A stretch of DNA of 45,128 bases from a virus: the IMG/VR virus record IMGVR_UViG_3300031456_000009, positions 1 through 45,128 of that record; one strand, 5' to 3'. The position numbers and the translations under genes are program-made. How positions within the stretch are numbered: the stretch's first letter is position 1; each line of letters starts with the position of its first letter. Positions 1 to 45,128 of this stretch are shown here, piece after piece. The notes beneath the pieces are model-generated. The model was given only the letters and a program-made list of their open reading frames with translations, was not told where the DNA came from and did no database searches.

Positions 1-1
1 C

Positions 2-622
2 ATCGACCCGAAGTTTTTCGAAACCCAGATCGCCGAGAGCCAGAAGAACGTCGTCGGGTTGCCGGGCGCCACGCAGGCGCTCAGCAACGCGCGGCGTGCG
101 CTCGTGGATCAGAATGCGTTCACCGGCTCAGACGCCGAGATCAAGCTGTCGACGTCGAAGCTGTTGCAGGCGGCTGGCTTCCCGGCCGACCCGCGCGTCC
201 CGGCGACCGAGCAGTTCAGGTCGTTCATGGCACCGGTCGTCGCGCAGATGCGGCAGGCGCTGGTCGGCGGCGCGCAAATCTCGAACGCCGATATTCAGAT
301 GGCGGAACGGGCTGGCGGCGGCAACATCACGCTCGACCGCAAATCGATCACCGGCATCATGGACGCCATCGAGCGCATCAACCTCGCGACGGCTATCGCG
401 CATCAGAACAAGCTGTTGACGTACACGGGCAACGATCCTGACCGTCAGCGCAACGTCTTCGGTGTGATCGGCGTGCCGACACATACGATGCAGAGCCTCG
501 TGCCCCAAGCAGCGAAGGAGCATCTGTTCAAAGAAGCGAATGATCCCGCCGCACTGGCGGAATTCGATGCAACGTTCGCAACGCCCGGCTTGGCGCGCAG
601 CATCCTGTCGCGTGGGAGATAG
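2..622 (+). CDS. Internal virion protein, C-terminal part (partial)
   Basis: The reading frame is open from base 2, so this is the C-terminal ~206 residues of a longer protein that begins before the window; the TTG at 59 is not a convincing start. The visible part is alpha-helical and resembles the C-terminal region common in phage internal or DNA-transfer proteins (an 'ALSNARRALVDQNAF' helix and a 'NADIQMAERAGGG' turn). It lies directly upstream of an ejection-type protein and a tail fibre, the same position that the transglycosylase-type protein at 40288 has at the other end of the window. The function is inferred from position and style, not from a catalytic motif. The stop is 3 bases before the next gene. 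Confidence 0.7.
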   Translation: MDPKFFETQIAESQKNVVGLPGATQALSNARRALVDQNAFTGSDAEIKLSTSKLLQAAGFPADPRVPATEQFRSFMAPVVAQMRQALVGGAQISNADIQMAERAGGGNITLDRKSITGIMDAIERINLATAIAHQNKLLTYTGNDPDRQRNVFGVIGVPTHTMQSLVPQAAKEHLFKEANDPAALAEFDATFATPGLARSILSRGR

Positions 623-625
623 CCG

Positions 626-2248
626 ATGGGCCGGTTCGATCAATACATCACTGGCACCTCGCCGCCCGCAGAGGAGCCGGTTGACCAGATTGACCCGAAT
701 ACCCCGCGCATTCGGGTGACGCCCGCGCCGAAGGGTGACAATCGGTTCGATCAGTACGTCAGCGGCCCCGTCGCCGAGCAGAAGCCCGCAACGCTGAACA
801 AGCCGTTCGGCGAATTGAAGCCGAGTGATCCGTCGTGGACCGAGTGGGCAAAATCCAAAGGGCAAGACGTGCTGATGGCGCTTGGCGCTGAGCCGTATCG
901 CGCGCGTCACATGTCAGAAGGTTTGGTCGGCATCGGCAGCAGTCTCTCTCCGATGGGTGGCGTGCTTTCTGCTGCCGATCTCAGCTACGACTTGCCGCGC
1001 GGCAACTACGGTCATGCTGCGCTCGATGCGCTCGGCACCATCCCTCTCGCCAACACAGTGCGCGGCGCAATCCGTGGCGCACCGATGATCAGGACCGCCG
1101 AGACGCCGGTTCTCGAAACGGCCGACTACGCGCGAGGTGGTGGCCGGGCGGCCGAGGCAAGGCGCGCATGGGAGGCATCGAGGCCGCCTGCCACGATGGC
1201 TCCGCAGGAGTTGCCGCAGGGCCTGCGTGACAGTTCGCGAGAGGCCTATCGCTTTTCGGAACGCTCTCCGCTCGAATACCATCCTGACAGCATGAACGAC
1301 TACACGTCACGTGCGCGCGCGTATGTGCAAAGCCCGTATCACGGCAATGGCACGTTCAGCCCAGAGAAGGCGCCCGAAGTCTACACGACGCTGCAGCGGT
1401 TTGAAGAAGCGTTCCCTCGCGGTGGCAACCGCCCCGTCACTGCCACAGACTTCGACACGCTTCGCCAGCAGTTGCGCGGTCTGTCGGGGCCGAACGGCCC
1501 AGCCGGTCGACAGGCTGTCGATGTGTTGGACACCTACATGCTGCGGCCACCTCAAGGGATGCTGACGCGGGGGACCAGCGCCGACATCGCTGACATGCAT
1601 CGGAGCCTGACGAACGCGCGCGGCGACTATCGTGCGTTCAAGACCGCGCAGGGTGTCGAGGACGCGTTGGAGTACGCGGGGGTCAAGGCTGCTCGCGCTA
1701 ACTCGGGAGCAAACACTGGCAATGCTACGCGGCAGGAGTTGTCGAAATTTGTTTCGTCGCCCGCAGGCGAGCGTCGTCTGTTCGGCGCGACCGAAGAGGA
1801 ACGCAACGCAATCGTCAACGCGGTGGTGGGCGACAGAGGCACCAACGCACTGCGGTCTGCCAGCAATCTTTTGGGCGGCGGCGGCGGCTTGGGGAGGCTT
1901 GCTGCCGGTCACGGAGGAGCGGGTGTAGGCACGGCCGCAGGCGTCATGATGGGTCTCGACCCGATGACCACAGCCGCGCTTGCATTGACAGGCGGTGCGG
2001 TCGCGCCGGTTACCGGCGCTGCGCTGCGTGGCGCCGCGAACAGTCGCACGGTTCGTGCGGCTGAGGAGGTCGCTGCCGACATTCGGCGCGCCTCGCCGCT
2101 CTATCGCGCCCGTGAGGCAGCATCGCCGGATGTGGCTGACCCCCGCGCGATGTACCGCGATGCGATCACGATGGCGATGATCCCAAAGATCAAGGACGAG
2201 GGCAAAGACATCTGGGACCGCGCCTACGTCCCGTACGCAAATCGCTGA
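626..2248 (+). CDS. Putative DNA-ejection/internal virion protein
   Basis: A 540-residue protein with ATG preceded by GGGAG at good spacing. The N-terminus carries a short duplicated motif, RFDQYI near residue 3 and RFDQYV near residue 42, the same design as the DPW-x-x-Y pair at the start of the 42495 protein. The middle is helical and basic. Near residues 405-470 there is a Gly/Ala-rich, amphipathic to hydrophobic stretch (GGGGGLGRLAAGHGGAG followed by VGTAAGVMMGL and ALALTGGAVAP) that could insert in membranes. Such proteins are packaged in podovirus heads and released into the host envelope with the DNA. It is followed after 11 bases by the tail fibre gene. The exact role is inferred. Confidence 0.65.
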   Translation: MGRFDQYITGTSPPAEEPVDQIDPNTPRIRVTPAPKGDNRFDQYVSGPVAEQKPATLNKPFGELKPSDPSWTEWAKSKGQDVLMALGAEPYRARHMSEGLVGIGSSLSPMGGVLSAADLSYDLPRGNYGHAALDALGTIPLANTVRGAIRGAPMIRTAETPVLETADYARGGGRAAEARRAWEASRPPATMAPQELPQGLRDSSREAYRFSERSPLEYHPDSMNDYTSRARAYVQSPYHGNGTFSPEKAPEVYTTLQRFEEAFPRGGNRPVTATDFDTLRQQLRGLSGPNGPAGRQAVDVLDTYMLRPPQGMLTRGTSADIADMHRSLTNARGDYRAFKTAQGVEDALEYAGVKAARANSGANTGNATRQELSKFVSSPAGERRLFGATEEERNAIVNAVVGDRGTNALRSASNLLGGGGGLGRLAAGHGGAGVGTAAGVMMGLDPMTTAALALTGGAVAPVTGAALRGAANSRTVRAAEEVAADIRRASPLYRAREAASPDVADPRAMYRDAITMAMIPKIKDEGKDIWDRAYVPYANR

Positions 2249-2259
2249 GGAGTAGCAGC

Positions 2260-3471
2260 ATGCCGCGTGATGGTTCAGGCATCTACAGCATCCCTCCGGG
2301 GACGCAGGGCGCGCCCGACACGACCATCGAGAGCGCGAAGTACAATGCGTTCGCTGCCGACCTTGAGACCGATCTCAATGCGGTGCGCCCGATCATCGCG
2401 GGCGGCACGGGCTCGAACACCGCCGCTGGCACGCGTGCCTCGATCCAAGCCGAGCGCACGACGCAGCCGCTCACCAACTTCGACGCTGACCCGCTTGAAG
2501 CCGGGTCGTTCTACTCCGCAGCAGGCGCGACCAACGCGCCGGTCGCTGGCAATGCATTCACCGGCATCATCTATGGTCCCAACGCCGCCAACATGGTGAT
2601 CGAGGCGCGCGATCAAACGACAGGGCTGATGTGGGTTCGCCGCAAGACCGCAGGCGTGTGGGGTGCGTGGTCGGCGGATGCAAGCGACAAGGTCGCGAAG
2701 GCCGGTGACACGATGACCGGTGACCTGTCGATCAACAAGGCGATGCCAAGAGTTTTCCTCGACCGGCCCGATAGCTCGTCCAACAGCGCCATCGTCGGAA
2801 GGAGGGGCGGCCTTGCGCGCTGGACGGCGTTTTTTGGTGGCAACGATCCCGAAAGCAGCGGCGATGCCGGTTCAAGCTTCTATCTGTCTCCGCACACCGA
2901 TGCTGGCGTGCAGAAGGCTGAAGCGCTGACCGGCAGTCGCGCGACCAGCCTTTTGACGGTTGCCGGAAACCCCACCGCTGCGCTCGGCGTTGCGACGAAA
3001 CAGTATGTCGATGCGGCAATTGCGGCGATCCCGGCAGCGATCCGGGAAGTCCCGGCCGGTTCACTCATGCTGTTCTACAACAATGCCGCGCCGGCCGGAT
3101 GGGTGCGAACCGACGCCTATGTCGATAGGGCGATGCGTATTGCCTCAGTGGGCGGCACGCTCGGCGGCGTCTATGGATTTTCGACCATCTTCGGCCGGTA
3201 CACGACCGATAATTGGACGCTGTCGGTCAACGATACGCCACTCCTCTACGTTAAGGCGCACGACGGCGGCGGGTTCTTTAATCTCTGGAGCCTTGGCGGC
3301 GCTGGACCGGGCCAAGGCTACTTTGCGCGGCCGAACTATGAGTTTCCCAATGCGGGCCAACAGGTCAATCCCGGCGCCGCCCTCCAGACCGCTGGCACCA
3401 ACGGCGCGCATAACCATGTCTGCGACATGCGCGTTGCCTATGTCGATGTGATCGTTTGTTCAAAGAGTTAA
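2260..3471 (+). CDS. Tail fibre protein (copy 1, complete)
   Basis: A 403-residue receptor-binding type protein with GAGGAG as ribosome site. The N-terminus (MPRDGSGIYSIPPGT) is a likely virion-attachment region. Then come 'GGTGSNTAAGTR', 'AGDTMTGDL' and 'ATKQYVDAA', phrases typical of phage tail fibres, and near residue 267 'VPAGSLMLFYNNAAPAGWVR', the signature of a tail-collar-type distal domain. The C-terminus ends in 'NHVCDMRVAYVDVIVCSKS'. The first 519 bases are nearly the same as 44610-45128 (about 86% of residues identical by hand count), so this is one of two fibre copies. The following small genes probably belong to the same late operon. Confidence 0.9.
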   Translation: MPRDGSGIYSIPPGTQGAPDTTIESAKYNAFAADLETDLNAVRPIIAGGTGSNTAAGTRASIQAERTTQPLTNFDADPLEAGSFYSAAGATNAPVAGNAFTGIIYGPNAANMVIEARDQTTGLMWVRRKTAGVWGAWSADASDKVAKAGDTMTGDLSINKAMPRVFLDRPDSSSNSAIVGRRGGLARWTAFFGGNDPESSGDAGSSFYLSPHTDAGVQKAEALTGSRATSLLTVAGNPTAALGVATKQYVDAAIAAIPAAIREVPAGSLMLFYNNAAPAGWVRTDAYVDRAMRIASVGGTLGGVYGFSTIFGRYTTDNWTLSVNDTPLLYVKAHDGGGFFNLWSLGGAGPGQGYFARPNYEFPNAGQQVNPGAALQTAGTNGAHNHVCDMRVAYVDVIVCSKS

Positions 3472-3475
3472 CGCT

Positions 3476-3808
3476 ATGACCCAAATCCCGCACGCTGACA
3501 AAGGTATGGTCTGCCCGCTGCACAGGGTGGACATGAGCAAGGTCTGCCACAACTGTCCGCTCTGGATCATGGTGCGCGGCAAGCACCCGCAATCGAACGA
3601 GGATGTCGATGGTTGGAATTGCGCGCTGGCGTGGTTGCCGGTGCTGATGATCGAGAACAGCCAGCAGCAACGCAGCACGGGCGCCGCCGTCGAAAGCTTT
3701 CGCAATGAAATGACGAAGGCGAACCAGTCGAGCAATGAAGCGCTCGGCGCGATGATCGCGCTCGCCGCGCCACTGGGCAACGGCCGGCCACTCATTCCGG
3801 GGAGATAG
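3476..3808 (+). CDS. Small Cys/His-rich protein after tail fibre
   Basis: A 110-residue protein I do not recognise by name. The first half has a probable metal-binding cluster: C13 and H16 (CPLH), then C24 and C28 (CHNC). It then has a conserved-looking 'DVDGWNCALAWLP' segment and a helical C-terminus. It lies 4 bases after the fibre stop and 3 bases before the next gene, so it is translated with the fibre and lysis-region genes. Similar small metal-binding proteins often sit between the fibre and holin genes in alphaproteobacterial prophages (from memory). A structural or lysis-accessory role is possible but not shown. Confidence 0.75.
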   Translation: MTQIPHADKGMVCPLHRVDMSKVCHNCPLWIMVRGKHPQSNEDVDGWNCALAWLPVLMIENSQQQRSTGAAVESFRNEMTKANQSSNEALGAMIALAAPLGNGRPLIPGR

Positions 3809-3811
3809 TTC

Positions 3812-4303
3812 ATGGGCGATGCCTTCACCATTCTCGTGTCCACCGATGCGGTCATCATCGACGGCATGTCGAGGACTGTCGATTGTTCGGCGCTCGTTGC
3901 TGCGCGCACGCACGCGGTGCAGTGGGACGGCTCTGCGGGGCATCTCGAGTTTTACAATCCGCCCGGCTTGGCGTCGGAGGATGTTAAGTTGAACGAGCCG
4001 CTGACCAGCATGGACGCATATCAGTCCTACGTGGACGCTTGGTACGCGGCAGCACCGCCGCCGCCGCCGCCCGGCCCGATGCCGGTGTACCGCGATGCCA
4101 ACGCGCGCCTCGATGAAGGCGTTGATGCTGCGGTCGACAGCGTGGCTGAGATCGGCCGGGCGTTGCAGGCGATGCCTCCTCACGGCGCACCGCCGACCGT
4201 GGAGGAGCTTCAGGCGCAGGTCGACTACCTCGCCCTCGCGGTCGTGCAACTCGCACAGGCGACCGGCGCAATGCTGGAGGCGCAAGCGACAACGGAGGCG
4301 TGA
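3812..4303 (+). CDS. Hypothetical protein, late operon
   Basis: A 163-residue protein. The first ~65 residues look like a compact beta domain ('CSALVAARTHAVQWDG', 'GHLEFYNPP'). A poly-proline run at about residues 80-86 follows, then a helical C-terminal tail. The small beta domain followed by Pro-rich linker and helix resembles fibre-associated or assembly-helper proteins, which commonly follow the fibre gene, but no diagnostic motif is visible. It is preceded by GGGGAG and followed 1 base later by a holin-like gene. Confidence 0.75.
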   Translation: MGDAFTILVSTDAVIIDGMSRTVDCSALVAARTHAVQWDGSAGHLEFYNPPGLASEDVKLNEPLTSMDAYQSYVDAWYAAAPPPPPPGPMPVYRDANARLDEGVDAAVDSVAEIGRALQAMPPHGAPPTVEELQAQVDYLALAVVQLAQATGAMLEAQATTEA

Positions 4304-4304
4304 C

Positions 4305-4532
4305 ATGCTCGCGATAGCAATCGGCGTGATGTGGTTCCTGATCGGATTGGTGATCCTGTGCGGGGTCGTCTACCTCGCAATCTGGGTCATCGAGCAGTTC
4401 GTGATGCCGATCCCGCCCAAGGTGCAGCAGGGCGTGTGGGTCATCGTGCTGCTGCTCGCGCTGATCGCGCTGCTGACCATCGTTGCCGGCGGCGGGCTTG
4501 GCAGCGTCCGCGCGCCCTTTCCCATCAAGTGA
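4305..4532 (+). CDS. Holin-like small membrane protein
   Basis: A 75-residue protein with two hydrophobic segments, about residues 4-26 and 43-63, joined by a short loop holding 'MPIPPKVQQGV', with a basic C-terminal end ('RAPFPIK'). Two-helix membrane proteins at the end of a late operon are usually holins, which form the inner-membrane lesion at lysis. The ATG at 4305 has a GGAGG site 6 bases upstream. No endolysin or spanin gene accompanies it here, so the holin call rests on topology and position only. Confidence 0.6.
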   Translation: MLAIAIGVMWFLIGLVILCGVVYLAIWVIEQFVMPIPPKVQQGVWVIVLLLALIALLTIVAGGGLGSVRAPFPIK

Positions 4533-4596
4533 GGTCGCGCCGCTTCCACCTTATCCACCCGCACCGCCGCCGATCTGCACGGGGTGCTGAAAGCAA

Positions 4597-4622
4597 AAGG
4601 CCCCGGTGTGTGCCGGGGCCTT
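4597..4622. terminator. Bidirectional intrinsic terminator
   Basis: A perfect 10-bp stem (AAGGCCCCGG / CCGGGGCCTT) with a 6-base loop. It is followed on the plus strand by CCTTTAT and on the minus strand by TTTTGCTTTC. It separates the convergent plus-strand late operon, ending at 4532, from the minus-strand operon, ending at 4626, and would stop both. Confidence 0.85.
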
Positions 4623-4625
4623 CCT

Positions 4626-5063
4626 TTATATGTCCCACTCGCGTGGCTTGCGCAGCGGCCCGTACTTTGGGCGCGGCGGTGTGGCCGGGGCTATGGCTGG
4701 CGGCGGCGTGACCTTGTTGGTGTCGAGCCAATAACCGGCGCCCTTGCCTTTCATGTAACACTTTGGCCACGTGCCACCGAGGCCGGTTTCCTCGAACAGC
4801 TTGCGCCACTCGCACTCCATAACCCGTATCGGCGGGCCTTCGGCGAAGGTGATGATTGGCACCTTCGCTTCCCAGCAGCCGGGTATCGGGGCTTTTGATT
4901 TTGCCCATGGGTTGTCGACGTCCGTGCGCGGCACGAGGGTGATCGGGCTGCCGCCACGCTGCTTGCAGGCCTCACCGAAGCTTGGCGGCTGCGCATCGGT
5001 GTTCGCACTGGCGCTGCTGACCGTCACGATGGCGAGCATGGCGGTGATCAGACCGGCCTTCAT
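4626..5063 (-). CDS. Secreted Cys-containing protein (candidate moron)
   Basis: A 145-residue protein starting at the ATG whose complement is 5061-5063, overlapping the upstream stop as ATGA. Residues 1-20 form a clear Sec signal peptide (MKAGLITAMLAIVTVSSASA, cleavage probably after SASA). The mature part has four cysteines (near residues 33, 63, 84 and 102), suggesting two disulfides in the periplasm, and a Pro-rich C-terminus. It is the last gene of the integrase operon, just before the terminator. A secreted protein beside an integrase is a typical lysogenic-conversion gene, for example for envelope modification or superinfection exclusion. That role is inferred; I do not recognise the family. 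Confidence 0.75.
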   Translation of the reverse strand: MKAGLITAMLAIVTVSSASANTDAQPPSFGEACKQRGGSPITLVPRTDVDNPWAKSKAPIPGCWEAKVPIITFAEGPPIRVMECEWRKLFEETGLGGTWPKCYMKGKGAGYWLDTNKVTPPPAIAPATPPRPKYGPLRKPREWDI

Positions 5064-5326
5064 CGTGATGCTCCCGGTCGGGCTGGTGCGTGTCTCCACT
5101 CGTTGTACCAGCGGTACGCGTAGGCGCAGCCAACGAAGGCGACGCAGTAGAATATGGCCCACCAAAAATCTGGGTTCGCGACGTTCGTTGCGATGACCCA
5201 CACGACCCCCGCGATGAGCGCAATACCCACCGCGAACATGGCCAACCAACCTCCCGCGATCAGGATGATCGGCAGCAGCACGAGCACGAGCAGCGCCAGC
5301 AGTATGCCGCCTGCGATTTCAAACAT
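5060..5326 (-). CDS. Small membrane protein in integrase operon
   Basis: An 88-residue protein, very hydrophobic, with probably three helices (about residues 5-24, 27-47 and 53-70) and a basic C-terminal tail ('RWYNEWRHAPARPGASR'). The start is the ATG at 5326, which overlaps the end of the gene before it. It overlaps the downstream secreted-protein gene by ATGA, so the two are translationally coupled and may act together at the envelope. Superinfection exclusion is one possible role, but no family motif supports it. Confidence 0.75.
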   Translation of the reverse strand: MFEIAGGILLALLVLVLLPIILIAGGWLAMFAVGIALIAGVVWVIATNVANPDFWWAIFYCVAFVGCAYAYRWYNEWRHAPARPGASR

Positions 5327-5543
5327 CGGATGCCTCGTAGTTTGTCCCCCAGGCGCAGCCCATCTGCGTGGCGAGTTCGGCCGCACGCGCCTCGGCGTCG
5401 GCCTTGTTGGTGTGGAGGCTGTCGGCCTCCACCTCGCCGATGTCGTCGCTGACCATGACGTAAATCTCGGTCGGTGCGTCCATGTCGACCCTGACGTAGG
5501 GCGTCCATTTCTCGTGGTTCGTTTTCTGAGTGATGGTTTTCAT
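5319..5543 (-). CDS. Hypothetical small protein after integrase
   Basis: A 74-residue protein beginning MKTITQKTNHEKW. It looks like an alpha/beta mini-domain: a strand 'EIYVMVSDDIGEVEADSLHT' is followed by a helix 'KADAEARAAELATQM'. The helix-after-strand pattern recalls small phage proteins of unknown function that carry an 'ADAEARAAEL' helix. It lies 22 bases downstream of the integrase stop and overlaps the membrane-protein gene by 8 bases. No function is proposed. Confidence 0.65.
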   Translation of the reverse strand: MKTITQKTNHEKWTPYVRVDMDAPTEIYVMVSDDIGEVEADSLHTNKADAEARAAELATQMGCAWGTNYEASDV

Positions 5544-5565
5544 GTCCAGTTCCTTGGATGTTTTT

Positions 5566-7071
5566 TTACGCGACGAGCCGCAGGGGTGCAACCTTGGTAG
5601 CCGCCTCGATCTGGGCCTGGAGTTCCGCGACCTGCTTCTGCAGCGACGCAACGTCAATGGCGGGGCCGGCAACCGGCGACAGGCCCAGGACACCGCGCAG
5701 CAGGCGGTCGATCTCGGTCACAATCGGGAGCTTCAGCTTCGCGCTCTCGTCGGCCTCCAAGTTCACGTAGCGCGCGCTGATCGCGGCCACGCCCGCATCG
5801 CTGCTGGGAGCGTGGTCCAGCACCTTGGTGATGTCGGACATCTTTGCACCATTGCGCACCAGCAACGACGCCACGGTGTGGCGCAGGTCGTGCGGGCGCC
5901 ATTGCTTGGTGAAGCCGAGGTAGCTGCGCAGACCGTGCTGGCGCACGACGCCGTCCTTCGGCTTGTAGCCGTTGTAGCCCCGGTCATTGAGGTTGTCGGT
6001 CAGATTGTGACGCTTGAACGTTGCGCCGTTCGGGCCGGGGGGAAACAACGGGCCAGTTGTTTCGGGGGACATCGCGAGCAACTCATCGATGATCTCGCAC
6101 GCCAGGGCGTTGAGCGGGTGATGGTTCTCGCGGCGCGGCTTGGTCGCCCAGGCCGGAAGACGAACGACGCGCGTGCCATCATCGAGCACGTCCAGCCACT
6201 CGCGCTGGATCAGGGAGACCTCACCGCCGCGCAGGCCGCTGCAGAGCATCAGCTTGTAGGCGAGCGCGACGGCCCGCGACACCGGAACGTCGGTGGCATC
6301 GAGGCCGGTCCAAAATTCCACGATCTCCTGATTGTTGAAGGCAACTTTGCGGGCCAGCACCTTCGGGCGCTTGCGGAGATTGCCGCAGGGGTTCACCGAC
6401 ACGAACTTGTTGTCGGCCTCGCGGCACCACTCGAAAAAGCTGAACAGGGTAGTGCGCAGGTTGGCGGCAAGACCGCGCAGGTTCAGGACGTCGATAAGGT
6501 TTTTCAGCAGCAGCGCGCAGTCGGTGTCCGTGACCTCGGCGATGGCCTTGTGGCCGAACGCCGCGCGAGCGCGCTTGAGGTAGCCGCCGGGATAGCGCAC
6601 GGCCGCGCCGACCTTCTCAGGCCCGCCCACGCGGTCCCAGCTTTCACGGCGAGCGCGCACGCCATACTCCTTCGGCTCCTCCACGCGCAGGTAATCGATG
6701 TACAGGTCGGCGACCTCGTTGAAGGTCTTGCCCTCGGCGCGCTTCTGGCCGAGCGTGCCGACCGCGCGTGCGATGATGTCGATGCACTTGCCGACATCGC
6801 CCTTCAGGTCATGAGCCTCGGCGCGCGCCGCGAAGACGTTGAACGCATCCGAGTGGAACATGCCCATCGTGTGCGGGCGCTGCTTCTTCTGCACCTCGTC
6901 CCAGAAGCGCAGGCTGAAGCGCGCGCCGCTGGCGGTGATGCTGACGGTCAGGCCGGGGATCGCGCCCTTGGCTGCGTCGTCGGTGATCCGCTCGCGCGGC
7001 AGCTTCGGGTTCGCGGCGTGGCGCGCGATGCTCTTGAGGATGTAATCGTTGGTGAACTTCTTGGCCGACAT
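5566..7071 (-). CDS. int: Tyrosine-type integrase
   Basis: A 501-residue site-specific recombinase. The N-terminus holds a strand-rich region ('GLTVSITASGARFSLRFWDEV') typical of integrases with an extra arm-binding domain, then a SAM-like core-binding domain at about residues 110-225. The catalytic domain shows R281 (in CSGLRGGEV), H394 and R397 (in HDLRHTVAS), H420 (in VLDHAPSS) and the nucleophile Y435 (in ISARYVN). It ends in a predicted coiled coil ('SLQKQVAELQAQIEAA'). It should catalyse integration and, with an AlpA/Xis factor, excision. It is the first gene of a short minus-strand operon; its upstream gap (7072-7307) carries repeats likely to be its binding sites. Length and residues look intact. 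Confidence 0.95.
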   Translation of the reverse strand: MSAKKFTNDYILKSIARHAANPKLPRERITDDAAKGAIPGLTVSITASGARFSLRFWDEVQKKQRPHTMGMFHSDAFNVFAARAEAHDLKGDVGKCIDIIARAVGTLGQKRAEGKTFNEVADLYIDYLRVEEPKEYGVRARRESWDRVGGPEKVGAAVRYPGGYLKRARAAFGHKAIAEVTDTDCALLLKNLIDVLNLRGLAANLRTTLFSFFEWCREADNKFVSVNPCGNLRKRPKVLARKVAFNNQEIVEFWTGLDATDVPVSRAVALAYKLMLCSGLRGGEVSLIQREWLDVLDDGTRVVRLPAWATKPRRENHHPLNALACEIIDELLAMSPETTGPLFPPGPNGATFKRHNLTDNLNDRGYNGYKPKDGVVRQHGLRSYLGFTKQWRPHDLRHTVASLLVRNGAKMSDITKVLDHAPSSDAGVAAISARYVNLEADESAKLKLPIVTEIDRLLRGVLGLSPVAGPAIDVASLQKQVAELQAQIEAATKVAPLRLVA

Positions 7072-7091
7072 GACGCGCTCCCGTTGGCCCA

Positions 7092-7295
7092 GTAGTGCCC
7101 GGCACTATCTGGTGGTGAAATGACCTGCGGGGAGTAGGAGTATTCTGACCAGAAAAACCTTGTCGTTAAAGGCTTTCTTACTGGTCACCGCTGGTCAACT
7201 CATGCCAAATTACATTGCGCGGGAATGTACGTCAAGGGGCAGTTTTCCTTGATTTCATTGACTTTCCGTGAACCCGGCCCCAGGCCGGGCACTAC
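7092..7295. repeat. Inverted and direct repeats between integrase and excisionase
   Basis: A perfect 12-bp inverted repeat (GTAGTGCCCGGC at 7092-7103, GCCGGGCACTAC at 7284-7295) brackets the gap. Inside are two CTGGTCA copies 10 bases apart (7181 and 7191) and an inverted copy TGACCAG at 7146-7152. A GC-rich hairpin lies at 7273-7289 (CCCGGCC-CCA-GGCCGGG). The 10-base spacing puts the two direct repeats on the same helix face, as expected for cooperative AlpA or Xis binding. This is the most likely home of attP arm sites and the integrase promoter. A core site cannot be identified without a host junction. Confidence 0.5.
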
Positions 7296-7307
7296 ATAGG
7301 CGCTATT

Positions 7308-7547
7308 TCACGCCGCCGCAGACTTGGCACGACCTGACCGCCGGGGACCATAGCTGAGGCCACGCTGCCATTGCGCGACCTCGTCGGCGAACCAAAGTTT
7401 GCGGCCGGCAATGATGCGGCAGGACGGGAACGTGCCCTTCCGCTCCATCCGCTGCATGGTCGACTGGCTGACCGGGACAAGCTCCAGCAGCCGCTCCAGT
7501 CCGATCATCGCGCGCGGGGTGTTCTCGTCGGTTTGGTCTTCCGTCAT
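7308..7547 (-). CDS. AlpA-family regulator / excisionase
   Basis: A 79-residue protein with a MerR/AlpA-type winged helix: 'IGLERLLELVPVSQSTMQRMERKG' gives the helix-turn-helix and 'FPSCRIIAGRKLWFADEVAQW' the wing and following helix. The start is ATG at 7547, with AAAGG upstream, rather than the upstream in-frame ATG at 7589. AlpA-type proteins control integrase expression and bend DNA during excision. The position directly upstream of the integrase on the same strand, with repeats between them, fits this. It is the last gene of the long leftward early operon. Confidence 0.85.
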   Translation of the reverse strand: MTEDQTDENTPRAMIGLERLLELVPVSQSTMQRMERKGTFPSCRIIAGRKLWFADEVAQWQRGLSYGPRRSGRAKSAAA

Positions 7548-7750
7548 GGCCTTTCCCTCTTGATCTCGTGGACGACCGACACCGTCCACTTTCGCTGACC
7601 TGCATATGAGCGCACGCGCTGACGCGTCCAGCCCTTCATATAGCGAACTATTGGTGCAGCTTCGACCACGACGTCATCGAACAAGACGATGCCCGCCGTA
7701 AACGAGCCTTTGCGGCTATCCCCAGCGATTTGGGCGAGGGTCTCGATCAT
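7544..7750 (-). CDS. Hypothetical small protein
   Basis: A 68-residue protein, MIETLAQIAGDSRKG at the N-terminus, then a beta-rich hydrophobic strand 'GIVLFDDVVVEAAPIVRYM' and 'WTRQRVRSYAGQRKWTVSVV'. It overlaps the excisionase gene by ATGA, so it belongs to the leftward early operon. It resembles other small phage early proteins with a strand-helix-strand layout. I do not recognise it. Confidence 0.65.
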   Translation of the reverse strand: MIETLAQIAGDSRKGSFTAGIVLFDDVVVEAAPIVRYMKGWTRQRVRSYAGQRKWTVSVVHEIKRERP

Positions 7751-7769
7751 GGCGTGCTATCCTGGCGGC

Positions 7770-8018
7770 TCACCGGCCAGGATCGCTCTGGGTCGGCGTC
7801 CCCTCTCTCGACTTCCGCCCGGCCCTCGCGCCGGGCATCTTTTTGGGTGCCGCGCGCAGTTGGTCTGGGTTGAAGATGTGGAGCATGCCCTCGCAGCCCG
7901 GCACCTCGCACTCGACCACGCAGCGCGTGCGGCCGGCGCCTGTGCGGAACACGGCGCGGATGATGCCGGGGAACCGGTAGCCGATGATTTTCTCAACGCG
8001 CAGGCCTCTGCGGACCAT
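7770..8018 (-). CDS. Hypothetical protein with two cysteines
   Basis: An 82-residue protein starting at the ATG at 8018, just after the upstream gene's stop. The first half is beta-rich with two cysteines ('CVVECEVPGC', about residues 33-42) and the second is basic and probably unstructured ('PKKMPGARAGRKSREG'). A small beta barrel or zinc-binding knuckle followed by a basic tail suggests nucleic acid binding, which is only an inference. It lies in the leftward early operon. Confidence 0.6.
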   Translation of the reverse strand: MVRRGLRVEKIIGYRFPGIIRAVFRTGAGRTRCVVECEVPGCEGMLHIFNPDQLRAAPKKMPGARAGRKSREGTPTQSDPGR

Positions 8019-8019
8019 G

Positions 8020-8364
8020 TCACCGCACCTTCTGCTTGATCGCCTCACGCACCTTGCGCACCATCGCCTTGTGGCCAATCGCGGCGTCGTCCCAGGACGA
8101 GTAGCGCGACATCTCAAGGGCATCGTCGTCGGGGCCACCGAACACCATGGTCTCGAACACCAGCGGCGGGCCGCCGCCCCAGTAGCGGTGATCGACACCG
8201 ATGAAGATTGTGCTCACCCGGCATTGGCTGGTGATCTCGGTGTAGTCGACGCGACGGTTGGCGTTCTCGAACCAACGCGCCCAGGTCATAAGGTCATGGC
8301 ACGGTACGACGCGCTCGCCGTCGAGCATGTACAGGCCAACTGCTGTCGGCAGCGTCACCGTCAA
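8020..8364 (-). CDS. Hypothetical early protein
   Basis: A 114-residue protein, no recognised family. The first two thirds look like an alpha/beta fold with 'CHDLMTWARWFENANRRVDYTEI' and 'VSTIFIGVDHRYWGGGPPLVFETMVF'. The text 'MTWARWFE...R.V....I....VSTVFLG.DH' is a pattern seen in small hypothetical proteins carried by many rhizobial and enterobacterial phages (from memory). It overlaps the next upstream gene by ATGA. No catalytic motif is visible. Confidence 0.7.
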   Translation of the reverse strand: MTVTLPTAVGLYMLDGERVVPCHDLMTWARWFENANRRVDYTEITSQCRVSTIFIGVDHRYWGGGPPLVFETMVFGGPDDDALEMSRYSSWDDAAIGHKAMVRKVREAIKQKVR

Positions 8365-8591
8365 TTCTCCGTTGGCATAGGTCGGGCCTCGTCCAACGCC
8401 GCGCGCGCCAGTTCCACGAAGCTCATGTCGCGCTCGTAGCGCCGGAACATCACCGGGTGGCTCTTGGTGTTGCGATAGTGGTGCTCGATCATGTTGGCGA
8501 GTTCTTCCGTCGTCGCCTTCAGCGCGGTGCGCAGCAGCGTGTTGCCGAGGCGCAGGATGCGGTTCTGTTCAGCAAGGTCGATGTCGCCCAT
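8361..8591 (-). CDS. Hypothetical helical protein
   Basis: A 76-residue protein starting at ATG 8591, one base after the upstream stop. It is largely alpha-helical: 'DLAEQNRILRLGNTLLRTALKATTEELANMIEHHYR' forms a long helix, perhaps a coiled coil for dimerisation. It lies in the leftward early operon and is coupled to the next gene by ATGA. No family recognised. Confidence 0.65.
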   Translation of the reverse strand: MGDIDLAEQNRILRLGNTLLRTALKATTEELANMIEHHYRNTKSHPVMFRRYERDMSFVELARAALDEARPMPTEN

Positions 8592-8592
8592 G

Positions 8593-8922
8593 TCACGCCT
8601 TCCCCTGGATGTCCGGTTGCCCCTCAAATCGCGTTATCATCTCCTTGAACAGCACCACGATGTCTTTGCGGTCGGCGCCGTTCGAAATAAAATTGCAGCG
8701 GTCGGAGGCGCTGCCGTCGTCATTGAACGGGAACACCAGCAGCACGAAGCCGGTCTTGCGGTCACCGCCCCTGGCCGCGCCGTTGAACCCCTCATCGAGG
8801 ATCGACGCGATGACGTTCATCTTGGTGCGATATTCCTCGGCAATCGGCGCGTCGCCGAGTTGCTGCGGCGGCTCCTGCGGCGGCGTCTTCGGCTGCTGCG
8901 GCGGCTTGCGTTTCCGGCTCAT
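8593..8922 (-). CDS. Hypothetical protein with Pro/Gln-rich N-terminus
   Basis: A 109-residue protein. Residues 1-25 are basic and Pro/Gln-rich (MSRKRKPPQQPKTPPQEPP). The rest is a compact alpha/beta domain with 'MNVIASILDEGFN' and 'TGFVLLVFPFND'. The second part resembles the 15087-15356 protein, which also has 'DFILIASKREGANRVT': both look like small domains with a helix, a hydrophobic strand, an Asn/Arg turn ('CNFISNGADR'/'VTATLANFND') and a terminal helix. The two may therefore be paralogues. It overlaps the next gene by ATGA. Function unknown. Confidence 0.65.
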   Translation of the reverse strand: MSRKRKPPQQPKTPPQEPPQQLGDAPIAEEYRTKMNVIASILDEGFNGAARGGDRKTGFVLLVFPFNDDGSASDRCNFISNGADRKDIVVLFKEMITRFEGQPDIQGKA

Positions 8923-9209
8923 CGCTCGTTCTCCTTCTCGCTGATCCGTGCGCGCAGCTTCCCGTCGACAAGGCGCAGCACGCCGAGGAAGTTCATGTTG
9001 TGGCCGAACGTGATCGAATTGTAGAACGCGATTGCAGTGTTGATGGCACTCCAGACCGGGCGGCCACGCAGCCAGTCGTCAATCGCCATATAGAGGCAGA
9101 GCGCACCAGCGAACGCGGTGAAGCCAGCCAGCACGATGGCAATCATGCGGTCCCGGCGCAACGTGCGCCTCATCTCCACCAGCACCCACAGCGGCGGCGA
9201 GGACATCAT
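8919..9209 (-). CDS. Small membrane protein, early operon
   Basis: A 96-residue protein with one clear hydrophobic helix (about residues 22-42, MIAIVLAGFTAFAGALCLYMA) and a weaker one at about 51-70. The N-terminus is Arg-rich before the helix, indicating that it stays in the cytoplasm. ATG at 9209 or 9206 could be used; 9209 overlaps the upstream stop. It is one of few membrane proteins in the early operon, so it may act on the cell envelope during early infection, but this is inference. Confidence 0.65.
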   Translation of the reverse strand: MMSSPPLWVLVEMRRTLRRDRMIAIVLAGFTAFAGALCLYMAIDDWLRGRPVWSAINTAIAFYNSITFGHNMNFLGVLRLVDGKLRARISEKENER

Positions 9210-9421
9210 CGCTTGAGCCTCCTCGCGTCTTCATCGATCTGGTCTGCGGCCATTCGCAGCGCGGTCGGCACGGCGGCGAACATGGCGCCGACGTTGGTGG
9301 CCTGCACCGAGAAGCCGTTGCCGTGGTTGCCGTCGATCACGATGACGACCACGCACGCGGCGTCGGTCTTCTCGCGCACCATGGTGGCGACGTCGTCGTA
9401 CTTCCCAGGTCCAGCGGTCAC
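9206..9421 (-). CDS. Hypothetical early protein
   Basis: A 71-residue protein. A strand 'CVVVIVIDGNHGNGFSVQA' and a helix 'PTALRMAADQIDEDARRL' give a small alpha/beta fold. I recall similar short phage proteins with a 'GNGFSVQ' motif in alphaproteobacterial prophages; they have no known function. Both ends overlap neighbours by ATGA, which supports it as a real operon member. Confidence 0.7.
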   Translation of the reverse strand: MTAGPGKYDDVATMVREKTDAACVVVIVIDGNHGNGFSVQATNVGAMFAAVPTALRMAADQIDEDARRLKR

Positions 9422-9855
9422 TGCGTTGCCTCCTTCGGGCGGCTGTAGGTCACGATGGCACGCGTGACATTGCCTTCCTCGACCCAGTCGACGGCGGGGA
9501 CGATGATGCCGAGCCAGTCGGCATGCTGCCGGATAATTTCAATCGGGATGTGCGGCGCCTGCGCCTCGCCGCGCTCGCCCGTGCCGATGATGACGGCCTT
9601 GCCAGCATACGGGTCGCGCTGCACCGGCAGCTTGAAAGCATAGATCGGCTTGCCGTTGAGCAGGCCGTGCTCATCGAGCCAGATGGTGTCGCGCATGTCC
9701 GAGATGATGGAGTGGTCGAGGCCATCGGCACCGATCAGTTCACGCGTGCGCGCCAGCGGGTTCTTGGCGTCGAGTTCGATAACCTCGACACTCTGCCGCT
9801 CCGGGTCGATCAGGTAGCCATTGATTGTCGTGGGGCGCTTCGGCCGTTTCGTCAT
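9418..9855 (-). CDS. Hypothetical protein (weakly DUF3846-like)
   Basis: A 145-residue protein starting at ATG 9855. The layout 'IDPERQSVEVIELDAKNPLARTRELIGAD', then 'WLDEHGLLNGKPIYAFKLP' and 'GKAVIIGTGERGE' recalls the small DUF3846 proteins found in phages and plasmids, where a 'DEEG.L.GLP.N' segment precedes a hydrophobic 'G.AVI.G' strand. The match is weak and made from memory. It overlaps its neighbours at both ends. No biochemical role known. Confidence 0.65.
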   Translation of the reverse strand: MTKRPKRPTTINGYLIDPERQSVEVIELDAKNPLARTRELIGADGLDHSIISDMRDTIWLDEHGLLNGKPIYAFKLPVQRDPYAGKAVIIGTGERGEAQAPHIPIEIIRQHADWLGIIVPAVDWVEEGNVTRAIVTYSRPKEATQ

Positions 9856-10181
9856 CGCTTGAACCTCTCGACCATGCGGCGCGCGGCGTCGAGGGCGTGC
9901 AGCCCCTCGGCCTTGTCGTCGGGCAACAGCGCGATGATGGTCCGCACCAATTCGATCCCGTCGATCTTCGGCGTCGCGATGTCGCGGCCGATGATCTGCA
10001 TCACCGACAGGCCAGGATTGATGCGCAGCATCTCGATCATCTCGGTGAGCGTCACCTCGGGCGCGTCGGCGATCACCTCGAAATGACAGCCGGGGTTCGC
10101 GACGTCGAAGTCGCGCAGATGCTGCAGCCATGTACGCTCCAGATCGGCCGCCAATCGCGCACGGGTGAAGATGGTGGTCAT
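9852..10181 (-). CDS. Hypothetical helical early protein
   Basis: A 109-residue protein, mostly helical, with 'ADLERTWLQHLRDFDVANPGCHFEVIAD' and 'LTEMIEMLRINPGLSVMQIIGRD'. No motif recognised. It overlaps both neighbours by 4 bases, so it is translationally coupled within the leftward operon. Confidence 0.65.
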   Translation of the reverse strand: MTTIFTRARLAADLERTWLQHLRDFDVANPGCHFEVIADAPEVTLTEMIEMLRINPGLSVMQIIGRDIATPKIDGIELVRTIIALLPDDKAEGLHALDAARRMVERFKR

Positions 10182-10489
10182 CCGCGCCCCCCACCGTGGC
10201 CGAGATGGGAGGCGAGCAATCCGCGCCAGCGCTCCAGTTCATCGTTGATGAGGGTCATGCGACGCATATCCCGCTCGGTCTCCTCAAGCCCAGGGTCCAT
10301 CACGGCGGTGATGCTGCGGAACAGGTGTTCGGCGCCCGCCATGTAGGCGATACGCATGTCGCGCACCTGCGCCGCGCTCGCGTTCTGCAGCATGAGGACT
10401 TGCATCGCGGCGAACCCCGCCTCGATCAGTTTGCCTTCGTCGGCCAGCTTCTTGGTCAGTTCGATTGCGATCTGCTGCTTATCGACCAT
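10178..10489 (-). CDS. Hypothetical helical early protein
   Basis: A 103-residue protein. The start is ATG 10489, which has GGGGAA 6 bases upstream; the longer in-frame start at 10519 lacks a site. It is predicted all-helical ('QQIAIELTKKLADEGKLIEAGFAAMQVLML', 'DMRIAYMAGAEHLFRSITAV'). It overlaps the upstream Lar-like gene by 11 bases. No family recognised. Confidence 0.65.
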   Translation of the reverse strand: MVDKQQIAIELTKKLADEGKLIEAGFAAMQVLMLQNASAAQVRDMRIAYMAGAEHLFRSITAVMDPGLEETERDMRRMTLINDELERWRGLLASHLGHGGGRG

Positions 10490-10712
10490 CAGCTTTCCCC
10501 TCTCGTGTGTTCCATGCATCCGCCGCCTCGACGCGGCGCGCGTAACCTCGCGAAGCCGCCAGCCCGACCACGCAGACGTTATCAGGGTCGCGGCAATAGA
10601 CGCGCCAGTGTGCCAGCCCGGTGCTGTCGTGCTCGAACGCGCACTCCGATCCGCAGAACGGACACGGCAGCAACTCGCCCGGCTTGGCCTCGATGATCGC
10701 TGGCTCGGTCAT
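10479..10712 (-). CDS. Lar-like restriction alleviation protein
   Basis: A 77-residue protein with a zinc ribbon: 'LLPCPFCGSECAF' at the N-terminal end, a second cysteine pair around 'VYCRDPDNVCVVG', and the closing 'AADAWNTR'. The CPFCG plus WNTR pattern is the hallmark of the Lar family (Lar_restr_allev). The Rac prophage Lar reduces type I restriction by enhancing modification. It is therefore a candidate counter-restriction gene, though many small proteins with this signature are of unproven function. It touches the next gene end-to-start at base 10712. Confidence 0.7.
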   Translation of the reverse strand: MTEPAIIEAKPGELLPCPFCGSECAFEHDSTGLAHWRVYCRDPDNVCVVGLAASRGYARRVEAADAWNTREGKADGR

Positions 10713-11005
10713 CAGTTCCTCTGTTTTTTGATGTGCTCGTGCAGTTCGTCGGCGCTCTCAGGCGTGAGCACAATGTGCAGGTCGTCACCGGCAGCGTCGG
10801 CCAGCATCATTGGCACGCCGCACTCGACGCAAATCTTGACGAGGTGATCGGGGACGTGCGGGCGGTGCTGGATGGTGCACCCGCATTGCGAGCAGACCGC
10901 ACGCTTGTTGTCGGGCATCAGCAGCGGCGTCGACCACGGGTGACAGATGATGCGGGTGCCGGGCGTGATGTCCTTGCGGTTCTTGATCTCGATCCTGTTG
11001 CCCAT
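10712..11005 (-). CDS. Zinc-ribbon protein
   Basis: A 97-residue protein with two CxxC knuckles, 'CSQCGC' (about residues 38-43) and 'CVECGV' (about 58-63), the spacing of a treble-clef or zinc ribbon. A basic N-terminus 'MGNRIEIKNRK' and an acidic helical C-terminus 'LTPESADELHEHIKKQ' flank it. It is placed between the Lar-like gene and another early gene with single-base overlaps, so it may also work on nucleic acid or on host proteins. Confidence 0.7.
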   Translation of the reverse strand: MGNRIEIKNRKDITPGTRIICHPWSTPLLMPDNKRAVCSQCGCTIQHRPHVPDHLVKICVECGVPMMLADAAGDDLHIVLTPESADELHEHIKKQRN

Positions 11006-11400
11006 CAGCTTTCCCGCAACTCCGTGATCACATCGCGCGCCGCCTTCTCGTCAGCTTCCTTGACCAGCATGCCGCCAGCGATCAGTTCGGCCTTGCGATC
11101 TTCGAAGCGCTTGACCCAGGCGTCACGAACCTTGCTCGGGGCGATGCCGCTCGCGCTCGGCGGCCAGCCGGTGTTGCCGACCGAGCAGGATTGAAGCTCA
11201 TCAACCAGACCCGCGAGTTGCGCCGTCATCAAATATTCCCTCGCCGGGAGGTACGTCAGCGCCTCCTGCAGCATGTGCGCGAAGGTCAGCGCGTTGTCGC
11301 CGCGAATGAACACGCCCGGCCAATCGTCGCCGAACTGGACTGGGCCGGTCTCGACCCGCGCGAGGTTGTCAGGCTTTGGCAAAATCAGAATGTCGGTCAT
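11005..11400 (-). CDS. Hypothetical early protein
   Basis: A 131-residue protein starting at ATG 11400 (GGGGAA upstream) rather than at longer in-frame starts. The first half is alpha/beta with 'WPGVFIRGDNALTFAHMLQEAL'; similar 'PGVFIRGD.A..YA..L' text recurs in small phage hypotheticals (recollection). The second half is helical ('DAWVKRFEDRKAELIAGGMLVKEADEKAARDVI'). No catalytic residues are recognised. Function unknown. Confidence 0.65.
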   Translation of the reverse strand: MTDILILPKPDNLARVETGPVQFGDDWPGVFIRGDNALTFAHMLQEALTYLPAREYLMTAQLAGLVDELQSCSVGNTGWPPSASGIAPSKVRDAWVKRFEDRKAELIAGGMLVKEADEKAARDVITELRES

Positions 11401-11414
11401 CACGCTTCCCCTGT

Positions 11415-11735
11415 TCACCGGAAACTCGTCCCCTTCGGCAGGCCGTACTCCTGGCGGCAATGCTCCTCGTATCGCGCCAACTCCTCGTTGGCACCAAGCC
11501 GCACCTGCTCGACATATTCGTCCGTCGTGATCACGCCCTTTTCGATCAGCAACCCCGCCAGCGCCGATTGATCGGCGGCGCGCAGATCAAGCCCGACACG
11601 CAAGTGCTTCAGCGCCTGGACGATCTTGTCGGCCTCGTCGTCGGGGAAGCCCTGCTTGGTCATCTCAAAACGGATTGCCGATTGAACGCCGTGCCCGGCT
11701 TCTTCGTAGCTCAAGCCAAGATCGCGCACTTTCAT
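11415..11735 (-). CDS. Hypothetical helical early protein
   Basis: A 106-residue protein starting at ATG 11735, with GGAGG 8 bases upstream and ATGA overlap with the gene before. It begins 'MKVRDLGLSYEEAGHGVQSAIRFEM' and is mostly helical, with acidic, Glu-rich segments. This kind of acidic helical protein could mimic DNA or bind a host enzyme, but nothing in the sequence proves that. Confidence 0.65.
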   Translation of the reverse strand: MKVRDLGLSYEEAGHGVQSAIRFEMTKQGFPDDEADKIVQALKHLRVGLDLRAADQSALAGLLIEKGVITTDEYVEQVRLGANEELARYEEHCRQEYGLPKGTSFR

Positions 11736-12001
11736 ATCCACACCTCCGCAATCACCGGGTCGTCGTCGGGATGGCGGTCCATCCGCACATAGCCGGGCGG
11801 CACAAGCATGCGCAGCACCTCGATCTTCGAATGCTTCCAGGCCATCGGGTCTGGCGTCAAATTGTGAGCGTCGCTGATGTAGGTCGCGCGCAGCACGTAA
11901 TGCTGCGGGTGATCTTTCGGGTGCTTGTAGATCACCCACTGCGTCATCCATGTGCCGGGTGGCGGCTCGCGATTGATCGGCAGTCGCGTCTCCGCGCTCA
12001 T
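11732..12001 (-). CDS. Hypothetical early protein
   Basis: An 89-residue protein starting at ATG 12001 (ATGA overlap with the upstream stop). It is aromatic-rich ('WMTQWVIYKHPKDHPQHYVLRATYI') and ends in 'DRHPDDDPVIAEVWI', the shape of a small beta domain. I recall very similar short proteins ('W.IY..P.D.P..FV.R.W...') in alphaproteobacterial prophages and chromosomes; they have no known role. Confidence 0.7.
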   Translation of the reverse strand: MSAETRLPINREPPPGTWMTQWVIYKHPKDHPQHYVLRATYISDAHNLTPDPMAWKHSKIEVLRMLVPPGYVRMDRHPDDDPVIAEVWI

Positions 12002-12195
12002 GCGCTGTCCTGCTGTCGCCTCCGCGCCACGGTCACGGTGTACTGCGTGCCTGCCGCGTCCTCGACCACGAACATGCTGGCGCGGCCGTTCCCCACCACC
12101 TTCACGCTGCCTTTCTCGCAGATTGCCGCGATCCGCTGAGCCATCTCGTCGCGCCGCGCGCATCGTTCCATTGATACTGCTGCGTTGTACCCCAT
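11998..12195 (-). CDS. Hypothetical small early protein
   Basis: A 65-residue protein. The start ATG 12195 has GGGAGGG 7 bases upstream, so it is preferred over the in-frame start at 12228. Basic helices in the first half ('MERCARRDEMAQRIAAICEKG') are followed by two strands ('SVKVVGNGRASMFVVEDAAGTQYTVTVARR'). No function recognised. Confidence 0.6.
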   Translation of the reverse strand: MGYNAAVSMERCARRDEMAQRIAAICEKGSVKVVGNGRASMFVVEDAAGTQYTVTVARRRQQDSA

Positions 12196-12217
12196 CTGCT
12201 TGCCCTCCCAGGCGGTT

Positions 12218-12490
12218 TCATTTCCCACTGCCCCACGCGGACGGCCATGTGCCGCCGCCTTCGCTCTCGCGCGGGATGTAGCTCCCCATCACGATCTCGC
12301 CCGACACGCAGAGCACGTTGAAGCGTGTTCGGCACTTGGTGTTGCCGCACTCGATGTTCTGCGACATCCCACCACGCGGCCCGAGGACGAAGCCGCGATA
12401 GCCGCACTCAGGGCATCGCCCAGCGCTCATCGTCGCGAGCGCGTCGTCAGTGAGGTTGTCTTGCGGCTGTCGCCTCGGTGCCTCGGCCAT
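12218..12490 (-). CDS. Zinc-ribbon protein
   Basis: A 90-residue protein with a zinc ribbon: 'RCPECGYRGFVLGPRGG' (CxxC) and 'ECGNTKCRTRFNV' (CxxxxC) at about residues 25-60. This layout, a short ribbon with an intervening glycine-rich loop, recurs in small phage proteins. The start is ATG 12490, 2 bases after the upstream stop. The role is unknown; nucleic acid binding is plausible. Confidence 0.7.
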   Translation of the reverse strand: MAEAPRRQPQDNLTDDALATMSAGRCPECGYRGFVLGPRGGMSQNIECGNTKCRTRFNVLCVSGEIVMGSYIPRESEGGGTWPSAWGSGK

Positions 12491-12492
12491 GG

Positions 12493-13398
12493 TCAGCGCG
12501 CCGCAGCGTGCGTGGTGTTGCCGTTGACGTGCAGCGAGCGGCCGTTCGGCTTGCCCGCCACTTTGCGCCACATCCCGCGCATGCCGTTCTCAACGAGGCC
12601 GATCCGCTTCTGGTAGTTCAGCGCGGCCGACAATCTCGTTCCGCTATATCCGATGCGATGCGCAATCTCGGAGAGCGGCAGGTATCGATACTCCAGGCAG
12701 GCCAGCAGGGTCGGCGCGGGCGTTTCGGGCAGCGCGGGCAGAGCAACTGGTGTCGATGCGGTCGGCGCCTTGCGCCACCCAAGCTCTCTATCGTGCTCGA
12801 CCAGCCCCTTCTTCTTCAGCTTGTCGAGCGCGACGCTGACGGCACCGCGCGTGCGCTTGCCTTCACGCCGGGCGATCTCGCCGAACGACAGCCAGCCGTA
12901 TTCCATGGCCAGCAGCAGGTCATGCACCTTCGACTTCGACTTGCCGCGTGGGGGTCCGCGATCAACATACGCGGGGACGGCGCTCACCTCGATCACCGGC
13001 TCTGGCAACGGCGGCGGTTCGAGGTCAACGCCGGTACTCGCCGCCACGGTGGCGAGCATATCGAGTAGCATGGCGACGTCGAGTTCGAGTTTTGCGATGC
13101 GCTCCATGAACGGCTCCGTCTGCTGCGGCAACGCAAGCGCCTTGTCCAACTTTCCCACTGGCAGCGCCTTGTCGAGTGTGCCGGTGTCGCGAAGTATCTT
13201 GCGGATGCGGGCGCGCGCATTGAGCGTCGAGCGGTGATCGCTTGGCGTCCATGATGTCATGATAGTCTGCGGCTTGCCGCCTGCCTCGAACACGATCCGC
13301 ATGTGCCCACCATCGGTGCGCTGAACTTCCGGTTTGATGCCGGCGTTGCGTAGCTCGCGTTCCAAGTGCTTGCGATGCTCAAGATGTACCTGCGACAT
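12493..13398 (-). CDS. HicA-like N-terminal domain fused to winged helices
   Basis: A 301-residue protein. Residues 5-70 ('HLERELRNAGIKPEVQRTDGGHMRIVFE...TPSDHRSTLNARARIRKIL') have the order helix, strand, strand and helix, with a 'GGH-x-R' turn and 'TPSDHR', as in HicA-type dsRNA-binding domains. Residues 160-215 and 230-285 look like two winged-helix domains ('DLLLAMEYGWLSFGEIARREGKRTRGAVSVALDKLKKKGLVEHDR' and a similar second copy). The middle is Pro-rich. I read it as a DNA/RNA-binding regulator, an unusual combination. The fold assignments are by eye and the regulatory role is inferred. Confidence 0.6.
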   Translation of the reverse strand: MSQVHLEHRKHLERELRNAGIKPEVQRTDGGHMRIVFEAGGKPQTIMTSWTPSDHRSTLNARARIRKILRDTGTLDKALPVGKLDKALALPQQTEPFMERIAKLELDVAMLLDMLATVAASTGVDLEPPPLPEPVIEVSAVPAYVDRGPPRGKSKSKVHDLLLAMEYGWLSFGEIARREGKRTRGAVSVALDKLKKKGLVEHDRELGWRKAPTASTPVALPALPETPAPTLLACLEYRYLPLSEIAHRIGYSGTRLSAALNYQKRIGLVENGMRGMWRKVAGKPNGRSLHVNGNTTHAAAR

Positions 13399-13414
13399 TT
13401 GTCCCTCTGCAGAA

Positions 13415-13753
13415 TTACCGGCGGCACCGCCAGGACCGACCGGATACGACTTTGCGCATGTGATGGCGCTGACACAGGTTCGGCCGCACGCGGCGGGTGC
13501 GTGCGGGGGGAGCCTTCACCTGTCGAGGTTCGTTGATGGTGGCATTGGTGTTTGCACTCGAAAAGCGCAGCACCGTTGTCGGTGGCATGTCGGCAACCCG
13601 CGACCACCTCGCACGGAACGTCTCGCTGTCACCCCGACGTTCCAGTACGCCTTCTGTCATCACCGGCTTGACCACGATGGGCTGCGCCGCTGGCGGCCAC
13701 ACCGCCCACGCTGCGGCCGGGAGCATGGCCGAAGCGATGATGACAATACGCAT
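13415..13753 (-). CDS. Small secreted protein in early operon
   Basis: A 112-residue protein. The first ~20 residues ('MRIVIIASAMLPAAAWAVWP') are a signal peptide. The mature part has an alpha/beta look and then a basic C-terminus 'CQRHHMRKVVSGRSWRCRR'. I recall this C-terminal 'CQRH...GRSWRCRR' in many small periplasmic proteins of Bradyrhizobium-type genomes, which supports the host inference. The ATG at 13753 lies one base after the stop of the XRE gene. A secreted product in the early operon is unexpected. Confidence 0.7.
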   Translation of the reverse strand: MRIVIIASAMLPAAAWAVWPPAAQPIVVKPVMTEGVLERRGDSETFRARWSRVADMPPTTVLRFSSANTNATINEPRQVKAPPARTRRVRPNLCQRHHMRKVVSGRSWRCRR

Positions 13754-13754
13754 G

Positions 13755-14033
13755 TTACGCGACCTTGCGTTTACCGTTGCTCTTGACGAAGACCTGCTCG
13801 TAGCCAAGTGCCGATGCGACCGCAGCGATAGTGCAATACTTCGGCCGCATCGTGTCGCCTTCGATCCACGCCACGATTGTCGAGCGTGAGACGTCCGACA
13901 TCTCGGCGGCCTTGGTGTAGTCCACACCGCTCTCATCGAGCATCGAATGAATGCGATGGATCACAGGGTCTTTTTGATCGCCCCCGAACTTGTACGACTT
14001 GTAGAGATGAACCCTCTGCGCCTTTTTGGCCAT
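13755..14033 (-). CDS. XRE-family HTH protein (probable repressor)
   Basis: A 92-residue protein with an XRE/Cro-type helix-turn-helix at about residues 36-78: 'DYTKAAEMSDVSRSTIVAWIEGDTMRPKYCTIAAVASALGYE'. The N-terminus is basic. It is small for a CI-type repressor, with no autocleavage or dimerisation domain visible, so it may be a Cro-like or auxiliary regulator of the operators at 18730-18829. It lies 5 bases after the winged-helix gene and 1 base before the secreted-protein gene. Confidence 0.8.
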   Translation of the reverse strand: MAKKAQRVHLYKSYKFGGDQKDPVIHRIHSMLDESGVDYTKAAEMSDVSRSTIVAWIEGDTMRPKYCTIAAVASALGYEQVFVKSNGKRKVA

Positions 14034-14038
14034 TCCCT

Positions 14039-14704
14039 TCAGCCTCCCATTGCTTCTGACGCCTCACGTGGCGGCGGTGCGTTCGGCGGCGTGCGATACA
14101 TGCCCTTGCCAACGCGGACCAATCTGTTTTTGTTGACGAGCAGCGTGAGTGCGGGGCCGACGCCGGTCGGCACGTAGCCCTCTTTCGTCAGCACCTTCTT
14201 GAGATCGGCGAGGCTCACACCGTCGCCGCTGCCGTTCTGCTGCTTCGCTGCAACCTCGCGCACGAGGCGGTCTGCGGCAGTCTCGCCGCCCGGCAGAGTT
14301 TGCTTGCGTTGGTGCTTCTCCTTCGCTGGCGTCGCCGCCTCTGCCGCCGGTCGACCCTTGCGCGCCACCGGAAGGTACGCACCGACTTCGACACGCTTTA
14401 TCTGCTTGCGGTCGGTCATCCGTTTGATCTGCGCATAGATGGAGTTGCGGGTGATGCCGACCTGCTCTGCCGGTGCCATGACGGCCTTCGTGTCGATGCG
14501 TTGGTGCTTCGCCAGCCAGTCGTTCAAAAACTTCTCGGCGGTTGGCGCGGGTGTCAACTCGCCGCTCTCCTTCTCGCCGCCGTGGCGCACCGGCACAATC
14601 TCCAAGCTGCCAGCCAGCGCGTTGCCTTCGGCGAGTTCGAGGATGTCGTAGACTTTGGTGTGATCGATGATCATCGATATCCTGACGAATTTTCGCGGGG
14701 CCAT
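14039..14704 (-). CDS. Winged-helix-like DNA-binding protein
   Basis: A 221-residue protein with AGGAG upstream of ATG 14704. Residues ~55-115 hold a DNA-binding helix pair ('LNDWLAKHQRIDTKAVMAPAEQVGITRNSIYAQIKRMTDRKQIKRVEVGAY'), a hinge rich in Lys/Ala follows, and residues ~150-210 form a second winged-helix-like unit ('SLADLKKVLTKEGYVPTGVGPALTLLVNKNRLVRVGKGMYR'). Two such domains joined by a basic linker suggest a DNA-bridging or replication-control role. Family not recognised. Confidence 0.65.
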   Translation of the reverse strand: MAPRKFVRISMIIDHTKVYDILELAEGNALAGSLEIVPVRHGGEKESGELTPAPTAEKFLNDWLAKHQRIDTKAVMAPAEQVGITRNSIYAQIKRMTDRKQIKRVEVGAYLPVARKGRPAAEAATPAKEKHQRKQTLPGGETAADRLVREVAAKQQNGSGDGVSLADLKKVLTKEGYVPTGVGPALTLLVNKNRLVRVGKGMYRTPPNAPPPREASEAMGG

Positions 14705-14725
14705 GTGTGCATCTCCTGTGTCACA

Positions 14726-14977
14726 TCAATGGTCCGTAGAATAAGTTGGACGATGCGTGATTTGCAAGGCAGAACAACCTGCGGACGTTCCTCTTTTGTC
14801 GTCAAGTATCTGTGACTGATAATCGAAACCCACTTGTTTTAAGGCCTCCAGGAGATTGGACACTTGTCCCTGCGTCATTGAACCCTTGGCTACCATCGAC
14901 GGAGTATTTCGCTTGCACAGCCCTATTGCGCGCTCGACCGCTTCGAGTTTTTGGTGGACGTCGTAATTCCTTGCCAT
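14726..14977 (-). CDS. Hypothetical small protein
   Basis: An 83-residue protein starting at ATG 14977 (AAGGA 8 bases upstream). Helical first part 'VHQKLEAVERAIGLCKRNTPSM' and a Ser/Thr-rich tail ('KRGTSAGCSALQITHRPTYSTDH'). The base composition is lower in GC than that of its neighbours, hinting at separate origin. No family recognised. Confidence 0.55.
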   Translation of the reverse strand: MARNYDVHQKLEAVERAIGLCKRNTPSMVAKGSMTQGQVSNLLEALKQVGFDYQSQILDDKRGTSAGCSALQITHRPTYSTDH

Positions 14978-15086
14978 TTTAACAATCCTTCGCCGCGCCC
15001 GACCGCGCACCTGCGCTCCCCACGCCCATGCGCGGCCGAGACAACGACCCCCTGGCAGCGACGCTCATACAGACACTGCCAGAAGC

Positions 15087-15356
15087 TTATGCGTGGCCCG
15101 CTACATCATCGTCGTCCACCTGTTGGAAGTTGGTCTTGCTCTGCGCGAGAGCCTCCAGCAATTTGCGCAGGATCACCTCGGTGTCGTTGAAGTTGGCGAG
15201 CGTAGCGGTCACCCGGTTGGCGCCCTCGCGCTTGCTCGCGATCAGGATGAAGTCGATGCCGACGTCGTCCTCGTCCTTGTCGCCGTTGAACACTTTCTCG
15301 ATCATGCGACCGACGATGGGCACGCGCTCACGGAATGTCTGCAGGTCCGCCATCAT
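15087..15356 (-). CDS. Hypothetical protein, possible paralogue of 8593 gene
   Basis: An 89-residue protein. I chose the ATG pair at 15356/15353 (AAGGA just upstream). An ATG at 15470 that overlaps the preceding stop by ATGA would add a basic, low-complexity N-terminus of 38 residues, so it is a real alternative. It contains 'DFILIASKREGANRVTATLANFND' and a terminal helix 'EVILRKLLEALAQ', similar in layout to the 8593-8922 protein. It is preceded by an imperfect hairpin at 15362-15405. Confidence 0.55.
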   Translation of the reverse strand: MMADLQTFRERVPIVGRMIEKVFNGDKDEDDVGIDFILIASKREGANRVTATLANFNDTEVILRKLLEALAQSKTNFQQVDDDDVAGHA

Positions 15357-15361
15357 GTTTC

Positions 15362-15405
15362 CTTTCGTCCGCGCCCCGGCCCTCGACGCTGCCGGGCGAC
15401 CGAAA
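15362..15405 (-). other. Imperfect GC-rich hairpin before small gene
   Basis: The bases CTTTCG...CGAAAG at the two ends and CCGGC...GCCGGG inside make an imperfect stem of ~16 pairs. It lies just upstream of the 15356 start and would form in the leader of that gene if translation begins there. It could regulate translation, or be chance in GC-rich DNA. Confidence 0.3.
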
Positions 15406-15466
15406 GCCGAGGCGCGGTGTTTTCCGGCGCTGTGATCCAGGTGGGCTGGAAGGGGACGCCGAAAAA

Positions 15467-15622
15467 TCATGACCACAATTCCCTCCGTGCGCGGTCGAGC
15501 CGTACCGAATAGAGGTTGCTCAGCCGCACGATCTCCTCCGGGGTCTGCCCCGAATGTTCGAGCGCGGAGACGAACGTCCGCATGCACTCGTTCACCCGCG
15601 CCTGGGCGCGCTGCTCGCGCAT
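15467..15622 (-). CDS. Small hypothetical protein
   Basis: A 51-residue protein, MREQRAQARVNECMRTF at the start, then 'SALEHSGQTPEEIVRLSNLYSVRLDRARRELW', essentially one or two helices. The start is ATG 15622, 13 bases after the upstream stop, with GAGGG at usable spacing. It is basic and might bind DNA. No family recognised; the call as a gene rests on position and spacing. Confidence 0.5.
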   Translation of the reverse strand: MREQRAQARVNECMRTFVSALEHSGQTPEEIVRLSNLYSVRLDRARRELWS

Positions 15623-15635
15623 CGCGATGTTGCCC

Positions 15636-16352
15636 TCACGCAGCCTTCTCTTTCGCCCGTTCGGGTGGCCTCTTCGCCGCCGCTCCCGGTTCACCATCAT
15701 GACCCCCTGACGGCAGGTACTGGCGCACGCGATTGACCGCCTGCAACAACGCCTGCACTGCTTCGTCGCTGTCTTCTTTCGCTTCATCGATCAAGATGGG
15801 GAGGCCTCTGTCCATTGCGTGAACCACTTCGCCGCGCGTTGCCGGCTTGCCCTGGCAGAGCCAGCGCACTTCAATCGGATCGCCGACGCGGAACAGCATG
15901 CCGTTGTCGACCGGCATCAGCCGAAACTCGCGCGTGACCCAGACGCAGACGACACCCGGATTGTGCAGCAGCATCTTGCCTCCGGGCTCCACGACCTCGG
16001 CCGGCATGTCCTTGGTGTTGCGCCGCATGTTCGGCTTGGTGAGGAACGGGCAGACCTCGGCGGCGAAAATGCTGCAGCTTCGATGCGAGGGTGGCTCGGC
16101 GCTGATGCGATTGACGGCGCACATCGGGCCGATGACGAACGCCTTGTTGCGCGCGAGCGGGCCGCCGCAAATCCAGCAGACGTGCTGCGTGATCGCATAC
16201 TCAACCTTGCCAGCACCGACGATGCGAAAATCCGGTTGGTCGTTCGCGTCCCAGTGTACGAACCACGGCACCGGGTACCCGCGATGATCACGCCGCAACA
16301 TCCTGATGCGCTCGGGGATGTTGTGGCCATTGATGGTTGGCGAGTTCGTCAT
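15636..16352 (-). CDS. Cys/His-rich hypothetical phage protein
   Basis: A 238-residue protein. Residues ~58-105 carry a metal-binding cluster 'CWICGGPLARNKAFVIGPMCAVNRISAEPPSHRSC' and 'CPFL'. I recall the same 'CW.CG.PLG...AFVIGPMC..NR...EPP.H..C' text in hypothetical proteins of several actinobacteriophages and alphaproteobacterial phages, so the family is widespread among phages but without a known role. The rest is beta-rich with a helical, basic C-terminus. It overlaps the next gene upstream by ATGA. Confidence 0.75.
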   Translation of the reverse strand: MTNSPTINGHNIPERIRMLRRDHRGYPVPWFVHWDANDQPDFRIVGAGKVEYAITQHVCWICGGPLARNKAFVIGPMCAVNRISAEPPSHRSCSIFAAEVCPFLTKPNMRRNTKDMPAEVVEPGGKMLLHNPGVVCVWVTREFRLMPVDNGMLFRVGDPIEVRWLCQGKPATRGEVVHAMDRGLPILIDEAKEDSDEAVQALLQAVNRVRQYLPSGGHDGEPGAAAKRPPERAKEKAA

Positions 16353-16570
16353 AGACGCGCTCCGTTAATGATTGCCTTGGTCGTGACCGTCACGCCGGTC
16401 TTCACGCCCAGCCAGAAGCTGTTGTGCGCGACCGCCAGGATGTCCGGGTCAGGCTCGATGCCCAGGCACGCGCGCACATGGTCCCAGTCTTCCTGAAGCT
16501 CACGCTCCATCGTGGCCTTGCGGCGGTCGCCGTCGTCCGTTGCGGTGGAGGGCGCGTTCTCTGCGCTCAT
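16349..16570 (-). CDS. Hypothetical small protein
   Basis: A 73-residue protein. The start ATG 16570 is preceded by AGGAGG with 6-base spacing, so it is preferred over the in-frame ATG at 16585. It holds acidic and helical parts 'RELQEDWDHVRACLGIEPDPDILAV' and 'SFWLGVKTGVTVTTKAIINGARL'. No motif recognised. Confidence 0.6.
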   Translation of the reverse strand: MSAENAPSTATDDGDRRKATMERELQEDWDHVRACLGIEPDPDILAVAHNSFWLGVKTGVTVTTKAIINGARL

Positions 16571-16733
16571 GTTGAGCCTCCTCACGAATGCGCCTGTGCG
16601 CGATCCTGATCTCTCTCACGTCCCATGACAGCGGTTCGATGGTTTTTGGCTCGGGTAGTTTCTTCTCCTTGACCCACCGCATGATCGTTCTGCGCGACTT
16701 GCGCAGCAGCGCAACAACCTCATTGAGCGTCAC
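16500..16733 (-). CDS. Small MerR/AlpA-like HTH protein
   Basis: A 77-residue protein. The start is GTG 16733, with GGAG 7 bases upstream, overlapping the end of recT. Residues 1-30 ('VTLNEVVALLRKSRRTIMRWVKEKKLPEPK') are a helix-turn-helix as in AlpA/excisionase proteins; a basic tail follows. It also overlaps the next gene's start region, which is unusual but compatible with a shared reading of that stretch. It may be a second excisionase-like or regulatory protein. Confidence 0.6.
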   Translation of the reverse strand: MTLNEVVALLRKSRRTIMRWVKEKKLPEPKTIEPLSWDVREIRIAHRRIREEAQHERRERALHRNGRRRPPQGHDGA

Positions 16734-17589
16734 TGTCCATCTCCGTACGCGTCGAACGCTGCAGGTCGATGGCGTTCGACAGCATGCGAAACATCTTCGG
16801 CTCGACATTGCGCATGGTGTCGAGTGTGCCGGCGTTCAGGTCGAGCCAGCGCTCGATCTCGGCGGCCGTGCGCGTGGCGCGCACATGCGTGATCAGTGAT
16901 TGCGCCCAGGCGCGCCACTGCTCGGTGCCTTCGGGTTCAAGCATCCGCATCGGCTCGGTGTGCTCGACCTCGGGCGCCTCCTCGACCGGTGCCGCCTTCG
17001 GCAGGTCGGACACCGTCATGGTGGGTCCGATGTGCGGCTTGGGCGTGACGTCGACCATGTCGGCGACCTCGTCATCGAACCGCATGCCGAGCATCACCTC
17101 GGGCAGATGCCTGCGGCCCCAGCGGCGCGCGCCGGAATAGCCGAGTTGCTGGTCGGGCTGCTTGGTCCATTGCGCGTTGGTGGTCTTTGCATCGCCCAGG
17201 CGCACCTTCACGGTGCGGGCCTCGGCTTCGCCGTTGATGCGCGCGCTCACCGTCACGGTGAGGTCATCGTCCTCGCCCTCGTAGCTGTAGCTGAGCCGCT
17301 CAGCGAGCCGGCCCGACGAGTTGAGCATCGCGGCAGCGACCTTGCCCTGAAAGCCGACCTTGCCCTGGGTGACAAAGCACTCACCGATGGTGAGGAAGAA
17401 GTCGAGGCCGAGGCGTTCGAGCGTGTTCATGACGAGGAAGATGTCGGCGGGCGACTTCTGGAAGGCCGGCGGCACGAGGCGCGCGGTCGAGAGTTCGCGG
17501 CACAGCGCCATGCGCTCCACCGCATTGACCGGCCACTGCATCGCGGTCGGCGGCGAAGCGATGGCGGGAAGGTTGGACATTTCGTTCAC
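16720..17589 (-). CDS. recT: RecT-family single-strand annealing protein
   Basis: A 289-residue protein. The GTG at 17589 is chosen: AAGGAG is at ideal spacing and it overlaps the upstream stop as GTGA; the ATG at 17580 is the alternative. The recognition block is 'GDAKTTNAQWTKQPDQQLGYSGARRWGRRHLPEVMLGMR' at about residues 150-190, as in RecT, where 'W...P.QQL.Y.GAR.W.RRH.PE' is conserved. RecT proteins pair complementary single strands; with the YqaJ-type exonuclease next door it forms a two-part recombination system. The C-terminal ~90 residues are acidic, as in many annealases. Confidence 0.9.
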   Translation of the reverse strand: MNEMSNLPAIASPPTAMQWPVNAVERMALCRELSTARLVPPAFQKSPADIFLVMNTLERLGLDFFLTIGECFVTQGKVGFQGKVAAAMLNSSGRLAERLSYSYEGEDDDLTVTVSARINGEAEARTVKVRLGDAKTTNAQWTKQPDQQLGYSGARRWGRRHLPEVMLGMRFDDEVADMVDVTPKPHIGPTMTVSDLPKAAPVEEAPEVEHTEPMRMLEPEGTEQWRAWAQSLITHVRATRTAAEIERWLDLNAGTLDTMRNVEPKMFRMLSNAIDLQRSTRTEMDSDAQ

Positions 17590-18404
17590 AACGCAAACTC
17601 CTTCTCGCGGATCGTCACCGCGCCATTCTTCGACCGGCGCACGCTCAAGTCGCCGTAGAGGACGGCGCCGACGTCGTCGGGCATCGTCTCCTTGACGGCC
17701 TTTTTCGATTGCTCGTGCAATCGATTTGCGTCGCGTGTGTCGGACCACAGCCGCATGCTCTGGATCATTTCCGGCCCCCAGTTCGGGAGCGGCGTTGTCC
17801 TGGCAAGGTCGACGGTGCGCCAAAGCTCGGGCGGGATGAGCCGTTTTTCTGGGAGAGCGTGCGGCGGGGTCATTGTCTCGACGCAGTGACGGAACGCGAG
17901 GCCGCGCTCGATCACTTCGGCGACATAGGAGGCATCAACGCAGACTTCAAACTCTTCCAGATTAAATCCGCGTAACACTGCAAGCAGCCCGCGAGTGGCG
18001 CTGCGGCATTGCATCTGGATGACGATTTGCGGTGAGTACTGGACGACGATCTCGCGCCGGTCGCGAAACGGATTGCAGGTCTTTGCGTCGATGACCGCGT
18101 CGTCATGCGCCCGATAGCCATCCAGCGTCGCAGCGAAGGGTAGGCAAGCGTGTTCGATGAAGCGCTGACGCTCGGTGATCTCGTGCCCGACGAGGCGCTC
18201 CTGCCAGTCGAGAATGAAGCCCTCGCAGTGCTTGCCGAGTTGGACCGGCAAATTGGTTGACAAATCCTCGTGCTCGATCTCGCCGACGCATTCCTGCCAG
18301 AGCCGGTAGCGCTCCTGCTCGGAGCCATGACAGATGATGTCGAATTGGCTGGCGGTGACGTAGCGTTCACGTGCCGGGTTCAAGATGTTCGCGGCATTAC
18401 TCAT
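17586..18404 (-). CDS. YqaJ-type (lambda-exonuclease fold) nuclease
   Basis: A 272-residue protein, first gene of the leftward operon. Conserved points: 'LGKHCEGFILDW' (Glu of the active site), 'FAATLDGY' and 'DDAVIDAKT' (Asp, then Asp-x-Lys in place of the usual Glu-x-Lys), and 'QIVIQMQCRSA' (Gln of the YqaJ signature). YqaJ exonucleases resect double-strand ends to feed a RecT annealase, exactly the neighbour here. GGGAGG precedes the ATG. The C-terminal ~80 residues are less conserved. Confidence 0.85.
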   Translation of the reverse strand: MSNAANILNPARERYVTASQFDIICHGSEQERYRLWQECVGEIEHEDLSTNLPVQLGKHCEGFILDWQERLVGHEITERQRFIEHACLPFAATLDGYRAHDDAVIDAKTCNPFRDRREIVVQYSPQIVIQMQCRSATRGLLAVLRGFNLEEFEVCVDASYVAEVIERGLAFRHCVETMTPPHALPEKRLIPPELWRTVDLARTTPLPNWGPEMIQSMRLWSDTRDANRLHEQSKKAVKETMPDDVGAVLYGDLSVRRSKNGAVTIREKEFAL

Positions 18405-18620
18405 GCCTCCGGCCTCCCTCTACTATAGGTTTTTTTATCAGTATTCTGGATATTAAGGGCGGCACGGAACCGAGGATTAAGCAGTTCGGATCGGCTCGGG
18501 AGCCGCACGTGTCGATTACTGGAACGCCTCGAACCTACGCCCAGGATCAGACGGCTGTAAATCCTATATGTCAGGTTCCGGGCTTGCGAAAACTGGGCTT
18601 TTCCGCTCCTTGACTGCGCC

Positions 18621-18653
18621 CATTACGGATAAGTAATGCCTGTCCTGCAGGCA
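18621..18653. repeat. Two small hairpins in control region
   Basis: CATTAC (18621) pairs with GTAATG (18633), and TGCCTG (18637) pairs with CAGGCA (18648); the two overlap at TG, so only one would form at a time. They could be operator sites or a mutually exclusive RNA structure. Confidence 0.35.
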
Positions 18654-18729
18654 CTTCTTGTATGTCCAAATTGTGAAGTAGGACAGATTTCCAGGCGGAG
18701 GTATCCTGCTATGATCTACAGTTTCGAGA

Positions 18730-18774
18730 TGCAATACCGCTGGTATTGCAACAATTTGTAATGTCAAAAGACAT
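18730..18774. promoter_or_regulatory. Operator-like palindromes
   Basis: TGCAATACC-GCT-GGTATTGCA (18730-18750) is a perfect 9-bp inverted repeat. It is followed by CAACAATTTGTA (18749-18760), of which an inverted copy lies at 18818-18829, and ATGTC-AAAA-GACAT (18761-18774), another perfect repeat. Dyads like the first are typical binding sites for XRE/CI-type dimers, so the XRE protein at 13755 or the Cro-like protein at 18834 are the natural candidates. Confidence 0.6.
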
Positions 18775-18817
18775 GCCGTCATGGGCGCCATCACGAAGGC
18801 GTGATTAAACTTTGCAC

Positions 18818-18829
18818 TACAAATTGTTG
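18818..18829. promoter_or_regulatory. Inverted copy of operator half-site
   Basis: TACAAATTGTTG here is the reverse complement of 18749-18760. With a spacing of 57 bases between the two copies, a protein bound at both could loop the DNA around the rightward promoter; this copy lies 5 bases before the ATG at 18834. Confidence 0.5.
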
Positions 18830-18833
18830 CGCA

Positions 18834-19157
18834 ATGGCAAATTCAGTGCTTGCGAGCGCCCATTTTTCTTCCCCTTTTGCCGTACCCATGCACACGACAC
18901 GCGATGGGTACACGCGCCTGACCACCTTCAGTGAAGTGGTCTACGTGCTCGGTGGCGTCAAAGCCGTCACCGAGATGACACGCTCCAGCCGGTCGAGCTT
19001 CTGGAATTGGAAGAAGGCCGGGCAATTCCCGCCGAGACATTATCGGGTGATGCGTCAGGCATTGTTCGAGCATGGCTGTATCGCCGACCTGCGGCTCTGG
19101 GCGTTCAGCACTCCCCCCGACGAGAAAGCATCCATCGCTGACGATGTTGCGGCTTGA
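18834..19157 (+). CDS. Cro-like HTH regulator
   Basis: A 107-residue protein from the ATG at 18834; the ATG at 18888 would give the 89-residue core beginning MHTTRDG. Residues ~25-85 ('YTRLTTFSEVVYVLGGVKAVTEMTRSSRSSFWNWKKAGQFPPRHYRVMRQAL') match the layout of small Cro/YdaS-like proteins common in rhizobial phages, in which 'LGG..AVA..TG....A..NW...G.FP' surrounds the DNA-reading helix. As the first rightward gene it is the expected Cro-type switch protein. Choice of start remains open because no strong ribosome site precedes either ATG. Confidence 0.7.
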   Translation: MANSVLASAHFSSPFAVPMHTTRDGYTRLTTFSEVVYVLGGVKAVTEMTRSSRSSFWNWKKAGQFPPRHYRVMRQALFEHGCIADLRLWAFSTPPDEKASIADDVAA

Positions 19158-19168
19158 GAGGGCGCGAC

Positions 19169-19579
19169 ATGGACAAGCAGCTTGGCCTGTTCAAGGGCGC
19201 ACGCCAGCGTGGCGTGCGTCGGCCGTCACCGAAGGAGCACGCGCTGCACTGCGCGATTGCCGATCTGGTGACGCGCTGGATCAATCCGCAGTGGCAGTTC
19301 ACGCATCTGCCGATGGGCGAGCACCGCAGCAAGGCGACCGCCGGCAAGCTCAAGCGCATGGGCGTCAAGCCTGGGTGGCCTGACTTCATCTTCGTCGGCC
19401 CGCATCGGATTTTCTTTCTCGAACTGAAGCGGCGCGGCGAGAGCCAGAGCGACGAGCAGGCGAATGTCGCGTGGCACCTCATGCGCTGCGGGCACACGTA
19501 TCTGTGCACCGACAATCTCGATGATGCGATTGGAGCGTTGCGCGATCTTGGCATCGTGCGCGTCAGCGTGAGCGCATGA
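19169..19579 (+). CDS. VRR-NUC domain nuclease
   Basis: A 136-residue protein (ATG 19169, GAGAGG 7 bases upstream). It has the PD-(D/E)xK signature of VRR-NUC: 'KEHALHCAIADLV' (Glu), 'GVKPGWPDFIFVGPHRIFFLELKRRG' (Pro-Asp, then Glu-Leu-Lys), and 'SQSDEQ' (Gln-containing helix). VRR-NUC proteins in phages are structure-specific nucleases, often beside replication genes, perhaps acting on branched DNA. It overlaps the next gene by ATGA. Confidence 0.9.
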   Translation: MDKQLGLFKGARQRGVRRPSPKEHALHCAIADLVTRWINPQWQFTHLPMGEHRSKATAGKLKRMGVKPGWPDFIFVGPHRIFFLELKRRGESQSDEQANVAWHLMRCGHTYLCTDNLDDAIGALRDLGIVRVSVSA

Positions 19580-20154
19580 TGATCTCGTTGACATCGTCCG
19601 AGTTCTACACCGCCGCCGTCATCGGCCTGCGGCGGCAGATCGAGCGTCTGCGCAAGCGGCGCGTGCCGAACGGGCGCACCAGCCACGACACCGACCCGGT
19701 GTTCGATCAATCGATTGAAGGGGCGGTGGCCGAGAGCATCGTCGGCGAACTGCTCAATCTGAATTGGCCGGCGAAGATCGGCGACGACAGCAAGGGCGAT
19801 GTCGGCGACATGGTCGAGGTGCGCTGTCGCAACCCGATCAGGTCGGGCAACGAGATCGGCATTCACACCGACGAGTTGACCAACACGCCCTATGTCGGGG
19901 TGCTCTATCACGGCTTCTTCGATTTTGAGATCACCGGCTGGGTCTACGGCATCGAGGGGCGCGAGCGCGGCGTGTGGAACGACAGCCGGCACTGCTTCTT
20001 CGTGCCGCGCCCGTATCGCGACATCGAAAGTTTGCGCGCCTGGGTGGCCGAGCAGCGCCGCCTGCGCATCACCATTGCACCGAGGGATGCGACCGACGCT
20101 GCGCGCATCGTGGCGCAAGTCGGCGGACTGTTGGAGAGGGGATTGCCCAAATGA
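19576..20154 (+). CDS. Hypothetical protein, possible nuclease-like fold
   Basis: A 192-residue protein. 'EGAVAESIVGELLNLNWPAKIGDDSKGDVGDMVEVRCRNP' has the order of an Asp, then Glu-x-Arg on an alternating strand, which recalls the core of PD-(D/E)xK enzymes but with Arg in place of Lys; a beta-rich region ('YVGVLYHGFFDFEITGWVYG') and a helical C-terminus follow. I do not name it further. It overlaps both neighbours, inside the replication/recombination segment. Confidence 0.6.
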   Translation: MMISLTSSEFYTAAVIGLRRQIERLRKRRVPNGRTSHDTDPVFDQSIEGAVAESIVGELLNLNWPAKIGDDSKGDVGDMVEVRCRNPIRSGNEIGIHTDELTNTPYVGVLYHGFFDFEITGWVYGIEGRERGVWNDSRHCFFVPRPYRDIESLRAWVAEQRRLRITIAPRDATDAARIVAQVGGLLERGLPK

Positions 20155-20474
20155 CCGAAGGCAAGATGCTGATCGAGCACGGCACGACGTTGGCGCATCT
20201 GAAGCCCGCGAACATCGTCCAGGCGGCGGTGGCCGATCTGAAGCTGCGCGAGAAGAAGGGTGCGGACGAGGCCGACGCTGATGAGCCGTACGCGTTCGCG
20301 CGTCGGCATGTGAAGCGCGCGCACTCGCCTGGGCATCTGATCGCGCTGGCGTATTTCGAGCCGCTGGTTGCGATCTCGACCGCCAAGCGCTCGACCATGA
20401 TTGTCTATTCCGATCCCGACGTGCTGCGGCTTGCGTTGCTCGACATCCTGCACGCTGGTGGGGTGGGTGCATGA
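20151..20474 (+). CDS. Hypothetical protein upstream of helicase
   Basis: A 107-residue protein that overlaps its upstream neighbour and the VirE-type gene by ATGA. Residues are basic and helical in the first 60 ('AAVADLKLREKKGADEADADEPYAFARRHVKRAH') and hydrophobic at the end ('STMIVYSDPDVLRLALLDILHAGG'). It may be a small partner of the helicase or a helicase-loading protein, by position only. Confidence 0.6.
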   Translation: MTEGKMLIEHGTTLAHLKPANIVQAAVADLKLREKKGADEADADEPYAFARRHVKRAHSPGHLIALAYFEPLVAISTAKRSTMIVYSDPDVLRLALLDILHAGGVGA

Positions 20475-21700
20475 CCTATGACGACGACATCGATGACGTC
20501 GGCAACGTCGTTCACTTCGATCCGCGCGCCCCCTGGCAATCGCGCTGCGAGAAGAACGCCAAGGGCAAGCTGATCCCGAACGAGAAGAATGTGCTGATGG
20601 CGCTGCGCTTCGATCCCGACCTGCGCGACGCCTATGGCTACGACGAGATGCAGCGGCGCATGGTGATGCTGCACGAGCTTGGCCGCATCGACGTGACCAC
20701 GCGTTGGGTGGGCGATGCCGACTTCGTCTATCTGACCGAATGGCTGCAGGGGCACGGCATGCCGAGCGTGAGCCTCGCCACCGCGCGCAACGCGCTGTGC
20801 ACGCGCGCCGAGGAGTGTCCGTACCATCCGGTGGTCAGCTATCTCAATTCGCTGATCTGGGACGGCGTGCCGCGCCTGGGCGTGTGGCTGACGAGCTATC
20901 TCGGCGCCGCGCTGGGCGAGCCGAACGCGAGCATCGGTCGCATGTTCCTCACCGCGATGGTGGCGCGCGTGATGCTGCCTGGGTGTCAGGCCGATTACAT
21001 GCCGGTGTTGGAAGGCCCGCAGGGCATCTTGAAGTCGAGCGCGTGTCGTGTGCTTGGCGGCGAATGGTTCAGCGATCACCTGCCCGACATCAAGGAAAAG
21101 GATGTCTCGGTGCATCTGCGCGGCAAGTGGCTGATCGAGGTTGCCGAGATGCACGCGATGAGCAAGGTCGAGGCGACGCAGTTGAAGTCGTTCATCACGC
21201 GCCAGATCGAGATTTACCGCGTGCCGTTCGGCAGGCTTGAGGTGCGCGAGCCGAGGCAATGCGTGTTCGTCGGCACGACCAACGAGAGCCAGTATCTCAA
21301 AGACGCGAGCGGTGGCCGTCGCTTCTGGCCGGTCGAGTGCGGTGTGAGCGGGCGCATCAACCTCGATCTGTTGGCCTACAATCGCGACCAGCTTTTCGCC
21401 GAGGCAAAGCTCAACTACGAGAACCAGGGCGCGATCTACCCCGATGCGGCGTTCGAGCGCGAGTACCTGATGCCGGCGCAAGCGGCGCGCTATGCCGGCG
21501 ACATCTGGGAAGACAAGGTGGCGCAATTCCTCGACGGTCGCGAGCAGGTGACCATCCCCGAGATCGCACGCGAAGCGCTGTTCGTCATCGAAGGCCAGAT
21601 GGCTGACGGCCACAACAGGCGCATCGCCTCCATCCTGCGCGGGCTTGGCTGGGCGTCCACGCGCGTTAACAGCAAGCGTTTTTGGAAAAGGTTGCAATAA
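20471..21700 (+). CDS. VirE-type (virulence-associated E) helicase/ATPase
   Basis: A 409-residue protein. Key motifs: Walker A at residues 182-190 (GPQGILKSS, with Leu where the usual G-x-G-K-S has Gly), Walker B-like 'KWLIEVAEM', and 'VFVGTTNESQYLKDASGGRRFWPVE', a hallmark of the family. It belongs to the SF3-like helicase set used by phages and plasmids for replication. The usual N-terminal primase part is missing, so priming must come from elsewhere (host DnaG is the likely source). Downstream lies the repeat cluster at 21704-21894. Confidence 0.85.
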   Translation: MTYDDDIDDVGNVVHFDPRAPWQSRCEKNAKGKLIPNEKNVLMALRFDPDLRDAYGYDEMQRRMVMLHELGRIDVTTRWVGDADFVYLTEWLQGHGMPSVSLATARNALCTRAEECPYHPVVSYLNSLIWDGVPRLGVWLTSYLGAALGEPNASIGRMFLTAMVARVMLPGCQADYMPVLEGPQGILKSSACRVLGGEWFSDHLPDIKEKDVSVHLRGKWLIEVAEMHAMSKVEATQLKSFITRQIEIYRVPFGRLEVREPRQCVFVGTTNESQYLKDASGGRRFWPVECGVSGRINLDLLAYNRDQLFAEAKLNYENQGAIYPDAAFEREYLMPAQAARYAGDIWEDKVAQFLDGREQVTIPEIAREALFVIEGQMADGHNRRIASILRGLGWASTRVNSKRFWKRLQ

Positions 21701-21703
21701 TTG

Positions 21704-21894
21704 GTGTCACTGCTGTCACCTGTCACCACCAAACTGCAACAGAGTGTGGCGAGTATGTCGCTGCGATGTGGTGTCACTGGTGTCACTGGTGACACAGTGA
21801 CACGTAGTGACACTCAACTCTTATAGAGTTCGTGGAAAACTATGAGAGTATATACTCTATAAGGATTTTACCGTCACCATGTGTCACGCGTCAC
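21704..21894. repeat. GTGTCAC/GTGACAC repeat cluster (candidate origin or operator)
   Basis: Copies of GTGTCAC or its complement GTGACAC at 21704, 21771, 21780, 21789, 21797, 21807 and 21881, and looser relatives at 21713, 21720 and 21888. The 21780/21789 pair forms a perfect 7-bp inverted repeat with a 2-base spacer. The region is also AT-rich between 21819 and 21870, with a perfect 14-bp palindrome AGAGTATATACTCT (21845-21858) and CTTATAGAG (21820) paired with CTCTATAAG (21855). This looks like iterons beside an AT-rich unwinding segment, right after the helicase gene, or like a regulator's array controlling the packaging operon. Confidence 0.6.
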
Positions 21895-21979
21895 GGCCGA
21901 GATTAACGCTTGACGCGGATTAAAATCGCGCGCCAGTTTAACGCGCTCCCCAAAAATGAAACCCACACCTGGACCGTAA

Positions 21980-22288
21980 ATGGCTCGGGCACCACAGAAT
22001 ATCCGTGCCCTTGCGCGTGCCCACACCGAAATGGCGTTGCGCACGCTCTGCGGCATCGCGTTGAACGGCGAGAACGAGGGCGCTCGGGTGGCGGCAAGCG
22101 TGCACATCCTCGACCGTGGCTGGGGCAAAGCGCCTCAAGCGCACACTGGCGAGGACGGCGAAGGCAGCATTCGGGTCACGATCCGGCACATCCTGGAGAA
22201 CGCTGCCGGCGCGACGCGCGTCGACCAGGGCGACGACGCGAAGGTGATCACGCTCGTGCCGCGCAAGACTGACGGTGACGACCAATGA
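21980..22288 (+). CDS. Probable small terminase subunit
   Basis: A 102-residue protein, 'MARAPQNIRALARAHTEMALRTLCGIALNGENEGARVAASVHILDRGWGK' in its first half (broken here by the helix turn). That text is typical of small proteins just upstream of terminase in alphaproteobacterial phages, where 'A..ALLDRGWGKP.Q' is common and an HTH-like helix pair recognises the packaging site. It is followed by an unusual 367-base gap before the large subunit gene. DNA recognition is inferred. Confidence 0.65.
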   Translation: MARAPQNIRALARAHTEMALRTLCGIALNGENEGARVAASVHILDRGWGKAPQAHTGEDGEGSIRVTIRHILENAAGATRVDQGDDAKVITLVPRKTDGDDQ

Positions 22289-22655
22289 CTGGTCATCGCG
22301 TGTCATCCATTCTGATGGAATGTACGACGGATTGCAGTTGTGCCTGCGCTGCAGGCGTTACTCGCATCGCGCGTGCATGCTGGCACTACATCGGCACTAC
22401 GCTGTGCGCTCGGCATCGTTCGAGCACTTCGCGCTGGCAAGCTCGCTGGTGCGATGGACGCATGTCCACCTCGCCATGTGCCACGCCTACCCACGCTACG
22501 CGCTGTACGCCCGCCCCTGGGGCGGCACGGGGCATGCCCCAGGCAGGCCGGGGGCGACCCTCCGGGGGCTTTGTGCCCAAGGGAACCCATCTCGTCGGGG
22601 AGGTAGACGGCGAGGCTCCCACAAATTCCTGCCCCCCGCTCCAGGGTGGCCGCTG
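22289..22655. other. Ambiguous 367-base gap before large terminase
   Basis: Two open frames cover this stretch: one from ATG 22285 to the stop at 22656, overlapping the genes on both sides, the other in frame with the large terminase from 22275. Neither peptide looks like a folded protein: both are rich in Arg, Cys, His and Trp. The DNA has a perfect 12-bp palindrome GGGGCATGCCCC (22530-22541), and a run of C and G tracts. A packaging (pac/cos) site or non-coding control region would fit a position between the two terminase genes, but there is no direct proof. Confidence 0.35.
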
Positions 22656-24020
22656 ATGGACATCTTGCTCCCGCACAATGGCTGGCTTCCGCGCGGTCAT
22701 CAGATGGCGCTGTGGGATTACCTGCAGAATGGCGGTAAAAGGGCCATGGCGGTGTGGCATCGGCGTGCCGGCAAGGACGAGATTTGCCTGCATCACGCTT
22801 CATGCGCTGCTTTTAAGCGCACCGGGAATTACTGGCATTGCCTGCCGGAATTTCTCCAGGGTCGGAAAGCGATCTGGACGGCGATTAACGCCCACACCGG
22901 CAAGCGTCGCATTGACGAGGCGTTCCCGCCGCACATCCGCGAGAGCACCAACGACAACGAGATGTTCATCCGCTTCGTCAACGGCTCGACGTGGCAGATC
23001 ATCGGGAGTGACCGCTATGATGCGACGGTGGGTGCAGGTGTCGCGGGCATCACCTACTCGGAGTGGGCGCTCGCGAACCCCAGTGCCTGGGCCTATCACC
23101 GCCCGATGCTGGAGGAAAACGACGGCTGGGCCGCCTTCATCACCACCCCGCGCGGACGCAATCACGCCAAAGCGCTGTTCGATCACGCCACCGGCTCGGC
23201 AAGCTGGTTCTCCGAGCTTCTCACCGCCATCGACACCCACGCGCTGACCGCAGAACGGCTCGATGAAGCGCTCGCCGAATACCAGGCACTCTACGGCGAG
23301 GACGTCGGCACCGCGCAGTTTCGCCAGGAATACCTCTGCGACTGGAACGCTGCGATCCTCGGCGCCTTCTACGCGTTCGAGATGGCGCGCGTGCGCAACG
23401 AAGGGCGCGTGATCGACATCGAGGCATTGCCCGACCTGCCGGTGCATCGGTCCTGGGACTTGGGCATGACCGACGACACCAGCATCTGGTTTTTCCAGGT
23501 GGTCGGCGCCCAGCTTTTCATCCTCGACCACATCGCCACATCCGGCATCGGCCTGGAGGCATGGCGCGACAAGATCGCCGAACGCTACCGCGAACACGGC
23601 TGGAAGCACGGCAACGACTACGTGCCGCACGACGCAAAAGTGAAGGAGATGGGCACCGGCCGCACCCGCGTCGAGACCATGATCTCACTCGGCTTGAAGC
23701 CGCTGCTCGTCCCCAATGCATCCATCGAAGATGGCCGCAATGCGGTGCGCCGCACGCTGCCGCTGTGCGTCTTCCATCCGCGTTGCGAGACCGGTGGCCT
23801 CGATGCGCTGGAGCAGTATCGGCGCGAATGGGACGACGAGAAGAAGGCGTTCCGCGCCAACGCCGTCCACGATTGGACCAGCCACCCGGCCGACAGCTTC
23901 CGCTACCTCGCGCTCTCCTGGCAACCGGCCGCGCGCCGCGAAGTGGTCGAACGCCATCTGGTCTCGGGCTGGGTCATCCCGCCGCCGCGCGAGGCCTATC
24001 AACCGGGGATCGTGCTGTGA
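22656..24020 (+). CDS. terL: Terminase large subunit
   Basis: A 454-residue packaging motor from the ATG at 22656, where the conserved part starts; upstream in-frame sequence is not protein-like. Walker A: 'VWHRRAGKD' (R36/R37, G39-K40); Walker B: 'ITYSEW' (acidic E136); coupling motif 'TTPRGRNH'. The nuclease half has 'WDLGMTDDTSIWFF' (Asp), and ends with the characteristic 'HDWTSHPADSFRYL'. It cuts and translocates DNA into heads through the portal. Length is in the normal range. Confidence 0.95.
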   Translation: MDILLPHNGWLPRGHQMALWDYLQNGGKRAMAVWHRRAGKDEICLHHASCAAFKRTGNYWHCLPEFLQGRKAIWTAINAHTGKRRIDEAFPPHIRESTNDNEMFIRFVNGSTWQIIGSDRYDATVGAGVAGITYSEWALANPSAWAYHRPMLEENDGWAAFITTPRGRNHAKALFDHATGSASWFSELLTAIDTHALTAERLDEALAEYQALYGEDVGTAQFRQEYLCDWNAAILGAFYAFEMARVRNEGRVIDIEALPDLPVHRSWDLGMTDDTSIWFFQVVGAQLFILDHIATSGIGLEAWRDKIAERYREHGWKHGNDYVPHDAKVKEMGTGRTRVETMISLGLKPLLVPNASIEDGRNAVRRTLPLCVFHPRCETGGLDALEQYRREWDDEKKAFRANAVHDWTSHPADSFRYLALSWQPAARREVVERHLVSGWVIPPPREAYQPGIVL

Positions 24021-24211
24021 ATATTCCGCTCAATTGGCATGAGGACGACCGTTGGGAACGGTGGATGAGCGCCAACGGCGTCGACGCCGTTGATTTTAAC
24101 GGCGACCGCGTCCGCTATTTCCGCGCCGATGGCAGCGAGGTGAACCCGACCGCGTCGTACGGCTACGACGCGCGGCTCACGCCCTACACCAACGTCGAGG
24201 GGAACGCATGA
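24017..24211 (+). CDS. Hypothetical small protein after terminase
   Basis: A 64-residue protein from the GTG at 24017, which overlaps the terminase stop (GTGA). 'LNWHEDDRWERWMSANGVDAVDFNGDRVRYFRAD' suggests a small beta-hairpin fold with a helical start. Similar 'W..W....G.D' small proteins occur at this place in related phages (recollection). Overlaps at both ends support translation. Function unknown. Confidence 0.6.
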   Translation: MNIPLNWHEDDRWERWMSANGVDAVDFNGDRVRYFRADGSEVNPTASYGYDARLTPYTNVEGNA

Positions 24212-24444
24212 CCACCGACAACACGTCCGTGTTGGTCACGCCGCTCGCGCCGCCGTTCAGCGGCAAGGTCGCGTTCGTTGATTTTGAACCCAGGGATGAC
24301 GGCACCGCCAAAACGCTCGCGGTGTCGATGCGCGACTACGACAAGCTCACCGCGCTGTTCGCCAACCAGATGATGGGCCGCGCCCTCGTGATGGAGGCCG
24401 CCAAAGACGGCAAGCGCATTCGCATCAGCGTGGTGCCGTCATGA
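24208..24444 (+). CDS. Hypothetical small protein
   Basis: A 78-residue protein with 'SGKVAFVDFEPRDDGTAKTLAVSMRDYDKLTALFANQMM' and 'AKDGKRIRISVVPS', an alpha/beta mini-domain. It overlaps the genes before and after by ATGA. No family recognised. Confidence 0.6.
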   Translation: MTTDNTSVLVTPLAPPFSGKVAFVDFEPRDDGTAKTLAVSMRDYDKLTALFANQMMGRALVMEAAKDGKRIRISVVPS

Positions 24445-24539
24445 TCCCGCCCTTCTGGGACAAGCACACGGTCACCATCGTGACGCTGCTCGTGCTCGCT
24501 GCGCTCGCCTTGATCGCGTTCGGAGGAATTTTGCAATGA
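24441..24539 (+). CDS. Tiny single-helix membrane protein
   Basis: 32 residues: MIPPFWDKHT, then one hydrophobic helix (about residues 11-30) ending in ILQ. It overlaps the previous stop by ATGA, and its own stop overlaps the next ATG. It is too short for many gene finders. Its place between terminase and portal suggests co-translation with the packaging genes; its role is unknown. Confidence 0.5.
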   Translation: MIPPFWDKHTVTIVTLLVLAALALIAFGGILQ

Positions 24540-24667
24540 AGCTGCATCGCAAGAAGCCGCCCAAGCACATCACACGCACGGCACGGCCGGCGAAAGGCCT
24601 GCCGACCGCAGCGCGCCTTCGGCTCAACGTGAAAGATGCGCGCGCACGCAATGCGCGGAGGACGTAA
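24536..24667 (+). CDS. Tiny basic protein
   Basis: 43 residues, starting MKLHRKKPPKHITRTARPAK and ending RARNARRT: more than a third is Lys/Arg. GGAGG precedes the ATG. It is tightly packed between overlapping genes (24539/24536 and 24667/24668), which supports translation. A DNA- or RNA-binding role is a natural guess from its charge. Confidence 0.5.
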   Translation: MKLHRKKPPKHITRTARPAKGLPTAARLRLNVKDARARNARRT

Positions 24668-24853
24668 GTGATCAAGCGCACGCACACCTGGGACGCCATC
24701 CGCGACGTTTGCACCGTATGCGGTCGCACGCGCGAGGAGATTGTCGACCGCAAGCTCGGCTGCGATCCCGGTCGCCACCCGCGCCGCCCGGTCACGCTGC
24801 CGCGCGTGCGCTTCCTCGAAAGGCCGCTCGACCCGGAGGACGACCATGTCTGA
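24668..24853 (+). CDS. Small CxxC protein upstream of portal
   Basis: 61 residues from a GTG start at 24668. 'CTVCGRTREEI' (CxxC) and a third cysteine ('GCDP') suggest a small zinc knuckle, and the C-terminus is Arg/Pro-rich. GCGGAGG lies upstream. Its last codons overlap the portal start by 8 bases. Confidence 0.6.
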   Translation: MIKRTHTWDAIRDVCTVCGRTREEIVDRKLGCDPGRHPRRPVTLPRVRFLERPLDPEDDHV

Positions 24854-27179
24854 CACCGCGCCGGGCAAAACCGCGCCCACCGACGACGACACGCGCTTCG
24901 ATGACATCGAGTTCAACCCGGCCATCGAACCGAAGAAGTCGCGCGCGTGGCTCAACATGCTGGAGGAGAGCGAAGACGCGTTCGAAAAGTGGAACGAGCA
25001 CTGCGACAAGATCGAGAAGCAGTACGCTTCGCTCGAACGGCTCTCGAACATGGCGCGCGATAAAGAATTTCAGATGTTCTGGGCCAACATCGAAGTGGAG
25101 AAGCCGGCCATCTACGCCTCGCCGCCCCAGCCGGTGGTGGTGGCGAAGTTCAAGGATCGCCGCCCGGTCTACGACGCCGCCTCCGAGATGCTGGAGCGCG
25201 CCTGCACCGTCGCGTTCGACATGGCGCGCATTCAAGACCTCATGCTGCTGATCCGCGATGATGTCGTGCTGATCGGTCGCGGCGTGCCCTGGTGCCGCTA
25301 TGAGAGCGGCAAGGACGGCGGCAGCTACTACGACAGCGAGCGCGTCTGCGTCGACTTCAAGAACCGGCGCGACTTTCTCCATTCGATCAGCCGCAACTGG
25401 CGCGAGGTGACCTGGGTCGCGGCGGCGAGCTACTTGACGCGCGAGGCTGCGCGCGAACGCTTCTACAAGCACTCGGGCAACGCCTATCAACAGGCCGAGT
25501 ACAAGGTCGACCGCGACACCAAGGAAGTCGGCGGCGCCGATAATCGCGAGCGCGCCAAGTTCTGGGAAATCTGGAGCAGGACCGAGCGGCGCGTCGTCTG
25601 GGTCGCGAAGGGCTGCGAAGACATTCTCGATGAAGACGACCCGCACCTCGACCTGTCGAATTATTTCCCGTGTCCCAAGCCCGCGTACGGCACCGTGCAG
25701 CGCAACTCGCTCGTGCCCGTGCCCGACGTGATGCAATACAAGGATCAGCTCGATGAGTTGAACCTGCTCACCGGGCGCATCCACGCCTTGAGCGAAGCGC
25801 TGGAGGCGAAAGGCTTCTACCCGGCCGGCGGCGCCGAGCTTGGCGACGCGGTGCAGGCCGCGATCCGCACCAAGACCGCCGGGCGCATGCTGGTGCCGAT
25901 CTCGAACTGGGCCGCGTTCGGCGGTTCGAAAGAGGTGATCATCTGGTTGCCCATCGACATGATCGCCTCGACCATCACCGCGCTGGTGCAACTGCGCAAG
26001 CAGGTGATCGACGACATTTATCAAATCATGGGGCTGTCCGACATCATGCGCGGCGCGACCGACGCGCGCGAGACGCTCGGCGCACAGCAATTGAAATCGC
26101 AGTACGGCTCGACCCGCGTGCGCGACAAGCAGGCCGAGATGGAGCGCGTCGCTGTCGACCTCGTCGCCATCACCGCCGAGATCATCACCGAGAAGTTCGA
26201 CCCGGTCACCATCATCGAGATGAGCCAGACGCAACTGCCGACGCAGGCGATGCAGCAACAGCAGGTCAAGCAGCTTCAGGGCCAACTCGCCCAGCAGCAG
26301 CAGATGATGCAGATGCTGCAGAGCAACCCGCAGGCGCAGCAGGCGATGCAGCAGAACCCGAAGGCCGGCGAGATGCTGCAGCAGGCGCAGCAGGTGATGC
26401 AGGACGGCCAGGACGCCATCGCCAAGGTGATGGCCAAGCCGACCGTCGAGCAGGTGCTGACCTTCCTGCGCAACAACCGCGCGCGCTCGTTCGTGCTCGA
26501 CATCGAGACCGACAGCACCATTCTCATTGACGAGAACGCCGAGAAGCAGCGCCGCTCCGAGTTCATCGGCGTGCTCGCGCAGCTTCTGCCGCAACTCACC
26601 CAGATGGTGCAGGTCGCGCCTGACAGCGCGCAATTCTGCGGTGAGGTGCTCAAGTTCGCCACCGCGCCGTTCCGCGCCGGGCGCAGCCTCGCTGGCTCCA
26701 TCGATGACTTTGTCGACAAGTTCGAGCAGAAGGCGTCAGCGCCGCGCGGCGACGATCCGGCAACGCAGCAGAGCAAGGCGGCGATCCAGATCGAGCAGAT
26801 GAAGGACAACCGCGAGCGCGAGAAGAACAAGCAGGAGGCCGAGCTTGCCGCCGCCGAACTGAAGATGAAGGACGACCACGCCAAGGCCAAGCTGGCCAGC
26901 GATCAGGCCATCGAGGCGGCCAAGCTGAAGCAGGACAGCCAAGACAACTTCATCGACGTCGGCGCGCAGAACCAGAAGGCGATGCAGGAGCGCGAAAAGC
27001 ATCAGGCCTCGATGGTCGAGAAGAACGCCAACATGGCGATGACGCGCCAGAAGGCCGAACTTGCGGCCCAGGCCGCGCGCAGCAAGCAGGTCGACATGGC
27101 GGCGCGCGCCGACGAACGCCGCGCCATGCAGCAGTTCAAGATGACACAACGGCCGGGTGGTGGAGGGTTCGGGCTGTGA
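24846..27179 (+). CDS. Portal protein
   Basis: A 777-residue portal from the ATG at 24846 (GGAGG upstream). The N-terminal two thirds have the usual layout: clip and wing parts ('YASPPQPVVVAKFKD', 'ARIQDLMLLIRDDVVLIGRGVPW') and a stem helix region with 'DQLDELNLLTGRIHALSEAL' and 'IDDIYQIMGLSDIMRGATDARET', which are diagnostic of portal proteins of alphaproteobacterial podoviruses. The C-terminal ~250 residues are Gln- and Lys/Glu-rich coiled coil, probably the barrel inside the head. Twelve copies make the DNA-entry ring. Confidence 0.9.
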   Translation: MSDTAPGKTAPTDDDTRFDDIEFNPAIEPKKSRAWLNMLEESEDAFEKWNEHCDKIEKQYASLERLSNMARDKEFQMFWANIEVEKPAIYASPPQPVVVAKFKDRRPVYDAASEMLERACTVAFDMARIQDLMLLIRDDVVLIGRGVPWCRYESGKDGGSYYDSERVCVDFKNRRDFLHSISRNWREVTWVAAASYLTREAARERFYKHSGNAYQQAEYKVDRDTKEVGGADNRERAKFWEIWSRTERRVVWVAKGCEDILDEDDPHLDLSNYFPCPKPAYGTVQRNSLVPVPDVMQYKDQLDELNLLTGRIHALSEALEAKGFYPAGGAELGDAVQAAIRTKTAGRMLVPISNWAAFGGSKEVIIWLPIDMIASTITALVQLRKQVIDDIYQIMGLSDIMRGATDARETLGAQQLKSQYGSTRVRDKQAEMERVAVDLVAITAEIITEKFDPVTIIEMSQTQLPTQAMQQQQVKQLQGQLAQQQQMMQMLQSNPQAQQAMQQNPKAGEMLQQAQQVMQDGQDAIAKVMAKPTVEQVLTFLRNNRARSFVLDIETDSTILIDENAEKQRRSEFIGVLAQLLPQLTQMVQVAPDSAQFCGEVLKFATAPFRAGRSLAGSIDDFVDKFEQKASAPRGDDPATQQSKAAIQIEQMKDNREREKNKQEAELAAAELKMKDDHAKAKLASDQAIEAAKLKQDSQDNFIDVGAQNQKAMQEREKHQASMVEKNANMAMTRQKAELAAQAARSKQVDMAARADERRAMQQFKMTQRPGGGGFGL

Positions 27180-29743
27180 GCATGGGCGACATCGCTGCGC
27201 AGGACAGCTACGAGATCGACCCGATGACCGGGGCGGTGATGAACCCGTCGCCGTACGCGCAGGGCAAGTTCGAGCGCATCGCCACGCGCCTCGGTGCCGG
27301 CATGCGCGATTGGTTTCAGACGCCCGGCCGCGCCTACAAGGAAGGGCTCGCGCCCGAGGAGGCGACCGACTGGGGCGCCGGCACCGCACTCAGCATGCTT
27401 GGCGTCGGCGCGCCGCTTGCGATGGTGGCGCCGTCGCGCGGCGCATCCGCTGGCATCTTCGGTGGCAAGCTTGCCGAGACGGCCGACCGCGCCGCGCTGC
27501 GTCAAGCTCAGTCGCTGGAGAAGACCGGCACCGATCCGGGCACGATCCTCGACACCACCGGCTGGGAGAAACGGCCCGACAAGCAGTGGCGGTTCGAGAT
27601 CAACGACCGCGATGCCGCGATGCAGCCCGACGCGTTCAAGCAGATGCGGATGAACGAGCCGCTGCCCGGCAACAGGCCTGACGTCACGGTCTCCGAAGTG
27701 TTCAAGCATCCCGATCTGTACGCCGCCTATCCGTGGGTCGGCGACATGCCCGCACGCCGCCTGCCCGCCGTCGACAAGTTTGGTCAGCCGAACACGACGC
27801 GCGGCGGCTACGATCCGCAGGGCAAGGCAGTCTATTTGCGCGAAGACCTGACGCCCGAGCAGGCGCGGCTGACGATGCTGCACGAGGCGCAGCACGCAAT
27901 CCAGGGTGCCGAAGGTTTCGCCGAGGGCGGCAGTCTCAGCGCGCCCGCCGTGGTCAGGCGCGGCGACAAGCAGCTTGAACAGACGGTCAGCGCGGCCGAG
28001 CAACGCTTCAACACCTTGCGCGACCAGATGCTGTCCGACGTCACCGCGCAGGCGCCGAGCGGCAACCCGACGCGCGCGCAGATCGATAAATGGAAAGCCG
28101 ATAACCCCGCGCTCGCCATCGAGATGGATCGCGCGTTCGATACCTTCTCGGCACCGGGCGGCGCGAACCGCAGCGCGTCGCGTTTCCAGGCCTACCGTTC
28201 GCTGCAGGGTGAGACCGAGGCGCGCAACGTGGCCGCGCGCGCCGATCTGATCCCCGAGCAGCGCTACCTCATGCGCCCCGAAGTGACCGAGGACGTGGCG
28301 CGCGCCCAACAGTGGGTGAACCGGGACAGGAAGCGCGGCAAGATGGGCGACGTCGCCGACACCGCAGCGCCCGGCATGATGCAGGACACGCCGGCGCCTG
28401 CACGCATGGGCAGCGTTCTCGCCGCGCCCGAGGAGATCAACCGCGCCGCAGCCGCCAGCGCGCAGGGCATCACGCAGCCGGCGTTGCGCAAGCTCTACGG
28501 CGAACTTGGCCTGACCGGCGGCGCGCCGTCCGAGCTTCTCGGTCCTTCGCTCGGCGCTGCGCACGATGCCGGCGCGATCAAATCCGCCATCGACCTCAAG
28601 CTCGCCGACCGCGCCGTGCTCGACACGATGACGCCGAAGCAGCGCCAGGGGTTCGCCCTCGGCGGCAAGGTGCCCGAGGGTTTCACGCTGCCGTCGCGCG
28701 AAGCGGGCGCGGCTGAACGCGAAGCCTACAAGCCGCTCAAGAAGGAGATCACCAAGGCCGAGGCCGCGTTCGATGCCGGTGTCGCGCGCGGCGACAAGCC
28801 GTCGATTTTCGATCTGTCGGCGCAGACCCTGATGAAAACGCCTGACGTCCCGCAGTTCAATCTGCCGCGCGTCGCGCCCGAGCAGACCGAGCGGCTCGCG
28901 TCGGTGCCGCGCGGCGGGCTGCAGCGGGTCGAGCGCGCAGCGGCAGCAGCACCGGAAGAAAACTGGGGCTGGTATAATCTGCAGCAGGCGCGCGACAGGT
29001 TTCACGACATCCACGGCAAGGCGCGCGGTGAGCAGGCGTTCAATGCGTGGCTCGACAGCGTCGCCGGCACCTCGATGGTCAACCCCATCGACAACAATCT
29101 GCGCTCATCGACGTGGTACCTGCAGCAAATTCTGGAGGGCAAGCCGCTGCCCGAGACGATGCAAATCAAAGACCCGGGCGGCAAGTCGGTCAAGCTGATG
29201 GTCGGTGGTCCGCCGGCCGGCTACGGCGCCAAGAGCCAAATCCAGCACGCGGATCGCGTGCGCGAGTATCTGACCAACAGCTACGACCCGGTGACCAATC
29301 CGAAGCCGATCTCGTATCGCATGAACCTCGGCGGCAACTGGATGCCGCGCACCGTCGACACGCACGACATTCGCAACCTCGTCGGCATGCCGGCGGCGAA
29401 AGAAATTTTCAAAGAGGATGCGGCGCTGCTGCCGAAGGAGTACGCCTACCTTGAGAGCATTGGGCAGCGCGCGGCGGATCGCGCGGGTGCGCCCCAGGCG
29501 GCGCAGCAGGCCGCGACCTGGGTCGGCGGCGGCAAATACACCGGCCTGAAATCATACCCGGCACCGCTGATGGAAGCGCTGAACCGTCGCGCTCATGTCA
29601 CGGGCGCAGTGCGCGACATCTCGCCCGAGCAGGCGCTGAGGGAAGCGTTTTCAGGCAAGGCGCCGCTGCTCGGGCTCGGCGGCGCTGCTGTCGCTGCGCC
29701 CGGCGTGATGGGCGGTCTCGCGTCGCAAGACCGCTACGAGTGA
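27176..29743 (+). CDS. Large polyvalent protein with zincin-type HExxH domain
   Basis: An 855-residue protein. GTG 27176 overlaps the portal stop and has GGAGGG 8 bases upstream; ATG 27182 is the alternative. Residues 228-246 hold 'LTMLHEAQHAIQGAEGFAEGG', broken here: the metal-site HEAQH is 236-240, followed by 'GETEARN' at 345-351, whose Glu could be the third zinc ligand. This HExxH ... E-x-EARN order is typical of zincin-like domains in phage and element-borne polyvalent proteins. The C-terminal third ('FNAWLDSVAGTSMVNPIDNNLRSS', 'GNWMPRTVDTHDIRNL') resembles a second domain common in such proteins (DUF7178-like, from memory). Sitting beside the portal, it may be packaged and injected. 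Confidence 0.75.
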   Translation: MSMGDIAAQDSYEIDPMTGAVMNPSPYAQGKFERIATRLGAGMRDWFQTPGRAYKEGLAPEEATDWGAGTALSMLGVGAPLAMVAPSRGASAGIFGGKLAETADRAALRQAQSLEKTGTDPGTILDTTGWEKRPDKQWRFEINDRDAAMQPDAFKQMRMNEPLPGNRPDVTVSEVFKHPDLYAAYPWVGDMPARRLPAVDKFGQPNTTRGGYDPQGKAVYLREDLTPEQARLTMLHEAQHAIQGAEGFAEGGSLSAPAVVRRGDKQLEQTVSAAEQRFNTLRDQMLSDVTAQAPSGNPTRAQIDKWKADNPALAIEMDRAFDTFSAPGGANRSASRFQAYRSLQGETEARNVAARADLIPEQRYLMRPEVTEDVARAQQWVNRDRKRGKMGDVADTAAPGMMQDTPAPARMGSVLAAPEEINRAAAASAQGITQPALRKLYGELGLTGGAPSELLGPSLGAAHDAGAIKSAIDLKLADRAVLDTMTPKQRQGFALGGKVPEGFTLPSREAGAAEREAYKPLKKEITKAEAAFDAGVARGDKPSIFDLSAQTLMKTPDVPQFNLPRVAPEQTERLASVPRGGLQRVERAAAAAPEENWGWYNLQQARDRFHDIHGKARGEQAFNAWLDSVAGTSMVNPIDNNLRSSTWYLQQILEGKPLPETMQIKDPGGKSVKLMVGGPPAGYGAKSQIQHADRVREYLTNSYDPVTNPKPISYRMNLGGNWMPRTVDTHDIRNLVGMPAAKEIFKEDAALLPKEYAYLESIGQRAADRAGAPQAAQQAATWVGGGKYTGLKSYPAPLMEALNRRAHVTGAVRDISPEQALREAFSGKAPLLGLGGAAVAAPGVMGGLASQDRYE

Positions 29744-29759
29744 TCACAAGGAGGAGACC

Positions 29760-30317
29760 ATGGCCCAGAGCACGACGACAGTGACGCCGGATGGCCCGAC
29801 GCCACCCACGAACTTTACCGGACAGGTCGGCATGCGTCCGCCGACCACGGACGGGCTGTCACCGATTGACGACGGCGCTGCGGGCGCACTCACCGCGTTC
29901 GCTGCGCCGGTCAGCGGCACCGCGTTCGAGGGCGCGGGCAGCGAGGTGGTCGTGACCGCGCCGGGCTCGCGCGCCGAATGCCCGACGCAGTCTGTGTCCG
30001 ATCTCGGTGCCTACACCACCTCGCCGAATGGGCAGCACGCGTCGAGCCTGTCGCCCACGACCAACCCGACCATCAGCGGTCTGGTCCCGGCCTCGCTCGC
30101 GAGCGGTGCGGGCACCAACGCGCTCGCGGTCAACGGCGCGAACTTCACGCGGCAGTCGGTCGTCTACGTGAACGGCGTCGCGCAGCCCACCAGCTTCGTG
30201 TCCAACGTGCAGATCAACGTCTCGGCTGCACCGAAGAAAGCCACCGCCGGAACGCTTCCGGTTTATGTCTCAACAGCCGGTGTCGTCACCGCGCCAACCA
30301 ACTGGACCTTTACATGA
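29760..30317 (+). CDS. Ig-like (IPT/TIG) domain protein, head decoration candidate
   Basis: A 185-residue protein with AAGGAGGAG upstream. Residues ~103-185 form an IPT/TIG-like Ig fold: 'PTISGLVPASLASGAGTNALAVNGANFTRQSVVYVNGVAQPTSFVSN...INVSAAPKKATAGTLPVYVSTAGVVTAPTNWTF' (shown with gaps). The first 100 residues are low-complexity with Gly/Ala/Thr. Ig-like domains on phage capsids are commonly surface decorations that bind carbohydrate. It overlaps the next gene by ATGA. Confidence 0.75.
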   Translation: MAQSTTTVTPDGPTPPTNFTGQVGMRPPTTDGLSPIDDGAAGALTAFAAPVSGTAFEGAGSEVVVTAPGSRAECPTQSVSDLGAYTTSPNGQHASSLSPTTNPTISGLVPASLASGAGTNALAVNGANFTRQSVVYVNGVAQPTSFVSNVQINVSAAPKKATAGTLPVYVSTAGVVTAPTNWTFT

Positions 30318-30514
30318 GCACGACCAAGAAGCCCGAGCAGGAGCACACCGAGGCATCGCCTCCGAAGCCGCCGGCAACACCCGCACCGGGCGATCTGCAG
30401 AGCATCAATGAACCGCCTGTACCGGCCAAGCATGAGCAGAAGCCGTCAGCAGATGTCAGTGTTTCACGTGAAGCGAAACACGAAACGGAAAACGATCACA
30501 AGCGGCATCGCTGA
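30314..30514 (+). CDS. Small hydrophilic protein, late operon
   Basis: 66 residues, MSTTKKPEQEHTEASPPKP at the start and ending in KRHR; the whole is Lys/Glu/Pro-rich and probably disordered. Start and stop overlap the neighbours (ATGA, TGATG). It is perhaps a minor scaffold or head-associated piece; no motif recognised. Confidence 0.5.
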   Translation: MSTTKKPEQEHTEASPPKPPATPAPGDLQSINEPPVPAKHEQKPSADVSVSREAKHETENDHKRHR

Positions 30515-30837
30515 TGGAGACGACGCTGTACGAAGTCGAGCCTGGGCGGTGGCGCGTCGCGCGTCCGCATACGCCGGTCGCGCGCTCCGCGCTGCCCAGG
30601 CCGTTCGTGATCTCGGACGCCATGCCGCCGACCGAGCAGGTTGACGGCCGCTTCTACACGAGCAAGCGCGAGTTTCGTGCTGTCGGGCGCGCCCACGGCC
30701 TCACCGAGGTGGGGAACGAGAAACTGAAACCGAAGATGCGCGCCACCGCCGCGCCGCAGGTGAAGCGGTCGCGCCGCGACACATTCCGGCGCGCCGCTGC
30801 GCGCTATCGCGCAGGCGAACGCCCGAGCAGGAGTTGA
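30514..30837 (+). CDS. Small basic protein, late operon
   Basis: A 107-residue protein with 'METTLYEVEPGRWRVAR' at the start, 'RFYTSKREFRAVGRAHGLTEVGNEKLK' in the middle and an Arg-rich tail. The middle pattern ('FYTSKR.F......GL.EVGNE.LK') is one I remember from small phage-like proteins placed before scaffold genes. It is 2 bases from the next gene. Function unknown. Confidence 0.65.
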   Translation: METTLYEVEPGRWRVARPHTPVARSALPRPFVISDAMPPTEQVDGRFYTSKREFRAVGRAHGLTEVGNEKLKPKMRATAAPQVKRSRRDTFRRAAARYRAGERPSRS

Positions 30838-30839
30838 GC

Positions 30840-32186
30840 ATGTCTGACGTTACCGTGGCCCCGAACGCCGCGCCGCCTCCGAGCAATGCGCCGGCAGCGA
30901 ATGAAGTGGCAATCGATCAGAACCCGACCAACTCGCCGCAGCCGGTCGGCTCGCAGGCGCCTGAGAAGACGGTCGAGCCGCGCGGCTCCGAGCACCGACC
31001 GGAAAGCCGCCGCGAGGCGATCCAGAAGGCGTTCGCCAAAGCGCGCGAGGCGAACCCGCCGAAGGCCGCCGACGCCAAGATGGGTCATAACCAGCCGCCC
31101 GAGGAGACCAAGCGCGAGGTGCCGGCGCGCGCCAAGCCCGAGCGCGAGAAGCTCGAACCGATTGACCTGCGCAAGCGGCCGACCGAACAACCGCGCGACC
31201 AGGGGCGTTTCGCCAGGGCAGAACCTGACGGCGGCGGACAGCAACAGCCGCGTCAGCAGCAGTCAAATCAAACGGGCGGGCAAACAGGCGGACAGACGCG
31301 CGGACAGGCGGACCAGACAGGCGGGCAGCAGCAAGCCGCCCATTTGCCCGAGGCCGCGCCCTATCGCAACGCGCCCTCGCGCATGACCGAGCGCGCCAAG
31401 GCCGAGTGGGCGACGACACCCGAGAGCGTGCGCGCGGATGTTTACCGCATGCACACCGAGTTCGCCGAAGGCTTCAAGCGCTACAAGGGCGACCACGAGA
31501 CGATGAAGACCCTGCGGCCGTTCGAGCAGATGGCCAGGGAGCACGGCACGACGCTGCAGCGCGCGCTCGACAATTACACCGGGATGGAGGCGAAGCTTCG
31601 CAGCGACGTCGTCGGCGGGCTCGACATCATCGTCAACAATCTGAACTTGCGCACGCCCGAGGGCGAGCGGCTCACGCTGCGCGATGTCGCTTTCCACATC
31701 CTCAATCAGTCGCCCGAGCAGCACAAGCTGCGCCAGAACGAGAACGCGCAGTCGGCGCAGAGCCAGCAGATCGGGCAGTTGCACCAGATGGTGAACACGC
31801 TTGCGTCGGGAATTAAGGAGATGCAATATGAGCGCCAGTTCGCGAATACGCGAACGGCAATCGACCGCTACGCGGAAGACCCGAAGCACCCCAGGTTTGA
31901 CGAACTGTCCGACCTGATCGAGCAAGAGATCAAACTCGGCTTCGACATCGACACCGCGTACATGCGCGCTGACAGGCTGCGGCCCGCCACCGCTCGTGCG
32001 GCTCAAACCCGCACCAACGGCAACGGCAACGGCACCCAGGCGCAAGCACGACCCGTCGACCGCTCTATCCATGGCGCGCCTGACGCTGGCCCCTCAAACG
32101 GGACGTCACGCGGCAAAAGTGGAAAGCAGACAGGGCGACGTGAGGCTATCGCGAGCGCGATCAAACGCGTGAGCGGCTCGCTTTAA
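30840..32186 (+). CDS. Scaffolding protein
   Basis: A 448-residue protein from ATG 30840 (CAGGAG upstream), starting MSDVTVAPNAAPPPSN. The N-terminal ~180 residues are Pro/Gln/Lys-rich and disordered. The middle has a helical domain ('AKAEWATTPESVRADVYRMHTEFAEGFKRYKGD') and 'YTGMEAKLRSDVVGGLDIIVNNL', and the C-terminal end is basic ('GRREAIASAIKRVSGSL'). Disordered N-terminus, long helices and basic C-terminus directly upstream of the capsid gene are the pattern of internal scaffolds. No protease is obvious. Confidence 0.8.
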   Translation: MSDVTVAPNAAPPPSNAPAANEVAIDQNPTNSPQPVGSQAPEKTVEPRGSEHRPESRREAIQKAFAKAREANPPKAADAKMGHNQPPEETKREVPARAKPEREKLEPIDLRKRPTEQPRDQGRFARAEPDGGGQQQPRQQQSNQTGGQTGGQTRGQADQTGGQQQAAHLPEAAPYRNAPSRMTERAKAEWATTPESVRADVYRMHTEFAEGFKRYKGDHETMKTLRPFEQMAREHGTTLQRALDNYTGMEAKLRSDVVGGLDIIVNNLNLRTPEGERLTLRDVAFHILNQSPEQHKLRQNENAQSAQSQQIGQLHQMVNTLASGIKEMQYERQFANTRTAIDRYAEDPKHPRFDELSDLIEQEIKLGFDIDTAYMRADRLRPATARAAQTRTNGNGNGTQAQARPVDRSIHGAPDAGPSNGTSRGKSGKQTGRREAIASAIKRVSGSL

Positions 32187-32197
32187 GCGACCACGCG

Positions 32198-32238
32198 CGG
32201 CTCAGACCCGCATCTCTCCACACGACGGCTCAGACCCG
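32198..32238. repeat. 13-bp direct repeat before capsid gene
   Basis: CGGCTCAGACCCG at 32198-32210 and again at 32226-32238, 28 bases apart. It lies in the 123-base gap before the major capsid gene, and may mark an added promoter or a regulator site for high capsid expression. Confidence 0.35.
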
Positions 32239-32309
32239 GTTTCACCGCGACCAGCGCGCGCGTGCGCGGCTGCTCGCTGATCTGAACCATTTTTCGGTGG
32301 AGCGGCATC

Positions 32310-33332
32310 ATGCCGAATATCAACACCAACGCTGCGTACCAGCAAATTCTCTCGATGGCGATTGAAGACCGTTCATCGAGCTACGAGGACTTGGTCTCGA
32401 ACAACAACGCACTGCTCGCCGTGATGCGCCGCAAGGGGCTGTGGCAGACCTACTCGGGTCCGCGCATCCGCCAAACGCTGCAGATCAGCAAGCAGGTCGC
32501 GCAGTGGTATTCGGGCTTCGATCAGTTGCTCAATCCCGCAATCGATCTGTTCAACGACGCCTACTTCGACCCGAAGATGGTCGTGGTGCCGGTGATCCTG
32601 TCGATGCAGGAAATCCTGAACAACGAAGGCGAAGCGCAGCTTGAAGACGTCTACGACGCCTACATGGATGCGGCCGAGCGCGCGCTCGAAGACACCATGG
32701 ACGTCGCGCTCTATGCGGACGGCACGGCGAACGGCGGCAAGCAGCTTACCGGCCTCGCGACCGCAGTGCCCATCGTGGCCAACGCGGGCATCTATGGCGG
32801 CATCGACCGTGGCAGCGCCGCGATCTGGCGCACCTCGATCTTCGATGCGCAGTCGGCATCGGCGCCCATCGGCACGCAGGTCACCAAGGACACCATCCGC
32901 CCGTTCCTGAACTACATCATGACCAAGCAGTCGCGCGGACGTCAGTATGCCGACCTGCTCATCATGTCGCCCGAGCACTATGCGGCATACGACGCAGCCA
33001 CCATCGCGATCCAGCGTCAGACCAACGAGACGCAACTCGGCAAGCTCGGCTTCTCGGCGGTGGAATACATCGGCGGCGGCAAGCGCGCCGAGATCGTGCT
33101 CGACGGCGGCATCGGTTCGAACATGCCGGCGAACACGACGTTCGGTCTCAACACCGACAGCTTCCGCCTGCGCTACCACCCGAACCGCAACTTCGACAAG
33201 CTGTTCGACGGCGACGGCATGATGCCTATCGATAAGGACGCCATCGCGCAGTTCATTGGCTGGATGGGTGAACTGACCCAGGTCAATCCGCTGTTCAACT
33301 GGCGCTTCTACGACAGCAACCCCGCGACCTGA
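32310..33332 (+). CDS. Major capsid protein
   Basis: A 340-residue protein, with GGTGGAG upstream. 'MPNINTNAAYQQILSMAIEDRSSSYEDLVSNNNALL' (broken here) and 'FDPKMVVVPVILSMQEILNNEGEAQLEDVYDAY' and 'RRQYADLLIMSPEHYAAYDAATIAI' style text match the HK97-fold capsids of alphaproteobacterial podoviruses. It comes after scaffold and before a small head-tail gene. It is followed by two strong hairpins (33341-33377, 33381-33425), typical after a very abundant product. Confidence 0.9.
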   Translation: MPNINTNAAYQQILSMAIEDRSSSYEDLVSNNNALLAVMRRKGLWQTYSGPRIRQTLQISKQVAQWYSGFDQLLNPAIDLFNDAYFDPKMVVVPVILSMQEILNNEGEAQLEDVYDAYMDAAERALEDTMDVALYADGTANGGKQLTGLATAVPIVANAGIYGGIDRGSAAIWRTSIFDAQSASAPIGTQVTKDTIRPFLNYIMTKQSRGRQYADLLIMSPEHYAAYDAATIAIQRQTNETQLGKLGFSAVEYIGGGKRAEIVLDGGIGSNMPANTTFGLNTDSFRLRYHPNRNFDKLFDGDGMMPIDKDAIAQFIGWMGELTQVNPLFNWRFYDSNPAT

Positions 33333-33340
33333 TGAGCCTC

Positions 33341-33425
33341 TCTCGCGCGCGGTGAAGTTCGGACATCGCGCGCGAGACCCCCTGGGGCCGCGCCTCAAGT
33401 GTCAGTCCGCGAGGGCGGCCCCAGG
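33341..33425 (+). terminator. Tandem strong hairpins after capsid gene
   Basis: First stem TCTCGCGCGC (33341-33350) with GCGCGCGAGA (33368-33377), 10 bp perfect. Second stem CCTGGGGCCGC (33381-33391) with GCGGCCCCAGG (33415-33425), 11 bp perfect. Neither is followed by a T-run, so they are better seen as attenuators or mRNA-protecting structures that raise capsid output relative to downstream genes than as full stops. Confidence 0.55.
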
Positions 33426-33447
33426 CCCCTTCACAACGGAGAGCAGA

Positions 33448-34146
33448 ATGGCAAACGACCCCGACGCTGCACTGATCGTTTTGTTTCGTCACTCGGCCGT
33501 GCCGAACGAAGGCAAGTCGGTCAAGGAAGGCCGCCCGATCTTCGATGACGTCGAAGTCGTGGAAGTGCGCTTCCCTGGCTCGCGCTCGATGAGCGTGTTC
33601 CCGGCAACCTCCGTGTCGCACTGGGCCGTCGACCCGCACACCGGGGGTCAGGTGCAGGTCACCTACGCGGAACGCTTCGCGCGCCAGTACCAGCAATTCA
33701 AGCAGCACGCAGCGCAAACCAAATCCGGCACGCCGCTCTCGCATGCGCCGTTCCTCACCGAGGGGCGCCGCGCGGAGTTTCGCGCGCTCAACATCTACAC
33801 CGTCGAAGCGCTGGCCGTGGTCGATGGCCAGGAACTGAAGAACCTCGGCCCCGGCGGTCGCGATCTGAAGAACCGCGCGATGGAGTTCATCGCCGAGAGC
33901 AAGGCGCACGCGCCGAGCATGCAGTTGCAGGCCGAGCTTGACGGGCTGCGCGCGCGCAACGCGGTGCTTGAGGAGGACATGGCCGCTGTGAAGAAGCAGC
34001 AGGCGAGCAGCGAGTTCGAGGACATGACCGAGGACCAGTTGCGCGACTTCATCAAGACGCACACCGGTCACACGCCGCAGGGCAACGTCAATCGCAAGAC
34101 GCTGGTTCGCATGGCAACGGACGCGCGGCCCAGCAAGGCAGCATGA
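33448..34146 (+). CDS. Head-associated protein with C-terminal HeH/LEM-like motif
   Basis: A 232-residue protein from ATG 33448 (GGAGAG upstream). The first ~110 residues look beta-rich ('VEVVEVRFPGSRSMSVFPATSVSHW'). A coiled coil (residues ~155-195, 'LQAELDGLRARNAVLEEDMAAVKKQQ') follows. The last ~40 ('TEDQLRDFIKTHTGHTPQGNVNRKTLVRMA') fit a small HeH/LEM or Rho-N-type two-helix fold, often used to bind DNA. It lies directly after the capsid gene, so a head or head-completion role is likely. Confidence 0.7.
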   Translation: MANDPDAALIVLFRHSAVPNEGKSVKEGRPIFDDVEVVEVRFPGSRSMSVFPATSVSHWAVDPHTGGQVQVTYAERFARQYQQFKQHAAQTKSGTPLSHAPFLTEGRRAEFRALNIYTVEALAVVDGQELKNLGPGGRDLKNRAMEFIAESKAHAPSMQLQAELDGLRARNAVLEEDMAAVKKQQASSEFEDMTEDQLRDFIKTHTGHTPQGNVNRKTLVRMATDARPSKAA

Positions 34147-34851
34147 ATGACGATCCTGCAAGTGGTGAAGGATGTGTGCTCGGTGGTCGGCGTTGCGGTG
34201 CCGACCTCGTTGTTCGCGTCGCTCGCCGCCAACCGCACGATGCAGGAGATGGTCGCTCTCGCCAACGAGATGGCGCAGCGCATTTGCGGCGACACGTGCG
34301 AGTGGCAGGTGCTCAAGCTCTCGGTGGTCTATACCGGCAACGGCGCCACCGAGGCGTTCAACCTTCCGAGCAACTACAAGCGCATGCTGCTCACCGGCAA
34401 TGTGTGGCGCTCGACCTCGGCGCTGCAGCCGATGTCGTTCTATCCCGACACCGACGAGTGGATGGCGCGCCGCGCGGCGAATTGGACCAACGCGTGGGGC
34501 GAGTGGACGCTGTACGGCGGCCAAATCCACATCTGGCCCGTGATGGGCATCGGCGTTTCGGCGCGCCACGCCTACCTCGACAAGAATTGCGTCACGCTCG
34601 CGGGCGGCGGCAGCGGCGACCGCTTCCAGGCTGACGGCGACAGCTTCCGGCTCGATGAGCGGCTGCTCAAGCTCGGCATGATCTGGCAGTGGAAGGCGCA
34701 GAAGGGCTCGCCCTATGCCGAGGACATGGGCACCTACGGCGACGCGCTGCAGATCGCGATGGGCAACGACAGTCCGTCACCGATCATCATTGATCGCCTG
34801 CCGGCATCGCGTGCGGCGCGTGTCGCCTATCCGTGGACGGTGCCGTCATGA
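34147..34851 (+). CDS. Head-tail adaptor protein (tail tubular A/gp4-like)
   Basis: A 234-residue protein starting at ATG 34147, directly after the previous stop. 'CEWQVLKLSVVYTGNGATEAFNLPSNYKRML', 'SFYPDTDEWMARRAANWTNAWGEWTLYGGQIHIWP' and 'RHAYLDKNCV' (broken here) form the typical pattern of podovirus adaptor/tail tubular A proteins, with a helical N-terminal part and a beta-rich half. It sits under the portal to connect head and tail. It overlaps the next gene by ATGA. Confidence 0.85.
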   Translation: MTILQVVKDVCSVVGVAVPTSLFASLAANRTMQEMVALANEMAQRICGDTCEWQVLKLSVVYTGNGATEAFNLPSNYKRMLLTGNVWRSTSALQPMSFYPDTDEWMARRAANWTNAWGEWTLYGGQIHIWPVMGIGVSARHAYLDKNCVTLAGGGSGDRFQADGDSFRLDERLLKLGMIWQWKAQKGSPYAEDMGTYGDALQIAMGNDSPSPIIIDRLPASRAARVAYPWTVPS

Positions 34852-36650
34852 GCCAGAGCGCAGCATTCCGCCGCGTCCCGGTGCAGCAGCAGTTCGCACA
34901 GAACCTGCAGGTCACCACCTTGCCGGCGCCGACGCGCGGCATCATCCAGCACGAGAACGACGCGTTCACCGGGCCGGGCGCCTGCATCATCTCGGACAAC
35001 TGGATGCCGACCATGAAGGGCGTCAAGTTGCGCGGCGGCTGCACGCGCTGGTGCGTGCTGCCCGAGGCGGTGCCGGTCGTTTCCGGGTTCGAGTACGTCA
35101 GCGGCAATCAGCAGCGCATGTTCGCTGCGAACGCGGCCAAGCTGTACGACGTCACAAGCAGCGTGCCGACGCTGGTGAAGGCCGGGCAGACCAGCGGCAA
35201 CTACTGCGCCAGCCAGCTTGCGAACCTCTCGGGCTACTGGCTGATCGCCGTCAACGAGACCGGCGACGCACCGCTGCGCTTCAACGGCGCGACCTGGGCC
35301 ACGCTCGATCCCACCGCGATCGCGGCGTGGGCGAATAATTTTCATTACGTCGTCGGGGCCACCGCCAAGGATGCGACGGACAATACTTTTTGGAAAAACA
35401 CGGTGGACCACACCAGCGCCGCTGCCGGTACCTTCGCGGCTGACCGTACGGCGCGCCCGACATTCTGGACGTCGGCGAGCGCACCGGACGGTGCCGGATG
35501 GATCACCGGCCCCATCGGCTCACCGGTCGTAAACGGCCGCAACCTGAGTTACGTCTGCAAGTATCGCAACCGGCTGTTCTTCATCGGCACGAAGTCGATG
35601 GACATCTGGTATCTCGGCATCGACAGCATCAGCGGGGTGCTGACCAAAATTCCGCTGTCGGGCGCGGCGACGCACGGCGGCTATCTGATGTTCATGGCGA
35701 GTTGGTCGATTGATGCCGGCGACGGCATTGACGACAAGCTGGTCATCGGGACGTCGGAGGGTGAGATTTTGATCTTCACCGGCAGCAATCCTGCCGATCC
35801 GGCCAACTGGCGGCAGGAAGGCCGCTATCAGATCAGCCCGCCGCTCGGCATGAACGCGCACGACAACGTCGGCGGCGATCTCCTGGTGCTGACGGTCGAC
35901 GGCATTGTGCCGATCAGCCAAGCGATCACCAAGAGCGCGGGACAACTCGAACTGGCGCTGATCTCGCGCACCATCAAGCGCATGTGGCGCGAGGAGATGC
36001 TCGCCAAGCGCGGCCTGCCGTGGACGATGAAGAAGTGGGACGAGTACGGCGCCAACTTCATCACGTTCCCTGGCGGCACCGCCGGCAATCGCTACTGCCT
36101 CGCGATGAACAACACGACCGGCGCCTTCGCACGCGCGGTGGGTTGGGATGCGATGTGCTTTCTGCGCATGCGCGGCGACATGTTCTTCGGCACGCAGGGC
36201 GGCATCATCATGCAGGCCAATCGCACCGGCTACGACGACGGCAAGCCGTATGTCGCGACGCTGGTCGGCGGCTGGGAGATGTTCCAGGCTGGCTCGCAAG
36301 ACGTCGTGTGGCATCAGGCGCGCGCGGTCTTCACCGCCCCACCGGGTGAACCTTTCCAGCCGCAGATCGCGGCATGCACTGACTATATTCTCGCGATCCC
36401 GCCGCCACCGCCTGCGGGCATCGACCCCGGCGTTCCCGACGTCTGGGACGAGGGCAAGTGGGACCACGCGAAGTGGGATCAGCCCGCGCCGGCCAAGAAC
36501 GTCAACCGGAATACGATGTGGGTGTCGGTCGGCATGACCGGCTTCTCTCACGCACCCATCGTGCAGATCACTGTCGCGCAGCAGGCAACGCCCGACGTCG
36601 AACTGGTCGCAATCGCGGCGACGTACGAGCGCGCCGGCATCAACGTTTAA
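34848..36650 (+). CDS. Tail tubular B-like / DNA stabilisation protein
   Basis: A 600-residue protein from ATG 34848 (ATGA overlap); the frame's upstream GTG at 34833 is less likely. 'AFTGPGACIISDNWMPTMKGVKLRGGCTRWC' begins the conserved part, followed by repeated beta-propeller-like segments ('RLFFIGTKSMDIWYLGIDS', 'DDKLVIGTSEGEILIFTGSNPADPANWRQEG', 'GDMFFGTQGGIIMQANRTGYDDG'). This is the pattern of podovirus nozzle/tail-stabilising proteins. It likely forms the tail tube end with the preceding adaptor. Confidence 0.85.
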   Translation: MSQSAAFRRVPVQQQFAQNLQVTTLPAPTRGIIQHENDAFTGPGACIISDNWMPTMKGVKLRGGCTRWCVLPEAVPVVSGFEYVSGNQQRMFAANAAKLYDVTSSVPTLVKAGQTSGNYCASQLANLSGYWLIAVNETGDAPLRFNGATWATLDPTAIAAWANNFHYVVGATAKDATDNTFWKNTVDHTSAAAGTFAADRTARPTFWTSASAPDGAGWITGPIGSPVVNGRNLSYVCKYRNRLFFIGTKSMDIWYLGIDSISGVLTKIPLSGAATHGGYLMFMASWSIDAGDGIDDKLVIGTSEGEILIFTGSNPADPANWRQEGRYQISPPLGMNAHDNVGGDLLVLTVDGIVPISQAITKSAGQLELALISRTIKRMWREEMLAKRGLPWTMKKWDEYGANFITFPGGTAGNRYCLAMNNTTGAFARAVGWDAMCFLRMRGDMFFGTQGGIIMQANRTGYDDGKPYVATLVGGWEMFQAGSQDVVWHQARAVFTAPPGEPFQPQIAACTDYILAIPPPPPAGIDPGVPDVWDEGKWDHAKWDQPAPAKNVNRNTMWVSVGMTGFSHAPIVQITVAQQATPDVELVAIAATYERAGINV

Positions 36651-36664
36651 GGGGTCACGCGGCC

Positions 36665-38041
36665 ATGGTGCAGATCACCAGTCGGGATCAGGTCGACGCG
36701 CTGCGCATGCCGTCGCCGTTCTTCGGCGACGATCCGCGCGGCATGGTCGACCGCGACGCGCTGCAGGCGTGGTCGTGGGGCACGGACTACGACGAGAACG
36801 CGCAACGCGCCAAGATCGCAAAGGCGCTGCTGGAGCAGCAGGCGCGCAGCGCTGCGGCCCCGCCGCTCTTTTCCGGCCTCGGCGGCTCCAGCGGCGGCGG
36901 TGGCGCGAGCGGTCTCTACGCTGGCGGCGGCGGCGGTGCGGCCGATCAAGACAGCAGCGCGGATGGCGGCGGCGCCACTGGCCTCAGCGGCGGCCCCGGC
37001 AGCGTGGGCGGTCCTGGCGGCCTCGGTGGTGGTCCTGGCGGCGCTCCGGGCGGCGCCCCTGGTGGTGCTCCTGGTGGTGCTCCTGGCGGCGCGCCCGGCG
37101 GTCTCGGCGCAGGCGTGGCCGGCGTCGCCTCGGCGGCCGATGCCATCGGCAGTGCGAACCCCGGCCAGAGTACGCCGGGCATGAGCCTCGGAGATATCGG
37201 CCAGTCGGTAGGCCAAGCGGCGGCGACGCAATCCGGTTCGATTGTCGGGCCGAATGCTCCCGGCATCCACGGCCCCAACGACGTGATGTCGAACGACATC
37301 GAGGCGAGCGCGCCTACAGGCTCGATTGTCGCGGCGAACGCCCCCGGCATTCACGGGGTCAACGATGTGATGTCGTCGCCCGCGCCCGACCCGGTGTCGG
37401 CGCCATCGCCCGCGCCAGCACCATCGCCCGCGCCAGCACCCGACATCGCGAACGCGCACGACCAAGCGGCTGCAATGCAGGCGTCGATGGCGCCTGGGAT
37501 GATGGCGGGCATGATGTCGTCGCAGTCGACGCAGGCCTCTGCCATCGCAGACGCGCTCAGTGGCGCGCAGGCGGCTGCAGCTCAGGATGCTGCCGATGAT
37601 GCAGCCGCTGACGCAGCCGACGCCGCCGCCGCGAGCGGCATGGGTCTGAGCGGCACGAACGCAGGTGCTCTGTCTTCGGGCATGGGCGCTTTGACAGAAG
37701 GTGCCCCCTCCAGCGGCGTTATTGCAGACGCCTCGACCGCGAACGCTCCCGGATCATTCGACACCAGCGGGCCGGGCGTGACGTCATCGGCGCAGGACGC
37801 GGCGGATGACGCTGCTGCCGACGCTGCCGACGCCGCTGGTGACGCTGCTGCTGACGCAGCAGCCGACGCTGCCGCCGATGCTGCGGCCGACGCTGGTGAT
37901 GCTGGCAGCGAAGGTGGCGAAGGCGGTGAAGGTGGCGAAGGCGGTGAAGGTGGCGAAGGTGGTGAAGGCGGTGAAGGTGGTGGCAGCAGCGATGGCGGCA
38001 GCGATGGTGGCGGCAGTGACGGCGGTGGCGGCGGGTGGTGA
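36665..38041 (+). CDS. Gly/Ala-rich repetitive virion protein
   Basis: A 458-residue protein from ATG 36665. Residues 1-75 are ordinary ('SPFFGDDPRGMVDRDALQAW', 'YDENAQRAKIAKALLEQQARS'); the rest is low complexity. It has five GGAP units (residues 125-144), two copies of a 'GSIVxxNAPGIHGxNDVMS' block (about 188-206 and 218-236), two tracts of 'QDAADDAAADAADA', and eight EGG units coded at 37910-37981. It lies between the tail protein and the acetyltransferase-like protein, so it is probably a flexible virion component. Function unknown. Confidence 0.7.
   Translation: MVQITSRDQVDALRMPSPFFGDDPRGMVDRDALQAWSWGTDYDENAQRAKIAKALLEQQARSAAAPPLFSGLGGSSGGGGASGLYAGGGGGAADQDSSADGGGATGLSGGPGSVGGPGGLGGGPGGAPGGAPGGAPGGAPGGAPGGLGAGVAGVASAADAIGSANPGQSTPGMSLGDIGQSVGQAAATQSGSIVGPNAPGIHGPNDVMSNDIEASAPTGSIVAANAPGIHGVNDVMSSPAPDPVSAPSPAPAPSPAPAPDIANAHDQAAAMQASMAPGMMAGMMSSQSTQASAIADALSGAQAAAAQDAADDAAADAADAAAASGMGLSGTNAGALSSGMGALTEGAPSSGVIADASTANAPGSFDTSGPGVTSSAQDAADDAAADAADAAGDAAADAAADAAADAAADAGDAGSEGGEGGEGGEGGEGGEGGEGGEGGGSSDGGSDGGGSDGGGGGW
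37037..37096 (+). repeat. Five in-frame 12-bp repeats (GGAP)
   Basis: Five consecutive units of GGx GGx GCx CCx, each coding Gly-Gly-Ala-Pro, varying only at the third codon bases. In-frame 12-bp repeats let the protein grow or shrink by four residues without a frameshift. Confidence 0.85.
37910..37981 (+). repeat. Eight in-frame 9-bp repeats (EGG)
   Basis: Eight consecutive GAAGGxGGx units coding Glu-Gly-Gly, changing only at third positions. Slippage here would change the acidic tail by three residues per unit. Confidence 0.85.
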
Positions 38042-38511
38042 TGATTGATTACGTCTACGGGCAAGATGAAGTCGTCGCGCACGCAGTCGCGCAGATGATC
38101 CCCGATTGCCGCGAGCGCGGGTTCGGCGCGTGCAAGGCGATTGGTGTGATTGACGCGAGCGGCACGCTTATCGCCGGCATCGTCTATCACAACTACCACC
38201 CGAGCGCGGGCGTGATCGAGATGAGCGTCGCAGCATTGCCACATGCGCAATGGCGCACGCGCGAGACGTTGCGGCGCATGTACGAATATCCGTTCGAGCA
38301 GATCGGCGTGCAGATGGTGATGCACATGACGCCGGCAAGCGACGAGCGTGTGCTGCGGCAGCTTGCGACCATCGGCTACATGCTCGTCACCGTGCCGCGT
38401 CTGCTCGGTCGAGATCGCGACGGTGTGCTGTGCCTGTTCACGCGCGAGGCGTGGGAGGAATGCCGCTTCATCCGGCGGCCGGCAATCGATGAGCATAGGG
38501 AGGCAGCGTGA
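38041..38511 (+). CDS. GNAT-like acetyltransferase fold protein
   Basis: A 156-residue protein beginning MIDYVYGQDE and overlapping the previous stop (TGATG). 'RERGFGACKAIGVIDASGTLIAGIVYHNYHPSAGVIEMSVAA', then 'RMYEYPFEQIGVQMVMHMTPASDERVLRQLATIGYM' (broken here) gives the strand-strand-helix order of phage-encoded GNAT proteins. The classical acetyl-CoA loop (Q/RxxGxG/A) is not clearly visible, so catalytic activity is uncertain. Similar proteins in podovirus tail operons are common and unexplained. Confidence 0.7.
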   Translation: MIDYVYGQDEVVAHAVAQMIPDCRERGFGACKAIGVIDASGTLIAGIVYHNYHPSAGVIEMSVAALPHAQWRTRETLRRMYEYPFEQIGVQMVMHMTPASDERVLRQLATIGYMLVTVPRLLGRDRDGVLCLFTREAWEECRFIRRPAIDEHREAA

Positions 38512-38870
38512 TGCCATACGACACTCTGAACCCGGGAGGCCTCGATGGTGGCGGCGGTCGCGACCGCATCACGCAGGCGTTGATGAACATTCAGACCCCG
38601 CCGCCTCAGACGCAGATGCCGCAACAGCCGCCGATGATGCCGCAGCAGGGCGCGCCACAGCCCGCGATGTCGAGCTTGCCGCCCGGTGCGGCGCCACAGG
38701 CGGCGAGCGGCCCGCCGGGCGCACCAGCGATGCCGGGCGCGATGCCGGGCATGCAGCCCAGCGCAGTGCCGGGGACGATGTCGAGCGTGATGCCGCCAGC
38801 ACTCACGCAAGGCGCGGGGCTGCAGCAGCCGCAAGCGATGCCGGGACAGATGCCGGGCCGACAGTATTGA
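38511..38870 (+). CDS. Pro/Met/Gln-rich protein
   Basis: A 119-residue protein from ATG 38511 (AGGGAGG upstream, TGATG overlap). After 'MPYDTLNPGGLDGGGGRDRI' the sequence is Pro/Gln/Met/Ala-rich low complexity ('PPQTQMPQQPPMMPQQ', 'MPGAMPGMQPSAVPG'). It is probably disordered and acts as a linker or minor tail component. No family recognised. Confidence 0.6.
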   Translation: MPYDTLNPGGLDGGGGRDRITQALMNIQTPPPQTQMPQQPPMMPQQGAPQPAMSSLPPGAAPQAASGPPGAPAMPGAMPGMQPSAVPGTMSSVMPPALTQGAGLQQPQAMPGQMPGRQY

Positions 38871-38882
38871 TGGAGTTAAGCC

Positions 38883-40283
38883 GTGGGGCTGTTCAAAGAC
38901 GATCCGCCGACGCCGCCCAATCCGATTGCCACCGCTGGTGCGCAGACGGGGACCAATGTCAGCACGTCTGTGGCCAACGCGTTCTTGAACAACACCAACC
39001 AGATCACGCCGCAGGGCGCGCTCTACTACGACCCGACCGGCACCTATTCGTGGACCGACCCGAGCACCAATCAGACCTACAACGTGCCGAGGTTCACGGC
39101 GACGCAGGTGCTCTCGCCCGCGCAGCAGAACATCAGCAATCTGGGTGTTCAGTCGGAGACCAATCTCGCGGGGCTCGCCGCGCAGCAGAGCGGCATGCTG
39201 CAGGGTCTCCTCGGCTCGCCGCTGGACATCTCGGGCGCGCCAGCAGCCGGCGATCCTTCGACGCTGAGCGGCGTCCCTGATGCGAAATTGAGCTATGGCG
39301 ACGGCAGTCGGCAGCAGGGGACATACGATGCCGGCGGCCCGATCACGCGCGACTATGGTGCGAACGACTTCAGCGCTGACCGCGCCAAGGTCGAGGAAAG
39401 CCTCTACCTGCGCATGGACCCGCAACTGCAGCGTGACCGTGGCGCGCTGGAAGCGCGCTTGGCCGACCAGGGCATCAAGATCGGCAGCCCCGCCTATCAG
39501 GCCGCGATGGATCAATACGGCCGGCAATTGACTGACACGCGGCTCGGCATCACGCAGACTGCCGGGCAAGAGCAGCAGCGCATGACGGAGATGGAAGCGC
39601 AGCGTGCTGCCTTCCAGAACGCCGCGCAGTCGCAGCAGTATCAGCAGAACGCTTCGCTCGCGCAGTTCGCCAATCAGGCGCAGCAGGGCAACTACACGCA
39701 GGATGCGGCGAGCGCGCAATTCTACAATGCCGGCGTCGCGACCGAGGCCGCGCGCAAACAGCAGATGATCGAGCAGCAAAATGCTGCGCGCCAGCAGTGG
39801 CTGCAGGAGCAGTACGCGCAGCGCAATCAGCCGATCAACGAGGTGACCTCGTTGATGTCGGGCTCGCAAGTGCAGAACCCGAACTTCGTGAACACCGGCA
39901 AGAGCAACATTCCGACCACCGACATCGCGGGGCTGATCAACACCAACTTCAGCCAGCAACTCTCGAACTATCAGCAGTCGTCGCAGAATTTTAACAGCTT
40001 GATGGGCGGCCTGTTCGGTATGGCGGGCGGCATCATGAAGTCGGATCGCGACGCGAAGAAGAACATTCACCGCATCGGTACCGTGTTCGCGGCGAGCAGC
40101 GAGGAGAAGAAGAAGCTGCCGATCTACTCGTACAGCTACAAGGACGACCCCGACAGCACGCGTCATGTCGGCCCGATGGCGCAGGACGTCGAGAAGGTCG
40201 ATCCCGGCGCGGTGCATACGATCCGGGGCACGAAGTACATCGAGCCGAGCCGCGTGATGGGCTCAATTCTCAGGGCAGCGTGA
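38883..40283 (+). CDS. Virion protein with C-terminal S74 self-cleaving chaperone
   Basis: A 466-residue protein from GTG 38883 (GGAG upstream). The first ~110 residues are beta-like ('TNQITPQGALYYDPTGTYSWTD'). The middle is a Gln/Ala-rich helical coil ('MTEMEAQRAAFQNAAQSQQ'). From S387 it has the S74 chaperone pattern 'SDRDAKKNIHRIG' (S387-D388, K392, N394-I395) and 'YSYKDDP...RHVGPMAQDVEKVDP', in which the family cuts just before the Ser. The chaperone helps trimerisation and is then lost. It is usual on tail spikes, so here it suggests that this is a trimeric fibre or needle-type component. Confidence 0.85.
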   Translation: MGLFKDDPPTPPNPIATAGAQTGTNVSTSVANAFLNNTNQITPQGALYYDPTGTYSWTDPSTNQTYNVPRFTATQVLSPAQQNISNLGVQSETNLAGLAAQQSGMLQGLLGSPLDISGAPAAGDPSTLSGVPDAKLSYGDGSRQQGTYDAGGPITRDYGANDFSADRAKVEESLYLRMDPQLQRDRGALEARLADQGIKIGSPAYQAAMDQYGRQLTDTRLGITQTAGQEQQRMTEMEAQRAAFQNAAQSQQYQQNASLAQFANQAQQGNYTQDAASAQFYNAGVATEAARKQQMIEQQNAARQQWLQEQYAQRNQPINEVTSLMSGSQVQNPNFVNTGKSNIPTTDIAGLINTNFSQQLSNYQQSSQNFNSLMGGLFGMAGGIMKSDRDAKKNIHRIGTVFAASSEEKKKLPIYSYSYKDDPDSTRHVGPMAQDVEKVDPGAVHTIRGTKYIEPSRVMGSILRAA

Positions 40284-40287
40284 CATC

Positions 40288-42495
40288 ATGGCAGATGGCG
40301 GCTTCATCTTCGGTGGCGATACCGGGGTCAGTTACGAAGACCTGCAGCGCCGCCGTGCTGTCGCGCAGGCTGTCGCGCAGCATTCGCGTGCGTTCCCGAA
40401 AACTGTCGGCGAGGGCCTGACCTATTTCGGTGAGGCTTTGGGCGATGTGATGAACGACCGGCGCCTGCAGTCGATGGAGAAGCTGCAGCGCGAGAAGGAA
40501 AGCGGCTTCATCAGCGGCGCGCCGCCGCCGTCGTTCACGCCGCCTGTCGGCGGGACTGCGTCGCCTGCTGCGGCTGCGTCTACGATCACGCCGCCGCCGG
40601 CAGGTGCGCCCACGGTCCCGATCACGGTCCCGACGACGCCGACCCCCACCCCGCGCCTCGGCAAAATGAGCGAAGTCGGCGACGCCATCGGGCGCCTTGA
40701 GCCTGACGAGACCATGCGCGGTTACTACACGCGGCTTGCCGGGCGCGAAGACCCGACCGGCGGGCAGCGTGTCTCGCCGACCGGCGCGGCGGGTCCGTTC
40801 CAGTTCACGCGCGGCACCGGCAAACAATACGGCCTGTTCGGAGATGACGGCACCGACAAGCGCACCGACATCGAAGCTTCGGTGAAGGCTGTCCAGCAAC
40901 TGACGCGCGACAACGCCGCCACCTTCATGCAGATGCACGGCCGCATGCCGACGCACGGTGAACTTGCGCTGATGCACCAGCAGGGCGGCGAGACCGGCGC
41001 ACGCATGGTCGCCGGTACCGGCAACGCGCCGTCGCGCAATCTCGCGGTCAACAACATCGACCCCAATTCCACGCCGCAGGACGCCGCCGCGAAAATCCAG
41101 GCCTACTACAAGATGCCCGACGCGACGATGCCCGAGGGCTACCACCTCGGTGGCGCGGGCGGCGGCCGTGATGCTGTCGCGCGTGCGACGATGGCGCCTC
41201 CTGGGGCGCCGCCGGCTCCGCTCTCCGCGCCGCCTGCCGGCCAACCCCAGCAGGTCGCATCGCTCGACCCGTCGATTGGCGCGAACGTCACCGCGCCGCC
41301 CGAGGCCGCGAGCAATCCGCCCATCATCAGCGACATCAAGCCCGCGACGCAGGTCGCCCAGGCTGGCGCGCCCAACACCATGCCGTCGAGCGAAGCGATC
41401 CCGGGCGCATCGGTGCAGGAGATGAAAGACCCCGGCGCCGCGCCGACGCGCCCGCCGATCCTGGGGCCGTCGAAGTCGCAGGCCTATTGGTCGCAGTACA
41501 TGAATAACCCGAGGGTCAGTCCCGAGTTGCGGGCTCGCGCAACGCATCAGTATCAGGTCGAGGAAGCCTACCGCAAAGAGCTTGAGACGCGACAGACCAG
41601 CGACTACGAGAACCAGCGCGGGCAACACCAGACGCATCGCGACGCCTACGACAAGTTCACGCGCGAGGCGCCTGACCGCATCATCAAGCAGTTGTCGGAG
41701 CGCACGAACCTGGAGAAGGCGCGCGCCGATCTTGAGAAGGCCTACTTCGAACAGGGCATCCCGCGCGAGCAGGCGACCGAGAAGGCGCGCCTTGAGATTG
41801 CCCAAGCGGTGCGTACGCTCGCCAAGCCCGACACGGTCGGAGCACAGGGCACGCACTTCGAACGCCCCTACGCGCCACCGGGCACGCCGCAAGCGGCGTT
41901 CAGCGTTCCGGCTGGCCTGCCGCCTCCAGAGGACAAGCCGCTCACCGAGCAGCAGGCGAAGGGCGTGCAGTTCGTTGTCCGCACGAGGCCCGATCTCGAC
42001 ATGGTCGACAACCAACTTCGTTACGGCAAGGTGCTGACCGACCCGGTCGAGGCCGCGCGTGCGAGCATCCCGGGCATCGGCAACATGACCATGTCGCCTG
42101 AGTATCGCCGCGCCAACAACGCTCTCACGAACTGGGGCGCGGCGTTTCTTACGCACGTCAGCGGCGCTGCGGTGTCTCCGTCCGAGGCTGGCCGCAACCT
42201 GCCTGCGTTCATGCCGCATGCCGGCGACACCGATCAGGACTTGCTCGACAAGGCGAACCGTCGCCGCACGTACACGGATGCATTGGCGCGCACCAGCGGT
42301 CGTGAAGGGCTGGCGGCGATCCAGAAGGAGGTCGGCGCGATCAACGACGACTATGCGTTCAAGAAGATCAGCGAAGGCCCGCCTGTGCAGGTGAAGTCGC
42401 TCAGTGACGCGAAGCTGCTCCCGCCCGGTCAACGCATCATTCTCCCCGATGGCTCGCCGGGTCAGGTGCCGCGCAGGCAGAAGCGGGGCGAATAA
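40288..42495 (+). CDS. Internal virion protein with lytic-transglycosylase-like domain
   Basis: A 735-residue protein. A lysozyme-like/transglycosylase domain is visible at about residues 130-250: 'YYTRLAGREDPTGG' with the candidate catalytic E154, then 'RVSPTGAAGPFQFTRGTGKQYGL', and 'HGELALMHQQGGETGARM'. The Pro-rich linkers around it, helical parts and a C-terminal 'YRRANNALTNWGAAFLTHVSGAAVSPSEAGRNL' domain are as in podovirus internal proteins, which loosen peptidoglycan so the DNA can enter. It overlaps the next gene (taATG). Confidence 0.85.
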   Translation: MADGGFIFGGDTGVSYEDLQRRRAVAQAVAQHSRAFPKTVGEGLTYFGEALGDVMNDRRLQSMEKLQREKESGFISGAPPPSFTPPVGGTASPAAAASTITPPPAGAPTVPITVPTTPTPTPRLGKMSEVGDAIGRLEPDETMRGYYTRLAGREDPTGGQRVSPTGAAGPFQFTRGTGKQYGLFGDDGTDKRTDIEASVKAVQQLTRDNAATFMQMHGRMPTHGELALMHQQGGETGARMVAGTGNAPSRNLAVNNIDPNSTPQDAAAKIQAYYKMPDATMPEGYHLGGAGGGRDAVARATMAPPGAPPAPLSAPPAGQPQQVASLDPSIGANVTAPPEAASNPPIISDIKPATQVAQAGAPNTMPSSEAIPGASVQEMKDPGAAPTRPPILGPSKSQAYWSQYMNNPRVSPELRARATHQYQVEEAYRKELETRQTSDYENQRGQHQTHRDAYDKFTREAPDRIIKQLSERTNLEKARADLEKAYFEQGIPREQATEKARLEIAQAVRTLAKPDTVGAQGTHFERPYAPPGTPQAAFSVPAGLPPPEDKPLTEQQAKGVQFVVRTRPDLDMVDNQLRYGKVLTDPVEAARASIPGIGNMTMSPEYRRANNALTNWGAAFLTHVSGAAVSPSEAGRNLPAFMPHAGDTDQDLLDKANRRRTYTDALARTSGREGLAAIQKEVGAINDDYAFKKISEGPPVQVKSLSDAKLLPPGQRIILPDGSPGQVPRRQKRGE

Positions 42496-44600
42496 TGGCC
42501 GACGATCCGTGGGCAGAATACAGGAACGCTGAAGCGCCGCAGCAGGCGCCGAGTGATCCGTGGTCGGTCTATCGCTCGCCCGGCACGGCATCGCCTGTCG
42601 TCAGCACTCCTGGCGCGCCGCAGAGCATGACGGCATCGCCCGAGGACAAGTATCGCGCAGCCGCAATCGAGGAGCGTGATCGCGCGCTGAAGTTGGGCAT
42701 CCCGCTTCAAGAGGGATACACGTCACGTTTGGCGCGCGGCGTCGGCATGGGCTGGACTGACGAATTGATGGCGGCCGGCGCAACGCCGTTCGAAATGATC
42801 AAGCGCGGCCTGACTGACCCGCGAGAAGCCTACCGCTACACGAAGGCGCGCGAAAATCTTCGCGGCGAGCAGACGGACGTCAACACGAGGGGCGCGCTCG
42901 GTACCGGTGCCGAGGTTCTCGGCAGCTTGGCGACCGGCGGTGGCGTGCTCGGTGCCGGCGAGCGCGCTGCAGCCGCCCGCATTCCGTTTACCGCAGGCGC
43001 GCAAATCCCGGCGAACGTCGTCAACTGGGGCAGCAACGTTGCGAAGGGCGCTGGCCTCGGCGCGTTCTCCGGTGCTGGCGAGGCCAAGGACGTCGAGGGT
43101 ATTCCGAAGGGCATGCTGATGGGTGGCGTCCTGGGCGCCGGCATCGGCGGGGCGCTGCCGGGTGTCGCGACCATCGCTGGCCAGGGCCTGCGTACGCTCC
43201 AGATGCCGCGCCTGCGCGATCCTCAGAACATCGCCATCGAGCATGTCGCCAAGGTGGCGCGCGATGCTGGCGTCGAGCCGGCCGAGATCGTGCGCCGTGT
43301 GGCTGACGCGAACGCTGCCGGCCAGCCGTATGCGGTGGCTGATGCGCTTGGCAAGGAAGGCCAGCGCAAGCTGACCGCGATGGCGAAGGTGCCCGGGCCG
43401 CAGCGTGAGGCGATCACCGAGGCATTGGTCGCGCGCGATCTCAACATGCCGACCCGAACCGGCGAGGAGGTCGGGCGGGCTCTGGGCGCACCCACCACCG
43501 CGCGGGCGGCGCAGGACGAACTGATCACGCAGGCCGGCGCGCGAGCCGCACCGATCTACCGGGAGGCCGAGCAGCACCCGACGTGGAGTAATCGCCTGCA
43601 GGAATTTATCAGCGACCCCATCGCACAGCAGGGGCTGCGTCACGGTGTCGAGCTTCAGCGGTTGCGCACGGTCGGCACTGACCGGCCGTTCCGTCCCCAG
43701 GACGCGATGATTACCGACTTCAATGCGGCTGGCGAGCCGGTCTGGAGCGGTGTGCCGAATATGCAAACACTCAACACCCTGAAGACCGGCCTCGACCGCA
43801 TGGTCGAAGCGAACACGGATACGGTGACGGGGCGGGTGAATGCGCAGGGGCACGCCATCATGGGCTTCCGCAATCGCATGCTCGAAGAAATGGACGCGAT
43901 CAACCCGACCTACAGGCGGGCTCGCGCGACATACGCCGAGCCGATGCAGGTGCGCGATGCCGTGACGACCGGGCGCGAGATGGCGACGCGCGGTCGTGCC
44001 GCAGATAATATTGAGACATTCCGCAACATGGCCCCGCCAGAGGGGACGCGCACCGTCGCAGGCGTCAATCCTGAACAGCAAGGCGTCCGCATCGGATACG
44101 CCGATGCATTGCGCGGCCAGATGGAGCGCACCGGCAATTTGCCGACCGGGCTGCGTGAGAAATCCACGAAGGGCGCGCAGGAGCTTTCCGAGCTTTCGCT
44201 TTATCAAGGCCCGAACCGCCCGGGCGAGCCGGATCAGTTGCGCAAGTTTCTCAATCGCGAGGAGCAGATGCAGCGGACGTCGAAGGCCGCGCTGGGCGGC
44301 TCCTCGACGGTCGAGAACCTCGCCGACGTTGCCGCCGCCCCCGGCGGTGGTGACGCGCTTGGTCTGGTGTCATCGGCCGCGAGCGGTGACGCGATGGGCA
44401 TTGTGCGCAAGCTCGCCGGCATGGTGCCGGGGGCTCTCAAGGGTGAGAGCGAAGCGCAGCGCGTCGCGATCACCAACGCACTGCTCTCGCGCGACCCGAC
44501 CAGGGTTCAGGAGATGGCTGACCGTATCGCCGCACATGAGTTGCGCAGGCGCGGCGTCAATCCGTGGACCGGCACTGCGCGCTACCCAGTTGGTCAGTAG
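42495..44600 (+). CDS. DNA-ejection/internal virion protein (copy 2 module)
   Basis: A 701-residue protein. The N-terminus has a duplicated 'DPWAEYR' (residues 4-10) and 'DPWSVYR' (about 22-28), the same arrangement as the RFDQY pair at 626. Then come a Gly-rich hydrophobic part (about residues 138-240, 'LGTGAEVLGSLATGGGVLGAGE', 'GMLMGGVLGAGIGGALPGVATIAG') that could cross membranes, and a helical C-terminal half ('MDAINPTYRRARATYAEPMQVRDAV'). It is followed by the second fibre gene. The two 'module' proteins share design but little sequence. Confidence 0.7.
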   Translation: MADDPWAEYRNAEAPQQAPSDPWSVYRSPGTASPVVSTPGAPQSMTASPEDKYRAAAIEERDRALKLGIPLQEGYTSRLARGVGMGWTDELMAAGATPFEMIKRGLTDPREAYRYTKARENLRGEQTDVNTRGALGTGAEVLGSLATGGGVLGAGERAAAARIPFTAGAQIPANVVNWGSNVAKGAGLGAFSGAGEAKDVEGIPKGMLMGGVLGAGIGGALPGVATIAGQGLRTLQMPRLRDPQNIAIEHVAKVARDAGVEPAEIVRRVADANAAGQPYAVADALGKEGQRKLTAMAKVPGPQREAITEALVARDLNMPTRTGEEVGRALGAPTTARAAQDELITQAGARAAPIYREAEQHPTWSNRLQEFISDPIAQQGLRHGVELQRLRTVGTDRPFRPQDAMITDFNAAGEPVWSGVPNMQTLNTLKTGLDRMVEANTDTVTGRVNAQGHAIMGFRNRMLEEMDAINPTYRRARATYAEPMQVRDAVTTGREMATRGRAADNIETFRNMAPPEGTRTVAGVNPEQQGVRIGYADALRGQMERTGNLPTGLREKSTKGAQELSELSLYQGPNRPGEPDQLRKFLNREEQMQRTSKAALGGSSTVENLADVAAAPGGGDALGLVSSAASGDAMGIVRKLAGMVPGALKGESEAQRVAITNALLSRDPTRVQEMADRIAAHELRRRGVNPWTGTARYPVGQ

Positions 44601-44609
44601 GAGAGAACA

Positions 44610-45128
44610 ATGCCGCGCGACGGTTCTGGCATCTACAGCATCCCTCCGGGGACGCAAGGCGCGCCCGATACGACCATCGAGAGCGCGAAGTACAACGCTT
44701 ACATCGCGGACGTCGAGGCCGATCTCAACGTGCCGCGACCGATCATTGCCGGTGGCACCGGCTCGAACACCGCCGCCGGCACGCGCGACGCAATCGATGC
44801 CGAACACTCGATGCAGGTGCTCACGAACTTCGACGCTGATCCGCTTGAGGCTGGTTCGTTCTATGCCGCCTCGGGCGCGACCAACGCGCCGGTCGCAGGT
44901 CAAGCCTTCACCGGCATCATCTATGGTCCCGACGCCGCCAACATGGTGATCGAGGCGCGCTCGCAAACGACCGGACAGATGTACGTTCGCCGCAAGACCG
45001 CAGGCGTGTGGGGCGCGTGGGCGGCGGATGCCGCCGACAAGGTCGCCAAGGCTGGCGACACGATGACGGGCGACCTGACGATCAGCAAGGCGATGCCAAG
45101 AGTTTTCCTCGACCGGCCCGATAGCTCG
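44610..45128 (+). CDS. Tail fibre protein (copy 2, N-terminal part, runs off the window)
   Basis: The first 173 codons of a tail fibre gene with TAGGAGA upstream. It matches the fibre at 2260 base for base in places (for example the last ~39 bases are identical) and differs at about 24 of 173 residues by hand count, with the changes clustered at residues 31-75 and scattered thereafter. The frame is open to the window end, so the distal (receptor-binding) part is not visible. It shares 'GGTGSNTAAGTR' and 'AGDTMTGDL' with copy 1. Confidence 0.9.
   Translation, partial: MPRDGSGIYSIPPGTQGAPDTTIESAKYNAYIADVEADLNVPRPIIAGGTGSNTAAGTRDAIDAEHSMQVLTNFDADPLEAGSFYAASGATNAPVAGQAFTGIIYGPDAANMVIEARSQTTGQMYVRRKTAGVWGAWAADAADKVAKAGDTMTGDLTISKAMPRVFLDRPDSS

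Follow-up and report, generated by a model that had tools for sequence, protein, structure and literature searches.

The stretch of DNA analysed here (the window) is a virus record of 45,128 bases from IMG/VR, and all gene positions given below without a further label refer to this whole stretch. An open reading frame of 855 residues at 27176-29743, which an earlier note had called with exactly these boundaries, follows the portal gene. As the note also claimed, the two genes overlap, with the GTG start at 27176 sitting on the portal stop codon TGA at 27177-27179 (GTGA). The gene's place among the late genes is borne out as well. A possible ATG start lies two codons past the GTG and would shift the residue numbers by 2. 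Genes for a virion structural protein and then for the major head protein follow downstream, as judged from PHROG matches. The features of the locus, and of the protein that concerns us, are as follows.

24846-27179, plus strand: portal protein gene, likely start ATG at 24846; PHROG 12082 (portal), E 6.8e-183; the stop codon shares bases with the GTG of the zincin gene
27162-27166, plus strand: GGAGG, resembling a ribosome-binding site in sequence, 9 nt upstream of the GTG start
27176-29743, plus strand: gene for the two-module protein (zincin and DUF7178-like), 855 residues
27374-27430, plus strand: residues 67-85, hydrophobic and rich in Gly/Ala, N-terminal to the zincin unit (hydropathy peak)
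27455-27619, plus strand: LPD23, residues 94-148 (Pfam PF18838, E 8.5e-17, 61.1 bits, cut-off 27)
27623-28270, plus strand: zincin core, residues 150-365 (DUF6782 match, AlphaFold pLDDT mostly >90, structure matches to IrrE and minigluzincins)
27881-27895, plus strand: HEAQH, residues 236-240, on predicted helix 227-246, conserved in 55/55 relatives
27944-28150, plus strand: long helical insert between the HExxH and glutamate helices, residues 257-325 (predicted model)
28208-28228, plus strand: GETEARN, residues 345-351, on predicted helix 344-354; G345, E346, E348 and R350 invariant in 55 rows
28343-28411, plus strand: linker between the modules, residues 390-412 (pLDDT <50 in both models)
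28421-29665, plus strand: DUF7178-like module, residues 416-830, kept in sister phages without the zincin
29666-29722, plus strand: C-terminal Gly/Ala-rich hydrophobic stretch, residues 831-849 (highest hydropathy peak; pLDDT <50)
29760-30317, plus strand: 185-residue neighbour with an IPT/TIG domain (domain match), kept in sister phages
30834-32186, plus strand: virion structural protein (PHROG 25516), scaffold-like to judge by its position
32310-33332, plus strand: major head protein (PHROG 9953, E 3.6e-75)

A 670-residue antisense frame at 27002-29014 is regarded as a high-GC artefact, because relatives preserve the frame on the plus strand. The GC content along the gene is 63-71% with no step where the modules meet, and recent acquisition, as judged by base composition, was rejected on these grounds.

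The protein joins two unlike domains in one polypeptide, a zincin unit and a DUF7178-like module. The earlier note had read HEAQH and GETEARN as a zincin active site, and both motifs lie precisely where it placed them. The reading itself is borne out by Pfam, by the invariance of the motifs in 55 aligned relatives, by the helices of an AlphaFold model and by structural matches to IrrE and the minigluzincins. What the note overlooked is the two-module build, the absence of the zincin from the orthologues of close relatives, and the fact that it is the second module that relatives conserve.

The HExxH motif in the 855-residue protein is not a chance occurrence; shuffles of the sequence contain HExxH in 0.5% of cases and HExQH in 0.03%. 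Ten residues, H236, E237, Q239, H240, Q243, E246, G345, E346, E348 and R350, are invariant in all 55 relatives, a divergent set with about 24-38% identity. The Pfam family DUF6782, a 'putative metallopeptidase', matches residues 205-254, spanning HEAQH, at 28.8 bits (cut-off 27; E 9.4e-7). Peptidase family M78 (PF06114) scores 18.9-20.7 bits, under its curated cut-off of 22, and its profile matches 7 of the 55 relatives at E<=0.01. When an alignment of phage M78 peptidases was compared by hhalign, the strands and the HExxH region matched (E 8e-4, probability 24%). These phage peptidases carry an invariant E-x-x-A-R after HExxH, and because it lines up by eye with E346-T-E-A-R, the third zinc ligand is likely to be E346 rather than E348. 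Relatives of the zincin are encoded in at least 509 IMG/VR stretches and are found in genomes of many bacterial phyla. HE[LIA]QH occurs in 80 of 80 loci, partly since one search pattern included it, and GExExR, which was part of no search pattern, in 76 of the 80. The spacing from HExxH to the glutamate helix ranges from 38 to 234 residues among relatives.

The AlphaFold model of residues 61-405 (pLDDT 87.5, pTM 0.80) predicts a zincin core fold of short sheet and helices. In this confident model, one compact unit, HEAQH and GETEARN lie on separate helices: strands at 192-196, 210-213 and 218-222 precede the HExxH helix, and a later predicted helix carries both E346 and E348. A Foldseek search of the PDB gave IrrE/PprI (3dte: 55 columns, 1.5 A, prob 0.98), selecase and jannalysin among its best matches, limited to the catalytic core, with E-values of 0.17 or more that are not significant and low whole-query TM-scores (0.12-0.16) for the peptidase matches. 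The comparison with zincin structures that the earlier note had proposed thus returns IrrE/PprI and minigluzincins as the top solved matches, though none with an E-value below 0.001.

How does LPD23 relate to the peptidase? All 55 zincin relatives score for it. So as not to select on the zincin, the 59-residue LPD23 was also used alone as a query, and in 77 of its 80 best loci the same frame runs on to an HExxH 72-166 residues further downstream, followed in 75 of these 77 by ExE[AS]R; the remaining 3 loci are cut by contig ends. These 77 loci and the single confident model indicate that LPD23 is here the N-terminal piece of the peptidase unit and no separate domain, and we suggest that it be treated as part of the peptidase instead of as an independent domain. 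In one relative, a single frame of 2472 residues (L004, 3103-10518) encodes two LPD23-zincin domains in one polypeptide.

The second module (model pLDDT 88.1) appears to be linked to DUF7178 via its homologues. The DUF7178 profile (PF23802) scores 12.8 bits against the window protein itself, under the cut-off of 27; the cut-off is passed by the homologues L118, L121, L122, L125, L128 and L140, whose matches to the module of the window protein have E-values between 2e-16 and 2e-30. Extra domains in these homologues are ASCH (L140), SLT transglycosylase (L128) and, just below cut-off, ART-PolyVal (L121). A structure search matched the module to no solved structure, and its BFVD matches are phage proteins that include SleB, helicase, ART and LPD fusions. 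A first scan of genome contigs with the module found nothing, and a partial literature search found no literature on DUF7178. A VDTH motif and a single weak fold match had raised the idea that the module is an HhH-GPD DNA glycosylase, which is unsupported; the AGOG glycosylase ranked 18 (E 3.4, TM 0.39 over the target), and hhalign gave a glycosylase 0.7% probability, aligned at the VDTH stretch only. The DUF7178 (PF23802) protein WKV16971.1 of Microcystis phage MJing1 resembles the window protein in its second module (28% identity) and in its place between probable portal and head genes, but it lacks a zincin and has a methyltransferase-like gene just upstream. The product of that gene (L016, 4796-5491) ends in a hydrophobic Gly/Ala tail resembling that of the DUF7178 protein.

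Seven IMG/VR relatives that share the window's head type (L001, L102, L103, L002 and L105, and the partial L107 and L113) have a module 63-71% identical to the second module, and L013, an element whose flanks do not match the window's head genes, has one that is 65-67% identical. HExxH is absent from every one of these relatives with a readable N-terminus. The rest of the records of L001, L102, L002, L105 and L013 yielded no zincin either, an absence that is not final, as these records may be incomplete. The window and its sisters L001, L002 and L102 have in common the gene order portal, DUF7178 protein, TIG, small, scaffold, head protein; the sisters' head protein is 81-84% identical to the window's, and the zincin is missing from their DUF7178 gene. 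Because such close relatives keep the second module without the zincin, the protease looks like an optional virion passenger and not like a part that builds the shell. With gene and head otherwise matching, phages with and without the zincin make a clean comparison possible.

The protein as a whole is, on the evidence of gene content, accessory to head building, because Rhizobium phage RHph_I3_18 (head protein 62% identical to the window's), Mwe-JY13, ppBjS10J-1 and Mx8 share the portal and head protein and show no match to the 855-residue protein in the stretches compared. The DUF7178 module also seems to move between head types, because the portal and head genes of L013 do not match those of the window; in L013 the module (6608-8272) lies directly upstream of a terminase-like gene. 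In the sister phage L002, a gene with F5/8 type C domains (7387-8529) lies between the portal and head protein genes, which suggests that this stretch is variable. A distant phage, L134, has the same LPD23-zincin-DUF7178 order as the window. Two independent origins of the fusion were considered for these phages and not upheld: the tree separates them, and the AU test does not reject one clade, slightly favouring a single clade of window and L134 (p 0.63). A single ancient fusion followed by losses would be just as plausible.

Further evidence comes from the company that these genes keep. Near DUF7178 genes, 20 genes were scanned, one per locus and each no more than two or three genes away in either direction, and 10 of the 20 have a role in DNA ejection or encode a portal, terminase or head protein (DNA-ejection proteins in L114, L115 and L117; portal in L105, L116, L125 and L134; TerL in L128 and L130; major head protein in L124). 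Portal families are the most frequent neighbours of the zincin relatives (at least 13 of 85 genes), and LPD23-zincins are also found inside giant virion-type proteins of 2000-4000 residues. One of these is H66_0060 (AGC34669.1) of the H66/F116-type Pseudomonas phages, which is 33.5% identical to the window protein over residues 95-265, shares LPD23 with it and has HELQH and GEVEARN. Unlike the window's zincin, which is part of an 855-residue protein adjoining the portal, that of H66 lies within a virion protein of 3787 residues, and a GenBank note describes this protein as verified by mass spectrometry. The presence of the window protein in virions, as the earlier note proposed, is supported by analogy with this record.

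No domain is commoner in phage polyvalent proteins than the zincin, and we know of no targets established for zincins. Zincin-like metallopeptidase domains of these proteins have been described and fall into 12 clades (Iyer et al. 2017, PMC5512222). The window protein can be placed in this class with good support, having the predicted HExxH and glutamate helices, the variable insert, the late-gene position and the domain fusions; it differs in its moderate size (855 residues) and in being joined to a DUF7178-like module. By the description in that paper it also resembles phage P1 DdrB and the N4 virion RNA polymerase, large zincin-bearing phage proteins that reach the virion, with other partner domains. 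Polyvalent-protein zincins are thus already known; the DUF7178 combination, the pattern of presence and absence and the LPD23 coupling were not met in a partial literature search, and no priority is claimed. The same kind of search found no paper on virion metalloproteases that act after ejection.

We consider it probable that the window encodes an accessory, virion-associated polyvalent protein in which an optional M78/IrrE-like zincin peptidase is built onto a conserved DUF7178-like module. The module (about 416-830) would be the constant part and would probably keep the protein in place at the portal or the ejection apparatus, or close by. The N-terminal part (about 94-365), with LPD23 integral to it, would be the peptidase. 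Its zinc would presumably be bound by H236 and H240, with E346 the likeliest third ligand, and E237 would act as general base. Through translational coupling to the portal the protein would be produced together with the head proteins; it may enter the particle and be delivered, and could then cleave one or a few proteins or its own linker. Host or competitor proteins seem slightly ahead of self-cleavage as substrates, because the module exists without the protease in the sisters and so needs none, although the sequence does not separate host targeting, self-cleavage and another role. As a tentative extension, DUF7178 may serve tailed phages in general as a module for virion loading or ejection that takes on exchangeable enzymes (LPD23-zincin, ART, transglycosylase, ASCH), so that the portal-adjacent slot serves as a payload bay and the zincin is an exchangeable payload against host or competitor proteins. 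DUF7178 is in any case a candidate carrier module for loading proteins into virions.

A somewhat doubtful alternative is that the zincin processes its own protein, which it would cleave in the linker (about 390-412) or at the N-terminus, either ahead of packaging or following it, so as to separate the two modules, as proposed for P1 DdrB. The linker, predicted with low confidence and unconserved, lies exactly between the modules, and self-processing has been proposed for polyvalent zincins as readily as host targets, with DdrB processing cited (PMC5512222). Zincin-bearing proteins transferred or packaged at full length are, however, cited there as well (N4 vRNAP, ArdC, TraC1). In addition, orthologues without the zincin retain the second module, so that freeing it is no general need, and the pattern among the sisters weakens, though not decisively, self-cleavage as the purpose of the protease.

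The nearest solved folds, IrrE/PprI, and the resemblance of the profile to phage M78 peptidases could also point to an ordinary intracellular regulator peptidase of the ImmA/IrrE type, lying in the late operon by chance and not packaged. The likeness covers the core fold around HExxH and the ExxAR of the phage M78 glutamate helix; unlike those peptidases, the window protein falls below the M78 cut-off and has the long helical insert and the N-terminal LPD23 part. Such a regulator is unlikely, given that the peptidase is fused to a module whose genes lie close to those for ejection and portal proteins, and given the giant virion-type proteins that contain LPD23-zincins; no DNA-binding or repressor partner was seen next to the zincin gene. 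A head maturation protease, acting on the scaffold, the portal or the major head protein as the head is assembled, would suit a gene between portal and scaffold/head protein, with no other protease named among the scanned head genes, but it is very improbable when sisters with a head protein 81-84% identical and the same scaffold lack the zincin in this gene, and RHph_I3_18 and Mx8 have no homologue of the protein between portal and head protein. A catalytically dead zincin with a structural role, for which one might cite that no activity data for the clade were found, is just as improbable in view of catalytic residues that are all invariant in 55 such divergent relatives.

Three other genes of the window deserve mention. 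The product of 38883-40283 has, in its C-terminal part, matches to PHROGs for DNA ejection and tail fibres, and this part resembles an intramolecular chaperone (S74) end, and the putative virion gene at 36647-38041 encodes a C-terminal run of more than 40 residues of EGG and GGSD repeats. The gene at 42495-44600 belongs to PHROG 5880 (unknown function), and a member of the same family lies two genes upstream of the DUF7178 gene of L122.
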